Part shown: positions 1-64,000 of the stretch, one piece after another | Layout: each line of letters opens with the position of its first letter | How positions within the stretch are numbered: position 1 is the first letter of the stretch | Assembly: GCF_002933955.1 (NCBI RefSeq) | Contig: NZ_BEWW01000322.1 | Coordinates: 62,001 to 126,000 of the forward strand | DNA length: 64,000 nucleotides | DNA from: Prevotella sp. MGM2 | Lineage (GTDB): Bacteria; Bacteroidota; Bacteroidia; Bacteroidales; Bacteroidaceae | Reading direction: 5' to 3' | Translations under genes and position numbers: made by a program | The notes under the pieces: generated by a model | The model's input: only the letters and a program-made list of their open reading frames with translations | Told to the model about the DNA's origin: nothing | The model's database searches: none

Positions 1-909
1 GCCCATAGCCGCATAATTGCTCCATTCGCGGTCGGCATTGCGCTCTTTGTCTGCCTTGTGCTTTTCCTCGGCTTCCTGCCAAAGTTCTGCTACGGCATCA
101 TAGGCAGGAGCCTGTGCGTCATACTGCGCCTGCATTTCAACATCTTCGGGCTTGGCAGGGTCAAGTCCATTCTGCTTCATGCGGTTCTCGAACTGGTGGC
201 GCAGGCGATTTTTACGAGCGGTATCCTCGGCGCGGTCAGCCGCGAACTGGCTTGTGGTCAGACTGCCATCGGGCATGAGCCACTGGGTTACTGGCTTGCC
301 GTCAACATACTCCACTCCATAAGGCTGTGGCGAACCGCCGTCATAAATTTGACCAGATGGAACATTAAGACCCAATCCTGCGGTCGTTTTAGTCCCTGCG
401 AGTTGTGCTTGGAACTTTTTGGCGGCTCTCTTCTTCCTGCCCTCGGGTGTGAACGGCTCGGTCATGCGCTGAACCTGCGCGATGCGTGCCTTTGACTTCT
501 GATTGAAGTCGTTGAGCATTGTGTGAATCTGATACGACATCCGTATCTTATCCTGCTCGGTGGGATGCCATGCAGCCTGTTCGGGTTGAGACTGGACCGG
601 TGCCTGCTCTTGCTCTTCCGCAGTTGCCGAAGCAGGTACGGAAGTAGGGGCTGCGGTCGCGGCAGGTTGAGCCTGCTGTTGTGGTGTCGGGGCGGTGGGC
701 GCAGGCGCAGGTGTAGGTGCGCCAAATCCGATATTGCTCTCAAAGTCGGCGAACGGTTCCATGTTGTAGCCGTCAGCAACAAGAGCGTCATAAGCGGCTT
801 TGCGCTTCTTGGGGTCTTTGAGGTTCTCGCGGAACTGCGCCTCTGGCTCCATCGCATAGCCGTTCTTGACAAATGCGTTATATAGATTGGTTACTTTATC
901 TTCTGCCAT
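1..909 (-). CDS. Large prophage protein with N-terminal LYxxF-repeat region, 3' part cut by window edge
   Basis: Open frame of 303 codons from ATG at 909 to the left edge with no stop, so the C-terminus is missing. Residues 1-55 hold two related motifs (LYNAFVKNGY and YDALVADGYNMEPFADFE). A stretch very rich in Ala, Pro, Thr and Gln (about 60-115) follows, then a charged, probably helical region. From memory, this kind of N-terminus is found on very large polyvalent proteins of Bacteroidales prophages; that is recall, not a search. It starts 12 bases after the stop of the upstream gene and looks like part of one leftward operon. A virion-associated or ejected protein is a reasonable guess, but no catalytic domain is seen in the visible part. 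Confidence 0.6.
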   Translation of the reverse strand, partial: MAEDKVTNLYNAFVKNGYAMEPEAQFRENLKDPKKRKAAYDALVADGYNMEPFADFESNIGFGAPTPAPAPTAPTPQQQAQPAATAAPTSVPASATAEEQEQAPVQSQPEQAAWHPTEQDKIRMSYQIHTMLNDFNQKSKARIAQVQRMTEPFTPEGRKKRAAKKFQAQLAGTKTTAGLGLNVPSGQIYDGGSPQPYGVEYVDGKPVTQWLMPDGSLTTSQFAADRAEDTARKNRLRHQFENRMKQNGLDPAKPEDVEMQAQYDAQAPAYDAVAELWQEAEEKHKADKERNADREWSNYAAMG

Positions 910-921
910 AGTGGATTATGA

Positions 922-2091
922 TTATGCGGTTGGAGATTGTCTGCCGGTGGGGCTGGGTTTGCCTGCATGACCGCCTTTCGTGGTCTTGGTCGATGTACGC
1001 TTTTGAGGCTTGGATTCGGGCGTGCGCCTTGTTTCGGTTGTCGTTGTTTCCGTTTCGTCCTCTTCTTTCCATGTGCCGTGCTGTTTGGCATAGGCTTCTG
1101 CGGCTTCTCTTGTGCGAAACTTATGCTCGTTGCCATGCTCATCCCATGCAGAGAACTCATTTTGATTGGAGCGGCCGTGTGCAGCCGCAGAGGCGCGAGA
1201 GTTGGCGGCCGAAGCGTCCAAACTGCCTTTTCTCGCTTTTTCGGTGGCGATTTTAGCCCGCTGGAGTTCGGGAGCTGCCTCGGCTTCTGCTTTCGCTGTG
1301 ATAGCTTCCTGCTCGGCTCGGTTGGCCTTGCCTGCCTGCTCACGCTGTTTGTCAGGTTGCAGAACAGCCGCCCAACCGTGCGCCTCAGCTTCACGCTGAG
1401 CCTTTTCGCGTGCCAGTTTCTGACGCTCCTGCTGTGCTTCCAGTTCGCGCAAGGTCTTGGCACGCTCATTTTCAAGGTCTCCGAGTTTGAGCGAGAATTG
1501 CAGATACTTGTCGGCATTCTTCTCACGCTCCGCTTTCAGACGTTCAAGGCGTGCGTCAACGGCATTAGTCATGCTCCCTTTCTCATGGTTGTACATATCG
1601 GGAGCATACTGCGATGTAAAATACAGATTGCTCAACGCCGATATGCCGTCACTGACAGCAGCGATAATACGCTTGGATTTCTCCCTGCGCTCACGCTTCT
1701 TTCGCTCTTCCTCGGTTTCGGGGCGGTTGCCCTCCGCGTCCATCCAGTCTTGAATGGTCTTGATTTGTCGGTCAGTACCTGCGGTAGCGTCCACGCGCTG
1801 TTGCTGTTCGGGAGAAACAGCAGGCGTTTGGTGTTCCGTGTCGGTTGAAGCCGCAGGGGAATCCGCAGGTGGCGGTGGTGTGGGCGTAGTGGATGCACCG
1901 CCAGTCGGAGGAGTGACGGTCTGCTGTGCTTCGTAAGCCTCTAATGTGCCGGGGGCAGGGTTGGGTGTCGGTGTCAGTTCGGGTGCGTTGTCACCGCTAT
2001 TCTGCGCGGCCCAGTCCGCTGAACCTCTTGGGGGGTCAACTGGGGTGGCAGCTTGGCTCTGCTCATATTGTTCTTCAGTATATCCTGCCAT
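922..2091 (-). CDS. Prophage protein, Pro/Thr-rich N-terminus with central coiled coil
   Basis: A 389-aa protein of unknown function. Residues 1-105 are low-complexity (Pro, Thr, Ala, Gln). About 105-160 are very charged (EEERKKRERREKSKR). About 185-290 are an Ala/Glu/Lys/Arg-rich coiled coil. About 300-345 contain a segment ending in an EAAEAYAKQHGTW-like stretch that recalls surface-exposed repeat modules. The tail is basic and Thr/Lys rich. No signal peptide or membrane segment is visible. It begins 13 bases after the 163-aa gene and ends 12 bases before the edge-truncated gene, so all three are probably co-transcribed. Composition and position suggest a structural or internal virion protein; this is inference. 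Confidence 0.6.
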   Translation of the reverse strand: MAGYTEEQYEQSQAATPVDPPRGSADWAAQNSGDNAPELTPTPNPAPGTLEAYEAQQTVTPPTGGASTTPTPPPPADSPAASTDTEHQTPAVSPEQQQRVDATAGTDRQIKTIQDWMDAEGNRPETEEERKKRERREKSKRIIAAVSDGISALSNLYFTSQYAPDMYNHEKGSMTNAVDARLERLKAEREKNADKYLQFSLKLGDLENERAKTLRELEAQQERQKLAREKAQREAEAHGWAAVLQPDKQREQAGKANRAEQEAITAKAEAEAAPELQRAKIATEKARKGSLDASAANSRASAAAHGRSNQNEFSAWDEHGNEHKFRTREAAEAYAKQHGTWKEEDETETTTTETRRTPESKPQKRTSTKTTKGGHAGKPSPTGRQSPTA

Positions 2092-2104
2092 ATGTCACAA
2101 AGGA

Positions 2105-2596
2105 TTAGAAAGCACCTGCTATGCCTGCGCCTGCCTGTGCCACACCCTGCACGGCTGACGAGATAGCCTCGGCCTTTTTCATTTCAAAATTGTTGAGCGC
2201 GTCATTAATCTGCGCGTCACGTTGCTGATACGTTTGCTCGATCTGGTCTTTGCGTGCCTCTGCATTGACGGCAATCTGCGATGTGGCATCGGCGAGAGCC
2301 TGATTGTTGGCGGCTTTGGCGGCCGCAACACTCTCTTCCGTTCCACCCATCACAGCCTGCGCTCCGGCGGCTTGTCGGTTGCGGTTACGGATTGATTCCT
2401 CGGTTTTGGTTAGGATACGCTGTGCGTCCGCACGCTGGGTCGCGTCCTCATTATATCGGCGGTCATACCAGTCTTGGTTCGCCTGCTTCTGCTGTTGCAG
2501 ATTCTTCTTGACCTTTTTCATTGCTTTGCTTGCCGAGATACCGCCGAAAATGCTCCCGACAGCCGACAAACCTGCGCCTACTAAACTTCCTATCAT
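2105..2596 (-). CDS. Small prophage protein with glycine-rich hydrophobic N-terminus and coiled coil (virion/pilot-like)
   Basis: A 163-aa protein and the first gene of the leftward prophage operon. The N-terminus is hydrophobic and Gly/Ala/Ser rich (MIGSLVGAGLSAVGSIFGG). A long Gln/Ala/Asp-rich helix follows at about 25-140, and the protein ends in another Ala/Gly-rich hydrophobic segment (AQAGAGIAGAF). This pattern of membrane-active ends around a coiled coil is typical of internal virion or DNA-pilot proteins of several phage groups, but no specific family is recognised. It diverges from the gene at 2676; the 79 bases between hold a TAnnTTTG promoter for the rightward gene. Confidence 0.6.
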   Translation of the reverse strand: MIGSLVGAGLSAVGSIFGGISASKAMKKVKKNLQQQKQANQDWYDRRYNEDATQRADAQRILTKTEESIRNRNRQAAGAQAVMGGTEESVAAAKAANNQALADATSQIAVNAEARKDQIEQTYQQRDAQINDALNNFEMKKAEAISSAVQGVAQAGAGIAGAF

Positions 2597-2643
2597 GATA
2601 GCGATGTTTCAAAAGTTATAATTCGTGCGCTAATTTACAGCAC

Positions 2644-2651
2644 TATCTTTG
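2644..2651 (+). promoter_or_regulatory. -7 promoter box (TATCTTTG) for the gene at 2676
   Basis: TATCTTTG matches the Bacteroides -7 consensus TAnnTTTG exactly, 24 bases before the ATG. Nearly the same string (CTATCTTTGCAGG) recurs before the small gene at 3764, suggesting a shared prophage promoter type. No clear -33 TTTG is visible. Confidence 0.55.
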
Positions 2652-2675
2652 CAGGCAACTTTTAAGTTTTGTATC

Positions 2676-3104
2676 ATGGCAAAAGGTAAGAAAACAGGTG
2701 GGCGACAAAAAGGTACGCCCAACAAGGAAAACCCTCTCAAAGGGTATCTTCGCGCTCATAGCCTCGCATACTTTGAGCCGCGTGTACAGACCGACCCCGT
2801 AACTGGAGGATTGCGTGAGATTCAGCGTCAACGCCTCACGCAGGACGCCGAGGGAAATGTTTACAAGGTCATCGACCTTATTCCACTTACTGACTCCAAA
2901 GGCAACCCTGTCACGATGTCAGACTTCGAGGCCGACATGATTGCGCTCAATCCCAACGAGCGTGTCAGCGCGGAACTGCGCCTGCTTGAGTTCCATACGC
3001 CGAAGATGAAAGCCGTTGAGGTGGATATGGAAGTACACTCGGCAGTCACCATTGAGGACAGATTGCGCGAACTCTGCGGAGAAACTGACGAGGAAGAGGA
3101 CTGA
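2676..3104 (+). CDS. Small DNA-binding protein, terminase-small-subunit-like (DUF5681-like N-terminus)
   Basis: A 142-aa protein. The ATG at 2676 is chosen because an in-frame extension upstream would cross the promoter box at 2644-2651. The N-terminus (MAKGKKTGGRQKGTPNK) is a basic Gly-Arg-Lys segment of the kind that starts many phage-encoded small DNA-binding proteins, including terminase small subunits. The C-terminus is acidic (GETDEEED). The region between has the fold-neutral composition of a helical DNA-binding domain; no catalytic motif is seen. It lies just before the non-coding block with an 11-bp repeat array, which would suit a packaging or origin recogniser acting on a nearby site. 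That link is inference. Confidence 0.5.
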   Translation: MAKGKKTGGRQKGTPNKENPLKGYLRAHSLAYFEPRVQTDPVTGGLREIQRQRLTQDAEGNVYKVIDLIPLTDSKGNPVTMSDFEADMIALNPNERVSAELRLLEFHTPKMKAVEVDMEVHSAVTIEDRLRELCGETDEEED

Positions 3105-3226
3105 CGCGCCCGGCCGTCTATCCAATCTACTTTTAGACACAACCATAGGTTTTTGCTCATAGTGAATAACGTGAATAATTAATAAACTCGAAAGCGACCC
3201 GTCCGTGAGGATATGTCGCTTTTTTC

Positions 3227-3381
3227 TTCCACCGACACCGCCATTTCAATAACCGAGATAGAACCAAACGAAAACCAAAAGCAAACCAAAGTGTAACCAA
3301 ACACAAACCAAAACCTAACCAAAATATAACCTATGGTTTCCACCGACACCGCCATTTCAATAACCGAGATAGAACCAAACG
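3227..3381. repeat. 44-bp perfect direct repeat flanking the iteron array
   Basis: The sequence at 3227-3270 is repeated base for base at 3338-3381. The last nine bases of each copy (AACCAAACG) begin the 11-bp periodic motif, so the second copy looks like a new start of the same array. The unit structure suggests duplication of a binding site plus its flank. Confidence 0.85.
3262..3338 (+). repeat. Seven-unit array with exact 11-bp period (AACCAAAnnnn)
   Basis: Units start at 3262, 3273, 3284, 3295, 3306, 3317 and 3328. Each begins AACC, the first six read AACCAAA, and each has a variable 4-base tail. The period is exactly 11 bp, close to one DNA helical turn and not a multiple of three, so it is not a protein repeat. 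Such phased short repeats are typical of replication origins, partition sites or phage packaging sites. Confidence 0.85.
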
Positions 3382-3728
3382 CATACCTTCACGCGCGCGC
3401 GTGGGAATATCCTTTATGGAATTCCTCTATGGATTAGGACGTATATATTAAGTCGAATATATACTATGGATGTAGAAGAAAAATTTAAATCAAAATTTTT
3501 CTATGGAGTAGGAGTCGGAATATAGTTCGCTTCGCTCCGACGACGCCGACATTAAAAAATTTTTTTTGAAGATTTTTTTCTTTTGGCTGACGCGCCATAA
3601 CCTGCTCCGCAGAAAAGAGAAAAAGAAAAAAGTTCCGCGCAAAAAGAAAAAGAGAAAGCCCGGCTCTGCTGTGAAACAAAGTCGGGCGAAAAACAAAAGT
3701 TAAAAGGCAAGGGGGCCGGGGTGCGTGC

Positions 3729-3736
3729 TATCTTTG
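3729..3736 (+). promoter_or_regulatory. -7 promoter box (TATCTTTG) for the 75-aa gene
   Basis: TATCTTTGCAGG lies 28 bases before the ATG at 3764 and repeats the box found before the gene at 2676. Confidence 0.5.
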
Positions 3737-3763
3737 CAGGTGAAATTTCAAAATCATATAGCG

Positions 3764-3991
3764 ATGAATAGAAACTACAACTCAATCAAGGCTCTTGTTG
3801 GCGTAACCAACATCATCATCACTTCCGAACTTAGATACTCGGAGTTGCACGCCCTCGTTGAAAAATCTGCTGTCCTCGAAAATGGCATTCTCACAATCAA
3901 GGTCAAGGAATGCACCCTCGGCACTGAAGAGATAAACGCCCTTGCAAAACTGGGAGGAAAATATGTCGCATTTGATTTGACCGAATGCTAA
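3764..3991 (+). CDS. Small prophage protein of unknown function (75 aa)
   Basis: Begins MNRNYNSIKALVGVTN and ends AFDLTEC. The ATG at 3764 follows a good TATCTTTG promoter at a normal leader distance; the longer in-frame start at 3725 would precede that promoter. The sequence alternates beta-like and helical stretches, with no cysteine cluster or membrane segment. Its stop overlaps the integrase stop by 4 bp, tail to tail. No family is recognised; a small regulatory or excision-related protein is possible from its position beside the integrase. Confidence 0.55.
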   Translation: MNRNYNSIKALVGVTNIIITSELRYSELHALVEKSAVLENGILTIKVKECTLGTEEINALAKLGGKYVAFDLTEC

Positions 3992-5481
3992 AACCCTTTC
4001 CCTTTCGTGCGCTCATACACCGCCTCGCGGTCAGCGTCCACGTCCTTTATGCGAAACTGCACGGCACACCCGGTCGGGATTGTGTCGGGCAACTGCCCGG
4101 CAAGCCGGGCGATGACCTCATCAACGGTCCCGAAGCCGATGTCGCTGACCTCGGAAAGAACCTCTCCGCGAAAGTAGGCACGGGCATAGACCATCCGCTT
4201 GGGAGAAAGCCTGAACAACTTGTCGGCAGGCTCATCGACCCCTCGCGCCATTCCCTGCTTGCTCTTTGCCGTGGAGAAAAAGATAAAGTCAATCACTTTG
4301 GCATTCAACTCCCAGGCCGGAGTGAAATCAATCTTGATGTAGCCTCGCGTTATCGTATGCCCATGCGAATGATTCATACCAAACGCCACCTCCGCAATGC
4401 TCGCGCCACAGTCGTTCTGCGCCACAGTACCCCAAGTGTGACGGAACGTGTATGCGCTGTACCAACGCTCCTTCGGTATCCCCATGCTCTTGCAGAGCTG
4501 CTTTATGCCATTGTTCACATTCGCGTTGAACGAGTCCGAGGACGTGAACCGCTTGTGAAAGTTCAGCAAGTAGGGGTCGTCAGCCTCGGCCAGATATTTC
4601 TCAACTAAAGGCTGAATGATAGGCTCGACACGAATCTCAAAGTAAGCGTCATCGGCGCGGAACTTCTTCGTCTTGGCTCTCTTGTAGCAGATACAGCCGT
4701 TTCGGTAATCCTCCTTGCGCAGCTCGTAGATGTCGACCGTGTTCATGCCTGCGAGACACAGCACCATCTTCGCCACATCGCGCCCCAGTTCGGGCAACGG
4801 ATCGACCATGCGTGTATCCGGGAGAGGTGCGGTAAAGAACAGCCTGCAATCCTCCGGGCTAATAGCTTTCTTGACCGTGCGGTCACTCTGTGGAATCTTT
4901 ACCTTTCCCCACGGATTGACCTTTATGCGCAGATTGCCGTTGTCATAGTCATTGTACTCCTCAACCGCAGCCTTGAACACCTGCCTCATACACACCGGGT
5001 ACATCTCCTTTGCCCTGTGCGTATGCTCCAGCGACTGAATCCACCTCGTTATCTGCGTTGAGGTAAGTTGCGCGAACATGATTTTGTTCGTGCCATAGAA
5101 CCGCTCCATGTGTCCGAGAGCCTGCCGATAGTTCTGCGCCGTGCGCAACTGGTACCGGTCCACCATGCGGTCGATATGGTGGCGTGCGTAGTCGCTGAAG
5201 CAGATGTCAGCGTCACCTTGTGTCACATACTCGATAATCTGACGTACTGTCCACTTTGCGCAATCCTTGCGGTTGAGTTTGTCAGTATAGAGCAATATCA
5301 TTCTCGCACAATACTCGTTCACGAAAGGGTCATTGATATTGCCGTGCTTGTCCACCATCTGCTTGGTGACAATCTTGTCGGTCTTGATATATCCCGGCTT
5401 GGTGTTCTGTGTCACCCGAATATAGACCTGATAGAACCCGTCCTTGCGCGGAGTTCTTACAACTGCTTTGAATGTTGCCAT
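3988..5481 (-). CDS. int: Tyrosine recombinase (phage integrase)
   Basis: A 497-aa site-specific recombinase at the end of the prophage, reading inward. The N-terminal part (1-90) resembles the arm-binding domain of Bacteroidales integrases, a SAM-like core-binding domain spans about 90-190, and the catalytic domain about 210-400. Visible catalytic elements are FRHTW (Arg347, His348), the third-box His at about 371 (NHSHGH) and the nucleophile candidate Tyr381 (TRGYIK). The usual first Arg (as in TGMR) is replaced by AGMNTVD (Asn247), and the box-II His position is Tyr344. About 95 C-terminal residues after the active Tyr are extra. It probably integrates and excises the adjacent prophage. 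Confidence 0.85.
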   Translation of the reverse strand: MATFKAVVRTPRKDGFYQVYIRVTQNTKPGYIKTDKIVTKQMVDKHGNINDPFVNEYCARMILLYTDKLNRKDCAKWTVRQIIEYVTQGDADICFSDYARHHIDRMVDRYQLRTAQNYRQALGHMERFYGTNKIMFAQLTSTQITRWIQSLEHTHRAKEMYPVCMRQVFKAAVEEYNDYDNGNLRIKVNPWGKVKIPQSDRTVKKAISPEDCRLFFTAPLPDTRMVDPLPELGRDVAKMVLCLAGMNTVDIYELRKEDYRNGCICYKRAKTKKFRADDAYFEIRVEPIIQPLVEKYLAEADDPYLLNFHKRFTSSDSFNANVNNGIKQLCKSMGIPKERWYSAYTFRHTWGTVAQNDCGASIAEVAFGMNHSHGHTITRGYIKIDFTPAWELNAKVIDFIFFSTAKSKQGMARGVDEPADKLFRLSPKRMVYARAYFRGEVLSEVSDIGFGTVDEVIARLAGQLPDTIPTGCAVQFRIKDVDADREAVYERTKGKGF

Positions 5482-5998
5482 TTACGTTTGTAATTATGTT
5501 TGTAAATTCTTGTAAGTGCCTTGCTCGAATGATATAGCCGATTTTGTAAGTTTTGCCGACACATTCTGCATGATTATCGTGCAGAATGTACGAATCTCCC
5601 AAGCGCAACTTAGGCGGTAAGCTCCTTTTTATCGGAGCGTTACCGCCTAAGTATCGGATTACGTTAAGTTACGCTTACTCTTCGATGGCAGCCTGCGCCC
5701 TTTCGATATAAACTTAACAATCAAACACTTGACTTTTTGGTGTAAGCCTACAGTAAGCGAATATTTGTTTAATGTTTATCTAATTGAAGAACTTAATCTT
5801 CGAGGGCGGCTTGGGCCGCAGTAATATGGTACTAATATACAGAAACTTACATCTTATATGTAAGCGTTTTGTAAACACCACATAACAACAAAATCCCTTT
5901 GCATCTAAGAATGAAATGACGAGTTTAGTGCTAAAAAGACCCTGCTTTTTCGTCATTAAAGCGACTCATTCATCATTCAATGGCAACATTAATTTCTA
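5482..5998. other. Junction region between prophage and ICE
   Basis: About 515 bases with no gene. It holds the likely integrase promoter side, a long hairpin (5608-5652), two short sequences resembling gene 3' ends (5675-5713 and 5793-5822), and a 7-bp palindromic pair near 5846-5865 (CTTACAT/ATGTAAG). These are the features expected of attachment sites at element borders, but the exact cores cannot be fixed from one copy. Confidence 0.45.
5608..5652. repeat. Long hairpin upstream of the prophage integrase
   Basis: Left arm 5608-5625 pairs with right arm 5634-5652 along 18 bp with one bulged base and an 8-base T-rich loop. Neither side is followed by a T-run, so a normal intrinsic terminator is unlikely. 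Recombinase binding or an integrase leader structure is more likely. Confidence 0.7.
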
Positions 5999-6465
5999 AT
6001 TCTTTATCTCCTTTCTTTTAATAGTTCAATGATAGCGTCCTTATCCTTTAAGTTGGAGTCAAGACGATTTATTTGTGCATTAAGACTATCAATCTGCTCC
6101 TTCAAGAGCTTGATGGTCTCTTTTAGATTTTCTGTATTTGATTGTTCTTTCTCCAGTTGAACTGCAAGTTCTGCATTACCTATTATATTATGGGCGTTTC
6201 CCTGTAATGAGACTGCCCCCCAATTAGCGGAAATCGGTTGCGGAATAGGACAGAACAAAGAGAAGAAATTACAATCCAAAGCCTCACTCACCTTGACGAG
6301 ACGGTTTGTTTCCATGGTCTCCCTCTCCAAGATGCGATTTACGTGCTGTTGTGGTACGCCAATCCTGCGCCCCAACTCGGATTTGGACAACCCAAGTTCG
6401 ACACGCCGTTTCTCGATTTCTGCACCCACATGCACGTGCTTGATGCTTATTTCCATAGGTTTCAA
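5999..6465 (-). CDS. XRE-family helix-turn-helix regulator with C-terminal coiled coil
   Basis: Up to 153-155 aa; the ATG may be that of MEISIKHVHVG, three codons inside the longest frame. The HTH lies at about residues 10-65 (GLSKSELGRRIGVPQQHVNRIL). The second half (about 95-150) is a Leu/Lys/Glu heptad coiled coil that probably mediates oligomerisation. This is a common regulator type at the ends of Bacteroidales mobile elements. It is divergent from the 63-aa gene at 6602. The intergenic space has an inverted pair ACTTTGCA/TGCAAAGT that could be its operator, so it may repress both itself and the rightward ICE genes. Confidence 0.8.
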
Positions 6466-6531
6466 TCATTAAATAGAGATTAAACCAAAAAATATCAAAT
6501 ATTTATTTGGCTACCTAAACATTATTGTGTT

Positions 6532-6571
6532 ACTTTGCAAGCGTTATACACTTGATTAGTATATGCAAAGT
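6532..6571 (+). promoter_or_regulatory. Promoter/operator candidate between XRE regulator and 63-aa gene
   Basis: ACTTTGCA at 6532-6539 is repeated inverted as TGCAAAGT at 6564-6571. The left arm overlaps TACTTTG (6531-6537), one base short of the TAnnTTTG consensus. An inverted repeat over a promoter beside an XRE gene is a typical operator arrangement. Confidence 0.4.
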
Positions 6572-6601
6572 TAAACATTAAACATTAAACAACCAAGTAT
6601 T

Positions 6602-6793
6602 ATGGCAGAAATTATTGTAAAAATCCGTCCCGCCCTCACTGCGCTCAAAATTGGAGAGTCCATCACTTTCCCTATTTCCAAGTTGAAAAGTGTCCGCACC
6701 CAAGCCTCTGAACTGGGAGCCATTTACAACCGGCAGTACAAGACTCAGACCAACAGGGAGAATATGACTATCACCGTGAAGCGTATTGACTAG
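6602..6793 (+). CDS. Small ICE protein of unknown function (63 aa)
   Basis: Starts ATGGCAGAAATTATTG after an A-rich leader and encodes a basic protein with a pattern of beta strands (EIIVKIRPALTALKIG, MTITVKRID). There are no cysteines and no membrane segment. The end fits a compact DNA-binding or Arc/AbrB-like fold, but no family is recognised. It is the first rightward gene of the ICE left module and overlaps or abuts the next gene, so translational coupling is likely. Confidence 0.6.
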   Translation: MAEIIVKIRPALTALKIGESITFPISKLKSVRTQASELGAIYNRQYKTQTNRENMTITVKRID

Positions 6794-6806
6794 CCGGTTT
6801 AATTAT

Positions 6807-7121
6807 ATGGATATTAAAATACTCCAAGTCTTAGACCGTTTGATTCCATACGACACCTTTCTGAATGACCTCGCGGCCAGAATTGTCAAGATGATGAAGG
6901 CTGACAACAACGACCCTGAATTTGTTAGCCAAAGAAAGGCATACGAGCTGTTTGGACGACGCAATGTAGAAAGATGGAAACGGCAAGGAAAAATAGAATC
7001 CTATAAAAGACCGGGAAAGGTGGAATACAGGACTTCCGACCTCCGCCTTTTGCAGCGTACCACCCAGGATTACTTCAAGACTCCTCCTTTAAAGAACAAC
7101 AGGAAGAACCCCGAAAAGTAA
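6807..7121 (+). CDS. Small DNA-binding protein with excisionase-like region (104 aa)
   Basis: The ATG at 6807 (MDIKILQVLDRLIP) is preferred over the in-frame start at 6786, which overlaps the upstream gene. Residues about 40-85 (YELFGRRNVERWKRQGKIE) resemble the winged-helix/MerR-like recognition region of excisionases and element-encoded small regulators, followed by a charged tail. Its place at the ICE left end, next to another HTH gene and the primase, suits excision or transfer control. Confidence 0.55.
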   Translation: MDIKILQVLDRLIPYDTFLNDLAARIVKMMKADNNDPEFVSQRKAYELFGRRNVERWKRQGKIESYKRPGKVEYRTSDLRLLQRTTQDYFKTPPLKNNRKNPEK

Positions 7122-7212
7122 ACACTATTATGGCTATATATAAGAAAAGCCCATATAATAATATCCATATTTGATATGGAACAATACAAATAAACTGATT
7201 GGTAAGCATATT

Positions 7213-7416
7213 ATGAAAGAAGTAATGCCAACTTGCAATCCTAACGGTGTTTATTCGGTAAAACGAACTTGTGCCGAACTGGGCATAAGCCATAAGACCC
7301 TTCATAAATATAGGAACAATGGTTATATCAAGCCATTGAATCCCCAAAACATTTACCGTCCCAAATACTCCGGCCAATCCATCATAGATTGCTGGAACCT
7401 CATGAAAACAATATGA
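7213..7416 (+). CDS. DUF3853/excisionase-like helix-turn-helix protein (67 aa)
   Basis: Starts at MKEVMPTCN; the longer frame from 7171 has no separate support. The body YSVKRTCAELGISHKTLHKYR is a typical MerR/Xis-type HTH, followed by a basic wing (YRPKYSGQSI). It overlaps the first bases of the primase frame (ATG at 7413), so the two are probably translationally coupled. A DNA-binding accessory factor for excision or for the following replication gene is likely. Confidence 0.65.
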   Translation: MKEVMPTCNPNGVYSVKRTCAELGISHKTLHKYRNNGYIKPLNPQNIYRPKYSGQSIIDCWNLMKTI

Positions 7417-10400
7417 TTAGCGACTCCACCATCAACCAGGTCAGGAATCTTACCATTGAGGATGTCCTTCGTCCATACGTCAAACTTTCAAGGAAAGGTT
7501 CGACATTGATGGGACTTTGCCCTTTTCATCAGGAAAAGACAGGCTCGTTTGCGGTTACGCCAGCCAAAAATCTATTCCATTGTTTCAGTTGCAACCGTGG
7601 TGGGGATGCCATCACTTTCATCATGGAGAAGGAGAACCTCTCCTTCATGGAAGCCGTGGAGTTCATCGCCAGGCACAATAACATTGCCATTGAATATGTC
7701 CGGGAAGAAAAGAATGAGGAGCAGATAGCCGAGGCCAGACACAGGGAATCCCTCCTTGTTATTCTCGACCACCTGCAAAACTATTTCACAGAAAACCTGA
7801 GAATGGCAGACAATGCGGAGTGCAGGATGGCACGTGACTATGCCTATGGAAGATGGCCGGAGGAGTTTTGTTCTGTAAGCGGTATCGGATATGCTCCAAA
7901 GAATGGCAGCGACTTTATAGAGTATTGCCGTAAGCTTTCGCTTAACGAGGAACTGTTATTCGAGTTGGGTATGCTCAAAAGGGCGGAAGATGGTAGCACA
8001 TACGCCATGTTTCGCCAACGAGTCATGATACCCATCCGCAATCGTTGGGGACGAATAATCGCTTACACCGCAAGATACATAGGAACTAATCCCCAAGCCC
8101 CCAAGTATATCAATTCATCCACAAGCATTGTTTATTCAAAAGGAGAGACCATCTTCGGCATAGACAGAGCCAGCCGCCAAAGGAACGCCGACTATTATAT
8201 AATAGTAGAAGGTGCACCGGACGTATTGAGAATGCAATCCGTTGGATTCGAGAACACCGTGGCGGCATTGGGCACCGTATGGACGGAAAGCCAGTTTGAG
8301 CAACTAAAGAAGTACACCAACTCCCTCTGCTTCATTCCGGATTCGGATATAACCGAGGGAAAAGCGTTTGGCCCGGGTTTTGAGGCCGTGATGGAGAATG
8401 GATCTGCTGCCCTCAAGAAGGGATTTCATGTGACGGTCAGGGAACTTCCATTTGCGACAGCACCCATAGAAGATGACGAAGGACTATCTGAACCGGATTC
8501 TGGTTACGAAACAGACTTAAAAGCGACAAAAGTCATCAAGAATGATGCGGACAGTTTCATTCGCTGCAAAGAAGATTACATCTCACTTGTAGAAAAACAT
8601 TTCATCACTTGGCTGGCTCAAAAACGATTCTATATCGCCTCTTCATTAGTTGAAGAACGTAAATGCGTTTCAGAGATAGCCGACCTCTTGCGCTATATCA
8701 AAGACCAGTTGGTATTTGACCAGTGCATCGAACAACTGGCCAAAATCCACGGCAAGGCAAAACTATGGAGGGATGCCGTAACACAGGCACGTGGCGAGGC
8801 AAGAAAAAGGAATGACCGTATCTCCTCCATGAACGACATGCAGCGTGAAGCGGAATTATTGCGCCAGTTCGGACTCTATATCCGTGAGAACTGCTATTAT
8901 TCCGTTGGTAATGAAGATGAAGACCCGTCCAGAATATCTAACTTCATCATGGAGCCATTATTCCACATTGAGGACGAGAACAACGGCACACGTATCTTCA
9001 GAATGCGTAATACTTATAATATCTGCAGAGTCATCGAACTCCGGGAATCTGAAATGTGCTCATTGAGCAACTTCCAGCAGAAGGTCGGCTCACTGGGCAA
9101 CTATGTATGGCTTGCCAAGATTGATAAGCTCAACCGGGTCAAGGAATACCTGTATTCCAAAACAGACACAGCCGAGCGCATCCGCAAGCTGGGCTGGAAC
9201 GGCAATGAGAATTTCTTTGCCTTCGGCAATGGGATTCTGACCGATGGAGTTTTTAAGGAAGTAAATGAATTGGGTATCGTAAAAAGCCCAAACGGAAAAG
9301 CATTTTATATTCCGGCCACCTCAAAAATATACATCCACAATCAGGAAATCTTCCAGTTCGATCGGTTGATGATACACGAGAACAGAAACGGAGTGAAGCT
9401 ACACGGCTTTGCATCCAAACTGATGGACGTGTTCGGTGAGAACGCTTCCATAGCCTTGTGCTACCTCTTCTCCACTCTTTTCCGTGACATCATTTTCAGA
9501 CGTACCCGGCATTTCCCGATACTCAACCTGTTCGGAGAGAAAGGAACGGGCAAGACCACCTTAGCCACTTCCCTCCAGTCCTTCTTCCTGCACGGAGTAG
9601 ATCCGCCAAACCTCGGTGTGACCTCCGTGCCGGCAATGAACGACCGGGTATCACAAGCCGTAAATACGCTTGTGGTACTTGACGAGTATAAGAACGACCT
9701 CGACATACGAAAGATAGCCTACCTCAAAGGACTATGGGGAGGTGGTGGCCAGACCAAGAAGAACACCAGTACGGACGGGATGGCTACCCAAACCATCGTG
9801 ACCACAGGCGTGGCACTTTGCGGGCAGGATAAGCCCACGCAAGATATGGCACTCTATACCCGTGTCATATTCCTGGCTTTCTCAAAGACCTCCTTCAATC
9901 AGACAGAGAAGAAACACTATGAGGATTTGGTATCACTCTGCAATTTAGGCCTAACACATCTGACAGTAGAGATACTGAATCACAGAGAACTCTTTGAGAA
10001 AAACTTTCCTGAAACATACGCCATCACCAAACGGGAACTGGCTACGAAGTTGGAGAACGAAACCATCCACGACCGCATCTTTGGGAACTGGGTCATACCA
10101 TTGGCCACGTTCCGCACGTTGGAAACGGTAGTAGATGTACCATTCAGTTATACCGAACTCTTTGAGACCGCCATCAAGGGAATACGCAATCAGAACGAGT
10201 TAGCCCAGGAAAGTTCAGAGATAGCCGACTTCTGGAATATACTCCAAGGCTTCCAGACATCAGGGAAATGTATTGACCGGGCGCATTACCGCATCCGCTA
10301 TATGAAGTCATTCCGTCCCATATCAGCCAAAGAGGACATCGAGTTTCAAGAAGCCCGACCTATCCTTTATCTGAATATGGCAGCCATATCTTCACTGTTC

Positions 10401-10721
10401 AACAGCCGGAACATGAATGCGACCGCCAACCGTTCCAACTGGTCCACCATCATGTCGTACTTGAAATCCCATTCTTCATACTTGGGATTGAAGCAAGACC
10501 GCTTTACTATCCTGCTGCCAACTGGCTTACCGGATTTTACCATTGAAGTGATAGGCAACAACCAAACTGTTAAGAAGGTCAAGGTCAATCGTCCAAAGGC
10601 GTTATGCTTTGATTATCTGCAACTGAAAGAGATGTTCGGATTGGATTTGGAAACAGAAATGGTAACGGATGATGTGGATTTTCAAGAGGAGAATACTGCA
10701 ACTCATAATAATCCCACTTAA
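7413..10721 (+). CDS. DnaG-type primase with C-terminal P-loop helicase-like domain
   Basis: A 1102-aa protein from ATG 7413 (MISDSTINQV); the frame could open at 7389 but that would lie deep in the previous gene. Residues 1-100 form the CHC2 zinc finger (Cys36, His39, Cys57, Cys60). About 130-330 are the primase core with the toprim-like VEGAPDV at about 264. A middle region follows, and about 690-850 carry a Walker A (GEKGTGKT, about 708) and a Walker-B-like VVLDEYKN, as in replicative primase-helicases of mobile elements. Its role is probably to prime or open DNA during ICE replication or recipient strand synthesis. It is the largest gene of the left module. Confidence 0.85.
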   Translation: MISDSTINQVRNLTIEDVLRPYVKLSRKGSTLMGLCPFHQEKTGSFAVTPAKNLFHCFSCNRGGDAITFIMEKENLSFMEAVEFIARHNNIAIEYVREEKNEEQIAEARHRESLLVILDHLQNYFTENLRMADNAECRMARDYAYGRWPEEFCSVSGIGYAPKNGSDFIEYCRKLSLNEELLFELGMLKRAEDGSTYAMFRQRVMIPIRNRWGRIIAYTARYIGTNPQAPKYINSSTSIVYSKGETIFGIDRASRQRNADYYIIVEGAPDVLRMQSVGFENTVAALGTVWTESQFEQLKKYTNSLCFIPDSDITEGKAFGPGFEAVMENGSAALKKGFHVTVRELPFATAPIEDDEGLSEPDSGYETDLKATKVIKNDADSFIRCKEDYISLVEKHFITWLAQKRFYIASSLVEERKCVSEIADLLRYIKDQLVFDQCIEQLAKIHGKAKLWRDAVTQARGEARKRNDRISSMNDMQREAELLRQFGLYIRENCYYSVGNEDEDPSRISNFIMEPLFHIEDENNGTRIFRMRNTYNICRVIELRESEMCSLSNFQQKVGSLGNYVWLAKIDKLNRVKEYLYSKTDTAERIRKLGWNGNENFFAFGNGILTDGVFKEVNELGIVKSPNGKAFYIPATSKIYIHNQEIFQFDRLMIHENRNGVKLHGFASKLMDVFGENASIALCYLFSTLFRDIIFRRTRHFPILNLFGEKGTGKTTLATSLQSFFLHGVDPPNLGVTSVPAMNDRVSQAVNTLVVLDEYKNDLDIRKIAYLKGLWGGGGQTKKNTSTDGMATQTIVTTGVALCGQDKPTQDMALYTRVIFLAFSKTSFNQTEKKHYEDLVSLCNLGLTHLTVEILNHRELFEKNFPETYAITKRELATKLENETIHDRIFGNWVIPLATFRTLETVVDVPFSYTELFETAIKGIRNQNELAQESSEIADFWNILQGFQTSGKCIDRAHYRIRYMKSFRPISAKEDIEFQEARPILYLNMAAISSLFNSRNMNATANRSNWSTIMSYLKSHSSYLGLKQDRFTILLPTGLPDFTIEVIGNNQTVKKVKVNRPKALCFDYLQLKEMFGLDLETEMVTDDVDFQEENTATHNNPT

Positions 10722-10773
10722 AAATGCCAATTCTAAGCAAAAACGCCAAACCAATAGCCACTAAACATCATAT

Positions 10774-10781
10774 TAGCTTTG
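10774..10781 (+). promoter_or_regulatory. -7 promoter box (TAGCTTTG), upstream copy
   Basis: Exact TAnnTTTG match, 94 bases before the ATPase ATG. A second match lies at 10853, so this gene pair may have two promoters. Confidence 0.35.
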
Positions 10782-10852
10782 CAAATACGCATTTCTTATG
10801 TAAATATCACAATCTAATAGATGAAATACCGTTTATTTTATGTAACTTTGCC

Positions 10853-10860
10853 TCAAAAGT
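10853..10860 (+). promoter_or_regulatory. -7 promoter box (TAACTTTG) for the AAA15/RloB operon
   Basis: Exact TAnnTTTG match, 8 bases before the ATPase start codon region. It implies a very short leader, or use of a slightly later start. It shows that the defence pair has its own promoter within the ICE. Confidence 0.4.
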
Positions 10861-10867
10861 AAATGAC

Positions 10868-12076
10868 ATGATAGCTGAAATTAAGTTTAAGAACATGTAC
10901 TCATTCAAGAATGAGACTATTCTAAGTTTTGAGGCCGACAAGAGTGAAGATATGGCATCCTACCACGTAGTTGAGCTAGCTCCTGACGTGAGGCTGCTCA
11001 AAGTAGCTATTGTATATGGAGCCAATGCTTCGGGCAAAAGCAATATTGTGAAGGTGTGCGATTTCATCAAATCGTTCATCACACACACACCGCTCAACAA
11101 AGCAGAGCAAGTAGGTGTAGTGCCTTTTTTGTTGAATAAGACAACTCCGTCCCAATTATCGGAGTTCTCTATCTCATTCTACATTGTCCAAGACGACAAA
11201 GCTGTACACTATGTTTACAGCGCATCGCTGGATAGAGCCCATGTAGCCAATGAATCCTTGATATTTTATCCAAGCCAGCAACCGGCTACAATTTTTGAGC
11301 GTACCACAGAAAACAATGTGTCCGCTATCAAATTTGGTCAGAAATTAAAGGTAAGCAACGCTGTTAAAGAAGAAATCACCCTAAAATGTCTGCCCAATAT
11401 GTCTGTGTTCTCAGCATATATGCAGGTAAACACGAGCATCAAGGAGATTGAAACGGTGCTGAACTATCTGAATGAACGTATGATGTCAGCCGTTACTCCC
11501 ATGGTATCACTAAATGCTTTTGCAGAGAAGTCTATCAAGGAAGAGGTGGCTAAGGATTATATTTTACGTTATTTGCAAGAAGCAGATTTCAATATTTCCA
11601 ATATTTCCACCAAAGAGCAAGAGACAAAGAAAGGAATGATAAACTACACCCTGTTTCAGCACAAGGTTTCAGACCAGGCAGGAGAATCGAATTTTTACGA
11701 TTTCCCAGAAATGTTTGAGTCCGATGGCACATTGCGCACCTTTGGCATGGCAGCGCATATCCAGCATATTTTGAGACAGAATGCGTTTTTGGCTATTGAT
11801 GAAGTGGATAATTCGCTACACCCAAAATTGATAGAGTACATCATTGAGCGTTTCTTGAAAGAATCCCAACAAGCACAACTACTACTTACAACCCACTATG
11901 ATGGTTTGTTGGGCGAAGAAGACCTGCTTAGAAAGGACACCATCTGGTTCACAGAGAAAGGACCTGAAGGTGTTAGCGAGCTTTACCCTCTAACCGATTT
12001 CAAGGGTCTCAACAGAATCAGCTCGCTACAGAAAGCCTATAAGTTCGGGAAATTCGGTGCGGTTCCTAACCTCTAA
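10868..12076 (+). CDS. AAA15-type ATPase of an RloAB/AbiL-like abortive infection system
   Basis: A 402-aa protein from ATG 10868 (MIAEIKFKNMYSFKN); upstream in-frame codons lie in the promoter region. SMC/RecF-like ATPase: the N-terminal beta segment is followed by Walker A GANASGKS (about 50-57). The Walker B is FLAIDEVDNSLHP (about 306-318) with the D-loop, then an LLTTHYDGLL His switch. Length and motifs match the AAA15 family found with RloB in abortive-infection loci; the RloB gene follows 11 bases later. The ATPase probably senses infection and licenses its partner nuclease. PARIS ATPases are related but pair with DUF4435 instead. Confidence 0.8.
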   Translation: MIAEIKFKNMYSFKNETILSFEADKSEDMASYHVVELAPDVRLLKVAIVYGANASGKSNIVKVCDFIKSFITHTPLNKAEQVGVVPFLLNKTTPSQLSEFSISFYIVQDDKAVHYVYSASLDRAHVANESLIFYPSQQPATIFERTTENNVSAIKFGQKLKVSNAVKEEITLKCLPNMSVFSAYMQVNTSIKEIETVLNYLNERMMSAVTPMVSLNAFAEKSIKEEVAKDYILRYLQEADFNISNISTKEQETKKGMINYTLFQHKVSDQAGESNFYDFPEMFESDGTLRTFGMAAHIQHILRQNAFLAIDEVDNSLHPKLIEYIIERFLKESQQAQLLLTTHYDGLLGEEDLLRKDTIWFTEKGPEGVSELYPLTDFKGLNRISSLQKAYKFGKFGAVPNL

Positions 12077-12087
12077 ACTAGAATAAT

Positions 12088-12660
12088 ATGAGAACAGCAA
12101 GAAAAAATGTTGCGACCAGACAGGTCATACATATTGTTGGTGAGGGACTGACCGAGTTATTCTATTTCAGCCACCTGAAGAAACTTCTAGGTTATCGGTA
12201 TGCTATATCTCCACGTCTGTTTGAGAACAACAGCATAGAGAAGATTGAGAAGAAGATAAAGGAACTTCTGAGTGAAGACGTCTTTGTCATCTGCGTATTT
12301 GATGCGGATGTAAGCCGTCGTTCCGATACCGAGAATCGAAAGATGGCAGCCTTGAAGAAGCGCTACGAAAAGAATCAGAATGTCATTCTTTGCGATAGCT
12401 TGCAATCTATAGAATACTGGTTCTTGCTTCATTACGAAGATACTTGCCGTCATTTCCAAGACTCTGCCGCCACAGAAAAGGCTCTAAAGAAATATGTTCC
12501 GTCATACGACAAATCCCGGAAGTATCTGGAAAAAGAGAAATGGGTGGCAGACATGATTTCAGATGACAAAATGAAGAATGCCTGTAATCTGGCAGAAAAA
12601 TACCAAGGCAGAGATTCGTATAGTGAAATATACAAGGCAATCCGAAAAATCGAAGAATAA
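12088..12660 (+). CDS. rloB: RloB-like toprim-type putative nuclease
   Basis: A 190-aa protein directly after the AAA15 ATPase. Motifs fit the RloB family: the acidic segment HIVGEGLTELFYF near residue 17, the FDADVS toprim-type acidic pair (about 71-76), and SIEYWFLLHYEDT (about 110), which corresponds to the conserved aromatic core of the family. The C-terminus is basic. RloA/RloB-type pairs are considered abortive-infection systems in which the toprim protein acts on nucleic acid once triggered. The match is to the family pattern; the biochemical target is not deducible here. Confidence 0.8.
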   Translation: MRTARKNVATRQVIHIVGEGLTELFYFSHLKKLLGYRYAISPRLFENNSIEKIEKKIKELLSEDVFVICVFDADVSRRSDTENRKMAALKKRYEKNQNVILCDSLQSIEYWFLLHYEDTCRHFQDSAATEKALKKYVPSYDKSRKYLEKEKWVADMISDDKMKNACNLAEKYQGRDSYSEIYKAIRKIEE

Positions 12661-12672
12661 GACCAAATCGCC

Positions 12673-13389
12673 ATGGTACAGAAATTTTTGCAACAATACA
12701 AAGAAGCCTTCGGGGATGCAGCCCCACTTCCAATAGTTTTCGGCTATAGCCATGCGGCAGCCACGGAAGTACACAAAGTGCCACGCTGTATGATTGGTGC
12801 CATCCGTAAGGTTTGCAACGGAGAAGCTTTGACCTTGACCGCCGACAATGTACTTTGCGGTGGTGGAAGTCTATACACAAGATTTGCCCCCATGCAGGAG
12901 CGAATACCTATGTTCGTCTCTGAAACGGAGCGCTACAAACAGACCCCCGAACAAGTAAAAGAGTACATACGGAATCTGAATATAAGCCTTGTAAAGAAGC
13001 CATACCTCAATTTCATCAGAATGGATCAGCTTGCCACTCTTGATGAAATGGAAGGCATCTTGTTTTTCGCTACCCCGGATATGCTATCCGGTTTATGCTC
13101 ATGGGCATTTTATGACAACAATGCGTATGATGCCGTATGCACAAAGTTCGCATCAGGATGTTGCAGCATCGTGACCTTTGCCGTACAAGAGAATCAGAAA
13201 CAAGGGCGAAGCTGCTTCATCGGAATGCTTGACCCCTCTGCTCGTCCGTTAGTCCCTGCCAATGAACTGACGTTTGTAATCCCAATCAACCGTTTCCAAG
13301 AAATGTCGGAGACTATGGAACATTCCGCATTATTCCGCAAAGCATACTCCATCGTTAAGAAACGAATAAACGGAGAGATAGGGAAATAA
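12673..13389 (+). CDS. DUF169-family protein
   Basis: A 238-aa protein. Its pattern fits DUF169: VFGYSHAAA near the N-terminus, a Cys-containing centre (IGAIRKVCNGE, LCGGG), and a conserved Phe-Ala-Thr-Pro-containing stretch (ILFFATPDMLSGLCSWAFYD). The function of the family is poorly defined; members often look metal- or cofactor-linked. It starts 12 bases after rloB and ends just before an intrinsic terminator, so it is the third gene of the unit. Whether it belongs to the defence module or only shares transcription is open. Confidence 0.7.
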   Translation: MVQKFLQQYKEAFGDAAPLPIVFGYSHAAATEVHKVPRCMIGAIRKVCNGEALTLTADNVLCGGGSLYTRFAPMQERIPMFVSETERYKQTPEQVKEYIRNLNISLVKKPYLNFIRMDQLATLDEMEGILFFATPDMLSGLCSWAFYDNNAYDAVCTKFASGCCSIVTFAVQENQKQGRSCFIGMLDPSARPLVPANELTFVIPINRFQEMSETMEHSALFRKAYSIVKKRINGEIGK

Positions 13390-13418
13390 AAAAGCTCACC
13401 ATTTTATACCTATAATAG

Positions 13419-13449
13419 AGGTCATCTTCCCGGATGGCCTTTATTTTTC
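13419..13449 (+). terminator. Intrinsic terminator after the ATPase-RloB-DUF169 unit
   Basis: Arms 13419-13426 and 13433-13440 pair over 8 bp with one wobble and a 6-base loop, followed by TTATTTTTC. It lies 30 bases past the DUF169 stop. Confidence 0.75.
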
Positions 13450-13979
13450 ACACCTTAATCTTGATAACAGATAACTCCATTTTCTTATCCTTATTCAGGG
13501 TTTACTATTGTTCTTCAAAAAATAATATGTACACATTTTAAAGGTGACGGCGTTGACAAGACCTAATCCTTTATGCTGCAACAATATCGTTTCAAGATGT
13601 TGCGTTGACAAACGTTGACAAAGGTAGCCACTTTTTGAAATCTCAAAAAAATTGGAGCCAACCGTTGACAAATCACGAACTTCTATATATTATTCTCTTT
13701 TTAGAAGAAAAAAGATAAAGTATTGTATTATAGAGCATTCTCACGCACCTCCTTCTTCATTTTTGGCGTTGGCTTCGTTGTCAACGCTGTCAACCTCCAA
13801 ATATATGCCTTTCTTATTCTTGGGAAAATGCTATTCCACCAACAGATGTCCATCGCATAAGCCAAGTATTTGTAGCGAGTCCAACAAACTTCGATATAAT
13901 CCAATGAATTACAGATTGTTCCCATATTTAACATCTTGTGGCATTATCGTTATCCGCCTACCTTTACGGAAAAACAACT
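13450..13979. other. Non-coding region with GTTGACAA repeats
   Basis: About 530 bases without a gene I can support. It holds four direct copies and one inverted copy of CGTTGACAA. Both overlapping frames (13652-14038 plus, 13728-13934 minus) lack family-like sequence. A fragment in another minus frame near 13750-13820 reads like a degraded protein tail (LEVDSVDNEANAKN), so part of the region may be gene remains. Confidence 0.5.
13551..13786 (+). repeat. CGTTGACAA iteron-like repeats (4 direct, 1 inverted)
   Basis: Exact CGTTGACAA at 13551-13559, 13603-13611, 13613-13621 and 13663-13671, with the reverse complement at 13778-13786. Two copies are spaced 10 bp start to start. Such short phased copies before a mobile-element HTH gene suggest a binding region for a replication or control protein. 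Confidence 0.7.
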
Positions 13980-14225
13980 ATGATGAAGCACAAAGATTTC
14001 ACAGGAATAATCCCGGAGCAGACCTATTCGGTGAGTGAGGCGGCACGATACTTCGGTGTTCACCGCTGTACTGTCTATGCCTATATCAACCATCCCACAA
14101 AACCTTTGCCATTCGTGAGGTTGCCCGATAAAATCAAGACTGTCTTCCGTGGGATTGATTTGATTGCTTACAAAGCAGCCGGTCTCCCGAAGAGAGGACG
14201 CAAACGACAAGGGGACACCCATTGA
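13980..14225 (+). CDS. Excisionase-like helix-turn-helix protein (81 aa)
   Basis: Starts at MMKHKDFTG (or the second Met at 13983); the earlier in-frame ATG at 13938 has no support. The centre TYSVSEAARYFGVHRCTVYAYIN is a classical excisionase/MerR-type HTH. A basic wing (VRLPDKIKTVFRGIDL) and a very basic tail (GLPKRGRKRQGD) follow. It lies downstream of the GTTGACAA repeats, whose protein partner it could be. It faces the leftward operon ending at 14250, tail to tail with a 24-base gap. Confidence 0.7.
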   Translation: MMKHKDFTGIIPEQTYSVSEAARYFGVHRCTVYAYINHPTKPLPFVRLPDKIKTVFRGIDLIAYKAAGLPKRGRKRQGDTH

Positions 14226-14249
14226 TAAGCATCCCCGGTAACCTTCCAT

Positions 14250-14630
14250 TCAGTTAAGTCCATTCTTGGTGAATGCTGATCGGAAGGGCTTTTTACCCGA
14301 CAACTCGGACAAGTCGCAAGCCAACAGCCACGCCTTGTTTCTTATATCTTCCATATCCGCTACAGCTTGCAGATACCAGGACGAGTCCATCGCCCCGGAT
14401 TTTATCATCCATTCTTTAGCACACGTGGCGGGATTGATGGCATCCACAAAAGAAACGACCTCATTCGTAAGGCTGCAAATCTTATCATCCTTGACCTCAG
14501 CGGTGAAACTGAAAGGCACACCACTGAGGGTTTTCCGATGGAAGTCATAACAGCGGATGCCGTTCTTTATACTTACAAACACATTCCAGCCATTCTTGGT
14601 TGCAATACCATAGATTTTACTTTCTACCAT
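14250..14630 (-). CDS. Small ICE protein, paralog of the upstream gene (126 aa)
   Basis: The start at 14630 (MVESKIYGIATKNGWN) follows a purine-rich AAGAAGAG; longer in-frame starts overlap the previous gene. The body aligns by eye with the adjacent 14650-15024 product. Both begin with a NGW segment, carry F-S-F-[TS]-A-[EK/R]-x-KDD then a Val/Leu-x-S-x-x-x-[VM] helix, and share a Trp-containing segment in the second half. No catalytic motif, signal or membrane segment is visible. It is the last gene of the leftward operon 15930-14250. Function unknown. Confidence 0.6.
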   Translation of the reverse strand: MVESKIYGIATKNGWNVFVSIKNGIRCYDFHRKTLSGVPFSFTAEVKDDKICSLTNEVVSFVDAINPATCAKEWMIKSGAMDSSWYLQAVADMEDIRNKAWLLACDLSELSGKKPFRSAFTKNGLN

Positions 14631-14649
14631 TAGTCTCTTCTTTAGTGGT

Positions 14650-15024
14650 TCATTCTTCATCAATTTCTCTGATGGCATCAAGCAAACTTTCAATGTTTCT
14701 CTCTGCCGCCTCCATATCTTCAAGCACATCCCTCATACGATATGGCGCACCATTTGTTCCGTGCCCGTTATCGTCAAGCCATAGATAGGCTTCCGAATCC
14801 ACATCAAAGCCTTCATAGTATTCTTCCATATCAGCCACCAAAGAGTCAAGGCTATCATCCTTCATCCTTGCCGAAAAGGAGAAGTCTTGCCCTGCAGGAG
14901 TGTATTTGGAAAACTCAAAAACGACAATGCCTTTCTCTTGGTCGGTGTCAGAACTCACACTCCATCCGTTGCTTTCGGCACATTCAGTTATCTTATCAAT
15001 GATATTATGCTTGTTCATATTCAT
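14650..15024 (-). CDS. Small acidic ICE protein, paralog of the downstream gene (up to 124 aa)
   Basis: Starts MNMNKHNIIDKI (two possible Met). The sequence is acidic in its second half (DMEAAERNIESLLDAIREIDEE) and has the FSFSARMKDDSLDSL segment that matches FSFTAEVKDDKICSL of the next gene, so the two probably arose by duplication. Family unknown. Its position among other small ICE proteins suggests a transfer-accessory or regulatory role, not proven by sequence. Confidence 0.6.
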   Translation of the reverse strand: MNMNKHNIIDKITECAESNGWSVSSDTDQEKGIVVFEFSKYTPAGQDFSFSARMKDDSLDSLVADMEEYYEGFDVDSEAYLWLDDNGHGTNGAPYRMRDVLEDMEAAERNIESLLDAIREIDEE

Positions 15025-15079
15025 ATATATAATGGTTATGTCAGCCGTAACGGGGTAGCTACGGCTGACGAATTAGTTG

Positions 15080-15439
15080 TTATTCGAGGTTGGCAAGAAA
15101 GCGTTGCAACCTATTGTCCTTCAACTGGCTCAACTTGGTAGGTTGGAAATTCTCCTGTTGCCGGACTTGCAGCTTGCCGAAGCCTTGTGCCGTATAGTCA
15201 AGCTCCACCTCCGAAAGCTCGTTCAGTGAAATGTAGCCGTATTCATCTTCCATCATTCCGATAACGATACCAAAGAGAATGGTGTCCTTTCCATCTGTTT
15301 CTCCTTCAAGAATGTACCACCGGATTGAGCCGAGAGCGAATATCGCGCGACAAACTGCTTCTTTTCCTTTGCCATCCTGGGAATAAAGCGGAAAATCTTT
15401 TAAGGTTTCCGCTAATTGGGGTGTCATTAACCTGCACAT
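15080..15439 (-). CDS. DUF2958-family protein
   Basis: The ATG at 15439 (MCRLMTPQLAETL) overlaps the stop of the preceding gene; a TTG at 15448 is the only longer option. The segments LMTPxLxxxxxxxPLYSQDGKGKEA, WYILEGE and YGYISLNEL are characteristic of DUF2958, a short family common on conjugative elements and plasmids with no established biochemical role. It belongs to the leftward operon of small ICE genes. Confidence 0.8.
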   Translation of the reverse strand: MCRLMTPQLAETLKDFPLYSQDGKGKEAVCRAIFALGSIRWYILEGETDGKDTILFGIVIGMMEDEYGYISLNELSEVELDYTAQGFGKLQVRQQENFQPTKLSQLKDNRLQRFLANLE

Positions 15440-15440
15440 C

Positions 15441-15608
15441 TCAATCAAATTCTATTTCGTCCTCATAAACATCTATCTCTGCGCCACTGCTGAACTGCAC
15501 AGTAAAACCTTTTGCAGTCTTGGCTACTATCGTACCACGATGATAACCACGCCATGGGGTTATCAGCTCGCATTGCCGCCCGTATTCCGGAAAATCTTTC
15601 TCGTCCAT
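15441..15608 (-). CDS. Small ICE protein (55 aa)
   Basis: Starts MDEKDFPEYGRQ; the long in-frame upstream part overlaps the preceding gene and is not needed. The body (QCELITPWRGYHRGTIVAKTAKGFTVQFSSG) reads like a small SH3-like or beta-barrel domain with a GxIVxKTAKGxxVxF core, ending in an acidic tail. It lies 1-2 bases after the upstream stop and overlaps the DUF2958 start, so all three are coupled. Confidence 0.55.
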   Translation of the reverse strand: MDEKDFPEYGRQCELITPWRGYHRGTIVAKTAKGFTVQFSSGAEIDVYEDEIEFD

Positions 15609-15609
15609 A

Positions 15610-15930
15610 TCAACCAACTTTAGGGTTAGTAAATTCGGGGTCATAGATAAGCTCACACTCAACCAAATGTCCGTATGCCTCGGATGCAAGTTTGGATGCC
15701 CACTCGTTCCGTTGGTCATAACATCCTTTTTGATAGTTGTATGCCAACTGGCGCATAAAGCCAAGGAACACCTTGAACATCTGTTGCTGAAGGTAACGGT
15801 GCGCTCTGGTCATTTCTCTGCCTGTCTGGTTGGCTGACACCATAACACCATTCGTAAAGTTCGCAAATTGCTTGGCGAACTCTTTGTCTCTCTCGGAGGT
15901 CATAGCTCCTGATAATTCTTGATAGTCCAT
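15610..15930 (-). CDS. Small helical ICE protein (106 aa), first gene of the leftward operon
   Basis: Starts MDYQELSGAMTSERDKEFAKQF. Mostly helical, with Gln/Arg/Tyr-rich stretches (RAHRYLQQQMFKVFLGFMRQLAYNYQKG); no signal or membrane segment. No family recognised. It is the first gene behind the roughly 250-base conserved leader copy at 15935-16195, so its expression probably depends on that leader. Confidence 0.55.
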   Translation of the reverse strand: MDYQELSGAMTSERDKEFAKQFANFTNGVMVSANQTGREMTRAHRYLQQQMFKVFLGFMRQLAYNYQKGCYDQRNEWASKLASEAYGHLVECELIYDPEFTNPKVG

Positions 15931-15934
15931 AATC

Positions 15935-16195
15935 CTTTATATTTTTAAGTCTCAATTCTTTTCCCTTTTGTTTGAAGCCTTTTGGCTTCTTGGTCGGGAG
16001 AACCGTTTTTCGTGCGGTAATCCCTGCGGACAACAGGGAGGATTAGGCAAGTGTGAGGTCAGAGAGCGCGACGGAATACCCAAATTTTGGAGGCACGAGA
16101 AAATTTGTGGAAGGCTGCCGGAAAGCCCTCCGACTGAAAGCGAAGCGTCACTTGACGTTCCTCCTGTCCGCAGTACCTTTGCACGGGAAAATGGT
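15935..16195 (-). repeat. Conserved leader module, copy 1 (upstream of leftward operon)
   Basis: About 250 bases related to 40285-40530. Shared blocks on the minus strand, in order, are GGCAGCCTTCC, a CAAATTT pair, TTTGGGTATTCCGTC, CACA(T/C)TTGCCT, and the hairpin GAAGCCAAAAGGCTTC followed by AAACAAAAGGGAAAA just before the start codon. The remaining sequence has diverged, but the block order and spacing are kept. This suggests a structured 5' leader or antisense control region. An opposing promoter (TTG at 16152, TACCTTTG at 16174) faces right. Confidence 0.7.
16152..16181 (+). promoter_or_regulatory. Outward promoter inside leader copy 1
   Basis: TTG at 16152-16154 and TACCTTTG at 16174-16181 are separated by 19 bases, the expected Bacteroides spacing. 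It would drive a rightward transcript away from the operon at 15930, either a non-coding RNA or a long leader running toward hsdM. Confidence 0.5.
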
Positions 16196-16373
16196 CCTGA
16201 CCAAGAAGAGCAAAACGAGCAATCGACAATAGAAAAAGATTTTTCCGTAAGGAACGGAACAGACGTTTTCAGATTAGACTACAAAGAAAAACAGTGATTC
16301 TGCTATTGCAAGTGAAACCTGCAACAGAAAAATCACCGACTAATATTCTCAGACTAACAAGTTTTCTAAAAAT

Positions 16374-16441
16374 CCGATGTTGATGTGAAAGCCTTTGAAG
16401 TGGAACTTGTGTAGCCTCAAAGGATTTCTCTTTAACATCGG
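16374..16441 (+). ncRNA. Nested hairpin, candidate structured RNA
   Basis: CCGATGTT (16374-16381) pairs with AACATCGG (16434-16441), and inside it CCTTTGA (16392-16398) pairs with TCAAAGG (16417-16423). No T-run follows, so it is not a normal terminator. It lies downstream of the rightward promoter at 16152, so a small RNA of about 250 nt is conceivable. Confidence 0.35.
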
Positions 16442-16801
16442 AATGGAGTTATCCACAAATAGCATGAACCTATCGGCTGAACTTACTTGGTGTAGTATAC
16501 ACGGAGGAAGTTAGACGGGATGTAGAACTGATTCATAGTCAGTTCATAAATAAACTATTTGTAACAAAATTATCATTGGCCTATAATTTTATATTCCTGA
16601 TATTATTGCAATAAGACCAACTGAGATACTTGCCAGTATATAAATCTTCATACATGCAAAGTTATGAATTATCATTCGAATATGACAGCGGAATTTATCT
16701 TAACCTCCTTGAAAAACAGCCCCATCCAGACTTTTATAACGAAATGGGGCAATATAAGCAAAGTTCCAGTAAAAACAAAAGGAATTCCGAAAGAATATTT
16801 G

Positions 16802-16809
16802 TATCTTTG
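16802..16809 (+). promoter_or_regulatory. -7 promoter box (TATCTTTG) for hsdM
   Basis: Exact TAnnTTTG match, 133 bases before the hsdM ATG, giving a leader of about 125 bases that includes the hairpin with U-tract. No clear -33 box at the usual distance. Confidence 0.5.
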
Positions 16810-16865
16810 CAAATGAATGGTAACTGCATTAAAATGACCTAATAGAGAAAATAAAACGATACATT

Positions 16866-16928
16866 AAACTCCTTTGCTGTCTTTATAGGCTTGGTCAGCC
16901 TTGCAGGGACTGCTAGGAGTTTTTTTTG
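16866..16928 (+). terminator. Terminator-like hairpin in the hsdM leader (attenuator candidate)
   Basis: AAACTCCT (16866-16873) pairs with AGGAGTTT (16915-16922), with an inner GGCT/AGCC pairing, and is followed by a run of T up to 16927, only 14 bases before the hsdM ATG. Being after the promoter box at 16802, it could reduce read-through into the restriction operon. Confidence 0.6.
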
Positions 16929-16941
16929 TTTATTATAGAAT

Positions 16942-18480
16942 ATGGCAAAGAAAAAAACAACGGACATAGTAAAGAAAACCATTGAGCAAACGCTATGGGA
17001 TTCGGCAAATGAGTTGCGAGGTAATCTTGATGCTGCCGAGTATAAAAGTGTGGTGCTTGGACTGGTATTCCTAAAATACATCAACGACTGCTTCAAAGTT
17101 AAGCACGATGAACTTGTGGCTGAAGGCGAAGGCTTTGAGGAAGACCCTGACGAATATATTGGCGATAACATATTCTTTGTTCCTGTCGATGCTCGTTGGG
17201 AAAAGGTTGTCAATGCCTCTCTTACTGCCGAAATCGGAGTTGTCGTTGATGCGGCAATGGAAGCATTGGAGAAAGAGAACAAGCAACTCAAAGGCATTCT
17301 TCCCAAAAACTATGCTCGCCCGGAACTTGATAAACGCCGCTTAGGTAACGTAATTGATATTTTTGAAAACAACCTCCACTTTACAGGTTCGGAAGCTCGT
17401 GATGTGCTTGGACGTGTATATGAATATTTCCTTGGAGAATTTGCCCGTGAAGAAGGCAAGAAAGGTGGTGAGTTCTATACTCCTTCATGTGTTGTTCGCA
17501 CCATAGTCGAAGTTATCCAACCCTACAAAGGAAAAATCTTTGACCCCGCTTGCGGTTCGGGTGGTATGTTTGTGCAGAGTAGTAAGTTTATAGAACGTCA
17601 TCAAGGTAATATCAATAAAATATCCGTCTATGGTCAGGAACTTAACAGCAATACGTGGAAATTAGCGCAAATGAACCTTGCCATTTGTGGAATTGAAGCA
17701 AATTTTGGCGACAGCTTCGGAGATTCTTTTCACGATGACAAACATCCATTTTTGAAAGCGGATTTCGTAATGGCAAATCCACCGTTCAACATTTCCAAAT
17801 GGGGCGGTGACCAATTACGTGATGACCCACGTTGGCAATATGGCATACCGCCGGAGGGAAACGCCAACTTTGCATGGATGCAACACATGTTATATCACCT
17901 GGCAGACAATGGACGCATCGGTTTGGTTCTTGCCAATGGCTCGTTATCCTCACAACAAGGCACAGAAGGGAATATTCGTGAAAACATCGTCAAAGCCGAT
18001 TTGGTGGAAGGTATTATCGCCATGCCATCCCAACTGTTCTATAATGTGCAGATTCCATGCTGCTTATGGTTCTTAACAAAGAGCAAAGCACAACCGGGCA
18101 AGACGCTTTTCATAGATGCTCGTAACATGGGCTATATGAAAGACCGTACACACCGTGAACTCTCTTGTGGGGAAGAAACGGAGGATCATGGCAACGACAT
18201 AGCACGTATCGCTGATACTTTCGAGCAGTTCCGTGCAGGAACGCTTGAAACCGAAAAGGGATTCTCTGCGATTGCCACGATTGAGGATATAGAGAAACAA
18301 GACTTTATCCTCACTCCAGGACGTTACGTTGGAATTGCCGAGGTTGAGGAAGACGGTGAACCTTTCCAAGAAAAGATGGAGCGTCTTACTTCCGAACTTT
18401 CTGATTTGTTCGCACAGTCACACACGCTCGAAGACGAAATACGCAAGCAATTGGCAAAGATTGGTTTTACCGTCAAGTGA
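16942..18480 (+). CDS. hsdM: Type I restriction-modification DNA methyltransferase subunit
   Basis: A 512-aa HsdM. It has a helical N-terminal domain (1-140), the SAM-binding motif I DPACGSGGMF (201-210), and the catalytic NPPF of adenine-N6 methyltransferases (279-282). The C-terminal helices contact HsdS. Length is standard. It methylates adenine in the sequence that HsdS reads and protects the ICE-carrying host. It heads the locus hsdM-recombinase-hsdS half-fic-hsdS-hsdS half-hsdR. The leader holds a TATCTTTG promoter and an attenuator-like hairpin, so transcription is probably damped. Confidence 0.95.
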   Translation: MAKKKTTDIVKKTIEQTLWDSANELRGNLDAAEYKSVVLGLVFLKYINDCFKVKHDELVAEGEGFEEDPDEYIGDNIFFVPVDARWEKVVNASLTAEIGVVVDAAMEALEKENKQLKGILPKNYARPELDKRRLGNVIDIFENNLHFTGSEARDVLGRVYEYFLGEFAREEGKKGGEFYTPSCVVRTIVEVIQPYKGKIFDPACGSGGMFVQSSKFIERHQGNINKISVYGQELNSNTWKLAQMNLAICGIEANFGDSFGDSFHDDKHPFLKADFVMANPPFNISKWGGDQLRDDPRWQYGIPPEGNANFAWMQHMLYHLADNGRIGLVLANGSLSSQQGTEGNIRENIVKADLVEGIIAMPSQLFYNVQIPCCLWFLTKSKAQPGKTLFIDARNMGYMKDRTHRELSCGEETEDHGNDIARIADTFEQFRAGTLETEKGFSAIATIEDIEKQDFILTPGRYVGIAEVEEDGEPFQEKMERLTSELSDLFAQSHTLEDEIRKQLAKIGFTVK

Positions 18481-18526
18481 TATGACTTCTACTCTTCGTT
18501 AGGTTCACCATATAATAACGAAGAAT

Positions 18527-19519
18527 ATGAAAGAAAAATTAATTCAAGAAATCAGCACCGCAATGGCAGAAGTGTTAAGTTTTGAACAAGTAGCTCACCT
18601 TAATAGCGTATTGCTTCAAGTCGTAAGCCAATACACTATTACCGAAGATGGCGAGACGCTGCACGAAAATGCAGCGTCTAACGACCGTCTGCTTGACATA
18701 TTCCTGTCTGCAAAACAAGTGGAGGGTTGCACAACTCCGACAATCAAATACTATGGTTCAACCATTCGGCAGTTATTCAAGAAGATGCCTAAAAAGGTCA
18801 CCGACTATACTACAGAGGATATCAGAGCCTACCTTGCTGTATTTCAGCGAAAAAACAAATCAAGCAAAGTTACCATTGATAATATTCGTCGGATATTTTC
18901 TTCGTTCTTTGCTTGGCTTGAAGAGGAGGACTACATCGTCAAAAGCCCTGTCCGCAGAATACATAAGGTGAAAACAGGAACACAGGTCAAGGAGGTGTTG
19001 AGTGATGAGAATATCGAGCAACTCCGTGATAGTTGCACTAAAATCCGTGACCTTGCCATTATCGACTTGTTGGCTTCAACCGGTATGCGTGTTGGTGAAT
19101 TGGTAAAACTCAATCGTGAAGACATTAACTTCACAGAGCGTGAATGTATCGTATTTGGTAAGGGCAACAAGGAACGTATAGTTTACTTCAATGCTCGCGC
19201 AAAGATTCATTTACAACAATACTTGTCTTCTCGCAAAGACCGAAACAAGGCTCTCTTTGTCTCTTTAGCTAAACCGCATAAACGCTTGGAAATTTCGGGC
19301 GTGGAAACTCGTTTGCGTAAAATTGGGCGCACTGCAAAGATTGTACGTGTTCATCCTCACAAGTTCCGCCGTACATTGGCAACAATGGCAATTGACAAAG
19401 GTATGCCTGTGGAACAAGTGCAACGCTTGCTTGGTCATGTCAAGATTGACACTACCATGCACTATGCAATGGTTAATCAAAACAATGTCAAACTCTCACA
19501 CCGTAAATTCATAAATTAA
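18527..19519 (+). CDS. XerD-like tyrosine recombinase of the hsdS cassette locus
   Basis: A 330-aa recombinase placed between hsdM and the specificity cassettes. The core-binding domain spans about 50-140. The catalytic set is complete: Arg188 (TGMRVGEL), HxxR His278/Arg281, LLGH His304 and the nucleophile Tyr313 (TTMHYAMV). Recombinases of this kind next to multiple hsdS genes switch specificity by moving target-recognition domains. Here the cassettes are in direct orientation and meet at a 13-bp near-palindrome, so deletion, duplication or exchange through a circle may be the outcome rather than inversion. It is unlike the prophage integrase at 3988. Confidence 0.9.
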   Translation: MKEKLIQEISTAMAEVLSFEQVAHLNSVLLQVVSQYTITEDGETLHENAASNDRLLDIFLSAKQVEGCTTPTIKYYGSTIRQLFKKMPKKVTDYTTEDIRAYLAVFQRKNKSSKVTIDNIRRIFSSFFAWLEEEDYIVKSPVRRIHKVKTGTQVKEVLSDENIEQLRDSCTKIRDLAIIDLLASTGMRVGELVKLNREDINFTERECIVFGKGNKERIVYFNARAKIHLQQYLSSRKDRNKALFVSLAKPHKRLEISGVETRLRKIGRTAKIVRVHPHKFRRTLATMAIDKGMPVEQVQRLLGHVKIDTTMHYAMVNQNNVKLSHRKFIN

Positions 19520-19520
19520 C

Positions 19521-20165
19521 ATGTGGTATTGTTCGACATATAACAGTAGCTCATCTTTCCTCAAAAATAAACAAGGAAATGATAATTTAGAGCAGCAGGC
19601 GCAAGCGTTGTTCAAGTCTTGGTTTATTGAAAATGCCATATATTCAGGGGATAAAATAGCGGATTATTTTATGCCAATTAGAGGTAAAAATCTGCTAACA
19701 TCAGAAGCTACGGGTGGTAACGTTCCTGTAGTTGCAGGAGGCCTAAATCCTTCAGCTTATCATAATACAGCAAACACAGATGCTCCTGTAATCACAATAT
19801 CCGCTTCTGGTGCGAATGCTGGTTTCGTAAATCTTTGGGGAATTCCCGTATGGTCTGCTGATTCATCATATATAGATAGTTCCGTAACACCTTATGTGTA
19901 TTTTTGGTATAATCTATTGAAATATAAGCAAAAGAATATATTTGAGGCACAAACTGGTTCTGCACAACCCCACATTTATCCTAAGCATATTGGAGATATT
20001 GAAATTCCAAACTTAGATTTATCTCAAATACAGCTATACAATAATGTCGTTTCAACTTATTACCATAAGATTGATGAGAACAATACAGAAAACTGTCGTT
20101 TGGCTACATTAAGAGATACACTTCTCCCAAAACTTATGGCAGGGAATATAAGTCTTGATTATTAA
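19521..20165 (+). pseudogene. hsdS: hsdS C-terminal half cassette (one target-recognition domain)
   Basis: Codes for 214 aa, but only residues from about 22 onward are HsdS-like. The central spacer tail (DNLEQQAQALFKSWF) is followed by one target-recognition domain and the distal helical repeat ending RLATLRDTLLPKLMAG. There is no N-terminal domain and no good start; the first 21 residues are unrelated. The HsdS part begins exactly at the 13-bp core (19577-19589) shared with the complete hsdS. It appears to be a silent or stored C-terminal half that recombination can attach to an N-terminal half. Confidence 0.75.
19577..19589 (+). repeat. hsdS cassette junction core, copy A
   Basis: AAATGATAATTTA, present also at 22090-22102 and 23333-23345. 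Homology to the full hsdS lies to the right of this core only. Confidence 0.75.
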
Positions 20166-20183
20166 TCATTTAGGCAAAACAAT

Positions 20184-20435
20184 ATGATTGAAAAGATAAT
20201 AAATAGGAATATAGGAAAGAGTCAAAAATGTAGGGTGAAATATGGAAACAACTCTGAATTTGATCTTTTGATTGTCAACATCAATGATGGCGAAAGGGTA
20301 CGCAAGTTCTCAATAGAAGCAAAACATCTTTCCTCTGAGAAAGATTCTATTTATTTCTATCCTGAGACAAAGAACGATGTGGTTACAATAAGATGGAATC
20401 ATGAGATTGAAAACTACATAAACGAAGTACAATAG
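20184..20435 (+). CDS. Small protein of unknown function in the hsd locus (83 aa)
   Basis: Starts MIEKIINRNIGKSQK, 18 bases after the hsdS half cassette. It is a mixed beta/charged protein (KCRVKYGNNSEFDLLIVNINDG, NDVVTIRWNHEIENY), with no membrane segment, cysteine motif or HTH, and is AT-rich like its neighbours. No family recognised. Position between the recombinase-linked cassette and fic suggests it may be cargo carried by recombination in this locus. Confidence 0.5.
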   Translation: MIEKIINRNIGKSQKCRVKYGNNSEFDLLIVNINDGERVRKFSIEAKHLSSEKDSIYFYPETKNDVVTIRWNHEIENYINEVQ

Positions 20436-20472
20436 GCTACGAACATTTGTAGTCAAACTACTATATTATGTT

Positions 20473-21561
20473 ATGAATGACTTTGAAGAATATATAAGAC
20501 AAGGTGAGCCTCAAAAAAGAGAAAAAGGCTATGCTTGGCAAACAGCCATCGGATTGCAGGCGGTGGATGCCTTGAAGCCCTCGGAATATCTGATACAAAC
20601 GGCACGTCAGCATATTGAGGGCGATATAACTATCGAAGAAGCCAAACAGCTTATAGATAGTTATTATCAATCAAAGACCGTTAGAGCAGACATCGAAGAC
20701 AGAACAGAAGAAGCCGATAAGGTTTCAGCACGTATTGCCGAAATATTATCGGAGAAGACGTTTACATTTTCGCCCGTTGAGTATATCACCATTCATCGCC
20801 GCCTGTTCCAAGGCATCTATAAATTTGCAGGAAAGGTCAGGGATTACAATATCACCAAAAAGGAATGGGTGCTGAAAGGCGAAACTGTACTTTATGCCAG
20901 TGCCGACAGTATACGTGAAACGCTTGATTTCGATTTCATGCAGGAAAAGAATTTTAGCTATAAGGATTTGAACATCAATGATGCTATCACACACATCGCT
21001 AAGTTTATTTCCGGAGTTTGGCAGATTCACGCTTTCGGTGAGGGAAATACCCGTACAACGGCAGTGTTTACAATCAAATACCTGCGCACGTTTGGCTTCG
21101 ACATCAGCAATGAAGCGTTTGCCAATCACTCTTGGTATTTTCGTAACGCTTTGGTTCGAGCAAATTATAACAACTTGAGCAAAGGTATTTACGCTACCAC
21201 CGAATATATCGAAGCGTTCTTTAGAAACCTTATTCTTTCCGAGCATAACGAACTAAAGAACCGAGCAATGCTTGTGCAAGAACTTTCTGCCCAAGACATT
21301 CAAAGTGCAAACACGATAAAAGAAGTCTCTCCAAAGTGCAATATTTGCACTTTAAATTGCACTTTAGAAGAAATTGCCGTACTGAACTTCTTGCGAGAAC
21401 AGCCTAAAGCCACGCAAAAAGAAATTGCAGCGCATATAGGCAAATCTGAGAGAACAGTGAAGACCATTACCGTAAATTTGACCGAAAAAGGTATCATAGA
21501 GCGCAAAAATGGTAAAAGAAATGGCTTTTGGGAGATTATAACGAATGATTTAAACAGCTAA
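20473..21561 (+). CDS. Fic-domain protein with C-terminal winged helix
   Basis: A 362-aa protein. The Fic fold occupies about 70-250, with the core motif HAFGEGNTR (HPFxxGNxR family with Pro to Ala and Gly/Lys to Thr). About 290-362 form a winged-helix domain (TLEEIAVLNFLREQPKATQKEIAAHIG) that probably binds DNA. Fic proteins usually AMP-ylate or otherwise modify hydroxyl side chains. Family knowledge places such Fic-wHTH proteins in type I restriction loci of Bacteroidales; their role there is unsettled (regulator or toxin). Its last codons merge into the repeat that starts each following hsdS. Confidence 0.85.
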   Translation: MNDFEEYIRQGEPQKREKGYAWQTAIGLQAVDALKPSEYLIQTARQHIEGDITIEEAKQLIDSYYQSKTVRADIEDRTEEADKVSARIAEILSEKTFTFSPVEYITIHRRLFQGIYKFAGKVRDYNITKKEWVLKGETVLYASADSIRETLDFDFMQEKNFSYKDLNINDAITHIAKFISGVWQIHAFGEGNTRTTAVFTIKYLRTFGFDISNEAFANHSWYFRNALVRANYNNLSKGIYATTEYIEAFFRNLILSEHNELKNRAMLVQELSAQDIQSANTIKEVSPKCNICTLNCTLEEIAVLNFLREQPKATQKEIAAHIGKSERTVKTITVNLTEKGIIERKNGKRNGFWEIITNDLNS

Positions 21562-21571
21562 ATTCTCATTT

Positions 21572-22774
21572 ATGGAACAGTGGAAAGAATATCAATTAAA
21601 GGATGTAACCACCATTTTAGGTGATGGTTTACATGGAACTCCAGAATATGACGAAAATGGAACTGTGTTTTTCATCAATGGTAATAATCTTGTTGATGGG
21701 AAAATTGAGATAAAAGATTCAACAAAGCGTGTTTCAGAAGAAGAAGCTAATAAGTATAGGAAAAATCTAACCCAGCGAACTATATTCGTTTCTATCAATG
21801 GAACAATCGGCAATGTTGCAAAATATAAAGGAGAAGCATGTATTTTGGGCAAAAGTGCTTGTTACTTTAATGTGGCTGAAAATTTCGACTTGAATTTTAT
21901 ATATTATGTTGTAGCCTCGCAACAATTTAAAGATGCAATAACACGTTTAGCTACAGGTACTACAATTAAAAATGTATCATTGGAAACAATGAGGAATTAT
22001 TCATTTATGGCACCAAGCATAAATGAACAAAAACGCATCTCGTCTATCCTTTCTTCTCTCGACTCTAAAATTGAGCTGAACCGCCGGATAAATGATAATT
22101 TAGAGCAGCAGGCACAAGCGTTGTTCAAGGCTTGGTTCGTGGAATTTGAACCATTTGGAGGCACAATGCCAAGCAATTGGGAGATTTGCGAAGCTCAAAA
22201 ATACTTCAATATAAATATAGGGAAAACTCCTCCACGGAATGAAATGCGATGGTTTAGCCAAAAATCAACAGATTGTAAATGGGCCTCTATTTCAGATCTT
22301 GGCAAATGTGGACTTTTCATTAACGATACGTCTGAATATCTGACTAAGGATGCGGTAGAAACTTTTAATATAATCGTTGTGCCAAAAGGTACTATCTTGT
22401 TAAGTTTCAAACTCACGCTTGGACGAGTTTCAATAACAACTTGTCCACTTACAACAAATGAAGCTATTGCTCGATTCTTGATTAATCACGATTATGAACG
22501 AGAGTATTTGTATTTGCTTCTAAAGCAATTCGATTATACGTCTCTGGGTAATACATCATCTATTGCTACTGCTGTTAATTCTAAAATAATAAGAAGTATG
22601 CCGATAATGATGCCAACAGTTGATGTTCTACAGCGATTCCATCATATTGTTAGTCCTATTTTTACAAGAATGCGTTTTTTGTCGGATGAAATAATGCAGC
22701 TTACAGATACTCGTAACACAGTTCTCCCACAACTGATGTCGGGCGGGCTAAAAATTAACAATTTAAACTGCTAA
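21572..22774 (+). CDS. hsdS: Type I restriction specificity subunit, complete
   Basis: A 400-aa HsdS. The first target-recognition domain spans about 5-150 and the central helical spacer about 150-195 (LSSLDSKIELNRRINDNLEQQAQALFKAWF). The second recognition domain lies at about 205-365, and the distal helical repeat ends with TRNTVLPQLMSGG. This two-domain layout gives a bipartite target. The central spacer contains the junction core (22090-22102) and shares nearly all bases with the half cassettes. It is the only specificity gene here that looks full length, so it is probably the active one in this arrangement. Confidence 0.9.
   Translation: MEQWKEYQLKDVTTILGDGLHGTPEYDENGTVFFINGNNLVDGKIEIKDSTKRVSEEEANKYRKNLTQRTIFVSINGTIGNVAKYKGEACILGKSACYFNVAENFDLNFIYYVVASQQFKDAITRLATGTTIKNVSLETMRNYSFMAPSINEQKRISSILSSLDSKIELNRRINDNLEQQAQALFKAWFVEFEPFGGTMPSNWEICEAQKYFNINIGKTPPRNEMRWFSQKSTDCKWASISDLGKCGLFINDTSEYLTKDAVETFNIIVVPKGTILLSFKLTLGRVSITTCPLTTNEAIARFLINHDYEREYLYLLLKQFDYTSLGNTSSIATAVNSKIIRSMPIMMPTVDVLQRFHHIVSPIFTRMRFLSDEIMQLTDTRNTVLPQLMSGGLKINNLNC
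22090..22102 (+). repeat. hsdS cassette junction core, copy B
   Basis: AAATGATAATTTA inside the complete hsdS; preceded by T it reads as an imperfect palindrome, TAAAT-GATA-ATTTA. Flanks match copy A to the right and copy C to the left. Confidence 0.75.
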
Positions 22775-22784
22775 ATTCTCATTT

Positions 22785-23366
22785 ATGGAACAGTGGAAAG
22801 AATATAAAATATCTGAAATAATAGAAGAAATCGCAATGGGGCCTTTTGGCTCAAATATCAAAGTCGATAACTTTATTGACTCTGGTATTCCTGTCCTTAA
22901 TGGCTCAAATTTGCAGGGTATCAAATTAAATGAGGATTCGTTTAACTACGTTTCTGAAGAAAAAGCGGATACTCTTGGTAGAGCTAATGCCTTCAGGGGA
23001 GATGTTGTTATTACCCATAGAGGTACATTGGGGCAAATAGTGTATATACCTCTTGATTCGAAGTATGAAAGATATGTTATATCGCAAAGTCAATTTAGAT
23101 TGAAACTCAATAAGGATATTATAAGACCGGATTTCTTTGTATATTTTTTTCACACACGTTTGGGGCAGCATAGATTGTTGGTGAATGCTTCTCAAGTGGG
23201 AGTACCTGCATTAGCAAGGCCAACTTCCACCTTTAAGGAAGTATTTATTCCCGTCCCACCAATGGAAATGCAAAATAAAGTAATGGGCGTACTCCATTCT
23301 ATCGACTCAAAAATCGAGCTGAACCGCCGTATAAATGATAATTTAATTCCAACCTATTATGCCTAA
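22785..23366 (+). pseudogene. hsdS: hsdS N-terminal half cassette (one target-recognition domain)
   Basis: Codes for 193 aa: the shared start (MEQWKEYKI), one target-recognition domain, and the spacer SIDSKIELNRRINDNL. It then diverges right after the junction core (23333-23345) and ends with PTYYA. It is an N-terminal half missing the second recognition domain, the mirror image of the 19521 cassette. Half-size HsdS can dimerise in some systems, so function is not excluded, but storage for exchange is the simpler reading. Its stop overlaps the hsdR start by 8 bases. Confidence 0.75.
23333..23345 (+). repeat. hsdS cassette junction core, copy C
   Basis: AAATGATAATTTA where the N-terminal half ends. 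Homology to the complete hsdS stops immediately to the right, as expected for a recombination crossover site. Confidence 0.75.
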
Positions 23367-26300
23367 AACGTTCCATTTTACAGAAGATTCATACGAGCAG
23401 TCGATTATCTCCTTGTTCAAGGATATGGGCTATGAATATCATTATGGCCCGGAACTCGAATCCGATACCTGTCGAGAACTCACTGATGCTACCATACCGG
23501 GAGCATTACGCAAAGCAATGTTGATTATCAATGGAACAGACAAAACTGGAGCCGTTGACGAAGCTATCCGACAAATCCGTGAACTATTCAGCCAGCCTTT
23601 GGTTAGCGCAAACGTGACCCTTACCGACTGGTTACAAAATGGTTTGGACGTTACATTCAAAACCGGGCAAGGAACATTGCGCAGTGACCATATCAAAATA
23701 ATAGACCCTGTTAATATAGACAACAACTCATTTGTAGTTGCCAATCAATGGACGGTTGTAAACGGTAACTCCACCAAACGTGCTGACATCGTGGTGTTCG
23801 TCAATGGTCTGCCTGTCTCAGTCATTGAGTTAAAATCTCCTTCCCGTGAAGTTACCAATTCGGAGGAAGCACACCAACAGTTGCAGAACTATATGCGTAT
23901 CGTTCCACAACTCTTTACTGCTTGTCAAATGCTTGTGATAAGCGATATGGCTGATACTCGTGTGGGTACTATTACAGCCCCTCTTGACCGATATATGGAG
24001 TGGAAAACCACAGATGGAAGTTACGAAAGCACTGCATTTGCTGACTTTGAGACTTTTTTCAATGGCATCTTCACCAAACATCGCTTCATTGATATTATGT
24101 CAGATTTCACTCTTACAATGGGAGTGGATAAAAAAGTCCGTATACTTGCAGGCTACCATCAATATTTTGCCGTTAAGAAAGCTCTTGACTGCACAAAACA
24201 AGCCTTACAACGTAATGACGGTAAAATTGGTGTATTTTGGCACACACAAGGTTCTGGCAAGAGTCTTTCAATGGTATTCTATGCCCATCAACTTTTGAAA
24301 AATCTGCTGAGTGCCACCTTACTTGTATTGACCGACCGCCTCGATTTGAACGACCAACTGCATAACACTTTTGCGGCTTGTAGCGATTACTTACGCCAAA
24401 CGCCTATAAAGGCTACTGATGGCGAACACTTGTATGAACTGCTTGAAAAGCGTAAAAGTCATGGTATCATCTTTGCCAACATCCAAAAATTCAAAGACCG
24501 TGACAAACTGATTACCAATCGTTCTGATGTAATTGTGATTAGTGATGAAGCCCATCGTACACAATCAAACACAAGAACAAAGGTAGATACAGAAACCGGT
24601 GAACTAAAACTTGGCTTTGCGGCTATCGTACGTAAACTTTTGCCTCATGCTGCGTTCATCGGTTTTACAGGTACACCTATCGAGCAAGACGATAACGATA
24701 CAAGAGAAGTATTCGGCAACTATATTGACATCTACGACATGACCCAAGCCGTGGAAGACGGTGCCACTGTTCCTGTCTATTATGAAAGTCGCTTGTTAAA
24801 ATTGGATTTGGATGCCGATACGCTTAAATTGCTGGATAACGAGTATGAAAAGCTTGCGGAAGAAGGAGCAGAGGAACAGGACATCAAACGCTCCAAGGAT
24901 GAAAACGCACGTATTCATGCCCTACTCTCAGCACCACAAACTATCGATACCCTGTGTAAAGACATCATAGGTCACTACGAGAACAACCGTGCCGATTTGC
25001 TTACGGGCAAGGCTTTGATTGTGGCGATAGACCGTGCTACCGGAATTGATATTTACAAAAAGCTGATAGAACTTCGTCCTCAGTGGAAAGACATTATTTG
25101 TGTTGTCATGACACAAGGAAACCAAGATCCAGTGGAATGGAATGACATTATTGGCTCTGGCGCACGAAAAGAGGAACTGGCTCGTCAGTTCAAAGACAAC
25201 AATTCACCATTGAAAATCGCTATTGTCGTGGATATGTGGCTCACAGGTTTTGATGTACCTTCGCTTGCCACGATGTACGTTTACAAGCCCATGAAGGGGC
25301 ATAATCTGATGCAGGCTATTGCCAGGGTAAATCGTGTTTTCCCGGAAAAGAGCGGTGGTTTGGTGGTAGATTATATTGGCATAGCCAAGGCTCTTAAAAA
25401 AGCCATGCACGACTATACAGGACGTGACAAGAAACGCTTTGGTGACCCGAATATCAAGACTACCGCTTATCAGCAATTTGTTGCTGCACTAAAGCGTTGC
25501 CGTGAATGTATGGATGACTACGACTATTCAGCGTTTGCAGACTGTTCCAACTTGCAACGAGCCAATCTTATAAGAGGTGGTGTAAACGTGCTGCTTGACA
25601 AGAACAATCTTGTTTCCTCTCAACCTACCACCCAGACTGATGAAAACGGCAACATTATTTTAGTGGACTCCGTTCCTGCCGAAGCACAAAAGGTATTTAT
25701 GGAAGAAAGCAAACGTCTGGCACAAGCTGCATCGCTTTGTCGTAGCCTGCTGACTCCAGCGGAACGTTATGAAGAAGCATACTTTGAAGCGGTTAGGACA
25801 TTGCTTTTGCGCCTTACGGGAAACAAAAATATTACTCGAAAAATTATAGACGAGCGTATTACACAGTTGCTCAAAGTGGCTATCAAGGCTGACGGCGTGG
25901 TGGAAATACTCAGCACCAAAGGGACTGAATTTTCTCTTTTTGACGAGAATTTTTTGAAAGAGATTGCCGAGATGAAAGAGAAAAATTTTGCGCTCGAACT
26001 TCTCAAACGTTTACTTGAAGAACATATCAGGAAACATGCTAAAAAGAGAATGGTAGAAGCCGAAAAGTTTAGTGAAATGCTTGATGCCCGACTTGCCGAA
26101 TACTTGCGTGGCTTGATTTCCAACGAGGAGGTGATAAAAGAGTTGCTAAAAATGGCGCAGGAGCTGAAAGCGAATGCAGAGCAAGCATCAGAATTGGGAC
26201 TGACAGAAGAAGAACAAGCATTTTACGATGCTTTGACAAAACCACAAGCCGTAAGGGATTTCTACGAAAACGACCAACTTGTTGCGATGGCAAAGGAACT

Positions 26301-26484
26301 GACCGAAGCCTTACGCAGTAGCAAAACGATTGACTGGCGGCAGAAAGAGTCGGCTCGTGCCAAGATGCGCTCTATGGTGAAACGATTGCTCAAAAAGTAC
26401 AAATACCCACCAGAAGAACAAGAAGCTGCACTTGAAACAGTTATTCGTCAGTGTGAACTCTATGCAGATTCAGACGAAGTATAA
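23359..26484 (+). CDS. hsdR: Type I restriction endonuclease subunit HsdR
   Basis: A 1041-aa motor-nuclease. The N-terminal PD-(D/E)XK nuclease domain carries Asp143 (RADIVVF) and Glu157-x-Lys159 (VIELKS). The SF2 translocase follows, with Walker A HTQGSGKS (about 295-302), the DEAH box ISDEAHRTQ (about 393) and the GFTGTP motif III. The C-terminal helical part binds HsdM/HsdS. Length matches the family. With HsdM and HsdS it translocates and cleaves unmodified DNA. It directly overlaps the hsdS half cassette, so it is co-transcribed. Confidence 0.95.
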   Translation: MPKTFHFTEDSYEQSIISLFKDMGYEYHYGPELESDTCRELTDATIPGALRKAMLIINGTDKTGAVDEAIRQIRELFSQPLVSANVTLTDWLQNGLDVTFKTGQGTLRSDHIKIIDPVNIDNNSFVVANQWTVVNGNSTKRADIVVFVNGLPVSVIELKSPSREVTNSEEAHQQLQNYMRIVPQLFTACQMLVISDMADTRVGTITAPLDRYMEWKTTDGSYESTAFADFETFFNGIFTKHRFIDIMSDFTLTMGVDKKVRILAGYHQYFAVKKALDCTKQALQRNDGKIGVFWHTQGSGKSLSMVFYAHQLLKNLLSATLLVLTDRLDLNDQLHNTFAACSDYLRQTPIKATDGEHLYELLEKRKSHGIIFANIQKFKDRDKLITNRSDVIVISDEAHRTQSNTRTKVDTETGELKLGFAAIVRKLLPHAAFIGFTGTPIEQDDNDTREVFGNYIDIYDMTQAVEDGATVPVYYESRLLKLDLDADTLKLLDNEYEKLAEEGAEEQDIKRSKDENARIHALLSAPQTIDTLCKDIIGHYENNRADLLTGKALIVAIDRATGIDIYKKLIELRPQWKDIICVVMTQGNQDPVEWNDIIGSGARKEELARQFKDNNSPLKIAIVVDMWLTGFDVPSLATMYVYKPMKGHNLMQAIARVNRVFPEKSGGLVVDYIGIAKALKKAMHDYTGRDKKRFGDPNIKTTAYQQFVAALKRCRECMDDYDYSAFADCSNLQRANLIRGGVNVLLDKNNLVSSQPTTQTDENGNIILVDSVPAEAQKVFMEESKRLAQAASLCRSLLTPAERYEEAYFEAVRTLLLRLTGNKNITRKIIDERITQLLKVAIKADGVVEILSTKGTEFSLFDENFLKEIAEMKEKNFALELLKRLLEEHIRKHAKKRMVEAEKFSEMLDARLAEYLRGLISNEEVIKELLKMAQELKANAEQASELGLTEEEQAFYDALTKPQAVRDFYENDQLVAMAKELTEALRSSKTIDWRQKESARAKMRSMVKRLLKKYKYPPEEQEAALETVIRQCELYADSDEV

Positions 26485-26499
26485 TCAAAATAGAATGGT

Positions 26500-28860
26500 A
26501 TGGAAGCTAAAGATAGAGAACAATTATATAACGATTTTCAAAAGGCATTCCCTCTAGAGAAATTGAAGGACATGACTTTGGAGCAATATACAAATTTGAA
26601 CAGGGAAGATTCATTTTGCTATTGGCTTGAATCAAAGACATCCGAATTAGGGTCAATATGGGGAGGTGCCGCCTATAAATTTGGTATATTCAAGTTCGAC
26701 AAATTTCCTAAGCAGGATAATGGGAAATATACACATGATGATAACTATTCTTGGAGTAGTCGTTTAGGCAGTACATCAGAAGAGGCATTTAACAATGTCA
26801 AGAATGCAATAGTGAAGATAGCTGAACACGCCAGTAATGCACAATGGAACGAAATTGAAAAGATAAACGAGTTGTGGCCTGTAACTACATGGAAGATTGC
26901 TTTCTTATATTCCAATATGTCCCTTGTCCCCATTTATAAACGGGATATGTTGGACACATTGGCAAGATATTTTAAGATAAACACCCTTAAAGGGAAAAAG
27001 ACATCTGACATACAGCAGTTCTTGATGAAGCAAAAAGGAGACAAAAACCTCTTTGTCTTCTATGGGGAACTTCTGAGTATTCTGGAAGCTGAAAATAAAA
27101 AGAAAACAGAAACAAAGCAGGAAATCAAATACTGGATTTGCGCACCGGGTGACCGTGCAAGTAAATGGGATTTATGCCAACAAGATAACATCATCAGTAT
27201 CGGATGGGACGAAATGGGCGATTATCGTCAATACCCATCTCTTGATGATGTAAAGAAACGTATGCAGACAATCTATGATAAGCCTGACGCATCATTTAAG
27301 AATGACAGTTTGGCCATTTGGCAATTCTGCAACGAAATGACCCCGGGAGATATAATATATGCCAAAGCCGGACAAAAGAAATTTGTCGGTCGTGGCATTG
27401 TGATGTCTGAATATATCTATAACGAAGATTATTCAGACTACATGAATGTCAGAAGGGTTAAATGGACGCATATTGGAGAATGGGAAGCTCCGCATAATAC
27501 AGTTCAAAAGACCCTGACTGACGTTACTCAATACACCAATTACGTTAGAACCTTGGAGGATATGTTTGAGGGTAAAGAATCCAGACGATATTGGTGGCTT
27601 GTGGCCAGTCCCAAAATATGGAGCTTTGACAAAATGAAAGTTGGTGAAGAACAAGATTATACGCTATATAATGATAATGGCAACCAACGACGGATATTTC
27701 AAAACTTTCTGGATGCTAAAGAAGGTGATTTGATAATAGGATATGAAGCCACTCCTACAAAGAAAATTGTAGCCTTAGCAGAAGTGTCAAAGGATACGGA
27801 TGACAAGTATTTCTATTTCAAAAAGACAGAAACATTGCTTTCTGCCATTGATTTCCTATCTATTAAGGAGAATCCTGTTTTTGCGGGGATGGAATTTTTC
27901 AAGAATATGAATGGTTCTTTATTCAAACTTTCCACAGATGAATACAAGGAACTGATGGATGTCATTCGGGAACAGAATCCAATTCGTACGGATGTAAAGT
28001 CGCAAAAGTATGAAAAAGAGAATTTCTTGTCTGACGTGTTCATGAACGAAGAGGAATACGACAAATTAACTATGCTTCTCAAAATGAAGAAGAATGTAAT
28101 TCTTCAAGGAGCACCCGGTGTGGGCAAGACTTATTCTGCCAAACGATTGGCTTATGCCCTAATGGGAGAAAAGGATGATTCCCGAATAGAATTTGTCCAG
28201 TTTCATCAGAACTACAGTTATGAAGATTTTATCATGGGCTACAAACCAAATGCAGAAGGAGGTTTTGAGTTGCGTAATGGTATTTTCTATAACTTCTGTA
28301 AGGTTGCTCAGAACAATCCAGAAAAGCAACATTTCTTTATTATTGATGAGATTAACCGTGGTAATCTGAGTAAAATCTTCGGAGAATTACTGATGCTGAT
28401 AGAAAGTGATTATCGCGATACAGAAATCAAATTGGCTTATAAGGACGAACTGTTTTCTGTCCCCAAAAATCTATACATCATCGGAATGATGAATACAGCT
28501 GATAGGAGTTTGGCTATGATAGACTACGCACTTCGTCGTCGTTTTAGCTTTTTCGAGATGAAACCCGGATTCGATTCTATAGGATTCATAAAGTACCAAA
28601 AAGAAGTTATAGGAGATACTTCTTTTGTTAAAGTCATAGATGGGATTAAGAACCTCAACGACACAATAGAAAAAGAGTTCGGAAGAGGATTCTGTATCGG
28701 GCACAGTTTTTTCTGTAAGCCTAATACAGAAACATATACCATTGCATGGCTGAAGAATGTGATAGAGTTTGACATTAAACCCATGATTCTTGAATATTGG
28801 TTCGACAATGAAAAGAAAGCCCAACAGGAGATTGACAAACTAACTCTTTTACTTCAATGA
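26500..28860 (+). CDS. mcrB: McrB-type GTPase with two N-terminal EVE domains
   Basis: A 786-aa protein. Residues 1-200 are a helical region. About 205-335 (KYWICAPGDRASKWDLC) and about 362-495 (RRYWWLVASPKIWSFDKM) are two tandem PUA-like EVE domains, a fold that reads modified bases. The McrB AAA+ GTPase begins about 515, with Walker A GAPGVGKT (537-544) and the McrB signature MNTADRSL (about 666). It should recognise modified DNA and drive the McrC nuclease. It follows hsdR by 15 bases and overlaps mcrC (ATGA). Confidence 0.9.
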   Translation: MEAKDREQLYNDFQKAFPLEKLKDMTLEQYTNLNREDSFCYWLESKTSELGSIWGGAAYKFGIFKFDKFPKQDNGKYTHDDNYSWSSRLGSTSEEAFNNVKNAIVKIAEHASNAQWNEIEKINELWPVTTWKIAFLYSNMSLVPIYKRDMLDTLARYFKINTLKGKKTSDIQQFLMKQKGDKNLFVFYGELLSILEAENKKKTETKQEIKYWICAPGDRASKWDLCQQDNIISIGWDEMGDYRQYPSLDDVKKRMQTIYDKPDASFKNDSLAIWQFCNEMTPGDIIYAKAGQKKFVGRGIVMSEYIYNEDYSDYMNVRRVKWTHIGEWEAPHNTVQKTLTDVTQYTNYVRTLEDMFEGKESRRYWWLVASPKIWSFDKMKVGEEQDYTLYNDNGNQRRIFQNFLDAKEGDLIIGYEATPTKKIVALAEVSKDTDDKYFYFKKTETLLSAIDFLSIKENPVFAGMEFFKNMNGSLFKLSTDEYKELMDVIREQNPIRTDVKSQKYEKENFLSDVFMNEEEYDKLTMLLKMKKNVILQGAPGVGKTYSAKRLAYALMGEKDDSRIEFVQFHQNYSYEDFIMGYKPNAEGGFELRNGIFYNFCKVAQNNPEKQHFFIIDEINRGNLSKIFGELLMLIESDYRDTEIKLAYKDELFSVPKNLYIIGMMNTADRSLAMIDYALRRRFSFFEMKPGFDSIGFIKYQKEVIGDTSFVKVIDGIKNLNDTIEKEFGRGFCIGHSFFCKPNTETYTIAWLKNVIEFDIKPMILEYWFDNEKKAQQEIDKLTLLLQ

Positions 28861-29903
28861 GTGTGAATAAGAACATATTCATCAAGAATATCTACTATAT
28901 GTTGGCATACGCTTTCCAAGAGTTGCAACGTAATCAGTATGAAGATATTCAGAGTGAGGATTTCGACGAGATACATCAATTGCTTGCCGAAATTCTCATT
29001 CATGGTGTATCGTTTCAGTTAAAAAAAGGTCTGCACAAGGAGTACATTTCTAAAACTGAATCTATAGCATCAGTGAAAGGGAAAATAGATATACCGGGCA
29101 CTGTGCAGCACCTTATGCAGAGAAAAATGCGTATATCATGCCAGTATGATGAATTGTCAGAAAATTGTCTATTTAACCAAATCATTAAAACAACATGTGA
29201 GATACTTTTATCACATCCATCTGTAAAGACTAGCCAGAAATTTACGATTAAACGTCTAATGCTTTTCTTTTCAGAAGTGAATGAAATACCCCCTCTTTCT
29301 ATTAAGTGGAACTTGTTGCGTTATGATAGAAACAGTAGAACATATCAAATGTTGCATTATATCTGCTTCTTCATTATTGACAATATGATACTGACAAGCC
29401 AAGAAGGGAAATTCAAAATGAGTCGCTTTTCTGATGAGCATATGTGCAGATTATATGAAAAGTTTGTCTTAGAGTATTATCGAAAGGAACATCCCGAAAC
29501 AAAAGCCCGTGCAGCTCAAATCAAATGGAATATTGACGAACAGCTATCAACAACGGATATATTACCCATACTCCAAACAGACATCTATCTTACACTAAAA
29601 GATAGAACACTTATAATTGATACGAAGTATTATAGTCAAACTATGCAGGAGCATTTTGATAAGGTAAGTATTCACAGTGCTAACCTTAACCAAATACTTG
29701 TCTATGTTTTAAATGAAGATGATAATATGCAGGGGAAAGTAGATGGAATGCTGCTATATGCAAAGACAGATGAAGATATTGTACCTGATGGTCAATTAAA
29801 ATGGAAGACTGGTAGCACTATATATTTCAGGACACTTGACTTAGGTGTTGATTTTAAGTATATTCGCAAACAACTGGATGATTTTTTAATCACTAAATCA
29901 TAG
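28857..29903 (+). CDS. mcrC: McrC-type endonuclease subunit
   Basis: A 348-aa McrC partner. The N-terminal domain (1-120) is followed by the PD-(D/E)XK nuclease region. The acidic Asp lies in PILQTDIYLTL (about 240), followed by the IIDTKYY segment (about 255) with the Asp-x-Lys pair typical of the family. It starts at ATGA overlapping the McrB stop, so the two are made together. The EVE-McrB/McrC pair forms a modification-dependent restriction system that complements the type I system. Confidence 0.9.
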   Translation: MSVNKNIFIKNIYYMLAYAFQELQRNQYEDIQSEDFDEIHQLLAEILIHGVSFQLKKGLHKEYISKTESIASVKGKIDIPGTVQHLMQRKMRISCQYDELSENCLFNQIIKTTCEILLSHPSVKTSQKFTIKRLMLFFSEVNEIPPLSIKWNLLRYDRNSRTYQMLHYICFFIIDNMILTSQEGKFKMSRFSDEHMCRLYEKFVLEYYRKEHPETKARAAQIKWNIDEQLSTTDILPILQTDIYLTLKDRTLIIDTKYYSQTMQEHFDKVSIHSANLNQILVYVLNEDDNMQGKVDGMLLYAKTDEDIVPDGQLKWKTGSTIYFRTLDLGVDFKYIRKQLDDFLITKS

Positions 29904-29928
29904 TTTTAGATGAAACCAACAATCCATA

Positions 29929-30603
29929 ATGAAGAATAAAATGTCAAGAGCACCCATCTTTACCATCAGCAGGCTCCGTATGGGGACAGACGGACATGGA
30001 GTAACCACGCTTGTCGCTTTCATGGGGTGCCCACTCAAATGCAAGTATTGCCTGAATGAGAAATGCCATGAGCCGATATACGAAGATGATGGAAAGACTC
30101 TGAGGAATGGTATTATGCTGCTTACTCCAAGTGAGTTGTATGATTTGGTAAAGATTGACAACATCTATTTTCAAGCAACAGACGGAGGCATTTGTTTTGG
30201 AGGTGGAGAACCGACATTATATCCAGAGTTTATTGAGGAATTCTGTGACCTTTGTAACGAAAAATGGAAGATTACAATAGAAACTTCGTTGCGCTGTTCC
30301 GGTGAAACTATCAGGAAATTAAGCAAGGCAATAGATTACTGGATTGTGGATGTCAAATCTTTAGATTCGGATACATATTCTTCATACACACGTGTATCAT
30401 CTATGATAGAACAGCATTTGACGATACTGAAACGATGCGTTACGGATAAACAAGCAACGATTAAAGTGCCTATCATTCCCGGATTCAATAACGAAAGTGA
30501 AGCAGATAGAACCGCCGAAGACATCAAAAAAAGGTTTAGGTTTACCAATGTAGTTAAGATTAGATATATAACAAAATATTGTTGTCCAACAAAAATTGAT
30601 TAA
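29929..30603 (+). CDS. Radical SAM protein (activating-enzyme-like) within the defence island
   Basis: A 224-aa short radical SAM protein. The CxxxCxxC cluster is Cys34, Cys38 and Cys41 (GCPLKCKYCLN), a GGGEPT motif for SAM binding lies near 88, and the C-terminus resembles pyruvate-formate-lyase/nucleotide-reductase activating enzymes (PIIPGFNNE). It starts 25 bases after mcrC. Why a radical SAM enzyme should follow McrBC is unclear: it could modify a nucleotide or protein, or activate a glycyl radical enzyme, but no such target is next to it. A nucleotide-modifying role would fit a defence setting; this is a guess. Confidence 0.8.
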   Translation: MKNKMSRAPIFTISRLRMGTDGHGVTTLVAFMGCPLKCKYCLNEKCHEPIYEDDGKTLRNGIMLLTPSELYDLVKIDNIYFQATDGGICFGGGEPTLYPEFIEEFCDLCNEKWKITIETSLRCSGETIRKLSKAIDYWIVDVKSLDSDTYSSYTRVSSMIEQHLTILKRCVTDKQATIKVPIIPGFNNESEADRTAEDIKKRFRFTNVVKIRYITKYCCPTKID

Positions 30604-30648
30604 TGAAATAACTCCAGTTGCAACATAGGTTTACAAAATAATAGAAAT

Positions 30649-31527
30649 ATGACATCAAGAAAGAATAGCGATGAACACTATGTCATCGATTTATGCGATG
30701 AAGTTCTTGGTTTAAAAGCATCAAGGCAGCAGACTTTTGACTTTCTGCGTGGCGATGGGAATCCCGGAAAGAAACTTCCTGTTGATGCGTATTATCCCCA
30801 ATTAAAACTCGTTGTAGAATATAAGGAGCGGCAACACACAGAATCGGTGGCTTTCTTCAACAAGAAAACCACTGTGAGTGGTGTATGTCGCGACGAACAG
30901 CGACGTATTTATGACCAGCGACGCAGGGACGTTCTGCCCAAGCACGGTATTAAACTGATTGAAATATCATACACTGACTTTAAGTATGACAACCATAAAC
31001 GCCTCATTCGTAATCGACAAGCAGACATGGCTGAAATACGAAGAATACTTTCAAAGACTCAAAATGAAAATCAAAAAGTTGAACATAAAAATACAGATAA
31101 GCAGACAAAAAAAGATGAAAGAAACAATCTAAGGAGTAAAACACCTGTAAAAGATGGAAGACATACTTGGGTTTACTCTGCATATAGTAAGTTTGGCTGC
31201 CTGTTTATATTGGCAGTTGTCTTTTGTACACTATTGATTTCATCTTATCTCACTATATCTGTTTTCGATTTTAACGAAGGTTTATCATTAATAATTATGT
31301 TTTTCTCTTTATTTGTAGTATCATTCATTTTTCATCACTACACAACAGGGGTGGATGAAAAGTTGGATAAGGAAAAATATAAAAGAAAAGAAGTATCTTC
31401 TATTTATAGTAGTACGAACCATAATCCTGTCTGCTGTCCCCAATGTGGAAGTCATACTATAGGTCTGTCAGATAATGGAGGATTCGTCTGTATAGACTGT
31501 GGGGTGCAGTGGTATCAAACATATTAA
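30649..31527 (+). CDS. Putative membrane-anchored nuclease with C-terminal zinc ribbon
   Basis: A 292-aa protein with three parts. Residues 1-115 form a VSR/PD-(D/E)XK-like region with PVDAYYPQLKLVVEYKERQH, i.e. Asp then Glu-x-Lys, and a later DQRRRDVLPKHGIKLIEI segment typical of very-short-patch-like folds. About 116-165 are a charged linker. Two hydrophobic helices follow at about 182-205 and 214-232. The end is a four-Cys zinc ribbon CCPQCGSH...CIDCGVQW. A nuclease held at the membrane with a zinc finger could attack incoming DNA at entry. This is inference from domain order; I know of no named system with this exact plan. Confidence 0.65.
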   Translation: MTSRKNSDEHYVIDLCDEVLGLKASRQQTFDFLRGDGNPGKKLPVDAYYPQLKLVVEYKERQHTESVAFFNKKTTVSGVCRDEQRRIYDQRRRDVLPKHGIKLIEISYTDFKYDNHKRLIRNRQADMAEIRRILSKTQNENQKVEHKNTDKQTKKDERNNLRSKTPVKDGRHTWVYSAYSKFGCLFILAVVFCTLLISSYLTISVFDFNEGLSLIIMFFSLFVVSFIFHHYTTGVDEKLDKEKYKRKEVSSIYSSTNHNPVCCPQCGSHTIGLSDNGGFVCIDCGVQWYQTY

Positions 31528-31659
31528 CTATCATAGAAGAACTGTTTCGGGATTGTGGAGGGAGTCCGTTCCTTATCCAATTATGCCTCAAAATCATAAA
31601 TTTTCCACAAAAAAGTTTACCAGACAGCGATAATTACAGAACATTATAAAAATAAGGTC

Positions 31660-32805
31660 ATGAGTACAGGAAAAGAAAAATGCGAAATGCTAAAAGCAAT
31701 CAGAAAACAGATTGCAGAACGATACAACTTAGAGTACACACCATCAGAATGCACTCACAAAGGAAATTGCCTTGGTACATGCCCTAAATGCGATGCCGAA
31801 CTCCGTGACCTTCAAGAACAGTTAGAACGAAGAGGAATAACGGATATTGATTGGAATGTGGAAATTCCCGAAGAGGAAAGTAGTGTAGATCCAGAGGATT
31901 CTGCCCGCTCTATTCTGCAAGGTGATGTTGAATCACCGAAAGAGCCTGAATTGATAAAAGTAACAATGGGGATGCCCGCTCCTCCATACCTATATAGAGA
32001 TAAAAAACGCGTTCTCTACAAGGAGTGTCAGGTAGCAGGTATTACGTTCCATAACCTTGAAGAAGTTTGGGATGAGTTATATGAGGGGGCTGAACTTGCA
32101 TTAGTCAGAGAAAAAGACAACAAGCACGACAAATATGCTATTGCCGTAGCCTTGGCCGATGATTATGATGGGGAACCGGATGACTTTGATTTTGACTACA
32201 TCTTGGGATATGTACCTCGGTCGGATAATAAGGATTTGGCTGACATGATGGATATGGGTTGGGCAGAAGCTTTTGAATGTGAGCTTAGTCAGGTCAACGG
32301 TTCTAACCCCTATAAGGGAAGTCTGTGGATGAAGATATACATCGTCAGCAAAGACGAGGAAGAATATGAGAATACAGAACACCTGTTGCATGCCATGGAA
32401 CTGGATGATGAAGCATACGAAGAGTTTACCACTTGCATAGAAAATCATGGCTGTGCTTATTTTAGGTGGGGAGGTTTCCAACCGTGTGAATACCACAATT
32501 TCCCAAAGAAAGGCGATAAAGTTGTATTCATACACAAAGGAGAAAATATCTCAGAATTATATCTAATGTATTGCATAGCTGTAGGCGATGATAATGCAGC
32601 CTACTTCGTAGAGGACAAAACCTCATTACATGCTATTGATGACAGTTGCTATTATGTGTTCACTACCATTCACGGCCCACTAAAGGTAAGCAATAATCAA
32701 ATTTCTTTTCTTGAAGATGAGATTGTTTGCGATATTCAAGCTGATGAATACCTTTCAGAAAATGCTTCGACCAAACTACAACTATTATTTGATAGCAGGA
32801 AATAA
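31660..32805 (+). CDS. HIRAN-domain protein with N-terminal Cys motif
   Basis: A 381-aa protein. The N-terminal CTHKGNCLGTCPKCDAEL (about residues 31-48) is a cysteine motif seen on several Bacteroidales proteins, probably metal-binding. About 115-215 match a HIRAN domain (ECQVAGITFHNL, ALVREKDNKHDKYAIAV, LGYVPRSDN), a fold that binds single-stranded or 3' DNA ends. The C-terminal 150 residues are not recognised. Its stop is 2 bases before the next start, so the pair is translationally coupled. The HIRAN part would recognise damaged or free DNA ends. Confidence 0.75.
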   Translation: MSTGKEKCEMLKAIRKQIAERYNLEYTPSECTHKGNCLGTCPKCDAELRDLQEQLERRGITDIDWNVEIPEEESSVDPEDSARSILQGDVESPKEPELIKVTMGMPAPPYLYRDKKRVLYKECQVAGITFHNLEEVWDELYEGAELALVREKDNKHDKYAIAVALADDYDGEPDDFDFDYILGYVPRSDNKDLADMMDMGWAEAFECELSQVNGSNPYKGSLWMKIYIVSKDEEEYENTEHLLHAMELDDEAYEEFTTCIENHGCAYFRWGGFQPCEYHNFPKKGDKVVFIHKGENISELYLMYCIAVGDDNAAYFVEDKTSLHAIDDSCYYVFTTIHGPLKVSNNQISFLEDEIVCDIQADEYLSENASTKLQLLFDSRK

Positions 32806-32807
32806 AT

Positions 32808-34214
32808 ATGATAGGCACAATTATTGGTGATTTGGCGGCTTGGACGTATGAGAATGAGAGAGAAACATTTTGGAATCAACTCATATCATACAACTATGAT
32901 AAAGTTGAGTTGTCCCTATATGCTCATGCTTATTTGCAAGCAGTCAGCATAAATGTACTTAGTGTACCCAATCAAAATGTCAACATAGTAAGGAATACAG
33001 AATGGTCACCCGAAGAATGGCTAAGAGTTGGCGGACAGTGGTTGATGTGGCAACTTATGTGTGCTTGGAATGACAACTTGGTTTACCCGAATGGTAACGA
33101 GAAACTTCCTTCTGTAGAAAAGGAGGAATACTATGCTCGAATGTTTATGGTAGGACTTATCAGAAAACTCCGACATGGCTACACTAAAAGCGATGCTTAT
33201 CACTCTGACGAAATGTTTGTAGATTTTAGCAAACATTGGAAATGGAAACCTTGGCAAGAATCTATTTCAGAAAAAGATAATTATAGCATCCTTACCTGTG
33301 TGTTTCGTGCTTGGGACTCTTTCTATAGAGGCTTTGATTTCACCTCCTCCATTCATAACGCAATGAAATGGGAAGGAAATAGACATCTTATAGCTATGCT
33401 TACCGCTTCGTTTGCAAGTGCCATGTATGGTTGCCAATACAATCTTATCAAGAAGAAATTTGCGAAGAACGGACAAATAAGCCACTTGTTTGAATTGTAT
33501 TGCTTAGGCGAACATTTTGGCTATCATCATGCCTTATGTCACGAAATGATGGACGAAAACAACGGATTCAGGACATTTTACCCCAAGAATAGAGCTTTAA
33601 CAAACGTGGAACGTCATTTTTGGCAAAGTGTAGCAAACCCTTTTGACCGTCTTATATTTTCAGAATCAGATTATAAAAACATAATGAAGTGCTCACCGAC
33701 GGGATGGGATAACAGATATGGCTTATATTTGGATGATGGATGGTTCTATGTATATAGGAGTGGATGCCTAATAGGACGTTTCATGTTAATAGAAGAAGAT
33801 GGCTATTGGCTGATAAAGAACGTACAATTATCGGGCGAACAACCATGGAGAGAGTTTTGTAATGCCTTATTCTGTGCGTTGACAGAAAGCTGCAACTTAC
33901 GTGGATTTTCAGGAAAATATGAAGATTATGCTTCAATATTCAAGTATTATCAAGGAGAACTGACCTGTCCAGAAAAGTGGAAAAATAACGTATCAGGAAA
34001 GTTTTGGCACGGAGAAATGATGTTCTGCACTAATCATATCAGCATTGAAGAGTGGACGAAAAAAGCCGAGAATGCTCTCAAAAATATGGAACCCGATAAA
34101 CAGAAATACGCAAAATCCATGTCTCTTCGTCAGTTTGGTGTGATATTATTTATTGAAACCCTATATAGTAAATGGTGTTCTTACGATAATATGGATTGGA
34201 TATATGAGTATTAG
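32808..34214 (+). CDS. ADP-ribosylglycohydrolase-like protein, active-site acids degenerate
   Basis: A 468-aa protein. The N-terminus MIGTIIGDLAAWTYEN matches the family start GxxxGDxxG. The region EGNRHLIAMLTASFASAMYG (about 197-216) corresponds to the GDTD-AAIAGALAGA signature, but the usual Gly-Asp-x-Asp is not preserved. About 30 Trp residues and a C-terminal extension are unusual. It may be a binding rather than a hydrolysing form. Coupled to the HIRAN protein by a 2-base gap. ADP-ribose-related proteins occur in several defence systems, which makes the pair worth testing together. Confidence 0.5.
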   Translation: MIGTIIGDLAAWTYENERETFWNQLISYNYDKVELSLYAHAYLQAVSINVLSVPNQNVNIVRNTEWSPEEWLRVGGQWLMWQLMCAWNDNLVYPNGNEKLPSVEKEEYYARMFMVGLIRKLRHGYTKSDAYHSDEMFVDFSKHWKWKPWQESISEKDNYSILTCVFRAWDSFYRGFDFTSSIHNAMKWEGNRHLIAMLTASFASAMYGCQYNLIKKKFAKNGQISHLFELYCLGEHFGYHHALCHEMMDENNGFRTFYPKNRALTNVERHFWQSVANPFDRLIFSESDYKNIMKCSPTGWDNRYGLYLDDGWFYVYRSGCLIGRFMLIEEDGYWLIKNVQLSGEQPWREFCNALFCALTESCNLRGFSGKYEDYASIFKYYQGELTCPEKWKNNVSGKFWHGEMMFCTNHISIEEWTKKAENALKNMEPDKQKYAKSMSLRQFGVILFIETLYSKWCSYDNMDWIYEY

Positions 34215-34272
34215 ATTGATTCTATTCAAATAGATTTCGCTATAAATCACAAAATCACATTCTTAAAAGGCT

Positions 34273-34280
34273 TATATTTG
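34273..34280 (+). promoter_or_regulatory. -7 promoter box (TATATTTG) for the RecD2-like gene
   Basis: Exact TAnnTTTG match, 29 bases before the ATG at 34309, in a 95-base intergenic gap. Confidence 0.5.
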
Positions 34281-34308
34281 CAGATTATAAGGAATTAGTT
34301 GATAGCAT

Positions 34309-36537
34309 ATGCAAAAGCTCCGTTGTGTAGTAGAACGAATCACCTACCAAAATCCCGAAAACGGGTATTCGGTGATGAGGGTCAAGGTCAAAGGATACAA
34401 TGACCTTGTAACCCTTGTCGGCAATCTGTTGGAAGTGCCGGCAGGGAGTGTTCTGCTGTGCGAAGGGGATTGGAAAGTGGATAAGCGATACGGCAACCAG
34501 TTTGTAGCGGAGAGTTGGGAAGAGGTCATGCCCGCCACCATCTATGGCATAGAGAAGTACCTGGGCAGCGGACTGGTGAAAGGCATCGGCCCGAAATTCG
34601 CCCAACTTATCGTCAGTCGTTTCGGACTGGAAACCATCGATGTGATTGAAACCGATATTGAACGGCTCCACGAAGTGCCCGGCATCGGCAAGAAACGTGT
34701 GGAGAAGATTGCCGAGAGTTGGGAGAAGCAGAAGGACATCAAGAACGTGATGCTCTTCCTGCAAGGTTATGGAGTCAGTACCGCATACGCTGCCAAAATC
34801 TATCGTCAATACGGAAAAGAAAGCATTGATACCGTCAAGGCCAATCCCTATAAACTGGCAGATGACATCTGGGGCATCGGTTTCAAGACAGCCGACGGCA
34901 TAGCCGCCAAGATGGGTTATGAGAAGAACGACCTTCGTCGTTGCAAGAGCGGCATCACCTACACACTCAGCCACCTTTCCGAAGAAGGACACGTCTATGC
35001 CGAAGAGGAACAACTCCTGAATGCGGCCATCGAACTCTTGAAGGCGGACGAAGAACCCATCCGTCAGGCTATGTCAGAAATGTTGCAGAGTGAAGACCTG
35101 ATACAAGACGGTGACGCACTCTATATGCCACCCTTCTATTATGCAGAAGTAGGAACAGCCAACCGTCTGAGCGGATTATTGAATAATGCGGACGGAAATC
35201 TCTTCCAAAAAGCATTAGACATCGCTGCCATCTCCAAAGCCTCCGGCATAGAGTATGACGAAGTGCAGGTGGAAGCCATCCGTGAAGCAGTCGCCTCCAA
35301 GGTTATGGTGCTGACAGGTGGTCCCGGAACGGGAAAGACCACCACCACACAAGGAATCATCGCAGCCTTGAAGAGCATGGGACTGAGCATCCTGCTTGCC
35401 GCACCTACCGGACGAGCCGCCAAACGAATGAGTGAAGCGACAGGGATGGAGGCAAAGACCATCCACCGCCTATTGGAATACAATCCGAAAGACGGTTACA
35501 AACGCAATGACGAGAACCCGTTGGAAGGGGATGCCCTTATCGTGGACGAATGTTCCATGATAGACATCATTCTGATGAACAACCTGATGAAAGCCTTACC
35601 AACGAATATGCGCCTGGTATTGGTGGGCGACATCGACCAGTTGCCCAGCGTAGGTGCCGGAAACGTACTTCGTAACATCATCGACTCTGAGAGAATACCG
35701 GTCATCCGCCTGACACGCATCTTCCGACAGGCACAGACCAGCCGTATCGTCATGAGTGCCCATGCCATCAACAAGGGACAGTTCCCCGACACCAGCAACG
35801 GCAAGCAGACCGATTTCTTCTTCATGCAGATAGAAGAACCGGAACAGGTGGCGGAAACCATCGTCAAGTTGGTAAAGGAACGATTGCCCAAAGCATACAA
35901 CCGCCCGGCAAGCGACATCCAAGTCCTCACACCTATGCAACGAGGGGTGGTAGGTGCAGCCAATCTGAATATAGCCCTACAAGCCGTTCTGAACACCTCC
36001 CAGTTGGTACTGACCAGAAGTGGTTATTCCTTCCGTCAAGGCGACAGAGTGATGCAACTCCGCAACAATTATGACAAGGATGTGTTCAACGGTGACCTGG
36101 GATATGTAGAGAAAGTGAACTTGGAAGATAGAACCCTGCAAGTGGACTTCGATGGCAAGTTAGTGGAATACGAAGTTTCGGAACTGGACGAGCTGACCTT
36201 AGCCTACGCAACAACCATCCACAAGTCGCAAGGCTCGGAATATCCCATCGTGGTGATGCCTGTCCTGATGACGCACTACGTGATGCTCCAACGCAACCTT
36301 ATCTATACAGGTATCACCCGTGCTAAGAAGATTTGTGTACTGGTAGGAACAAAGAAAGCATTGTCTTTCGCCATCCGCAATATGTCGGTGCTGAAACGCA
36401 ACACGAAATTGAAAGAACGGCTGAATCCGGCATTAACACAACCCGGCAAAGCCACGTCCCCCAAAGAATATATGCTTCCGACACAAACGGAGTACGGCAT
36501 GGTAGCAGAAGAGAAAACTGAATACGGAAAGAAATAG
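34309..36537 (+). CDS. RecD2/TraA-type SF1B DNA helicase
   Basis: A 742-aa protein. The N-terminal OB-like part (1-100) is followed by HhH-like repeats around 85-180 (VPGIGKKRVEKI). The SF1 motor has Walker A GGPGTGKT (about 337-344), Walker B LIVDECSMID (about 405-414), LVGDIDQLPSVG, and the later motif AYATTIHKSQGSEYP (about 625). It unwinds DNA 5' to 3'. Such helicases are common on conjugative elements and in DNA-repair loci. It has its own TATATTTG promoter and lies at the right end of the defence island. The tail (about 700-742) is extra and polar. Confidence 0.9.
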   Translation: MQKLRCVVERITYQNPENGYSVMRVKVKGYNDLVTLVGNLLEVPAGSVLLCEGDWKVDKRYGNQFVAESWEEVMPATIYGIEKYLGSGLVKGIGPKFAQLIVSRFGLETIDVIETDIERLHEVPGIGKKRVEKIAESWEKQKDIKNVMLFLQGYGVSTAYAAKIYRQYGKESIDTVKANPYKLADDIWGIGFKTADGIAAKMGYEKNDLRRCKSGITYTLSHLSEEGHVYAEEEQLLNAAIELLKADEEPIRQAMSEMLQSEDLIQDGDALYMPPFYYAEVGTANRLSGLLNNADGNLFQKALDIAAISKASGIEYDEVQVEAIREAVASKVMVLTGGPGTGKTTTTQGIIAALKSMGLSILLAAPTGRAAKRMSEATGMEAKTIHRLLEYNPKDGYKRNDENPLEGDALIVDECSMIDIILMNNLMKALPTNMRLVLVGDIDQLPSVGAGNVLRNIIDSERIPVIRLTRIFRQAQTSRIVMSAHAINKGQFPDTSNGKQTDFFFMQIEEPEQVAETIVKLVKERLPKAYNRPASDIQVLTPMQRGVVGAANLNIALQAVLNTSQLVLTRSGYSFRQGDRVMQLRNNYDKDVFNGDLGYVEKVNLEDRTLQVDFDGKLVEYEVSELDELTLAYATTIHKSQGSEYPIVVMPVLMTHYVMLQRNLIYTGITRAKKICVLVGTKKALSFAIRNMSVLKRNTKLKERLNPALTQPGKATSPKEYMLPTQTEYGMVAEEKTEYGKK

Positions 36538-36548
36538 TATCATCATAT

Positions 36549-36556
36549 TATATTTG
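36549..36556 (+). promoter_or_regulatory. -7 promoter box (TATATTTG) before the nuclease-like gene
   Basis: Exact TAnnTTTG match, 16 bases before ATG 36572. Confidence 0.45.
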
Positions 36557-36571
36557 CCCCAAAAGTAGATT

Positions 36572-37579
36572 ATGAAACACGCTGAATTTAAGGCTATAGC
36601 CAGACAACATCAAATAGATTTCAAGGTCAATGACCCGGAGATTAACATTGCCGCTGATAGATTTCCTATCCGTACTATTCGGAAGAACGGCAAGAAATAT
36701 AAGATAGAGGTAAAAAGTTCTTTAACTTGGAAGGATTGCCGTGATGAGCATAACCTTTATCGCATTTTCTTCAGCGGATTCCGAAAAGAGATAACGGAAG
36801 AAGTTGACAAAGAAGCTTCTTTGACAAAAGGGCAAATGGTTACAAATCTTTTGCGCAGCGAACACATCCCATACAACGTATTCTTTCCCATGCGACATGA
36901 CCTGGATGGGACAGCCCGCCTGTTCAATCGTATTCTCGGAGAGGAACGAATAGCTACCATCAGCCAGATACTTGTTGAGCATAACCCCGGAGGGCTTAAA
37001 GATGGCACATCCTTTGATGTTTACATCGAATATGCTCCCATGGGAGCAAATCCCGGTGAGAAGGGCGGCATTGGCATTGAGGTGAAATACACGGAAAAGG
37101 AGTATCTTATCAAGCATGGCACGAAAGAATGGGAAGAAACACATAATGCTTCCGGCATTCATCTTGCAGACAATTACAGCAACCCAAGCAATGCCTGCGG
37201 CTGGTTCAAACCGGAGTTTATAGCAGACGTACCGTTTGAAGACAAAGAGAGGATGACATCCCATGTGACAGCCAACCGTTACCGCCAGATATGGCGCAAC
37301 CACATTCTTGGTGCATCCATGATACTCGGATTGTGCGAGAACCAAGATGATAAACTTACGGAGTTTACAAGTCTCACGGTTTATCCCAAAGGAAACGGGC
37401 ATTTCTCGGAAATCTGGGGCGAATACGAATCCAAGCTGACTCCGGCCGGATTGCAAACATTCAAGCACATCACCTACGAAGATCTGTTCCCCTTGATGCA
37501 GGAGTGTCTGAATGAAGCCAACATTCCTAATCTCAATGAGTGGATGGATTACCTTAACAGACGATATATCATAAAATGA
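36572..37579 (+). CDS. PD-(D/E)XK nuclease-like protein (PGN_0703-like)
   Basis: A 335-aa protein. Residues about 145-175 hold a nuclease-type core: FDVYIEY (Asp149, Glu153) and GIGIEVKYTEKEY (Glu170-x-Lys172), as in the putative restriction endonuclease family represented by PGN_0703. The rest is mixed alpha/beta with a C-terminal helical part. No methyltransferase is nearby, so it is not a simple R-M pair. The next gene, a metallophosphoesterase, overlaps it by 4 bases (ATGA), so the two form a unit. Possible roles are DNA cleavage in defence or processing of transferred DNA. Confidence 0.65.
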   Translation: MKHAEFKAIARQHQIDFKVNDPEINIAADRFPIRTIRKNGKKYKIEVKSSLTWKDCRDEHNLYRIFFSGFRKEITEEVDKEASLTKGQMVTNLLRSEHIPYNVFFPMRHDLDGTARLFNRILGEERIATISQILVEHNPGGLKDGTSFDVYIEYAPMGANPGEKGGIGIEVKYTEKEYLIKHGTKEWEETHNASGIHLADNYSNPSNACGWFKPEFIADVPFEDKERMTSHVTANRYRQIWRNHILGASMILGLCENQDDKLTEFTSLTVYPKGNGHFSEIWGEYESKLTPAGLQTFKHITYEDLFPLMQECLNEANIPNLNEWMDYLNRRYIIK

Positions 37580-38169
37580 GAATTTTACACCTATCAGATA
37601 CTCACGGTTGCCATCATCGGCTATACGACTTGCCCGAAGCGGACATTCTTGTCCATTCTGGTGATTTCACTATGTCAGGAAGCGAGAAGGAAGCCCTTGA
37701 CTTCTTGAACTGGTTTTGTGACCTCCCATATCCGCACAAGATATTCATCTGTGGTAACCATGATGAATGTCTGTATGGGGCAAACATCAGTGGCCTTAAC
37801 AACAATGTCCATTATCTATGCAATTCCGGTTTGGAAATTGAAGGTTTGAAGTTCTATGGTGTACCCATGTTCATGAGTGACTGCATCAGTGACCGACAAA
37901 ACCGGAACTATGCCGAAATACCTTCCGATACCGATGTGTTGATAACGCATTGTCCGCCATACGGCATATTAGACTTTGATGATAACATAAACTACGGCTC
38001 GGAAGAATTGTTGCAACGGATTACACAGATTCATCCACGGCTGCACTTGTTTGGGCATATACATATACAACATGGAATTACCCATAATGGCGCAACCACA
38101 TTTTCCAACGGTGCCATTATGAACGTAGATTATTCTCAACTCAATGATGCTAATCTGATAGAGCTATAA
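37576..38169 (+). CDS. Calcineurin-like metallophosphoesterase
   Basis: A 197-aa protein with all family motifs: LSDTHG (Asp8, His10), SGDF (Asp32), CGNHDE, THCPPYG and FGHIHIQHG. It binds two metals and hydrolyses phosphoesters; small members of this family act on nucleotides, RNA or DNA ends. It is translationally coupled to the PD-(D/E)XK-like gene, so a nuclease-plus-phosphatase unit is likely. A long inverted repeat follows directly. Confidence 0.9.
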   Translation: MRILHLSDTHGCHHRLYDLPEADILVHSGDFTMSGSEKEALDFLNWFCDLPYPHKIFICGNHDECLYGANISGLNNNVHYLCNSGLEIEGLKFYGVPMFMSDCISDRQNRNYAEIPSDTDVLITHCPPYGILDFDDNINYGSEELLQRITQIHPRLHLFGHIHIQHGITHNGATTFSNGAIMNVDYSQLNDANLIEL

Positions 38170-38173
38170 CTCT

Positions 38174-38239
38174 CTTTATATATGTTCAAACTCCGACCCA
38201 CGCCTCACGGCGGAAGTCGGAGTTTGAACATATATAAAG
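38174..38239. terminator. 24-bp perfect inverted repeat between convergent genes
   Basis: Arms 38174-38197 and 38216-38239 are perfectly complementary over 24 bp. The loop contains a second small stem (CGCC/GGCG) separated by a 3x3 internal loop. It lies between the stops of the metallophosphoesterase (38169) and the PcfJ-like gene (38244), so a bidirectional terminator is the simplest role, although the outer arms are AT-rich and the stem is much longer than a usual terminator. Confidence 0.65.
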
Positions 38240-38243
38240 GAAC

Positions 38244-39521
38244 TTATGCTGTTGCCCTTTTTGCCTCCAAGAAGCGGTGGGCATTATCATTCACCAACTT
38301 GATAATCCTATCGTGGTATTCAGTGTTGCTGTTGCAAACTCCACGACTTTGTACTACTTTCCCTTGGCTCAAACTGAACTCCACGGTCTCGATGCGGTTT
38401 CCTTGATGGTCGTGAGCCGATAGAATAACAGAGTCAGTCTTGGCATAGTATTCGCATTGGAAAACACAATGCTTCATCTTGTTACCCTCTTCCTTGTAAG
38501 CCTCCAGCGAATCCAATACGGAAATTTCTATATCTTCATCGCTGATGACAATGCCGAAGAAGCAGGACTTGTTCCTGTAAAACTCGGCTTCGTGTGCCTT
38601 GGCTTTTGCCATCCGCTCCATATCCCTACGCTTTTGCTCAATGGCATCCGCTTTCTTCAACCAATGGTCATGCCCGGTTTTCAAGTTTATCGGACAGATA
38701 TACTTGACATTACGGATGTCCTTACCGCACTTGTCAAGCAAGCGGATGATGTCGCACCAAGTACCGAAGTCCTCAATCCGATAATGATGCCGTGAAGCTA
38801 CTTTGTACGACTGCCAACAGTTATTAAGGTCGAAAGCGTGATAGACAAAATACTCAACCGCCTTGTAGTCTCTCGTTTTCATCATTGTTTCCATCCGGTG
38901 GTCAGATAAGAGAGATTTCATCAGTTTGAGCGGATGGCAATCGGGCAATTTGCCTTTCATTCCGTTCCGTCTCAATTCGGGAAGGGCAGAATAATAAGGA
39001 TAGATATAAGTATCGGATATGACCATATAGATATCAGACAATCTCCTCAACTCTATCGGACTGGCAAAACTAAAGCGGTCTTGATAATAACCTCTGGTTT
39101 TCATTCTTGAAGTAACCGCCACTTGTCCTTTGGCATTGAGCCACAAACGGCATATTTCATAATTATAGAAATCCATCGGTTTCCCTTTGTGGTAAATGAC
39201 CGTCAAAAGGAATACTCGCTGCACTTGCAATCCGTCAATCGCTTCAAGGGTAGAAAAGTAGCTCCTCTCCTGGTACTTGCGCTTCAACGTATCGGTTACT
39301 TGCAAGCGGTGTCCGCAATGAGGACAACGTACAAACTTACCTTTTCCCTCATAATCAAACTTTTCTCCGCAATCGCCACACGTACATTTACGGTTTGATG
39401 TACGGAACGCAATGTGTTTCACGACGTTTCTTATTGCCCACTCCACGGCTTTAGAGCCGATGGCGGTCAGCTTCTCATTGGAAGCTGCCACCAATTTCTC
39501 AAACTTGTTTCTTGGTTTCAT
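38244..39521 (-). CDS. PcfJ-like conjugation protein
   Basis: About 425 aa from ATG 39521 (MKPRNKFEKLV); a start at 39536 would overlap the upstream gene more. Residues about 45-75 are a zinc ribbon (CTCGDCGEKFDYEG...CPHCGHRL). The C-terminal part carries the PcfJ segment (EGNKMKHCVFQCEYYAKTDS). Family members are found on conjugative plasmids and ICEs with PcfK; the role is not defined but DNA-linked. The upstream PcfK-like gene overlaps it. Confidence 0.8.
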   Translation of the reverse strand: MKPRNKFEKLVAASNEKLTAIGSKAVEWAIRNVVKHIAFRTSNRKCTCGDCGEKFDYEGKGKFVRCPHCGHRLQVTDTLKRKYQERSYFSTLEAIDGLQVQRVFLLTVIYHKGKPMDFYNYEICRLWLNAKGQVAVTSRMKTRGYYQDRFSFASPIELRRLSDIYMVISDTYIYPYYSALPELRRNGMKGKLPDCHPLKLMKSLLSDHRMETMMKTRDYKAVEYFVYHAFDLNNCWQSYKVASRHHYRIEDFGTWCDIIRLLDKCGKDIRNVKYICPINLKTGHDHWLKKADAIEQKRRDMERMAKAKAHEAEFYRNKSCFFGIVISDEDIEISVLDSLEAYKEEGNKMKHCVFQCEYYAKTDSVILSAHDHQGNRIETVEFSLSQGKVVQSRGVCNSNTEYHDRIIKLVNDNAHRFLEAKRATA

Positions 39522-39525
39522 ACGC

Positions 39526-39948
39526 TTAAAAATCAAATAGTGATAACTCGGTTTGTTGGGGAACTTTGGGTTTGCTTGGCTTGGGTCGGGAGTTTCTGAC
39601 TTGTATCTTGCGAAACTCCTCCTCTTGATAGCGTTTGAGGGCGATGTCCCTTTGTTCAGCCTTTTCCTCCTCTGTCAAGTCTATATGGTGGTTCACTACA
39701 ACATTACAAGATAATGGCTCGCCAATTATCAATGTTGGCTCTTCTGCTGCATGGACTGCCATAGAGAACACCTCCATATCGGAAAAACCGCAACAACCTG
39801 AATGTTGAACTTCATTGAAAATATAAGTTACAATATCATCAATGCTACGTGCTGTAGCTTCATACTTGGCACGAAAAAGTTCATCCTCCTTTGCTCGGTT
39901 ATCAAGGTAGTTTTTGATAATCTCTTTAAATTGCTCTGTTCCTTTCAT
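39526..39948 (-). CDS. PcfK-like protein
   Basis: About 140 aa from MKGTEQFKEIIKNYL (an earlier ATG at 39975 is possible). The segments DNRAKEDELFRAKY, VQHSGCCGFSDMEVFSMAVHAAEE and HIDLTEEEKAEQR match PcfK, which occurs with PcfJ on conjugative elements. The C-terminal tail is basic and proline-rich (RPKPSKPKVPQQTELSLFDF). It overlaps the PcfJ-like start and follows the 101-aa gene by 30 bases. Confidence 0.8.
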   Translation of the reverse strand: MKGTEQFKEIIKNYLDNRAKEDELFRAKYEATARSIDDIVTYIFNEVQHSGCCGFSDMEVFSMAVHAAEEPTLIIGEPLSCNVVVNHHIDLTEEEKAEQRDIALKRYQEEEFRKIQVRNSRPKPSKPKVPQQTELSLFDF

Positions 39949-39978
39949 ATATGTTCGTTTTAAGTTGTTATACATTTA

Positions 39979-40284
39979 CTATCCTATCGGCAACCTCTCT
40001 AAAAGTTCCTCCAATGGGATGGTATTGATGTCCTCACTGCGGAACAACACTTTCCACTCCGGCTTAACCAACAAGCGATGGAAACACTCAACCGAAAAGC
40101 CTTTATTATTAGAGTAGCACTCTATCAAAGCGAAGTTCTTGCCATCCTTGCGGATATGAGCATAATCGGGAGCCATACCGAAAGCGCATCTGCGGATGTC
40201 CTCTCTGTTCCACAACAAGGTCAGTTCGTAAACATTCCCTTTGAGGTTTATCTTTTCCTCTCTGTCTTTAAGTGTGATTGCCAT
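39979..40284 (-). CDS. ICE protein of unknown function (101 aa), first gene behind leader copy 2
   Basis: The ATG at 40284 (MAITLKDREEKINLKG) is preferred because further upstream in-frame sequence falls in the conserved leader. Content is mixed beta/alpha (NVYELTLLWNREDIRRCAFGM, FALIECYSNNKGFSVECF). No family recognised. Its start is preceded by the GAAGCCAAAAGGCTTC hairpin and A-rich ribosome-binding region shared with the operon at 15930. Confidence 0.6.
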   Translation of the reverse strand: MAITLKDREEKINLKGNVYELTLLWNREDIRRCAFGMAPDYAHIRKDGKNFALIECYSNNKGFSVECFHRLLVKPEWKVLFRSEDINTIPLEELLERLPIG

Positions 40285-40530
40285 ATGTTCTAATTTTTTC
40301 CCTTTTGTTTGAAGCCTTTTGGCTTCTCGCTTCCGGGTGATTTTTACGATGCCATCACACGGAGGAACAAGGGGCGTAAGGCAAATGTGGCAAGCGGAAA
40401 GAAAGAGACGGAATACCCAATTTGGCACAAATTGCGGAAGGCTGCCGTCTGCTTTCCGTGCAGACAAGAGCAGCGGCATTTGCTGTCGGCACCGCCCTCC
40501 GTTACTTTGTATCGGGAAATAGAACCGGGA
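40285..40530 (-). repeat. Conserved leader module, copy 2
   Basis: Related to 15935-16195, in the same orientation. Shared blocks on the minus strand are GGCAGCCTTCC, CAAATT with TTGGGTATTCCGTC, CACATTTGCCT, and the GAAGCCAAAAGGCTTC hairpin with AAACAAAAGGGAAAA. An opposing rightward promoter (TTTG at 40479-40482 and TACTTTG at 40503) matches the arrangement in copy 1. The two copies bracket the cargo from 16 to 40 kb. Confidence 0.7.
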
Positions 40531-40639
40531 GCGCGGATGACCGAATGAAGATAACAGGCACAAAAATCCCCGACACCCTTGAACCTTGCGGTTCCCGGAT
40601 GCCGGGGCAACACATTATGAAAGAGGAAAAATATATTTT

Positions 40640-41176
40640 CTACATCAAAGGAATCTCAAAAGACTTGATGACACAATGAGCCTCTTTGTCTAATATGAAC
40701 CAGTATTCGGAATGATAAGGCTTGCCATTGGCATCAACATTTTTGTATTCAATCTTGACTTTCCAACCGGTAAATGATTTTTTGACATTATCATTTGACT
40801 GTGGAGTCATAGAACGAATTACCGACATCGCCTCCATCTGACGCTCCATCAGTCCGGCAATCTCCTTGTCGTCAGGATTGAAGTTCTCCAACCCGTCAGT
40901 CAGTATCATCACCTTCTCGTTGATTTTCATCATCGCCATAGAGAGAATCATCTTCTCGTCCATCGTAATATACTCCCTGCCAAACACGGAATCCGGCTGG
41001 CTGATACCGATAATCTTGACAGCTTTCGGATTATCCACCGAAGCCTTCAATGCCAGTTCAGCCACCTCGACGGCACGCTTCTTCGGATTATAACCACGGA
41101 AAACGAGATAACCCACAACGCCCCAAAACAGAATAATCGAAGCCAATATAATGGCTAATCTTGTACCCGGTCTCAT
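40640..41176 (-). CDS. Membrane-anchored ICE protein of unknown function (178 aa)
   Basis: The N-terminal helix (residues about 5-28, TRLAIILASIILFWGVVGYLVF) is a single membrane anchor or uncleaved signal. The rest lies outside the membrane and is charged, with a pattern reminiscent of small periplasmic or lipid-linked domains (KVKIEYKNVDANGKPYHSEYWFILD). No family recognised. It is the last gene of the operon 43723-40640 and overlaps the zinc-finger gene (ATGA). Confidence 0.65.
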   Translation of the reverse strand: MRPGTRLAIILASIILFWGVVGYLVFRGYNPKKRAVEVAELALKASVDNPKAVKIIGISQPDSVFGREYITMDEKMILSMAMMKINEKVMILTDGLENFNPDDKEIAGLMERQMEAMSVIRSMTPQSNDNVKKSFTGWKVKIEYKNVDANGKPYHSEYWFILDKEAHCVIKSFEIPLM

Positions 41177-41724
41177 ATCTTCACAATTTGGAGTTTGTCA
41201 GGAGAGACACCCAGACGCTTGCGGTACACCGAACCGTCCTCACGATACATCTCCAGTTCATTAGAAGTGATGCCTTTCTCACAAAGTTCCTTGGCTTCAG
41301 CCAAAGTTACCTGATGCCCACCGATATTTCGCCAGATGGCAAACGAACAGGGAGATTCCTGATTGCCATAGTTGGAACAGTTGAAGGCACGACTTCCCAC
41401 ACGGATTTCACCGCCACAATGAGGACATTTACCGATAACCGCCTGCATATTGATGTTCCCGTCATCAGCCAGTTCAAGTACGGTAGGAAAGGCTTTTCCT
41501 TCCTTGCTGGTGAAGCCATCCAATAGAACGGAACGATTGGTAAGCAGTTCTGCTATCTCATTATCCGCCATTTTACGGTTGCCAAGAATGGCATTGATGT
41601 TCAGCACACACGAGGGATGTTCTCCCATATTATTCTCGCAGCGATAACCCTTGCAGGTCTTCACTACGTTGCCGCCACAAAAGGGGCAACGACCAATGAT
41701 TTTCTTTTCTGTTGTCATTGTCAT
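41173..41724 (-). CDS. Stand-alone topoisomerase-type zinc-finger protein
   Basis: A 183-aa protein with two CPxCGG modules: CPFCGGNVVKT...YRCEN (about 13-35) and CPHCGGEIRVG...FNCSN (about 100-120). They resemble the C-terminal repeats of bacterial topoisomerase I/III, which bind single-stranded DNA, but no topoisomerase core is present. It may handle the transferred strand. It follows the TraQ-like gene region and overlaps the next gene by 4 bases. Confidence 0.75.
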   Translation of the reverse strand: MTMTTEKKIIGRCPFCGGNVVKTCKGYRCENNMGEHPSCVLNINAILGNRKMADNEIAELLTNRSVLLDGFTSKEGKAFPTVLELADDGNINMQAVIGKCPHCGGEIRVGSRAFNCSNYGNQESPCSFAIWRNIGGHQVTLAEAKELCEKGITSNELEMYREDGSVYRKRLGVSPDKLQIVKI

Positions 41725-41789
41725 ACTATTTGAATGTTGATTATACGTTATTTGATTATTATTCTAATTGAGTTCTAAATCCATTCGAT

Positions 41790-42542
41790 TTACCATTTAA
41801 GCAAGTAGCCTTGATTCCATTCCGACACAATGCCGTCAATGATATTTTTGCCAGACATCACACTTGCCCAACCCTCCGGGTCAAGAGAGAACCAGAGGTC
41901 ATTCCAGGATAAGGTACGAACCTGCCATGCCAATATGAATAAATCCGTGTTGATGGCTTCCAGTCGGGTCACCACCTCATTGGCGATATAGTACCGCTCG
42001 GAGGAGTTGAGCAAGTTCACCTTGTGCTTCTCGTTCTTCCCGTCCCCACCGGGCACGTTGTAACTGCCCGAAGTCACTAACTGTTTCATGAACGGATAGA
42101 GAGCCGCCATCTGTGTTGCCGCATCCGTCAGCTCGTCCGACACGATGGCAGCGATAGCCGTACCTTTCAGATTATGCCCGACAGATTTGGTCAACAGGCT
42201 GCAGTTCTTTGGTATCTCAGTCGTAACCAATTCCCCTGCACGTTTAATCTGGTAGAGGTTCTGCATCGCACCCTGCGCATTGGAGAGGTATTCCAGCATC
42301 TTGTTCTCCACAGAGTGAATACGGTCAAGGGCCAAGGTCACGGCTGTCTCGGCAGCGATAATCTGTTCCTGTCTTTTCTTACGTTGCTTGTGGATATTCT
42401 TCAATTCCACCGTCTGGGCAATCACCGCACCCGTCAATGCCGGGTCGGTCTGCTGGGCAAATGTAGGCAAGCCGTTCATCAGGGAAACTGATAGAATGGC
42501 CAATGCCGCCACTTTTGATTTTATTCTTATCATATACTTCAC
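41790..42542 (-). CDS. Conjugal transfer protein, exported, paralog of the 57357 gene
   Basis: A 250-aa protein with a signal peptide (ends at about FAQQ, residue 30) and a helical body. The C-terminus carries WFSLDPEGWASVMSGKN, which closely matches FFAIDPEGWANVVTMKN in the protein at 57357-58097. Both also end in a Trp-Asn-Gly-type helix. It is a likely periplasmic transfer protein. It overlaps the toprim gene by 4 bases (ATGA). Confidence 0.7.
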   Translation of the reverse strand: MKYMIRIKSKVAALAILSVSLMNGLPTFAQQTDPALTGAVIAQTVELKNIHKQRKKRQEQIIAAETAVTLALDRIHSVENKMLEYLSNAQGAMQNLYQIKRAGELVTTEIPKNCSLLTKSVGHNLKGTAIAAIVSDELTDAATQMAALYPFMKQLVTSGSYNVPGGDGKNEKHKVNLLNSSERYYIANEVVTRLEAINTDLFILAWQVRTLSWNDLWFSLDPEGWASVMSGKNIIDGIVSEWNQGYLLKW

Positions 42543-43723
42543 ATTTTAAGACCTGCATTTCTGCGTTCAGTCAAGTTGTGTTCACGTTCCTCTTTATGCG
42601 GAGAGATTATCGGCATCATCGACTTGTTCATCAGACAGTCGTTCCAATCCTTGAAAGCCTTGGGTGGTAGCCATTGACCCATCTTGTAACGAATGGATAG
42701 TTTCTCGCTGACCTGTGCCGTTAAAGAGCGTTCCGTATTCAATTCAAAGGACTTTCCTTTGGCTTCAATAGAAAGAACATCATCCTTTTTACTGATTTTC
42801 ATTGGAATATCCTCCAGTATCGCCATCATACGCAATCCATAGATACGTCCGGCTAAATCATTGTCGAAACAGTCAAACGCCCTCGCATTAGGGAAACGTG
42901 CCATAGTCTCGGTTATCTGCTTGTCAGAGAACGTACCACCCAATGAGACCAAAGCCACATCCGTACCTAACAGTATCTTGTTCATTTGATAGAAAGCCAT
43001 TGCATCGAAAGCTGACTCACAGAAGAACACGCTTCGTACAGCCTCACGATTGCCACCTGTCAGGTCTGCTACCCAAGCCGAAGAGGACGAATCCGTACCT
43101 GCCGCCTTTGATTTGTAACCGCCATAGCCACGAATCTCGTAGCCGTTGGCTTCGTCACTATGTCCGTTGGTATAAGGAAAACCGATGTTGTAACCGTCAA
43201 ATTTTCCGTTCCGCTTATCTCTGACAAGAAAAATAAAAGATGAAAGTTCTTTCACGGTATCATCCGAAATGCCCCGTTGGGAGAATAGTACCGGTATTTT
43301 GTTGGTATCAATCGGCTTTACTTCATAGCGTGATTCATCAAATACGGCATCGTGTCTGACAGATTTGATATACTCTCTATCTTCCCGGTATTCGGGTTCG
43401 GGCATATTGGCAAAGCGTGCCATTACTTTGGCAATCTTCTGCCAATCGTCCTTACCCGATACCAAGAATGAATTGAGATTCTCACGGATGAGAGTGACCA
43501 CATCACCTTTGGAGCCATCCCTGCGGAAGAAAGTCTGAGCCGCCTTGTTATGCGGATGGCTTACAATGAGGGTGTCACGTCTGTTGTTGCCTTCGCCCAA
43601 TACCAGCTCGATATATTTGCCGACACCGGCTTTTCGGTCCAGACGGTAGCCCAACGTATAAGCTACGTCATCCACACCCACACGGGATTTCATGTCTTTG
43701 AAGTTTACTTTGTAATCACTCAT
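42539..43723 (-). CDS. Toprim-domain protein (DUF3991-type, TraP-like)
   Basis: A 394-aa protein. The N-terminal half (VGVDDVAYTLGYRLD, YIELVLG) matches the zinc-free DUF3991-type region of ICE primases. The toprim core begins at about 230 (RSVFFCESAFDAMAFYQ) with FDCFDNDLAGR (about 282-292) as the acidic motif. It is probably a primase or topoisomerase-like factor for the recipient strand, in the same position as TraP of Bacteroides transposons. It lies 23 bases after ardC. Confidence 0.8.
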   Translation of the reverse strand: MSDYKVNFKDMKSRVGVDDVAYTLGYRLDRKAGVGKYIELVLGEGNNRRDTLIVSHPHNKAAQTFFRRDGSKGDVVTLIRENLNSFLVSGKDDWQKIAKVMARFANMPEPEYREDREYIKSVRHDAVFDESRYEVKPIDTNKIPVLFSQRGISDDTVKELSSFIFLVRDKRNGKFDGYNIGFPYTNGHSDEANGYEIRGYGGYKSKAAGTDSSSSAWVADLTGGNREAVRSVFFCESAFDAMAFYQMNKILLGTDVALVSLGGTFSDKQITETMARFPNARAFDCFDNDLAGRIYGLRMMAILEDIPMKISKKDDVLSIEAKGKSFELNTERSLTAQVSEKLSIRYKMGQWLPPKAFKDWNDCLMNKSMMPIISPHKEEREHNLTERRNAGLKM

Positions 43724-43746
43724 AATCGCTAAGATTTACAGAATGA

Positions 43747-45084
43747 TTACAAGCTAATCCCGGAACTTACCTTCTGACTTCTCCGCATAACTGTCAACTC
43801 CGGCTCGTATGTCTTACGTGCCGTCATATTCAGAAATGCCGACTTATCTTTTTGGTCAGTAAGCTGAAAGAACGTTTTTGCCGTGTCCTTGGTAACTTTC
43901 TTCAATCCCAACTCCACACCATTGTAAGAAGCACGGATGGCATAGTCACCGGAACGGGTCTTGATAATGGCGGCATTCTTGAAGGGAATTTCCTCATCAG
44001 CACCCAAGGGAGCAAAAGGGTCGTTCTTGGCAAGGTAAGGCTGTTCGCCCAATGCCAACCGTTGCTTGTCCACGTGGTCAAGTATCAAGTCTGATGCCTT
44101 GTTCACATCCGCCATGATGGAAACGATGAATTTCGGTTCCTTCTTCAGGACACCAATCCACGAATCCAGATAGGCTGCTGAGTTGTCCGTTATCTTGGAA
44201 TCAAATCCCATCGAATGGCTGATCATGGCAGCCGTCAGTTCCGCCACCAATTCCTCCTTCGCATATTTCGGGTCTCCGAACTTGCCACCCATTTCTCGGT
44301 TCAGTCGTTCAGCCGTCATGGTCGAGTGCGTCATTTCGTGGAGCATGGTGGAATAATACTCCATACCTCCGCGATAGATTTCCTCCGGTGTATTACCGAT
44401 GTTGAACTGCTCCTTCAAGGGAACAACAATCCGGTCTGCCAAGGGAGAATAATAAGCACCGTCCACCCGCTTGTCCGCCTGTATCGGGCAGAGCCACCCT
44501 TGGGTCTGTACCATACGGTCAAGAGCGGCATGGGCATACATACCTTCGGTATCTCGAAGCTCCGGTACTTTGAATTTATCCAGCAGCTTTTGCATACGTT
44601 CCGGCTGTACCTCTGCCAGATTGGTCTGCGCCACGTTATAAACCGGGAAAGCCTTGATAAAAGGTATCGCTTCCAAATCTTTCCGTTCCTCGCGGCTCAT
44701 GGCACGGTATTCATCCGAACTGATTTTCTGTCCGTTCTTGTCCTTCACCAGCATATCCCAATAGACCACCGGAAAGGCGTGTTCTCCTTTCAGTACATGG
44801 GCTTTGAGGTTATGCGCCTGCTTGAAGGTCAGGTAAACAGGGAGGTCATAACCATTCGCTGCCGTATGAAGTTGGAGGAACAACGAGTTGGAGCCGGAAT
44901 AGTTCCTGCCGCCCACGTTCTGCGGCAAGCCGGCATAACCCGATGCACCGCCAATCCAGCCTTTCTTCCAGTCGGAGGCTTTCATCTGCTCCATACGGTC
45001 AATCATCATCGCCGCAAACTTATCCAAAGCGACCTGACCGGCATTGCCCGAAGCTGATGGATTGTAATTAGTTCCAGATGCCAT
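43747..45084 (-). CDS. ardC: ArdC-type antirestriction protein
   Basis: A 445-aa protein. The N-terminal single-strand-binding domain (1-180; NVGGRNYSGSNSLFLQ) is followed by a zinc-protease-type domain with HEMTH at 249-253 and a Glu in the downstream EELVAELTA segment (about 277-285). ArdC coats incoming single-stranded DNA and shields it from the recipient's restriction enzymes. That is fitting for an element that itself carries several restriction systems. It overlaps the 77-aa gene by 17 bases. Confidence 0.9.
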   Translation of the reverse strand: MASGTNYNPSASGNAGQVALDKFAAMMIDRMEQMKASDWKKGWIGGASGYAGLPQNVGGRNYSGSNSLFLQLHTAANGYDLPVYLTFKQAHNLKAHVLKGEHAFPVVYWDMLVKDKNGQKISSDEYRAMSREERKDLEAIPFIKAFPVYNVAQTNLAEVQPERMQKLLDKFKVPELRDTEGMYAHAALDRMVQTQGWLCPIQADKRVDGAYYSPLADRIVVPLKEQFNIGNTPEEIYRGGMEYYSTMLHEMTHSTMTAERLNREMGGKFGDPKYAKEELVAELTAAMISHSMGFDSKITDNSAAYLDSWIGVLKKEPKFIVSIMADVNKASDLILDHVDKQRLALGEQPYLAKNDPFAPLGADEEIPFKNAAIIKTRSGDYAIRASYNGVELGLKKVTKDTAKTFFQLTDQKDKSAFLNMTARKTYEPELTVMRRSQKVSSGISL

Positions 45085-45298
45085 AGTCCTCGTCGTCCAT
45101 TACCTGACGGTCCATCTGTTCGATGTCCGTCTGCTCGATATAAAACTCTGCGGATTCATCCGAGGGGTCTGTGCCGTGGGTACGGCACCACTCTAAATAA
45201 TCCTGTTCGTTCTCACTCTCCATGACAAAACGGAGATAACCGATTTTACCCTCCTGAAGGAGTTCCACCAACTCCTCGTGCTTCATTTTTTCACTCAT
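45068..45298 (-). CDS. Small acidic ICE protein (76 aa)
   Basis: Starts MSEKMKHEELVELL (an in-frame ATG at 45319 is possible). Very acidic (DEDYGIWN end, many Asp/Glu), with the TDPSDESAEFYIEQTDIEQMD segment. No family recognised. Acidic, DNA-mimic-like composition next to ardC could suggest an anti-restriction helper, but there is no motif to prove it. It overlaps the ardC start. Confidence 0.55.
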   Translation of the reverse strand: MSEKMKHEELVELLQEGKIGYLRFVMESENEQDYLEWCRTHGTDPSDESAEFYIEQTDIEQMDRQVMDDEDYGIWN

Positions 45299-45339
45299 AT
45301 CTTGTTTTTCTTTTATCATTAAATTGTTGTCTGATTGCG

Positions 45340-46599
45340 TTACCTTTTCATGGATGTAGATTTCTCCACCTTGACACTTTTTGCCGCAAGCATACCTGTG
45401 ATTTCCGTATTGAGATACTTGGCTGCAATCTGTTCCCGGGTGGCGGTCTTTGCCTTGAAAAGGGAATAGCCGTCATCGAAGGAGATTTCATGCTTGGTGG
45501 TGCGGCCTTTGTCGCCCATATCCACGGACACCTTCCACTTGTTGTCACCTCGGTCTTTCGCCACACGCACACCTTTCGGGTCTATGCCTTCGGGAAGCTG
45601 GTACTTCTCGTAGGCTGATTTCAGATGCAGACGCTCACCGAAGTTCTTTTCCACCAACTGGGCCGGAGTCATTACCCGGTCGAAGTAGGCATTCAAGTCC
45701 TGTCTTGAAGCGACTGCCGACATCTTGGAATCACCGATTTGCGCGTAGAACTTATACTTGCCATAGTCGGCACGCTGCTCATCCTTCTCCTTATAAACAT
45801 TGAACTTCTCCACGGAGATATTACCTTCCGGTCCGGCAATGGACTTCGGCATCTTGAAGGCTTCCTCCGAAACCTTGGGCATCAGCTTGGTGGGATAATA
45901 GCGTTCCATCAACTGAGGCACGGTCATTTCCTTCTTCTGGTAGGCGGCAAGGTCGGCAGCATCCATCCGCTGGGGCTTCAACTGCTTGCCGTCCATCTTG
46001 GCGGTGAAGTACCACTCTTCAGGATTGGCTTTGCTTTGGTAGGCATGGCCGTGGGTCACTTTCTCACCGGCGGCAGTTACCATTTGAGGCTCGCGCGGTT
46101 TGCGTTCCTGTTTCGCCTCGGCTTTCTGTTCACTCTTGGCTTCCACTTGTGTTTCCACCTTCTTTTCCTTGGCAGGTTTCTTCCCGGCTGCGTTCTTCAC
46201 AGTCTTGGCAGGCTCTTCCTGCACAACCTTCTCTTTACTCTTCTTTGTCATATCGATATTGTTTGATAGGATTGGCTCCTCATTCTTCCTTATTTTCTCT
46301 ACAACTTCAAGCCTGTCACAGATGGCGACACGTGCTCCGGCACGGATGAGTTTGGGCAGATAGGTGTCCAATACGGTTCTTGGAAACTCGGCGGTCTTTA
46401 TCTTCTTCTCAATGCCCGAAGTCAGTTTGTCCATCGTGGCTATACCGAGAATCAAGGCGGCTTTTACGGCATCTTCTTTGTAGAGTTTATAGAAGTCACC
46501 CTCCCGAAAAAGGAGCATCGCATCTGGATGCTTTGCCTTCAGATTGCTGAACTCTTTGGGTAGTCCGGCTTCCAGCTCTTTATCTGATTGCTTTGCCAT
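45340..46599 (-). CDS. DUF3945 protein with MutS-I-like N-terminus
   Basis: A 419-aa protein. Residues 1-70 ([19 protein letters not shown] then [18 protein letters not shown]) resemble the MutS N-terminal mismatch-recognition fold, as found in several mobile-element proteins. About 105-175 are a Lys/Glu/Ala-rich linker. The rest contains DUF3945-type repeats ([40 protein letters not shown]). Function in transfer is unknown. It is preceded by the DUF4099 gene in the same operon. Confidence 0.75.
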
Positions 46600-46604
46600 A
46601 ACCG

Positions 46605-47390
46605 TCAGCGTTTAAATGTATGGCTTGTTTTTTCTTCACGGGAGGGTTTAAGGTGGATGGCCCGTTCCTTGGACTGGGCATCCACGACTTTTTGATATTC
46701 CCAACGGTTCTTGTCCGTCATTACCAGCCCCAGGTATTCAGGATGCTGCTCGTCATAACGGAGTTTTTGCTGCCGTTCCCACTCCTTCATATCGCCTTGG
46801 ATAACTTTGAAGCCTTGTGGCTCTTTCAAGTCCACGCCCACGGAAACTTTCTCACCGCCTACATTGAGTTCGATGGGCTTGCCTTCGCGTACCTGTTGCT
46901 TCTGCTGGGTGCCCAATTCAATGTCATTGACCTTTTCCATATCTTTGAGCTTCTGCTCCAGTTGGATGTCGGTTACTTTGCGGTGGATGACCGATTGGGT
47001 TTCCGGGTCTAATTGAAGATACTGCTGCGTTTTCTCACCGTTTACTTCCACGGCTTTTTGAAGCACCTCGCCATTCCGTAACCGTGCGGCTTCCTGCTCG
47101 GTCAAGCGGAGAACCTTGTTACGTTCCACTTCAAGTTCCGCTCTGACCGGATAGGCGATAAGAGCCGGATTACCGTTCTTGTCAGCCGTAAGCTGCAACT
47201 TCACAGGCAAGGTGATGATGTCGCCATTGCGGGCATGGATAGAGACCTGCATCAGCGGAGTAACCTCGCCTGACACCAGTCGCTCCTTTACCTCTTTGGG
47301 CAACAAATCCGCTTTCTCCTTGTCGATGCCCAATACTGCCAGCTTCTCGTAAGGCAGCATTTCGGATAGATTTCTGTTGTGTAATTCCAT
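46605..47390 (-). CDS. DUF4099/DUF3945-type ICE protein
   Basis: A 261-aa protein with [22 protein letters not shown], a DUF4099-type start, followed by several DUF3945-type beta segments ([23 protein letters not shown]) and a charged end. It is a common constituent of Bacteroides conjugative elements, with no known biochemical role. It opens a leftward operon and diverges from the muramidase gene; the gap holds the TAATTTTG promoter of the latter. Confidence 0.75.
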
Positions 47391-47409
47391 TTGAATGATG
47401 TTGAACTGT

Positions 47410-47417
47410 TAATTTTG
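47410..47417 (+). promoter_or_regulatory. -7 promoter box (TAATTTTG) for the muramidase
   Basis: Exact TAnnTTTG match 58 bases before ATG 47475, with a TTTG at 47390-47393 as a possible, slightly close -33 box. Confidence 0.45.
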
Positions 47418-47474
47418 CGGTGTCGTTACCGCTTGGATGTCACAAAATTATCTACATCAAATCCCAAAGAAGAA

Positions 47475-48095
47475 ATGCGCAACACTATTCTGACTGCAAT
47501 GATTCTGATGCTGATGCCGGAAATGGCATCGGCACAATTCTATACGATAACGAAAGAAGCTGAAATAAAGCAAATTCGAGCAAACGATAATGCAAATAAC
47601 ATTGATATTAAGGATAATACAGCACGAACAGAGCCTAATAAAGAACTGGAAGGCACATTAAAAGCTCAACCTGATATTAGAACAAACAAGCGTCTATGCA
47701 CCCGAAAAGTGGACGGTAAAACGTCCCAAAAATTCAAGCGAGTTAAAGCAAACGAGCTTCTCCCTGAATTAACCATCCCCAATCTTTATGCAGAAATCAA
47801 ACGGAACGGCATCCTATATCCGAAAGTAGTATTGGCACAAGCCATTTTGGAAACGGGCTGGTTCACCTCTCCGCTGTGCAGGAATAGGCACAACCTCTTT
47901 GGATTGACCAATCCGCGTACCGGGAAGTATTATGAGTTTGACCATTGGTCGGAAAGTGTACGTGCTTATTATACCAAGGTACAGTACAAGTACAAACGAG
48001 AAGATGGGAACTATCTGCTTTGGCTCAAAAAGATTGGGTATGCGGAAGCTCCCGATTATGTTCCGGCAGTTATCAGTGTGCTAAAAATGTTATAA
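47475..48095 (+). CDS. Glucosaminidase-type peptidoglycan hydrolase, exported
   Basis: About 206 aa from MRNTILTAMILMLMPEMASA, a signal peptide; the earlier frame start at 47391 is inside the other gene's promoter. The mature part has a Lys-rich linker, then about 110-200 with the glucosaminidase fold: LYAEIKRNGILYPKVVLAQAILETGWF and RHNLFGLTNPRTGKYYEF. It cuts peptidoglycan to let the mating pore cross the wall. It is the only rightward gene between leftward tra genes, and its 3' end overlaps traX by 23 bases. Confidence 0.85.
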   Translation: MRNTILTAMILMLMPEMASAQFYTITKEAEIKQIRANDNANNIDIKDNTARTEPNKELEGTLKAQPDIRTNKRLCTRKVDGKTSQKFKRVKANELLPELTIPNLYAEIKRNGILYPKVVLAQAILETGWFTSPLCRNRHNLFGLTNPRTGKYYEFDHWSESVRAYYTKVQYKYKREDGNYLLWLKKIGYAEAPDYVPAVISVLKML

Positions 48096-48777
48096 CGCAC
48101 CATATTAGCAGCAAGTGTACCGGATAGAAAGCATAAAATCCATACTTTGCGACATTGCCCTTGATAAATCCTCTTGCGCCATCGTATAAGAATATGGTCA
48201 TACAAGCCAGCAAAGCACCGATGCTGCCATAGTGCATCATCAATGGAAAAGCACAAAGAAGCTGCATCATTCGACCATAGGGAAAAGGAAGATTATCGTT
48301 TTGATTTCGTAACAGATTGAAAACTAAAATCATCAATATCCCTCGCCACTCATAATCCACTCCTGACCAAGTGGCAAGATAAGCAATAGAGAGAATAGCA
48401 ATCCCACAAAGGACGCTATTCTCTTTCAGTTTCTCCAGTACAGCCAAAGCCACCACACCCAAAGCCAACGTGAACATCACATTGTGCGTACCGTCCGCTC
48501 CATTCAACAGATACCAAGAGACTTCGCTGATAACGGCAAATACCAATAGCCGTGTAAAGTACCTCTTTCTGTTATGCGTATAAGCGAAGCCTTCCGCTAT
48601 CAAGAAGGCAAACACCGGGAAAGCGATACGACCAACACAGCGCATGGCCTCGTAAAGTGTAGAATTGTTATCCATCAGAAAATAAGCACAATGGTCTATT
48701 ACCATAGATACAATGGCGATAATCTTTAGTACACTACCGCTAAAAGTGGGTATCTTCGCAAGTCTTTCCATAATCAA
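48073..48777 (-). CDS. traX: TraX-family membrane protein
   Basis: A 234-aa multi-spanning protein with 6-8 hydrophobic helices. The start SGSVLKIIAIVSMVIDHCAYF and RIAFPVFAFLIAEGFAYT match TraX, an acetyltransferase-like family known from conjugative plasmids (pilin acetylation in F). Here it follows the coupling ATPase and overlaps it by 4 bases. Its role in Bacteroidales transfer is not settled. Confidence 0.85.
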   Translation of the reverse strand: MIMERLAKIPTFSGSVLKIIAIVSMVIDHCAYFLMDNNSTLYEAMRCVGRIAFPVFAFLIAEGFAYTHNRKRYFTRLLVFAVISEVSWYLLNGADGTHNVMFTLALGVVALAVLEKLKENSVLCGIAILSIAYLATWSGVDYEWRGILMILVFNLLRNQNDNLPFPYGRMMQLLCAFPLMMHYGSIGALLACMTIFLYDGARGFIKGNVAKYGFYAFYPVHLLLIWCVITFLAH

Positions 48778-51083
48778 CTCATTCCAAGCAGTTCCTTGAC
48801 CATATCCTCGACCTCCTGATTAACACGTTTGAAATTGCGGTTCAGCATTATCTCTTTCTCACGGTCATTCTTAAACTCATAGATTTTAGGGAGAACCACA
48901 TAGTGGTCTTCCTCCATCTTAATCTTCTTCATATCGAAGTGGGTCTTGCAGAAATACTTCGTGGTCTTGAACTCCTCCGACTGCTCAATGTCGAAGCTGT
49001 TAAGCATCTTGTCATCGGTAGCGGTAAAGTCACGTGCCGCCTGACCTGCCAGCCAACCGGTAGCCATGTCCGCTATCTTGGCTGCCGGAACAAGGTAGTC
49101 CATCTTCTCCGAGATGGTGGTAGATACCTTTTGGTCGTTGATGGAGATTGAGCGTGAGGTCTGCTTCGCCTTGCCGAACACGTCATTCTGTGCCCATTCC
49201 AATGTTTCCTTGTTACGAGCCGCCCCCATGAAGATATTACCGCAAGTGGTGATAATCTTCTGCATACCCACCTTGCCATAGTCCGCTTCCAACTGAGGCA
49301 ACTCTTGGAAACCCAATGTGACGGCTACCTTGTTGGAGCGTGCCGTACCAATCAGCCGGTCTATCTTATGGAAATACAGAGTGGGCAGCTCGTCCACGAT
49401 GATGCTTACCGGGATGTTCCCCTTAGAGTTCACTCTTGTAATCAGTCGGTTCAATACCAGAGCGTTCAGCGAACCGATTACCTGTTCCTTTTCCGGGTCG
49501 TTGGCTATGACTAAATAGCTCGGATGCTCCTTGTCAGAAATCTTCAAGTCGAAGTCATCACCCGTAAATACCCAATAGGCTTCAGGAGATACCAATCTTG
49601 CGGCATTGACACGAAGCGTACCAACCATACCTTCCAACTGGTCATTCGCCTTGTTCTCAAAAGCACTCTTGAAGGGAGCCATTAGTGAGGCTATCTTGTC
49701 ATCCTGCATCAGGATGTTGAACACCTGGTCGTAAGACCTACCAAGGAAGGACAATACGTGCGGCATATCAGAAAACTCGCCCGTAATGGTGTCCGGCTCA
49801 ACCTCATTGCCGTGTTCATCCTCATACCAGCAGCGTTCAATCTTAATCAACCTTTTGGTTCTGTCCTTATAAGAAAAGCCGTTCAAGTCCACAAACATCC
49901 TATCCTCATCCGTAGAAACATCATTGCCGTTCTCATCAACAAAGTCTAACACCACGTTTCCCTTATCGTCTATGGCATTGAAGTCATCCCAATTCCGAAT
50001 AACAATCTCCAGTTTCTTTCCCTCCAGTAGAATATAGCGTTTCAACTTCTTTCCGTTCCTGAACCCGACAGGGTGGAAGTTTACAAAGAAATAGATAATC
50101 GCTGCCAGGAAGTTCTCTGCCGAATTGGTGAAGAAGGCTTCCGAGCCGCCTTTCTTCTCGCCACCTCCCTTGTTCAAGGATGCCAGCAAAGTAGCAGCCG
50201 TTTCAGAAGCCGCCGCCAAGTCCGGGATATACTTCCGTTGAATAGGATTGATTCGGTCTGAGTATTCCACATCCGTAAAGTTGATGGTACGGAAACCACA
50301 ATTAGCTGGAAGCCTTCCGGCTTTCCGATTCTTGCAGAACTGATAGAAAAGCGTCTTTGCCAATGTCGGGTACTTGAAATCGTACACCATCATGGCAAAC
50401 CCTTTTGCGGCGTGTTGTCTTATGAACGGGTCAATGATACCGAAAGACTTACCCGAACCAGGAGTACCGAGAACAATCGTGCCACGGAACGGGTTGATGA
50501 TATTGATCCAACCCTTGTGCATCTTCCGTTTCCAATAGTATATCATCGGTATGTTTACCGAGTAGTCGTTATTGGCAAGCACTTCCGACTGTTGGAAGGA
50601 CTCATTCTCGAAATTGAAACGGTCATCACCAACCTTATAGTTGTAATACTTGGCGATGCCATCCAATCCCTGATGCACCAGCATGGTACCTACCACAGAA
50701 CATACGGCATAGAGAATACGATTGGCAGGGAATCCCATCCAACTCATTCCGAAGTCCATCTTGTGAAAGAGGAAACAAAGTCCGACAAGGGTCAATCCGA
50801 CTAATACAGGGTAGATGACCATTGTCTTCACATTGAACTTCAATGCCTTCTTCGCCTTTGTGCCAATACACACCACACAGATGCAGACCAGTTCCACCAT
50901 CTTGCAACCCGAAACGGACGTGAACACGGGGAATCTGCCTAACAGGTCAAGAATAAACTGCGTAATACGGTTATCTGCCGCAATGGGCAGATTCATAATT
51001 ATCTCAATGATGAGAAAGATGTAGATGCAGCTACGGAAGTAGTTATACATCTGCTGCTGTTCCCTTGTTTCTTCAAATGCCAT
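48774..51083 (-). CDS. VirD4-type coupling ATPase (TraG/MobC family)
   Basis: A 769-aa protein. Four hydrophobic segments lie in the first 150 residues. The P-loop GTPGSGKS (about 204-211) follows with a MMVYDFKYPTLAK Walker-B-like region. The C-terminal part has the conserved FLGRSYDQVFNIL and VAVTLGFQELPQLEADYG segments of conjugative coupling proteins. It brings the relaxase-DNA complex to the type IV channel. No relaxase gene is near it in this window, which is unusual for the family. Confidence 0.9.
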   Translation of the reverse strand: MAFEETREQQQMYNYFRSCIYIFLIIEIIMNLPIAADNRITQFILDLLGRFPVFTSVSGCKMVELVCICVVCIGTKAKKALKFNVKTMVIYPVLVGLTLVGLCFLFHKMDFGMSWMGFPANRILYAVCSVVGTMLVHQGLDGIAKYYNYKVGDDRFNFENESFQQSEVLANNDYSVNIPMIYYWKRKMHKGWINIINPFRGTIVLGTPGSGKSFGIIDPFIRQHAAKGFAMMVYDFKYPTLAKTLFYQFCKNRKAGRLPANCGFRTINFTDVEYSDRINPIQRKYIPDLAAASETAATLLASLNKGGGEKKGGSEAFFTNSAENFLAAIIYFFVNFHPVGFRNGKKLKRYILLEGKKLEIVIRNWDDFNAIDDKGNVVLDFVDENGNDVSTDEDRMFVDLNGFSYKDRTKRLIKIERCWYEDEHGNEVEPDTITGEFSDMPHVLSFLGRSYDQVFNILMQDDKIASLMAPFKSAFENKANDQLEGMVGTLRVNAARLVSPEAYWVFTGDDFDLKISDKEHPSYLVIANDPEKEQVIGSLNALVLNRLITRVNSKGNIPVSIIVDELPTLYFHKIDRLIGTARSNKVAVTLGFQELPQLEADYGKVGMQKIITTCGNIFMGAARNKETLEWAQNDVFGKAKQTSRSISINDQKVSTTISEKMDYLVPAAKIADMATGWLAGQAARDFTATDDKMLNSFDIEQSEEFKTTKYFCKTHFDMKKIKMEEDHYVVLPKIYEFKNDREKEIMLNRNFKRVNQEVEDMVKELLGMS

Positions 51084-51117
51084 ACGTTACTTTGTTTAAT
51101 CTAAAATTATCACTCGG

Positions 51118-51588
51118 TTAAAATGGTATCTTTATGCCCAATAGCAATCCGTTACGAAAAGTGTCCCCATGCAGAAAGTTCACGTTATTTTTTTGGGTTA
51201 TTACAAACTCGCATCCGTTTCTGAAAACGTAGCTGTATTCAAAGCCCGCTTCCAGTCCGAGAAAGAATTTCCTTTCCACCGCACCGAATTGAGGGCCGAA
51301 ACGGAAGCGAAGCATACCGTTCTTATATCGGGCAAGCCGTTGTTTGTAAACAATACCACCATCCCAGAAGTAACCTTTCCAAAAGTCATCTTTCCTCCAG
51401 TGGTTGCCCACCTCGCCATACAACTCCACGGCATTGCCGTAGGACAGCGGATGTTCATAGCCGACCGTGGCGTTCAACGTGGAGGGGAACTGGAAGCCTG
51501 CATTTATCGTGAGTTTGGCATCTTGTGCTTGTGCGGATGTTCCTATGGTCATAACCGCACAAAGTAGAATAAATAATAGTTTTTTCAT
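51118..51588 (-). CDS. traO: Conjugative transposon protein TraO-like
   Basis: A 156-aa exported protein (signal peptide to about residue 21, SAQAQ). The body is beta-rich with alternating aromatic residues (GNHWRKDDFWKGYFWDGGIVYKQ; RFRFGPQFGAVERKFFLGLEAGFEY), consistent with an outer-membrane barrel or pore component. It is at the end of the tra operon, overlapping traN by 4 bases, in the same order as in Bacteroides transposons. Confidence 0.8.
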   Translation of the reverse strand: MKKLLFILLCAVMTIGTSAQAQDAKLTINAGFQFPSTLNATVGYEHPLSYGNAVELYGEVGNHWRKDDFWKGYFWDGGIVYKQRLARYKNGMLRFRFGPQFGAVERKFFLGLEAGFEYSYVFRNGCEFVITQKNNVNFLHGDTFRNGLLLGIKIPF

Positions 51589-52472
51589 TGTACGTCAGAG
51601 TATTTAATGTAGTGATACGGATAATAATCGCAGTTCTTCAAGATGTCCGAGTCAAAGCCGTCGGCATTGAGGATGTCCTCGTATTCGATGGTCAGCACGA
51701 TGACGCGGCCGCTGATTTGGTTCTCTGAAATCTCCAGTCGCAGCACTTTCTCGTCCGGGAATGTCAGCTTGGGGAGCACCAACACATTGCGATAGTTCTT
51801 CTGGAACTTCTTGGCATAGTTAAGCGAGAATACCGGAGTCAGTTCGATGGTCTGTGAGTTGGTTGCCTTGCTCTGCTTCTTGTCGGTCAGCTTCACTCGC
51901 AGTTCTTCTATGTCGTAAGGAATCTTTGTCTTGTTTTGCAACGAGTAATCAATGAAGAAGTAATCCCCGATGGCATAGATGTTATTGACTACAGCCTTCA
52001 TACCGTGCGCCTTTGACACCACCTGATTGAACTTGCGGTCGCTGCCATAAACCGCCCACGCATAGCGGGCCATTTCCGACATGGGCATAGACACCTCCGG
52101 GTTGATATAAGATTGCGTATCGCTGTATGGCACTTGGAAGATGGATGCCGCCAATGTGGGGGATTGTGTATAGACAATATCATACTGCGCGATATGCCGT
52201 TCACCTATCAAAGTAAGCGTACCTAACAGTTCATCTTCCTTATAATCGCATACCGAAATGAAATCGCTCTCTTGAAAAGGTCTGATACGCACAATGTTGT
52301 CGGCACACTGGTTGCCGATAATCTTGGGAGTGGATATATCCACTAACTTGATATTCTCCGGCATGACGATGTGGGTGGTCACTCCGCTATTGACATAGAT
52401 TCTTTCGTTGGCAGATGCGTTGCCCACGACAAAGAAGACACTGAGAATGAAAAGAAAAATCTTGGATTTCAT
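51585..52472 (-). CDS. traN: TraN-like (VirB9-type) transfer protein
   Basis: A 295-aa protein with a signal peptide (to about residue 21, SANER). The beta-rich body with LRVKLTDKKQSKATNSQTIELTPVF is similar in place and type to DUF4138 TraN. It is the outer-membrane-side collar of the mating channel, expected to bind TraM and TraO. A 43-base gap separates it from traM. Confidence 0.8.
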   Translation of the reverse strand: MKSKIFLFILSVFFVVGNASANERIYVNSGVTTHIVMPENIKLVDISTPKIIGNQCADNIVRIRPFQESDFISVCDYKEDELLGTLTLIGERHIAQYDIVYTQSPTLAASIFQVPYSDTQSYINPEVSMPMSEMARYAWAVYGSDRKFNQVVSKAHGMKAVVNNIYAIGDYFFIDYSLQNKTKIPYDIEELRVKLTDKKQSKATNSQTIELTPVFSLNYAKKFQKNYRNVLVLPKLTFPDEKVLRLEISENQISGRVIVLTIEYEDILNADGFDSDILKNCDYYPYHYIKYSDVQ

Positions 52473-52515
52473 ACGAATTGAATTATAATTTTAATGATTC
52501 TTGTTTTAATAATCT

Positions 52516-53706
52516 CTACCTTGCTTCATCCGAATTTATCAGATACACAATGGTATTGTACTTGATTTTCGCCTTGTTCTTTCGGATATTGGAGGATATG
52601 GCCGACGATGCCGAGTTATACATATTCTGCAAGGTCTGCAAGGCGATGGCTTCAGCCGATATGCCGGTTTCATATCCGCTTCCCGAATCAAAGCTGATAT
52701 TCTGCTGCGCCGCACTGGAACCGGCATCCTTTACGAAGTCACGGAACTGAGATTCGGGAACATAGAAGCCTTCCATACCATCATTGTCAAAAACGGACAG
52801 ATTGACCTTTACGAACTTGTCCCCAACCAGGATGCTGGTGATGGCCGCACGTACACGCTGCTGCCCGAAACCTGTCACCGTTCCATAAAGGTAAGTGCCT
52901 TTCTTCAAGTTGATGTCGCTAACCGTCACATCGTCCAATAGTTTGAATCGAAGACGGGTACCTTCACGCGCCTTGGTGGTCTGGTCAATCATCGCACGGA
53001 TCAGTTTGGCATCCACCGCATCGTCCGAAGAAGATACCGTGTGGAACTTGTCCGCATTGGTATCGGAGGATTTGATAACCAGCTTGGGACGGTTGTGTTC
53101 TTTCTCTTCCTGCCTGACTTTGGCTATGGAATCCGCACGTTGCCTTTGCAAAGCCTCTTCCTGCTCCGGGTTGGTTATGCCCAACCCGCTCTCGATGGCT
53201 TTCTGCCGTTCATAACTCCTGCGTTGGATTTCCTCCAAATCTTGGGCAAACTCGTCTTTAGATGAGTAACTTTCACCATTCTGTGAAGGGTCGCCATAGG
53301 CATATTCATTGATATGCTTTCGGGATTCTGCAAGGGAACGCTCCAGTTCTTCCATTTCTTTCTGCTGACGGATGCGTTCCGCCTCGGCTGCATCAAGCAT
53401 ATTCAGTTCTTCCTCGGTGTAACCATGTTCCAGTTCCTCGGTCTCATTCTTCTCCTCACCGATGGCACCGACTGCGGTAAAGGCATCCTCGTCACCAAAT
53501 CTGCGTGACATTTCATACATCTTATCTCCAGCTTCTTCCGCACGGGCTTCGGGAAGTTCCATGTTGATGCGGTCGGTGGCTACCGACTGACCGGTATCAC
53601 CATCACCGGAGAACATCTGCATCACGAAGTATATCAACGCGCATAGCGGCACGAACACCACCAGCGGAAAGATATACTTGGGTTGTTTGAAATTGATTTT
53701 AATCAT
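52516..53706 (-). CDS. traM: TraM-like (VirB10-type) transfer protein
   Basis: A 396-aa protein with one N-terminal transmembrane helix (about residues 12-29, YIFPLVVFVPLCALIYFVM). A long Glu/Gln/Arg-rich linker and coiled coil (about 75-210) follow. The C-terminal domain has TVSDINLKKGTYLYGTVTGFGQQRVR, the TraM/VirB10 beta domain. It spans the periplasm and links the inner and outer channel parts. It overlaps traL by 4 bases. Confidence 0.85.
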   Translation of the reverse strand: MIKINFKQPKYIFPLVVFVPLCALIYFVMQMFSGDGDTGQSVATDRINMELPEARAEEAGDKMYEMSRRFGDEDAFTAVGAIGEEKNETEELEHGYTEEELNMLDAAEAERIRQQKEMEELERSLAESRKHINEYAYGDPSQNGESYSSKDEFAQDLEEIQRRSYERQKAIESGLGITNPEQEEALQRQRADSIAKVRQEEKEHNRPKLVIKSSDTNADKFHTVSSSDDAVDAKLIRAMIDQTTKAREGTRLRFKLLDDVTVSDINLKKGTYLYGTVTGFGQQRVRAAITSILVGDKFVKVNLSVFDNDGMEGFYVPESQFRDFVKDAGSSAAQQNISFDSGSGYETGISAEAIALQTLQNMYNSASSAISSNIRKNKAKIKYNTIVYLINSDEAR

Positions 53707-54203
53707 TTGGTCTCGTTATTATTAAGGGATTTGACAATGTTTTCAAGCTGACGGTATCGTTGAACGATACGGGTGGAATCCATCCTTGACTTATGCGGTA
53801 CGGCAATCATGGAATCCAATTCCTCACGGAGTTCCTGACCTTGGACTACCAAGTCCATCAGCGTGTTGCGCTGGATGTCCTTGTTTGCCTGTATGGTATG
53901 GAAGCCTGTGAAAAGCGGTTCCATGTTGCTTATCAGATTTTGATTTGCTTCATTCAATTCGTTAGAAGAATCTACATTGGCCCCACTAATCCAAATGTTG
54001 CCCACCAGAACAAAAGCCAATGTCCCGGTTACATAAGCGAATGTACGCTTCGGATGTTTGGTCGCCCATGCGTTGGCCAAACGTATTCTTGCCGCCAGCC
54101 GATACTTCGTACCGATTGCCCCCATCTTGGGTTGCAGCCATGCCCGAACCTGTTGGTGGGTTTTCAGACGGCTTTCATGCAATATCTTTCTGAGTGATTT
54201 CAT
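53703..54203 (-). CDS. traL: TraL-like protein (DUF3989)
   Basis: A 166-aa protein with a cationic N-terminus, one membrane helix (about residues 52-71, RTFAYVTGTLAFVLVGNIWI) and a periplasmic helical tail. Position between traK and traM and the single-anchor layout match TraL/DUF3989 of Bacteroides elements. It has a structural role in the channel base. Confidence 0.75.
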   Translation of the reverse strand: MKSLRKILHESRLKTHQQVRAWLQPKMGAIGTKYRLAARIRLANAWATKHPKRTFAYVTGTLAFVLVGNIWISGANVDSSNELNEANQNLISNMEPLFTGFHTIQANKDIQRNTLMDLVVQGQELREELDSMIAVPHKSRMDSTRIVQRYRQLENIVKSLNNNETK

Positions 54204-54214
54204 TGTTGCTGTTT

Positions 54215-54838
54215 TTAATAATCCAAATCCTTGTTCTCTATGGTGCGCCAGTTGGTAATCATCAGTCCGTGGGGATTGTTCCTCGTCTTCGGCACATTCT
54301 CCAAATACCCGGTCGTTACCATCGTCCGTTTCAAGTCACGGGTGCGCCGCTTGATTAGCTGCGTACCGTAGTAGGTGAATTTCCGTTCATGTTCGTCAAA
54401 CTGGATGGAATCGCACATAATGGTGCAGACTGCCGATGACGATATGATGTCGGAATAAAAACCGTTCTCGTCCATCGCCTGTTTCTGTTTCAAAGCGGTA
54501 CCGTCCGCCATATACATCGCCTTGCTGACCGTCCACTTGATATAGTCGTTATCGGGTGGCAGGTTGAAGAAGTATTGATGAAAGAGCTGGATGTGCGCCT
54601 TCGCCTCCATAATAAAGTTCGCTTCCAAATTGGCACGTTCCGCCAAGAAAGGAATGTCACCGTCCAATACATATATCTGCTGCCGCTCCTTGGTGACCAA
54701 AGAGATGCAGCACCAGACCGTGAAGCCGCAGATGACGGCGCAACCTCCGATGGTTGCGAGTACCGTCATCATGGCAAGTCTGGTTTTCTGTGCTAAAGAT
54801 TCTATAAGCATATCGTTTTGTTTTAAGATTACATTCAC
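54215..54838 (-). CDS. traK: TraK-like (VirB8-type) transfer protein
   Basis: A 207-aa protein: the N-terminal membrane helix (about residues 22-47, MMTVLATIGGCAVICGFTVW) is followed by a periplasmic NTF2-like domain (FYSDIISSSAVCTIMCDSIQFDEHERKFTYYGTQLIKRR). This is the VirB8-type assembly factor of the inner membrane. It overlaps traJ by 4 bases, as is usual in this operon. Confidence 0.85.
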   Translation of the reverse strand: MNVILKQNDMLIESLAQKTRLAMMTVLATIGGCAVICGFTVWCCISLVTKERQQIYVLDGDIPFLAERANLEANFIMEAKAHIQLFHQYFFNLPPDNDYIKWTVSKAMYMADGTALKQKQAMDENGFYSDIISSSAVCTIMCDSIQFDEHERKFTYYGTQLIKRRTRDLKRTMVTTGYLENVPKTRNNPHGLMITNWRTIENKDLDY

Positions 54839-55956
54839 TTGGATTTAATTACCGAGCCTGCCGCACCTGCCGTTGCACCGACCGCTCCTCCGGCGATAGA
54901 ACCAGCCGTAGCAGCCATACCTGTAACAGTAGAACCTGCCGCAGAAGCCGCACTCGAACTTACGCCACCGGGTATCAGCCAAGAGGCCACTTCGGGAACG
55001 AAGCGGATGATGTAGGCACCCACCAGCATACCCATCGCATACATGCAGTTAGAGCCGATGCCCTGCAATCCCAATGCGCCAATCTGTTCCCACGTATTGA
55101 CAGAACCGTGCAGGAGGTGGTTGTAGGCTACCATGTCTTGCTGAAGGTTATAGAGCAGGATGAAGTCAATGTAGTAAAGGCACATATAGGTAACGAAGCC
55201 CCATAACGAGAGGGAAAGGAACTTTGACATCCATTGGCTCCATGCCGAACTCCAAGGTGGAGCAAGCGATAGCGCGAACATGATCGGGCAGAATATCATC
55301 ATAATGGCGATGAATATCCGTTGCGCCACTAATATGCCGTAATAGGACATCTGGAATATCAGTTCACCGATGAAGCGTATGACATCGTTGATCCACTCGC
55401 TGACCTTGGTCTCGGCAGCCACGGCTGCACGTTGGGCATAGTTGTTGATGGTACTGCCCAAGTTCTCCACATTGTAGATAAGTTTGTCCCACCAAGCCGC
55501 ATCCTCACCGATGGCTGCCACCTGTTTGGCGGTCGCGATGGAATCCTGAACGGCTCTCAGCCGGTCCAAGTATTCACTCTGCTTTTGTGCTACCTTTAGC
55601 TCGAAAGCGGCCACCTCTTTGTTTTTGGAGTGTGCCATCGCTTTGGTGGCTGACTCCAATCCCTTGCCCGGTACTTGCAATGCGGAACAGATCCATGACG
55701 AGGAAGAGATACAGATGGAGATACCGACAATGCGCAGGAGCTTCATCACATCCATACCGCGCCGTCCGAGTATCATCATCCAACATTCGTATGAGCCGAC
55801 ACAAAGGGCAAGCAGCAATCCGATGACACGTGCCAGTCCGACCGCGTCACCCAATACCGCCACATTCGGGAAGGTTTCCATGGCAACCAAGAGTTTGTCC
55901 AGACTCTCGTCAATGGCGGGCAAGCCTATGGTCAGGAAAATTGATAATACATTCAT
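54835..55956 (-). CDS. traJ: TraJ-like (VirB6-type) inner-membrane transfer protein
   Basis: About 373 aa from MNVLSIFLTIGLPAI (the frame could extend to 56004, but that lies in the previous gene). It has seven or more hydrophobic helices. A central helical stretch (KNKEVAAFELKVAQKQSEYLD) is followed by FIGELIFQMSYYGILVAQRIF and FCPIMFALSLAPPWSSAW, typical of TraJ. The C-terminal tail is very Ala/Gly/Ser rich. It forms the inner-membrane part of the channel. Confidence 0.85.
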   Translation of the reverse strand: MNVLSIFLTIGLPAIDESLDKLLVAMETFPNVAVLGDAVGLARVIGLLLALCVGSYECWMMILGRRGMDVMKLLRIVGISICISSSSWICSALQVPGKGLESATKAMAHSKNKEVAAFELKVAQKQSEYLDRLRAVQDSIATAKQVAAIGEDAAWWDKLIYNVENLGSTINNYAQRAAVAAETKVSEWINDVIRFIGELIFQMSYYGILVAQRIFIAIMMIFCPIMFALSLAPPWSSAWSQWMSKFLSLSLWGFVTYMCLYYIDFILLYNLQQDMVAYNHLLHGSVNTWEQIGALGLQGIGSNCMYAMGMLVGAYIIRFVPEVASWLIPGGVSSSAASAAGSTVTGMAATAGSIAGGAVGATAGAAGSVIKSK

Positions 55957-55976
55957 TGTTATTCTAATTTTACAGT

Positions 55977-56663
55977 TTAATAATGCGTTGCTGCCACTAC
56001 GCACAAATGGGCAGTCTGGTTGACCAGTTCCTGCATCTTCGTTTTGGCTTCCTCGTATGCCTGTTGCCGTTTGGCATTCTCCAGTCCGTAGCCGACACCT
56101 GTCTTATGGATATAGGCGATGCCGGAACAAAGAATCTCGTTCTGCCGGCTCAACTCGTCCACCTGGTATTTGAGTTTGCCGTCACTCTTCTTCATGCAGT
56201 AGAGCAGTCCGTCAGTGATACACTTCTGCATACGGTCAAACTCGTCCTTGTAGGTGGCGTATGTCAGATCAACCGACCTGTCAGCCTCTCGAACCAGCTC
56301 TTCCTTGTATAGTTCCTCGATGTACTTGCGCTCCGTTTCCACCTTCTTCACTTTCTGCCTCTGGGTCTCTTCCGCCGTCACACGGGTAGGCATGATACGT
56401 TTTACATCGGAGTCCTTTTCCTTGAAGCGAACCCGGAAGCCGGACTTGAAGCCTGCCCACTTCCAATACATTTCCGCACCGGAATACTTGTTGTGCAAGA
56501 AGTAATAGTACCAATCGGGAGCAAAGTCCCAAGGCCCGTTTTCCATGGACTTCCATTGTTTTTCTTTCTCCTTGTCACGGGTCGGGCGTTGGGCTGACAT
56601 TGTAATTGGAGTGCCCAATGCCATAAATGTGATTAAACCGAGTATGATGTTTCTAACCTGCAT
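55977..56663 (-). CDS. Exported transfer-operon protein (possibly DUF5045)
   Basis: A 228-aa protein with a signal peptide (to about residue 24, MSAQRP). Regions WKSMENGPWDFAPDWYYYFLHNKYSGAEMYWKWAGFKSGF and a charged coiled-coil part (EETQRQKVKKVETERKYIEELYKEEL) follow. Best memory match is to the DUF5045 proteins of Bacteroidales conjugation operons, but this is not certain. It lies between traJ and the 235-aa gene. Probable role: a periplasmic factor of channel assembly. Confidence 0.6.
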   Translation of the reverse strand: MQVRNIILGLITFMALGTPITMSAQRPTRDKEKEKQWKSMENGPWDFAPDWYYYFLHNKYSGAEMYWKWAGFKSGFRVRFKEKDSDVKRIMPTRVTAEETQRQKVKKVETERKYIEELYKEELVREADRSVDLTYATYKDEFDRMQKCITDGLLYCMKKSDGKLKYQVDELSRQNEILCSGIAYIHKTGVGYGLENAKRQQAYEEAKTKMQELVNQTAHLCVVAATHY

Positions 56664-57360
56664 ATCCTTGATTCCATTTATTGATTACTTTATTCGCTAT
56701 CTCATCCTTGACATTGGAGTTCAAAATCTCCCAGATATAATCCGGCTTCCAACCGCAATCCGTTATCAGGAAGCAGTACAGATTGGCGTTGTCAATGATG
56801 TACCGTGCCCTGTCAATGGAGGTTTTGAGGGTCATTACCAGATTCAGTTTTTCGTCCATGCTTGCCTTCATCAGGTTGATACCCGAAGCTGCCACGGAAG
56901 CATAGAGCTTGTAGCAATGGCTTATCTCCCTTGATATGGCTACATTGGCATCCGCATAGTACCAGCCGACAAAAGGCTTCTTCGAGACATACTTGAAGGT
57001 ATTGCTCGTAAAGTCCTTGTACTCTTTGACCAACTGATAGAGGGAGTTGGCGGTGCTTGATATGGCACCTGCCAGTACAAGGTACGAATGGGCATTGCCC
57101 AACTTGGTATCGAGTGTTGTCCGTACATCATTGAACTTGATGGCTCCCTTGGCTACAAGCGACTGCTCCCCGAAGCTGGTGGCCACCCGTTTCAATGCCT
57201 GGTCTTCATCTTTCTTCACGGCTTTGTGAAGGGCTATCAGGGCTTCAATGGTCGGCAGGTCTTTCGGGATGACATAAGCGTGAGACTTCGCCGAAAGCAG
57301 TATTGACAATGTTATACAGAGCAATCCAATTCTTATATTAAAGTCTTTCATACTTCTCAA
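56653..57360 (-). CDS. Exported transfer protein of unknown function (235 aa)
   Basis: Signal peptide to about residue 28 (KSHAYVIPK), then a helical body with alternating Lys/Asp and Ala (LIALHKAVKKDEDQALKRVA). The C-terminus NKVINKWNQGYAG recalls the WNQGYLLKW end of the 41790 protein. A VirB5-like minor pilus position would fit, but the family is not recognised. It overlaps the next gene by 4 bases (57357-57360). Confidence 0.65.
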   Translation of the reverse strand: MRSMKDFNIRIGLLCITLSILLSAKSHAYVIPKDLPTIEALIALHKAVKKDEDQALKRVATSFGEQSLVAKGAIKFNDVRTTLDTKLGNAHSYLVLAGAISSTANSLYQLVKEYKDFTSNTFKYVSKKPFVGWYYADANVAISREISHCYKLYASVAASGINLMKASMDEKLNLVMTLKTSIDRARYIIDNANLYCFLITDCGWKPDYIWEILNSNVKDEIANKVINKWNQGYAG

Positions 57361-58097
57361 TAATTAGATGTAACCAATCCGTTCCAGTCATTGATAAGAC
57401 CGCTGACATTGTTCTTCATCGTCACCACATTTGCCCATCCCTCCGGGTCAATGGCAAAGAAAAGGTCATTAGCAGTGGCATATTGGGCCATCAGTATCAT
57501 GCCCTCCACCTTGTAACGTATCTCCAAAAGGCCGGAATAGATGGAATTGGCAAGTGACAATCGTTCATAGCGGTCAAGCATATTATAACCGTCATTTTTC
57601 TTCTCAGCCGTACCTTGTCCTTTAAGTGGATTCTGTATCGTGGCATTGTTCACGATATTGACGAAATTGCCCACCAACTGCTGGGTTTCCGTCACAAGGT
57701 TGCCCAGTTCATTCAGGCATAGCAGCTTGTTGGAGAACTTTGCCTTGCTTACCGTTTGGATAAGTTCCGGCACATCTTTGAGGATGTCGTATGCGCATAG
57801 TCCAATCTCCTTGTAGTATTTGCTCTCCGTACCGAAGCCCGACACGTTCTGCATTGTCACCTTATAGAGTTCCTTGATGGTAGCCATGCTCACGGTATAG
57901 AGTTCCACCTTCTTCTTTTTCTCGGCTATTGAGTCCAGCCTTTGGTTATGCTGACCCTCAATCAGCTTTTGAGAGGCAAGGTTGCTACTTACCACCTTGA
58001 TGCAGTTCTTGTCTATGACTACCTTCCATGCGGCGAATAAATTTGGAGTGGCCACTATTGTTATGAGTGCCACAAGTATCATTCTAATTCTTACCAT
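57357..58097 (-). CDS. Exported transfer protein, paralog of the 41790 gene
   Basis: A 246-aa protein with a signal peptide (to about residue 22, NLFAAW). Helical body (EKKKKVELYTVSMATIKELYKVT); the C-terminal FFAIDPEGWANVVTMKN matches the motif in the protein at 41790-42542. It is next to the VirB4 ATPase, the usual place for a VirB5-like or inner-membrane assembly protein, and overlaps that gene by 7 bases. Confidence 0.65.
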   Translation of the reverse strand: MVRIRMILVALITIVATPNLFAAWKVVIDKNCIKVVSSNLASQKLIEGQHNQRLDSIAEKKKKVELYTVSMATIKELYKVTMQNVSGFGTESKYYKEIGLCAYDILKDVPELIQTVSKAKFSNKLLCLNELGNLVTETQQLVGNFVNIVNNATIQNPLKGQGTAEKKNDGYNMLDRYERLSLANSIYSGLLEIRYKVEGMILMAQYATANDLFFAIDPEGWANVVTMKNNVSGLINDWNGLVTSNY

Positions 58098-60928
58098 AAC
58101 GACATCACTTTTTGTTGTTGATTGACTTTTCTTGCGAATACCAGATACTTGTCATCACCGGCTTGCTTCCTGTCCGCCTCGATTCTCGTGATTGCCTCCT
58201 GCATATTGCCATAGTAGGCAAGGTAAATCTTCAAGGCTTCCTTCTCAGTCCGCTCGGTGGTGTATGCCCAATAACATTCGGGCGGTTCCTCCACCCCATA
58301 GACATCGGAGTTCTGTCCCCGGCATATCCATACCTCCTTGAAGTAGTTGCGCCCCTCCCGGTTGTTCAGGGCGTTGACGGTAAAAATCTGCTGCCGCTGT
58401 ATTTGGGTCAGTCCCAATATGGCGGCTATCTCATCGTACCTGTCCTTAAACTTGGTCTGGTCTAATAAAACCTTGACATCCGAGTTATTGATAATGGCTT
58501 CCTTTACGATGGGCGAATCTATCACGTCATTCAATTCCTGAGTGACCACTCCGGCAATACCGTGAAACTTCCTTACCGTTTTATAGAGGTACTTGATATA
58601 CTCTGCCATCGTAGGAGAAGCAATCGCTTTCCACGCTTCTTCGATTATCAGTGCCTTGCGTCCTTTCTTGATACGCATCTTCTGAAGGAATACGTCCATG
58701 ATAATCAGCACCACAATAGGGAAAAGCACGGGATCATCTTTTATTTTGTCAATCTCAAAGACGATGAACCTCTCATCAAAGAGGTTTACATCCAAGTCGG
58801 AGTTCAGTGTGGTTTCCAACTCACCGCCCCGATAAAATTGCTTCAAGATAGCGGCGAAGTCCCGGATGCCGAAACTGATTTTCTCCTGCGAAGTGATTTG
58901 CGGGATGCGTTCCAAAGCAAACTCATAATAGGAGTTGAAGGACAGTTCCTTTACCCTGAGCCTGCGTTTCTGTACTTCCAAGTAATCAATCTGCTTCTCA
59001 ATCTTTATCAAGAAAGAGTTCTCATAGAGTTCCTTCTTGAATTTCTCCATGATGCACAAGGCACGCTCCCTTTCTGCCTGAGTAGCCCCTTGATCATGGG
59101 CAAGCGCATTTAGGGAACGGTATTGACGAATCAGCTTTTGTCTGTGAGCCTCGGTAGGCAGCATCAACATACGGTTCTCCTCAATCTTGGAAGGAGGCTC
59201 TTCCGTATTTATCAGTTCGTCTATGTCCTCCATCCTGGTGGAATAGTTATCATAGTCTTCTTCCATCTTTGCGTCCACAAGCAACTTCTGGCGTAAGCCT
59301 TCACGTTCCTTCTCTGTGAATTTCTCAAAGGGATGGAAATAGGCATCGTAATACTCCACGATGGTCTGGTTCACCAACATGTCCTCTATCTTCGTGGGCA
59401 ATTCGTTGCCTTTGAATATCAGAAATATCAGAGATTTTAGGAAGTTTTTCTTCTCGCCAAAATTCAGTTCGTATTCTTCCTTAGTCACCTTAAAGGGGTT
59501 CATGGAAATAGGCTTCTCTTTGGTATAGGAGATATACGTGCCACCGAAGTAGCTGCAGATTCCTTCGTATGAATCACCTGTATCTACCATCACCACATCC
59601 GTGTTTTGTTCCAACAACTGGCGGACGACCGAGTTTGTGTGAAAAGATTTTCCGCTTCCGCTTGGCCCGATGCAGAAGAAATTGGCATTGTCGGTCATCT
59701 TGACTTTGCCTTCCTTTCCCGTGAAGTCTATGCAGACCGGCAATCCTTGTCGGTCTGTATAGTAGGTGGTCAAAGGTGTCTGCTCAGACTCCTTTAAGTG
59801 TTCTTTGAAGAAAAAGCACAATGCCGCATCAGATAAAGTCAAGAACAAATCGTAGTCAGGATTGAAAGCGTAGGCGTTTCCGGGAAAGCTATCCGTGAAT
59901 AGTTCCAACTGGTTGTAAGCTGTCCGTGACGGCATGATGCCACATTCATATAACTTGGTTTCCAAATACGATGTAACCGGGGTTACTTTATCCGCAGGAC
60001 AACTGACCAGGATATTGAAATTGGTATATACCAACATGGAACTGTCCACGGCAAGCCGGTTCAAGACTTCCTCGATATCAGCCTTGGCTATTTTGTTGCT
60101 GGGGTCAGGCATGGAGCCGTGACGCTTTGCCTTGGCTTGTAACTTCCTTAACAGTTTTCTCTGATTGGGTATCTGGACCACTTGGTTGAATACCACACAA
60201 TCCGAAAAAGGGATGTTGGTCAGGAACGAGAACAGGTCGGTGGCGATGGTATATCCGTTGATATTCGTCTGCGTATAGGGCTTGATGACTGACGGCAGGT
60301 TTATCTCGTCTATATCCACCAACGGGTAGGAACGGATGATGCGCTCCCCGGTTCTCAGGTATTCATCCGATGACTTGAAGTTGGTCATGGAAAAGGCACC
60401 GTGCCGGAACTGAAATGCCATAAAGCGGTGGCAATACTCGGATGCTTCAGCTTTGCTGAGTTTACGATGGCGGATGCCTCGCTCGGTCAGGATATCATCC
60501 ACCTTGGAAACCTTCGTATGAAAATCCAGCCATGTTTTCGGGTCGTATTGCACGAACTGGCTGCGCTGCGCCTCTTGCGTCACTATCAGGTACGTGCGTA
60601 TCTCCGTGAACTCCCTTCCCTCGAAATAATTGAAATAGCTCCGGGTCAGGAACTCCGCATCTTCCGGCACGTCATGGTGGTAGGCTTGTTTGCAAAGGAT
60701 GTCCTGCTTCTGCAAGGCATACCCCTCGCCGAGGGTCTGTACCACATTGGATAGTACATCCTGAAAACGTATATACTGCCCGGCATCAGTACAGAACTGC
60801 TGCACCGGATTGGTCATCTCGAAGATGACGGACGGCTCGCCCTTGGCTGAAAAAAGGACGACATTGCCGTCCGTTTCCTCCAGCCCGGCATAGAGGCCGT
60901 CAAAGACTTTTTTCTTGGTTTGTGCCAT
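58091..60928 (-). CDS. traG: VirB4-type conjugation ATPase TraG
   Basis: A 945-aa cytoplasmic ATPase. The N-terminal half is the VirB4-type helical/beta region. The P-loop GPSGSGKS (about 420) and a downstream Walker-B-like KALIIEEAWKAI (about 750) mark the motor. It powers channel assembly and substrate transport. Its start is 2 bases after the traF stop, so they are co-translated. The sequence and position match TraG of Bacteroides conjugative transposons; it should not be confused with the coupling ATPase at 48774. Confidence 0.95.
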   Translation of the reverse strand: MAQTKKKVFDGLYAGLEETDGNVVLFSAKGEPSVIFEMTNPVQQFCTDAGQYIRFQDVLSNVVQTLGEGYALQKQDILCKQAYHHDVPEDAEFLTRSYFNYFEGREFTEIRTYLIVTQEAQRSQFVQYDPKTWLDFHTKVSKVDDILTERGIRHRKLSKAEASEYCHRFMAFQFRHGAFSMTNFKSSDEYLRTGERIIRSYPLVDIDEINLPSVIKPYTQTNINGYTIATDLFSFLTNIPFSDCVVFNQVVQIPNQRKLLRKLQAKAKRHGSMPDPSNKIAKADIEEVLNRLAVDSSMLVYTNFNILVSCPADKVTPVTSYLETKLYECGIMPSRTAYNQLELFTDSFPGNAYAFNPDYDLFLTLSDAALCFFFKEHLKESEQTPLTTYYTDRQGLPVCIDFTGKEGKVKMTDNANFFCIGPSGSGKSFHTNSVVRQLLEQNTDVVMVDTGDSYEGICSYFGGTYISYTKEKPISMNPFKVTKEEYELNFGEKKNFLKSLIFLIFKGNELPTKIEDMLVNQTIVEYYDAYFHPFEKFTEKEREGLRQKLLVDAKMEEDYDNYSTRMEDIDELINTEEPPSKIEENRMLMLPTEAHRQKLIRQYRSLNALAHDQGATQAERERALCIMEKFKKELYENSFLIKIEKQIDYLEVQKRRLRVKELSFNSYYEFALERIPQITSQEKISFGIRDFAAILKQFYRGGELETTLNSDLDVNLFDERFIVFEIDKIKDDPVLFPIVVLIIMDVFLQKMRIKKGRKALIIEEAWKAIASPTMAEYIKYLYKTVRKFHGIAGVVTQELNDVIDSPIVKEAIINNSDVKVLLDQTKFKDRYDEIAAILGLTQIQRQQIFTVNALNNREGRNYFKEVWICRGQNSDVYGVEEPPECYWAYTTERTEKEALKIYLAYYGNMQEAITRIEADRKQAGDDKYLVFARKVNQQQKVMSLW

Positions 60929-60930
60929 AA

Positions 60931-61221
60931 TTAGGAGCTTTTTCTCAGTTTGTTGTAAATATAAATGCCCTTGTCTCTCCGCTTGTTGTGCAGTCCTCCG
61001 CGCTGTTTGATGAAGATGGTCACCAGCCCGATGACTGCCATGACAAGCATGGCGACGAATCCGGCGAGCTTTCCCAATACAATGGAGAACAGTATGAAGC
61101 CGACAAACGACACGCCGATGGCCAATGCCGCCAACGTGAGGAAGCGTCCACGGATGCCCATGAACTCCAGCGGCTTTTGCAGTCCCTTGAATACGGGAAA
61201 TTCCTCCTGATTCATCGTCAA
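60931..61221 (-). CDS. traF: TraF-like membrane protein (DUF4133)
   Basis: A 96-aa protein with two close transmembrane helices (about residues 26-46 and 49-68) and a basic C-terminal end (QRGGLHNKRRDKGIYIYNKLRKSS). This is the layout of TraF/DUF4133, a VirB3-like inner-membrane protein that partners the VirB4 ATPase. It is located between traE and traG as expected. Confidence 0.85.
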   Translation of the reverse strand: MTMNQEEFPVFKGLQKPLEFMGIRGRFLTLAALAIGVSFVGFILFSIVLGKLAGFVAMLVMAVIGLVTIFIKQRGGLHNKRRDKGIYIYNKLRKSS

Positions 61222-61239
61222 TATCTTGTTATGTTTCTA

Positions 61240-61340
61240 CTACTTGAAGAATAGCGGAAGAGCCTCGGACAAAGCGATAAAGGCGATACAGCCACCGATG
61301 GTGAGCATGATGGTCTTCTTCACGTCCTGGTCGCCGTTTG
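61240..61340 (-). pseudogene. traE: traE, 3' exon, interrupted by a group II intron
   Basis: The C-terminal part of TraE (DUF4134): it reads NGDQDVKKTIMLTIGGCIAFIALSEALPLFFK, with the second membrane helix of the family. It continues in frame from the 5' exon at 63875 when the intron is removed between 63875 and 61340; the joint codon reads Ser in KMSNGDQD. The gene is broken at DNA level but can be restored if the intron splices at RNA level. Confidence 0.8.
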
Positions 61341-61401
61341 GTAGGCTCGACACAAAGCGCGTTACCGCATTGCTGCGGCACGTTTCCACGTGTCTGCCCC
61401 C

Positions 61402-61435
61402 GAACCGGACGTACATGTCTCCATGTATCCGGCTC
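61402..61435 (-). ncRNA. Group II intron domain V
   Basis: A 34-nt helix that begins GAGCCGGATACATGG, has the GAGA loop, and ends CGTCCGGTTC on the minus strand. It is the catalytic core of the ribozyme. The following sequence (61341-61401) holds the domain VI stem with the likely branch-point A. Confidence 0.85.
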
Positions 61436-61472
61436 TCCAGTGGTTTAACTCTATGTGTCATAAGCAAGTGTC

Positions 61473-63341
61473 TCATTTCTTTTTCTGATTGATGATTTCC
61501 ATACAAGATTTACATACTGCAAGCGTCTTTCTCCTGCGTCTGAGCATCTGCCTACCCCAAGGGGTATCGTTGTCAAGCTCAGACAGCAACCGCACATGGT
61601 GCATATGGAGCTGTTGGTTTTCTTGACCGCATAACTCACACTTTCCCGCTTTCAGACGGTTGATTAGAGTCGTTTTCGGCAATTGCTCCGCGACTGCCTC
61701 AAGATGTGTCTGCTCGTCATAGCCCTTGGGCTTCCTTGCGAATCCCATGTTGTAGAGGACGGTCTCCTTGGTGGTTCCGTTCTTATCCTTATGGGTAATC
61801 ACGAATCTACCTTTCTTGGAGTAGCGTCTTTTGACCTTGGATTTGGTCAGGTTCAGCTTTTGGGCCAGCGTTTTGCATAGACTGTATTCCATGATGTACG
61901 CGAATGACGAACATTGTCTTGAACAGTTATTGGCGATGCAGTAGTAATTGTAGAATCCTCTTATCTCCGAATTGAACCTGCTGAGGATAATGTGCGGTTC
62001 CATTGCCAGCATCTTTGTACGCGATTTCGGCATCCACACGGTTTTGCCGTCCAACTCACGGTATGTGACGGCATCGTGCTTTTCAAGAGCCTTTCTCACG
62101 GTCTCGGAATTTACAAGCAACTGCACTTTTCCTCTATGGTTGCGTTGGAGAATGCCCCTGCTGTTTCTGCTCATCATGTCGGAGTTCAGCACCGTAATAT
62201 CATAGCCAAGGAATTTTGCGGTTTCCTCGCAATGGGTTATCAAGGTCTTTTCGGGCGACAGTTCGAGTTTGAGGCAATCACGCATATGTGCAGTGATGTC
62301 TGCCTTGATGTTCTCGCAGTCTGTCTTTGACCCGATTACGCCTATAAGGAAATCGTCAGCATACCTTGTATATACGATACGTCGGTAATCTTCGTCCATA
62401 TCGAGCTTGCAGGGAATGGTTCTCAGTTGAGCCTGCATGACGGCAAGCCGTTCCGTCATGTCAGCCCTCTTGTTTTCATCTGTCTCTTGGCGCAGTTTGC
62501 GTCTCAACGCACAAGTTTTGGTATTGAGATTGAAATACGTCGGATTGCGCTTGCGACCTACACCTCTGTTAAAAGTCTTGGCATAATCTTCCATGTATCT
62601 GTCGAAGCGGTTAAGGTAGATATTGGCAAGTATCGGGGAGATAATGCCACCTTGGGGTGTGCCGTGATAGGATTCATGGAATTTCCAATCCTCGACATAT
62701 CCTGCATTGAGGAACTTACGAATCATACGGAGAAAACGCTCGTCGGAAATCCGCTCACGCAGGATGTCGATGAGTGTGTCGTGGTCGATATTGTCGAAGA
62801 AGCCTTTTATGTCACCTTCGACAAACCACTTCACACCCGTGAACGTCCTTTGAATCTGAGTCAGTGCGGTATGGCAGCTCTTGTGAGGTCTGAAGCCATG
62901 GGAGCGGTCGGAGAACGCACCCTCATAGATGGCTTGCAGAATCATCCGCGCTACCTCCTGCACAAGCTTGTCACTCCATGACGGGATTCCGAGAGGACGC
63001 AGTTTCCCGTTTTTCTTCGGGATATATGTCCTCTTTGCAGGATGTGGGGTATAGGTCTCATCCTTGAGACTTTCAATCAGTCGCTTAATCTTCGCGAGGC
63101 TCATGCCGTCCATGGTCTCCCCGTCAGTGCCGGGCGTCATGTTGCCCTGCTTGACTTTGAGCCTCTCGTAAGCGGCATAATACATCTCCTCATTGAAGAG
63201 CAAGCGGTAGAGACGCTCGTACTTATAGTCCGAGGTCTTGCTGTGTGAACACAGAGTGTCGATTATCAACTGTGGATTTCTCATACGTCTCTCACGTCTT
63301 CTACGGTTGATAACTGACAGCCACCTGCCACCCTTCGCCAT
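61473..63341 (-). CDS. ltrA: Group II intron reverse transcriptase/maturase
   Basis: Up to 622 aa (possible start at MRNPQL, 63284). The reverse-transcriptase domain spans about 60-380: RPLGIPSWSDKLVQEVARMILQAIYE, the QGGIISPILANIYL palm motif, and the catalytic YADD in YTRYADDFLIG (about 327-330). The maturase X domain follows (about 410-530). The end has an HNH-like zinc region CELCGQENQQLHMHHVR...CKSCMEII, in which the usual final His pair is changed to Met and Asn. It helps splice the intron and copy it into new DNA. Confidence 0.9.
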   Translation of the reverse strand: MAKGGRWLSVINRRRRERRMRNPQLIIDTLCSHSKTSDYKYERLYRLLFNEEMYYAAYERLKVKQGNMTPGTDGETMDGMSLAKIKRLIESLKDETYTPHPAKRTYIPKKNGKLRPLGIPSWSDKLVQEVARMILQAIYEGAFSDRSHGFRPHKSCHTALTQIQRTFTGVKWFVEGDIKGFFDNIDHDTLIDILRERISDERFLRMIRKFLNAGYVEDWKFHESYHGTPQGGIISPILANIYLNRFDRYMEDYAKTFNRGVGRKRNPTYFNLNTKTCALRRKLRQETDENKRADMTERLAVMQAQLRTIPCKLDMDEDYRRIVYTRYADDFLIGVIGSKTDCENIKADITAHMRDCLKLELSPEKTLITHCEETAKFLGYDITVLNSDMMSRNSRGILQRNHRGKVQLLVNSETVRKALEKHDAVTYRELDGKTVWMPKSRTKMLAMEPHIILSRFNSEIRGFYNYYCIANNCSRQCSSFAYIMEYSLCKTLAQKLNLTKSKVKRRYSKKGRFVITHKDKNGTTKETVLYNMGFARKPKGYDEQTHLEAVAEQLPKTTLINRLKAGKCELCGQENQQLHMHHVRLLSELDNDTPWGRQMLRRRRKTLAVCKSCMEIINQKKK

Positions 63342-63874
63342 GTACGCGGCTTTCCCGCGCTCGGACTACTATGGTGGCTCCGTTGCCATGTCGGGTATTC
63401 ATGACCTTTGTCAATAGCCTTGCGGCATCCCGATTTAGGCAATCTTCGCTTAGATATATAGCAACAGGCACAGCATACTGTCGGATACGACTTTCGTTCT
63501 TCTATCCGCTTATTGCGGTCGCTTCGGGACTGACTCGTTGCCTTGCGCGAAAATGCAGGTCGCGCAGGTGTCCCGATACGGCGTATGTAACTGCTTTCCG
63601 CCGTAGCCACTTCTAAGGCCGCTGAACTATCGTTCAACCAATCAGGCTTTATCCTCATGTATGCCTTTCTTCCTTGCACCTCAGTCGCGGATTTGCAGTT
63701 ATCCGACTCGGCACTTTTCAGACATGCTGTTTTCCTCCCTTGGTTTCCCGCAGAAGTGTCCGCTCCGTCACCACAAGGGTGGCAGAGAGTAAGTCTGATG
63801 GAAGTAGGTAAAATTGAGTCCATACCTAAACTATTGCTATTTAGTTATTTGCTATATATCCTATACGAACGCAC

Positions 63875-64000
63875 ACATCTTGAAATACACGTTGAAAGCT
63901 CCCACCAAGGCGATTACGGCTGCGATTGCCTTCATCAGGTTGGAAACCGGGGTCTGGTAGGAACTGATTTCGGTGGTGGCTTTTGTAAAGCCGGCCGCAC
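63875..64000 (-). CDS. traE: traE, 5' exon, truncated by the window edge
   Basis: Codes in frame for AAGFTKATTEISSYQTPVSN and then LMKAIAAVIALVGAFNVYFKM, the first membrane helix of TraE (DUF4134); the true N-terminus and signal lie past the right edge. It joins the exon at 61340 after intron removal. TraE is the VirB2-like pilin-type subunit of the channel in Bacteroides elements. Confidence 0.8.

Follow-up and report, generated by a model that had tools for sequence, protein, structure and literature searches.

A stretch of 64,000 nucleotides from the gut bacterium Prevotella sp. MGM2 (the window) contains two adjoining genes that raise the question of whether a HIRAN protein and an ADP-ribosylglycohydrolase (ARH)-like protein together form a defence system. 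An earlier note on this DNA had placed the two genes 2 bp apart in a defence island, and had considered a DNA-end sensor with an ADP-ribose-related effector or binder plausible. Both ORFs were confirmed on the + strand, at 31660-32805 and 32808-34214 with 2 bp between them, and encode proteins of 381 and 468 aa. The genes of the locus are:

16942-18480: HsdM of a type I restriction-modification (RM) system
21572-22774: HsdS of a type I RM system
23359-26484: HsdR of a type I RM system
26500-28860, + strand: McrB-like GTPase with an EVE domain, 786 aa (PF07728, 86.6 bits; PF01878 EVE, 35.8 bits)
28857-29903, + strand: McrC-like nuclease subunit, 348 aa (PF10117, 109.1 bits)
29929-30603, + strand: radical SAM protein, glycyl-radical-activase-like, 224 aa (PF04055, 57 bits)
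30649-31527, + strand: protein with a PvuRts1-like N-terminal domain, 292 aa (PF21598, 19.0 bits, below cut-off)
31660-32805, + strand: protein with Cys, HIRAN and PUA-like domains, 381 aa
32808-34214, + strand: ARH-like predicted pseudoenzyme, 468 aa

The defence-island setting was borne out by the nearby type I RM genes, the EVE-McrB and McrC genes and the PvuRts1-like gene, the last below the Pfam cut-off. The ORFs at 26500-28860 and 28857-29903, which overlap by 4 bp, have the make-up of McrBC Type IV restriction, namely a McrB AAA+ GTPase with an EVE domain and a McrC subunit with PF10117. The EVE-McrB gene is the first of a block whose order, McrB-McrC-radical SAM-HIRAN-ARH, recurs with short gaps in Bacteroides sp. 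ET71 (L073), where the homologues are 58, 51, 58, 64 and 36% identical, respectively. The PvuRts1-like gene is absent from L073; a 60% identical homologue lies 23 bp upstream of the ARH-like gene in L072. After its N-terminal domain, the PvuRts1-like protein has two transmembrane-like segments and a zinc ribbon by eye; all zinc-ribbon models scored below cut-off, and PADLOC mREase_II gave 18.9 bits. A calcineurin-like phosphoesterase is encoded at 37576-38169, 3.4 kb downstream of the block. The carrier looks like a conjugative element. We tentatively read the block as a Type IV-restriction-like operon of five to six genes, in which the HIRAN and ARH-like genes are distal.

The AlphaFold2 model of the second protein indicates a true ARH fold over residues 1-256 (best Z 15.5), in agreement with the earlier note and against the possibility, raised there, that the protein is unrelated to this fold. 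By title, ARH entries made up the top 21 rows of the VIA-align search and 23 of the top 24, the sole other row being a chain of the trypanosomal mt-SSU assembly complex at rank 22. Foldseek alone returned nothing at E ≤ 0.001 (an ARH immunity-pair entry came closest, at E 0.042), as did a viral fold library (best 0.041, a Marseillevirus ADP-ribosylglycohydrolase). The window protein had no match to Pfam ADP_ribosyl_GH (PF03747). Among six homologues, L026/L076 scored above the cut-off (30.4 vs 26.2 bits), four fell below it and one had no match, while a fusion protein in L081 reached 17.6 bits, again below. A chance resemblance of the protein's start to ARHs was ruled out by the fold and profile evidence. 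The protein divides as follows:

32808-33575, + strand: ARH-fold domain, residues 1-256 (2yzw, Z 15.5, rmsd 3.8, 213 aligned)
32913-32924, + strand: catalytic motif 1 position, with SLYA in place of the TDDT of active ARHs
33372-33389, + strand: catalytic motif 2 position, with EGNRHL in place of the GGDSDT of active ARHs
33633-33908, + strand: beta-rich domain, residues 276-367, weakly KA1-like (5wi2, Z 5.5; family alignment)
33918-34211, + strand: C-terminal mobile domain, KYYxGE, residues 371-468

Active ARHs bind metals through the acidic pairs of their TDDT and DxDT motifs. The usual acidic signature had been reported missing here, and indeed none of the four positions is acidic in the window protein. 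When 19 ARH-like family members were compared with three genuine ARHs, TDDT had become S-x-x-x in the family, its first D being acidic in 12/19 and its second in 1/19, and GGDSDT had mostly become xG[N/D]xxL (first D acidic in 9/19, second in none). Judged by sequence, the family thus appears to lack the two acidic metal-binding pairs of an active hydrolase. As the second aspartate of both motifs is lost, ADP-ribose removal is unlikely; since the first is still acidic in 12/19 and 9/19 members, some relatives may retain residual activity. The beta-rich domain is conserved across the family. Elsewhere the KYYxGE domain stands alone behind a genuine ARH gene (L006) or is joined to a LigT/2H phosphoesterase (L028). 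An origin of the ARH-like genes as phage genes was rejected, as a profile scan of viral contigs confirmed no relative; the one locus from an earlier scan, L006, has just the C-terminal domain, and the single hit among phages, MT836602.1, has relatives of the window's TraG-type gene and of genes next to it. Among plasmids, no ARH-like relative was found.

The first protein of the pair combines a HIRAN domain with an N-terminal Cys motif, as had been noted, and has a probable third domain:

31660-31839, + strand: N-terminal Cys domain, residues 1-60 (two helices flanking the Cys loop C31-C44)
31996-32358, + strand: HIRAN domain, residues 113-233 (Pfam; 3k2y, Z 13.7; HLTF, Z 9.5)
32371-32802, + strand: probable C-terminal PUA-like domain, residues 238-381 (model matches)

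HIRAN domains bind DNA ends in eukaryotic relatives. Here the domain matched PF08797 at 35.9 bits (cut-off 24.7) over residues 123-204, and N154 and D157 are invariant in all 13 aligned proteins. The C-terminal region had no Pfam match. Its model resembled 5y6c (ASCH, Z 9.0), 5h8a (Mmi1 YTH, 8.8), 1zce (8.5), 2eve (8.0) and VcaM4I (7.9), with EVE entries at 8.0-8.5, so it is probably an EVE/ASCH/YTH-like domain; this assignment and that of the Cys domain come from a moderately confident model (mean pLDDT 67.4, 6 sequences).

The radical SAM gene was not part of the earlier note. Its product keeps the CxxxCxxC and GGE motifs, both present in 42/42 distinct homologues. The best NCBIfam model, the glycyl-radical-enzyme activase TIGR02494, gave 112.8 bits against a cut-off of 174.35, and all five radical SAM proteins scanned fell under every curated NCBIfam cut-off shown. 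A viperin identity was rejected because the scores were too low (PADLOC pVip, 31.2 bits; NCBIfam viperin, 26.1 vs a cut-off of 180). The enzyme thus resembles the activases in sequence class and motifs but differs in falling below their curated cut-offs and in having a Cys-domain protein as partner. With prokaryotic viperins (pVip) it shares the radical SAM class and a defence setting, but activases match it better.

A Cys-domain protein was encoded within 3 kb of the orthologous radical SAM gene in 43 of 45 genomes; the two are one protein in G616 (among the 43) and in G135. The motif, C-x5-C-x3-C-x2-C at residues 31-44, is preceded by C8. All 42 distinct Cys-domain sequences have G4, C8, L11, R15, C31, C37, G39, C41 and C44, although the collection pattern required the four motif cysteines and nearly required G39, which makes those counts 42/42 by construction. 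Among 13 HIRAN genes of the Cys-HIRAN or long type, eight had an adjacent radical SAM gene, and all eight kept the motif. In the remaining five, the Cys domain was missing in two, degenerate in one and intact in one, and the fifth kept the cysteines but had lost the GT between them; the genomes of the two that keep the motif cysteines (L091/G398 and L169/G634, the latter without the GT) had no radical SAM protein at E ≤ 1e-15. By these patterns, the radical SAM gene rather than the ARH-like gene is the firmer partner of the HIRAN gene, and the Cys motif belongs with the radical SAM pairing and not with DNA-end sensing. An assignment of the Cys domain as Fe-S or zinc binding by similarity was abandoned, as PDB profiles gave nothing useful (lowest E 0.074), and no protein scanned had a Pfam or NCBIfam match over the domain.

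How tightly the two genes of the original pair are linked was judged from their neighbourhoods. In 13 family genomes with a HIRAN gene of this type, an ARH-like gene was adjoining or one gene off in three (G000, G701, G402), and NADAR adjoined the HIRAN gene or its radical SAM gene in two (G444, G398). Seen from 21 ARH-like loci of the genome scan, HIRAN was the next gene upstream in two, of which L068 is identical to the window locus; it was the next gene downstream in L081 and lay downstream past one gene in L082. An obligate pair was rejected, with ARH-like genes mostly behind other genes, several of them nucleases. The earlier interpretation thus holds for the HIRAN domain, the ARH fold, the lost acids and the defence setting, but not for HIRAN and ARH as the defining pair; the pair is loose in most ARH-like loci, yet not wholly scattered. 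McrBC lay beside HIRAN in 2 of 17 compared loci (the window and L073), several of whose contigs are short. ARH-like genes also neighbour BREX (L069, L167), type I RM (L083), WYL (L084) and HD (L082) genes. Searches with the HIRAN protein found one plasmid record and two phage records, all matching the Cys domain only; both phage records carry a radical SAM relative. In phage-like contigs L143-L145, a radical SAM-HIRAN pair occurs with no McrBC or ARH-like genes within the available stretch.

NADAR reverses guanine ADP-ribosylation. L090 and L160 have NADAR genes (187 and 186 bits) directly before the radical SAM gene, and L091 has a NADAR fusion before HIRAN, so that, by gene order, NADAR appears to replace the ARH-like protein as the ADP-ribose component of sister loci. 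In L092, the radical SAM protein has an N-terminal extension that matches the middle domain of the L091 fusion (E 2e-11). That this 119-aa extension of L092 and L093 is the window's KYYxGE domain is at most a guess: BLASTP found nothing, and hhalign aligned only 35 columns at 77.8% probability. A contig carrying an ARH-like gene (G515:C235) has NADAR, ART-like and PARG genes, and an ART-like match in L022 falls below cut-off. The scan of nine window genes turned up no ADP-ribosyltransferase, and the transferase beside a hydrolase that marks DarT-NADAR and DarTG was thus not seen there.

Because other partners are usual and HIRAN is upstream in only 2 of 21 loci, the ARH-like gene may be a general accessory. 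It could then be an independent accessory or antitoxin-like partner of nucleases, transferred singly, that settles behind any nuclease or nucleic-acid gene at hand and binds and either restrains or stabilises the upstream product, HIRAN being one of many; we regard this as rather doubtful. In 19/22 ARH-like loci, another ORF on the same strand precedes the gene by no more than 120 bp; in this count, the ORFs of L167 and L082 are just short mechanical ones, and L083 and L086 nearly duplicate each other. The kind of upstream gene varies: PvuRts1-like (L072), PDDEXK (L077), GIY-YIG T5orf172 (L080), endonuclease/exonuclease/phosphatase (L088), LRR with RNase_T (L085), WYL (L084) or HIRAN (window, L073). 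However, some are not nucleases by Pfam (an integrase in L083) or lack a convincing domain (L070, L071, L074, L076, L078, L069). Moreover, in Segatella copri (L081) the ARH-like protein is fused to a radical SAM domain with a Cys-HIRAN gene next to it, which together with the block order kept in L073 over deep divergence argues for a specific ARH-like link.

It is unlikely that the locus cleans up after ADP-ribosylation (cf. Iyer et al. 2022), reversing or neutralising damage by a phage or rival ADP-ribosyltransferase with HIRAN/PUA as guide to damaged DNA. The NADAR swap, the ART-like, PARG and NADAR genes on one ARH-like contig, and HD and WYL neighbours as in section 3.8 of that paper would fit, but both catalytic motifs have lost their second aspartate and the scheme has no place for a radical SAM enzyme, a term absent from the available main text of PMC9503650. 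Still less probable is that the radical SAM-Cys pair is a Bacteroidaceae protein-maturation module unrelated to defence, whose HIRAN version rides mobile elements. Of the 42 Cys-domain sequences, 30 are not HIRAN proteins, and in 28 of these the domain is followed by a hydrophobic segment; four that were scanned comprised one with a TonB C-terminal domain, one serpin, one without a match and one resembling the start of SusC/RagA proteins below cut-off. Against this, HIRAN versions sit on the conjugative element of the window and on phage-like contigs (L143-L145), and beside McrBC, NADAR and ARH-like genes.

Several known systems share parts of the locus. In the portions of the cited texts available, McrBC Type IV restriction (E. 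coli McrBC; CoCoNuT census, PMC11090510) likewise has adjacent EVE-McrB and McrC and a modified-base theme, but the window adds downstream radical SAM, Cys-HIRAN-PUA and ARH-like genes; 'radical' does not occur in the available main text of PMC11090510. The ARG-centred host systems described in the available part of PMC9503650 have an ADP-ribosylglycohydrolase domain without a coupled transferase, ARPP-HIRAN pairs, and links to HIRAN (via ARPP), WYL, HD, calcineurin-like phosphatases and restriction endonucleases. The ARH domain here differs in lacking the catalytic acids for removal. The radical SAM partner and Cys domain are not in that description either, in which 'bacteroid' and 'radical SAM' are absent. 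Of the Nudix or WYL regulator, phosphatase and chaperone genes that it names, none was called within 26500-34214; the calcineurin-like phosphoesterase gene lies 3.4 kb downstream, and WYL and HD genes adjoin ARH-like genes in L084 and L082. DarT-linked and stand-alone NADARs, as described in the available parts of PMC11125620 and PMC11833690, also handle ADP-ribose, but in L090, L091 and L160 the neighbour is radical SAM and/or Cys-HIRAN, with no recognised ADP-ribosyltransferase. HIRAN-HipA/diDNase clusters (PMC11706625, as far as available) place a HIRAN protein in defence-rich mobile islands too, but in a different architecture, and no HipA or diDNase was seen among the window genes scanned. 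By title and abstract opening, none of the open-licence PMC articles found treated HIRAN or NADAR domains together with radical SAM, radical SAM with McrBC and Bacteroides, or radical SAM with serpin in Bacteroides or with TonB in Bacteroidales.

The operon may, as our tentative first choice among these readings, couple to McrBC a nucleic-acid reader partnered by a radical SAM enzyme and a pseudoenzyme that recognises ADP-ribose, and report modified phage nucleic acid. Its basis is the domain make-up, the order in a second diverged locus, the ARH fold, the lost acids and the Cys-radical SAM pairing, as seen by sequence and model. The HIRAN-PUA protein would grip DNA 3' ends and/or a modified base, and its Cys domain would dock the radical SAM enzyme, which may activate or modify the reader, or the two may share an Fe-S cluster. 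The ARH-like protein would bind ADP-ribose, free or on nucleic acid, without hydrolysis, a role that the hydrolase family NADAR might fill in sister loci. McrBC could then be signalled by modified, possibly ADP-ribosylated, phage nucleic acid or by damage from phage or toxin ADP-ribosylation. Weighing against this reading are the other usual partners of ARH-like genes, the 2 of 17 compared loci with McrBC beside HIRAN, the radical SAM-HIRAN pairs of L143-L145, the absence of a transferase from the nine window genes scanned, and the two proteins with the motif cysteines from genomes where no radical SAM protein was found at E ≤ 1e-15. A bolder and improbable extension is a new class of nucleic-acid surveillance, in which a dead ARH or NADAR partner gives the radical-SAM-activated Cys-HIRAN-PUA reader specificity for ADP-ribosylated nucleic acid, McrBC is one of several exchangeable effectors, and the Cys-domain/radical SAM pairing also serves envelope-type and serpin proteins in Bacteroidaceae. 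Common to those proteins, the pairing would be a general, undescribed protein-modification system adopted by defence genes.

If the preferred reading is true, a restriction-like operon would couple radical SAM chemistry with a DNA reader and with the recognition of ADP-ribose. This would join Type IV restriction, nucleic-acid ADP-ribosylation and radical SAM maturation, a link absent from the open-licence PMC listings. Bacterial NADARs that lie outside DarT operons, and whose roles the available part of PMC11125620 calls unclear, would also gain a concrete setting, and the radical SAM/Cys-domain pair of Bacteroidaceae would become testable.

The two adjoining ORFs that the earlier note had proposed were recovered 2 bp apart on the + strand. 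Their neighbourhood of restriction genes was found as well, in the cargo of what looks like a conjugative element that includes a type I restriction system (HsdM, HsdS, HsdR). The other features are as follows, with L- and G-numbers below denoting the loci and genomes compared.

26500-29903, EVE-McrB and McrC
29929-30603, radical SAM (rSAM) gene
30649-31527, PvuRts1-like gene, below the Pfam cut-off
31660-32805, + strand, HIRAN protein (381 aa)
32808-34214, + strand, ADP-ribosylglycohydrolase (ARH)-like protein (468 aa)
after the pair, RecD2, a PDDEXK_13 nuclease and a calcineurin-like phosphoesterase
48774-51083, TraG/T4SS coupling protein (PF02534, 59.8 bits)
up to about 61 kb, more tra-type genes, named by eye only

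Prevotella sp. MGM1 has an identical block on one of its contigs (L068). A RecD2 homologue (74-82% identical; window segment 34309-38169) adjoins the HIRAN gene in L097 (5191-9994) and another adjoins the ARH-like gene in L078 (549-4128); a link between the RecD2/nuclease segment and the module is therefore possible. The window's type I restriction-modification locus (18527-23366) includes more than one hsdS-like gene, along with genes for a tyrosine recombinase (PF00589, 128 bits) and for a Fic protein (PF02661, 46.4 bits; 20473-21561), and its specificity is possibly invertible.

The HIRAN protein consists of three parts. Residues 1-60 form a Cys domain with the motif C-x5-C-x3-C-x2-C, in which G4, C8, L11, R15, C31, C37, G39, C41 and C44 are present in all 42 distinct sequences, a set whose collection pattern demanded the four motif cysteines and nearly demanded G39. 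The HIRAN domain claimed from the sequence scored 35.9 bits (cut-off 24.7), and its predicted model matched 3k2y (Z 13.7) and the human HLTF HIRAN domain (Z 9.5). N154 and D157 are invariant in all 13 aligned proteins; they presumably correspond to the residues with which HLTF grips the 3' end of DNA. Residues 238-381 resemble ASCH, YTH and EVE domains and the VcaM4I restriction endonuclease (Z 7.9-9.0). Because the model was built from six sequences and has a mean pLDDT of 67.4, we regard an ASCH/YTH/EVE-type (PUA-like) part here as probable. Modified bases are bound by EVE-type domains (PMC11090510), and the McrB of the block carries an EVE domain too.

The Cys domain travels with the rSAM gene. 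In 43 of 45 genomes with an rSAM orthologue (E ≤ 1e-38), a Cys-domain match lay within 3 kb of it; of the two exceptions, G565 has its match on a different contig and G657 has none at E ≤ 1e-8. Conversely, the rSAM gene is present in 44 of the 49 genomes that have a Cys-domain match. The two are joined in single proteins, with rSAM followed by a C-terminal Cys domain, in G616 (L170 3903-4826), one of the 43 paired genomes, and in G135 of another family (L155 796-1686). These fusions hold nothing besides both parts, which suggests that the Cys domain works together with the rSAM enzyme and is more than a substrate tag. CxxxCxxC and GGE are intact in all 42 distinct rSAM homologues collected, and the five scanned fell under every NCBIfam cut-off shown. 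In wider samples, the domain was found in four of 198 genomes of the order (the window's own, another of the same family and two from other families) and in one of 148 of the phylum, again the window's own. In the two other-family genomes, an rSAM domain lies in the 1.5 kb flanks of one of three Cys matches in G025 and of the single match in G135.

Most of the 42 Cys-domain sequences (30) come from proteins without HIRAN; in 28 of the 30, the domain is followed by a hydrophobic segment. Scans of four of them gave a TonB C-terminal domain in one, identified a second as a serpin (259 bits), matched a third to the start of SusC/RagA below the cut-off and gave no match for the fourth. The serpin, with its N-terminal Cys domain, is encoded directly beside an rSAM gene (L098 7677-9742). 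Several Bacteroidaceae loci, among them L131 (4862-8340) and L132 (3712-7911), hold tandem proteins with a Cys domain and a hydrophobic segment, followed by an rSAM gene; one that was scanned matches the start of SusC/RagA. Such arrays seem to represent a radical-SAM/Cys-domain system of Bacteroidaceae that is so far undescribed.

A census of 399 genomes of the family gave 13 HIRAN genes of this type, leaving aside G639 (broken pieces only) and short stand-alone HIRAN proteins. Twelve are long; the thirteenth (G634) encodes 226 aa with a Cys-like start and HIRAN, without the PUA part. An rSAM gene adjoins eight (G000, G701, G691, G444, G515, G712, G755 and G523), and all eight proteins keep the Cys motif. 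Among the other five, the Cys domain is absent in G402 and G613 and degenerate in G467; G634, which keeps the cysteine spacing without GT, and G398, with an intact domain, are exceptions to this pairing. The ARH-like gene adjoins HIRAN, or has one gene between, in three (G000, G701, G402), and a NADAR gene is adjacent in two (G444, G398). Adding the loci that came from other searches (L081, L143 and L144 counted once, L145, and L160, whose contig stops 147 bp into the Cys gene) makes 17, of which seven have an ADP-ribose-type domain nearby, a count that is biased because the ARH search itself brought in L081. McrBC was seen in two of the 17, several of whose contigs are short: the window and L073 (Bacteroides sp. 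ET71), where the order McrB-McrC-rSAM-HIRAN-ARH is kept at 58, 51, 58, 64 and 36% identity. On the phage-like contigs L143/L144 (L143 7312-11080), an ATPase gene comes after rSAM and Cys-HIRAN and shares 31% identity with window 10724-12076 (AAA_21); the window's ATPase gene forms a pair with an RloB-like one (67.7 bits; region 10724-12660).

The second protein of the pair has no ARH match in Pfam. The PF03747 cut-off was passed by relative L026/L076; across six relatives, one scored above it, four below and one had no match. The AlphaFold2 model of the window protein (20 sequences, mean pLDDT 79.8, pTM 0.78) bears out the proposed ARH likeness: residues 1-256 align with ARH structures in the 21 top matches, the best at Z 15.5 (rmsd 3.8, 213 residues). 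Foldseek alone gave nothing with E < 0.001, its best hit (0.042) being an ARH immunity-pair entry. The acidic signature is indeed missing, none of the four D positions being acidic in the window protein. Where three genuine ARHs (L006, L030, L032) have TDDT and GGDSDT, the family has S-x-x-x and mostly xG[N/D]xxL; the four positions, in order, are acidic in 12, 1, 9 and 0 of 19 members. The family's own invariant residues include D8, S36, Y109, K127, W169 and Y314 (20 sequences). The window protein's last ~98 residues (371-468, the KYYxGE domain) are a mobile domain: they occur free-standing after a genuine ARH gene (L006), joined to a LigT/2H phosphoesterase (L028) and within 292-299-aa proteins (L030, L031, L032, L035). 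In L036 (1412-9165), a free-standing KYYxGE ORF (8854-9165) and a Cas9 gene (RuvC_III 182 bits, HNH_4) lie about 2 kb apart, along with genes that by eye resemble cas1 and cas2.

Fusions and substitutions connect these components. In L081 (Segatella copri Indica), just ahead of Cys-HIRAN, an ARH-like part (matching query residues 1-348; PF03747 17.6 bits, below the cut-off) is joined to a radical SAM domain (PF04055 49.5 bits, residues 380-547). NADAR lies immediately upstream of rSAM in L090 (187 bits) and L160 (186 bits). In L091, a 543-aa ORF ending in NADAR precedes Cys-HIRAN; its middle resembles the N-terminal extension of the L092 rSAM (35% over 104 residues, E 2e-11), and its N-terminal part is macro-domain-like by eye, with no Pfam call. 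These three NADARs are 89-98% identical and represent one lineage. In DNA and RNA, NADARs undo the ADP-ribosylation of guanine (PMC11125620, PMC11833690). In G515, the ARH-like gene is interrupted by a stop, and the same contig has NADAR, microbial PARG, a LigT phosphoesterase and an ART-like gene below the cut-off; NADAR, the ART-like gene and PARG stand side by side in L022 (G515:C235, 877-2737).

We next consider ARH-like genes elsewhere. A genome scan found 21 loci, every one titled as Bacteroidales. Of 22 loci checked (20 of these, L068 being omitted as a copy, together with L167 and the window), 19 have a same-strand ORF no more than 120 bp upstream. These ORFs are PvuRts1-like, PDDEXK, GIY-YIG, endonuclease/exonuclease/phosphatase, LRR with RNase_T, WYL, integrase, HIRAN or unrecognised; in L167 and L082 they are just short mechanical ORFs. 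Nearby defence genes include BREX (L069, L167), DrmD-like and type IIG (L070) and a type I methyltransferase (L083), while the tested neighbours in L085 and L076 had no PADLOC match at 1e-10. Homologues of the TraG-type gene of the window and of the genes around it are also present in L167 (MT836602.1, labelled Bacteriophage sp.), which is probably a conjugative element. The chief rival explanation for the block makes the ARH-like protein a mobile accessory with many nuclease partners.

The nearest published proposal that we found is that of Iyer et al. 2022 (PMC9503650), whose ARG-centred systems have WYL, HD, REase and, via ARPP, HIRAN as listed partners. Those systems depend on an ARG able to remove ADP-ribose, and the paper's main text makes no mention of radical SAM. 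We found no description of the rSAM/HIRAN/ARH-like combination in the open-licence literature searched. The main weakness of reading the block as one operon is its few independent copies: McrBC is present in two, the fusion of ARH with rSAM was found once, and the NADARs form a single lineage. With folds, motif loss, gene order, pairings and fusions observed, the function that we infer, and favour over a mobile accessory, is that of an operon in which the HIRAN-PUA protein, partnered by the radical SAM enzyme, would act as a nucleic-acid reader, the ARH-like pseudoenzyme would recognise ADP-ribose, and both would signal to the McrBC nuclease.
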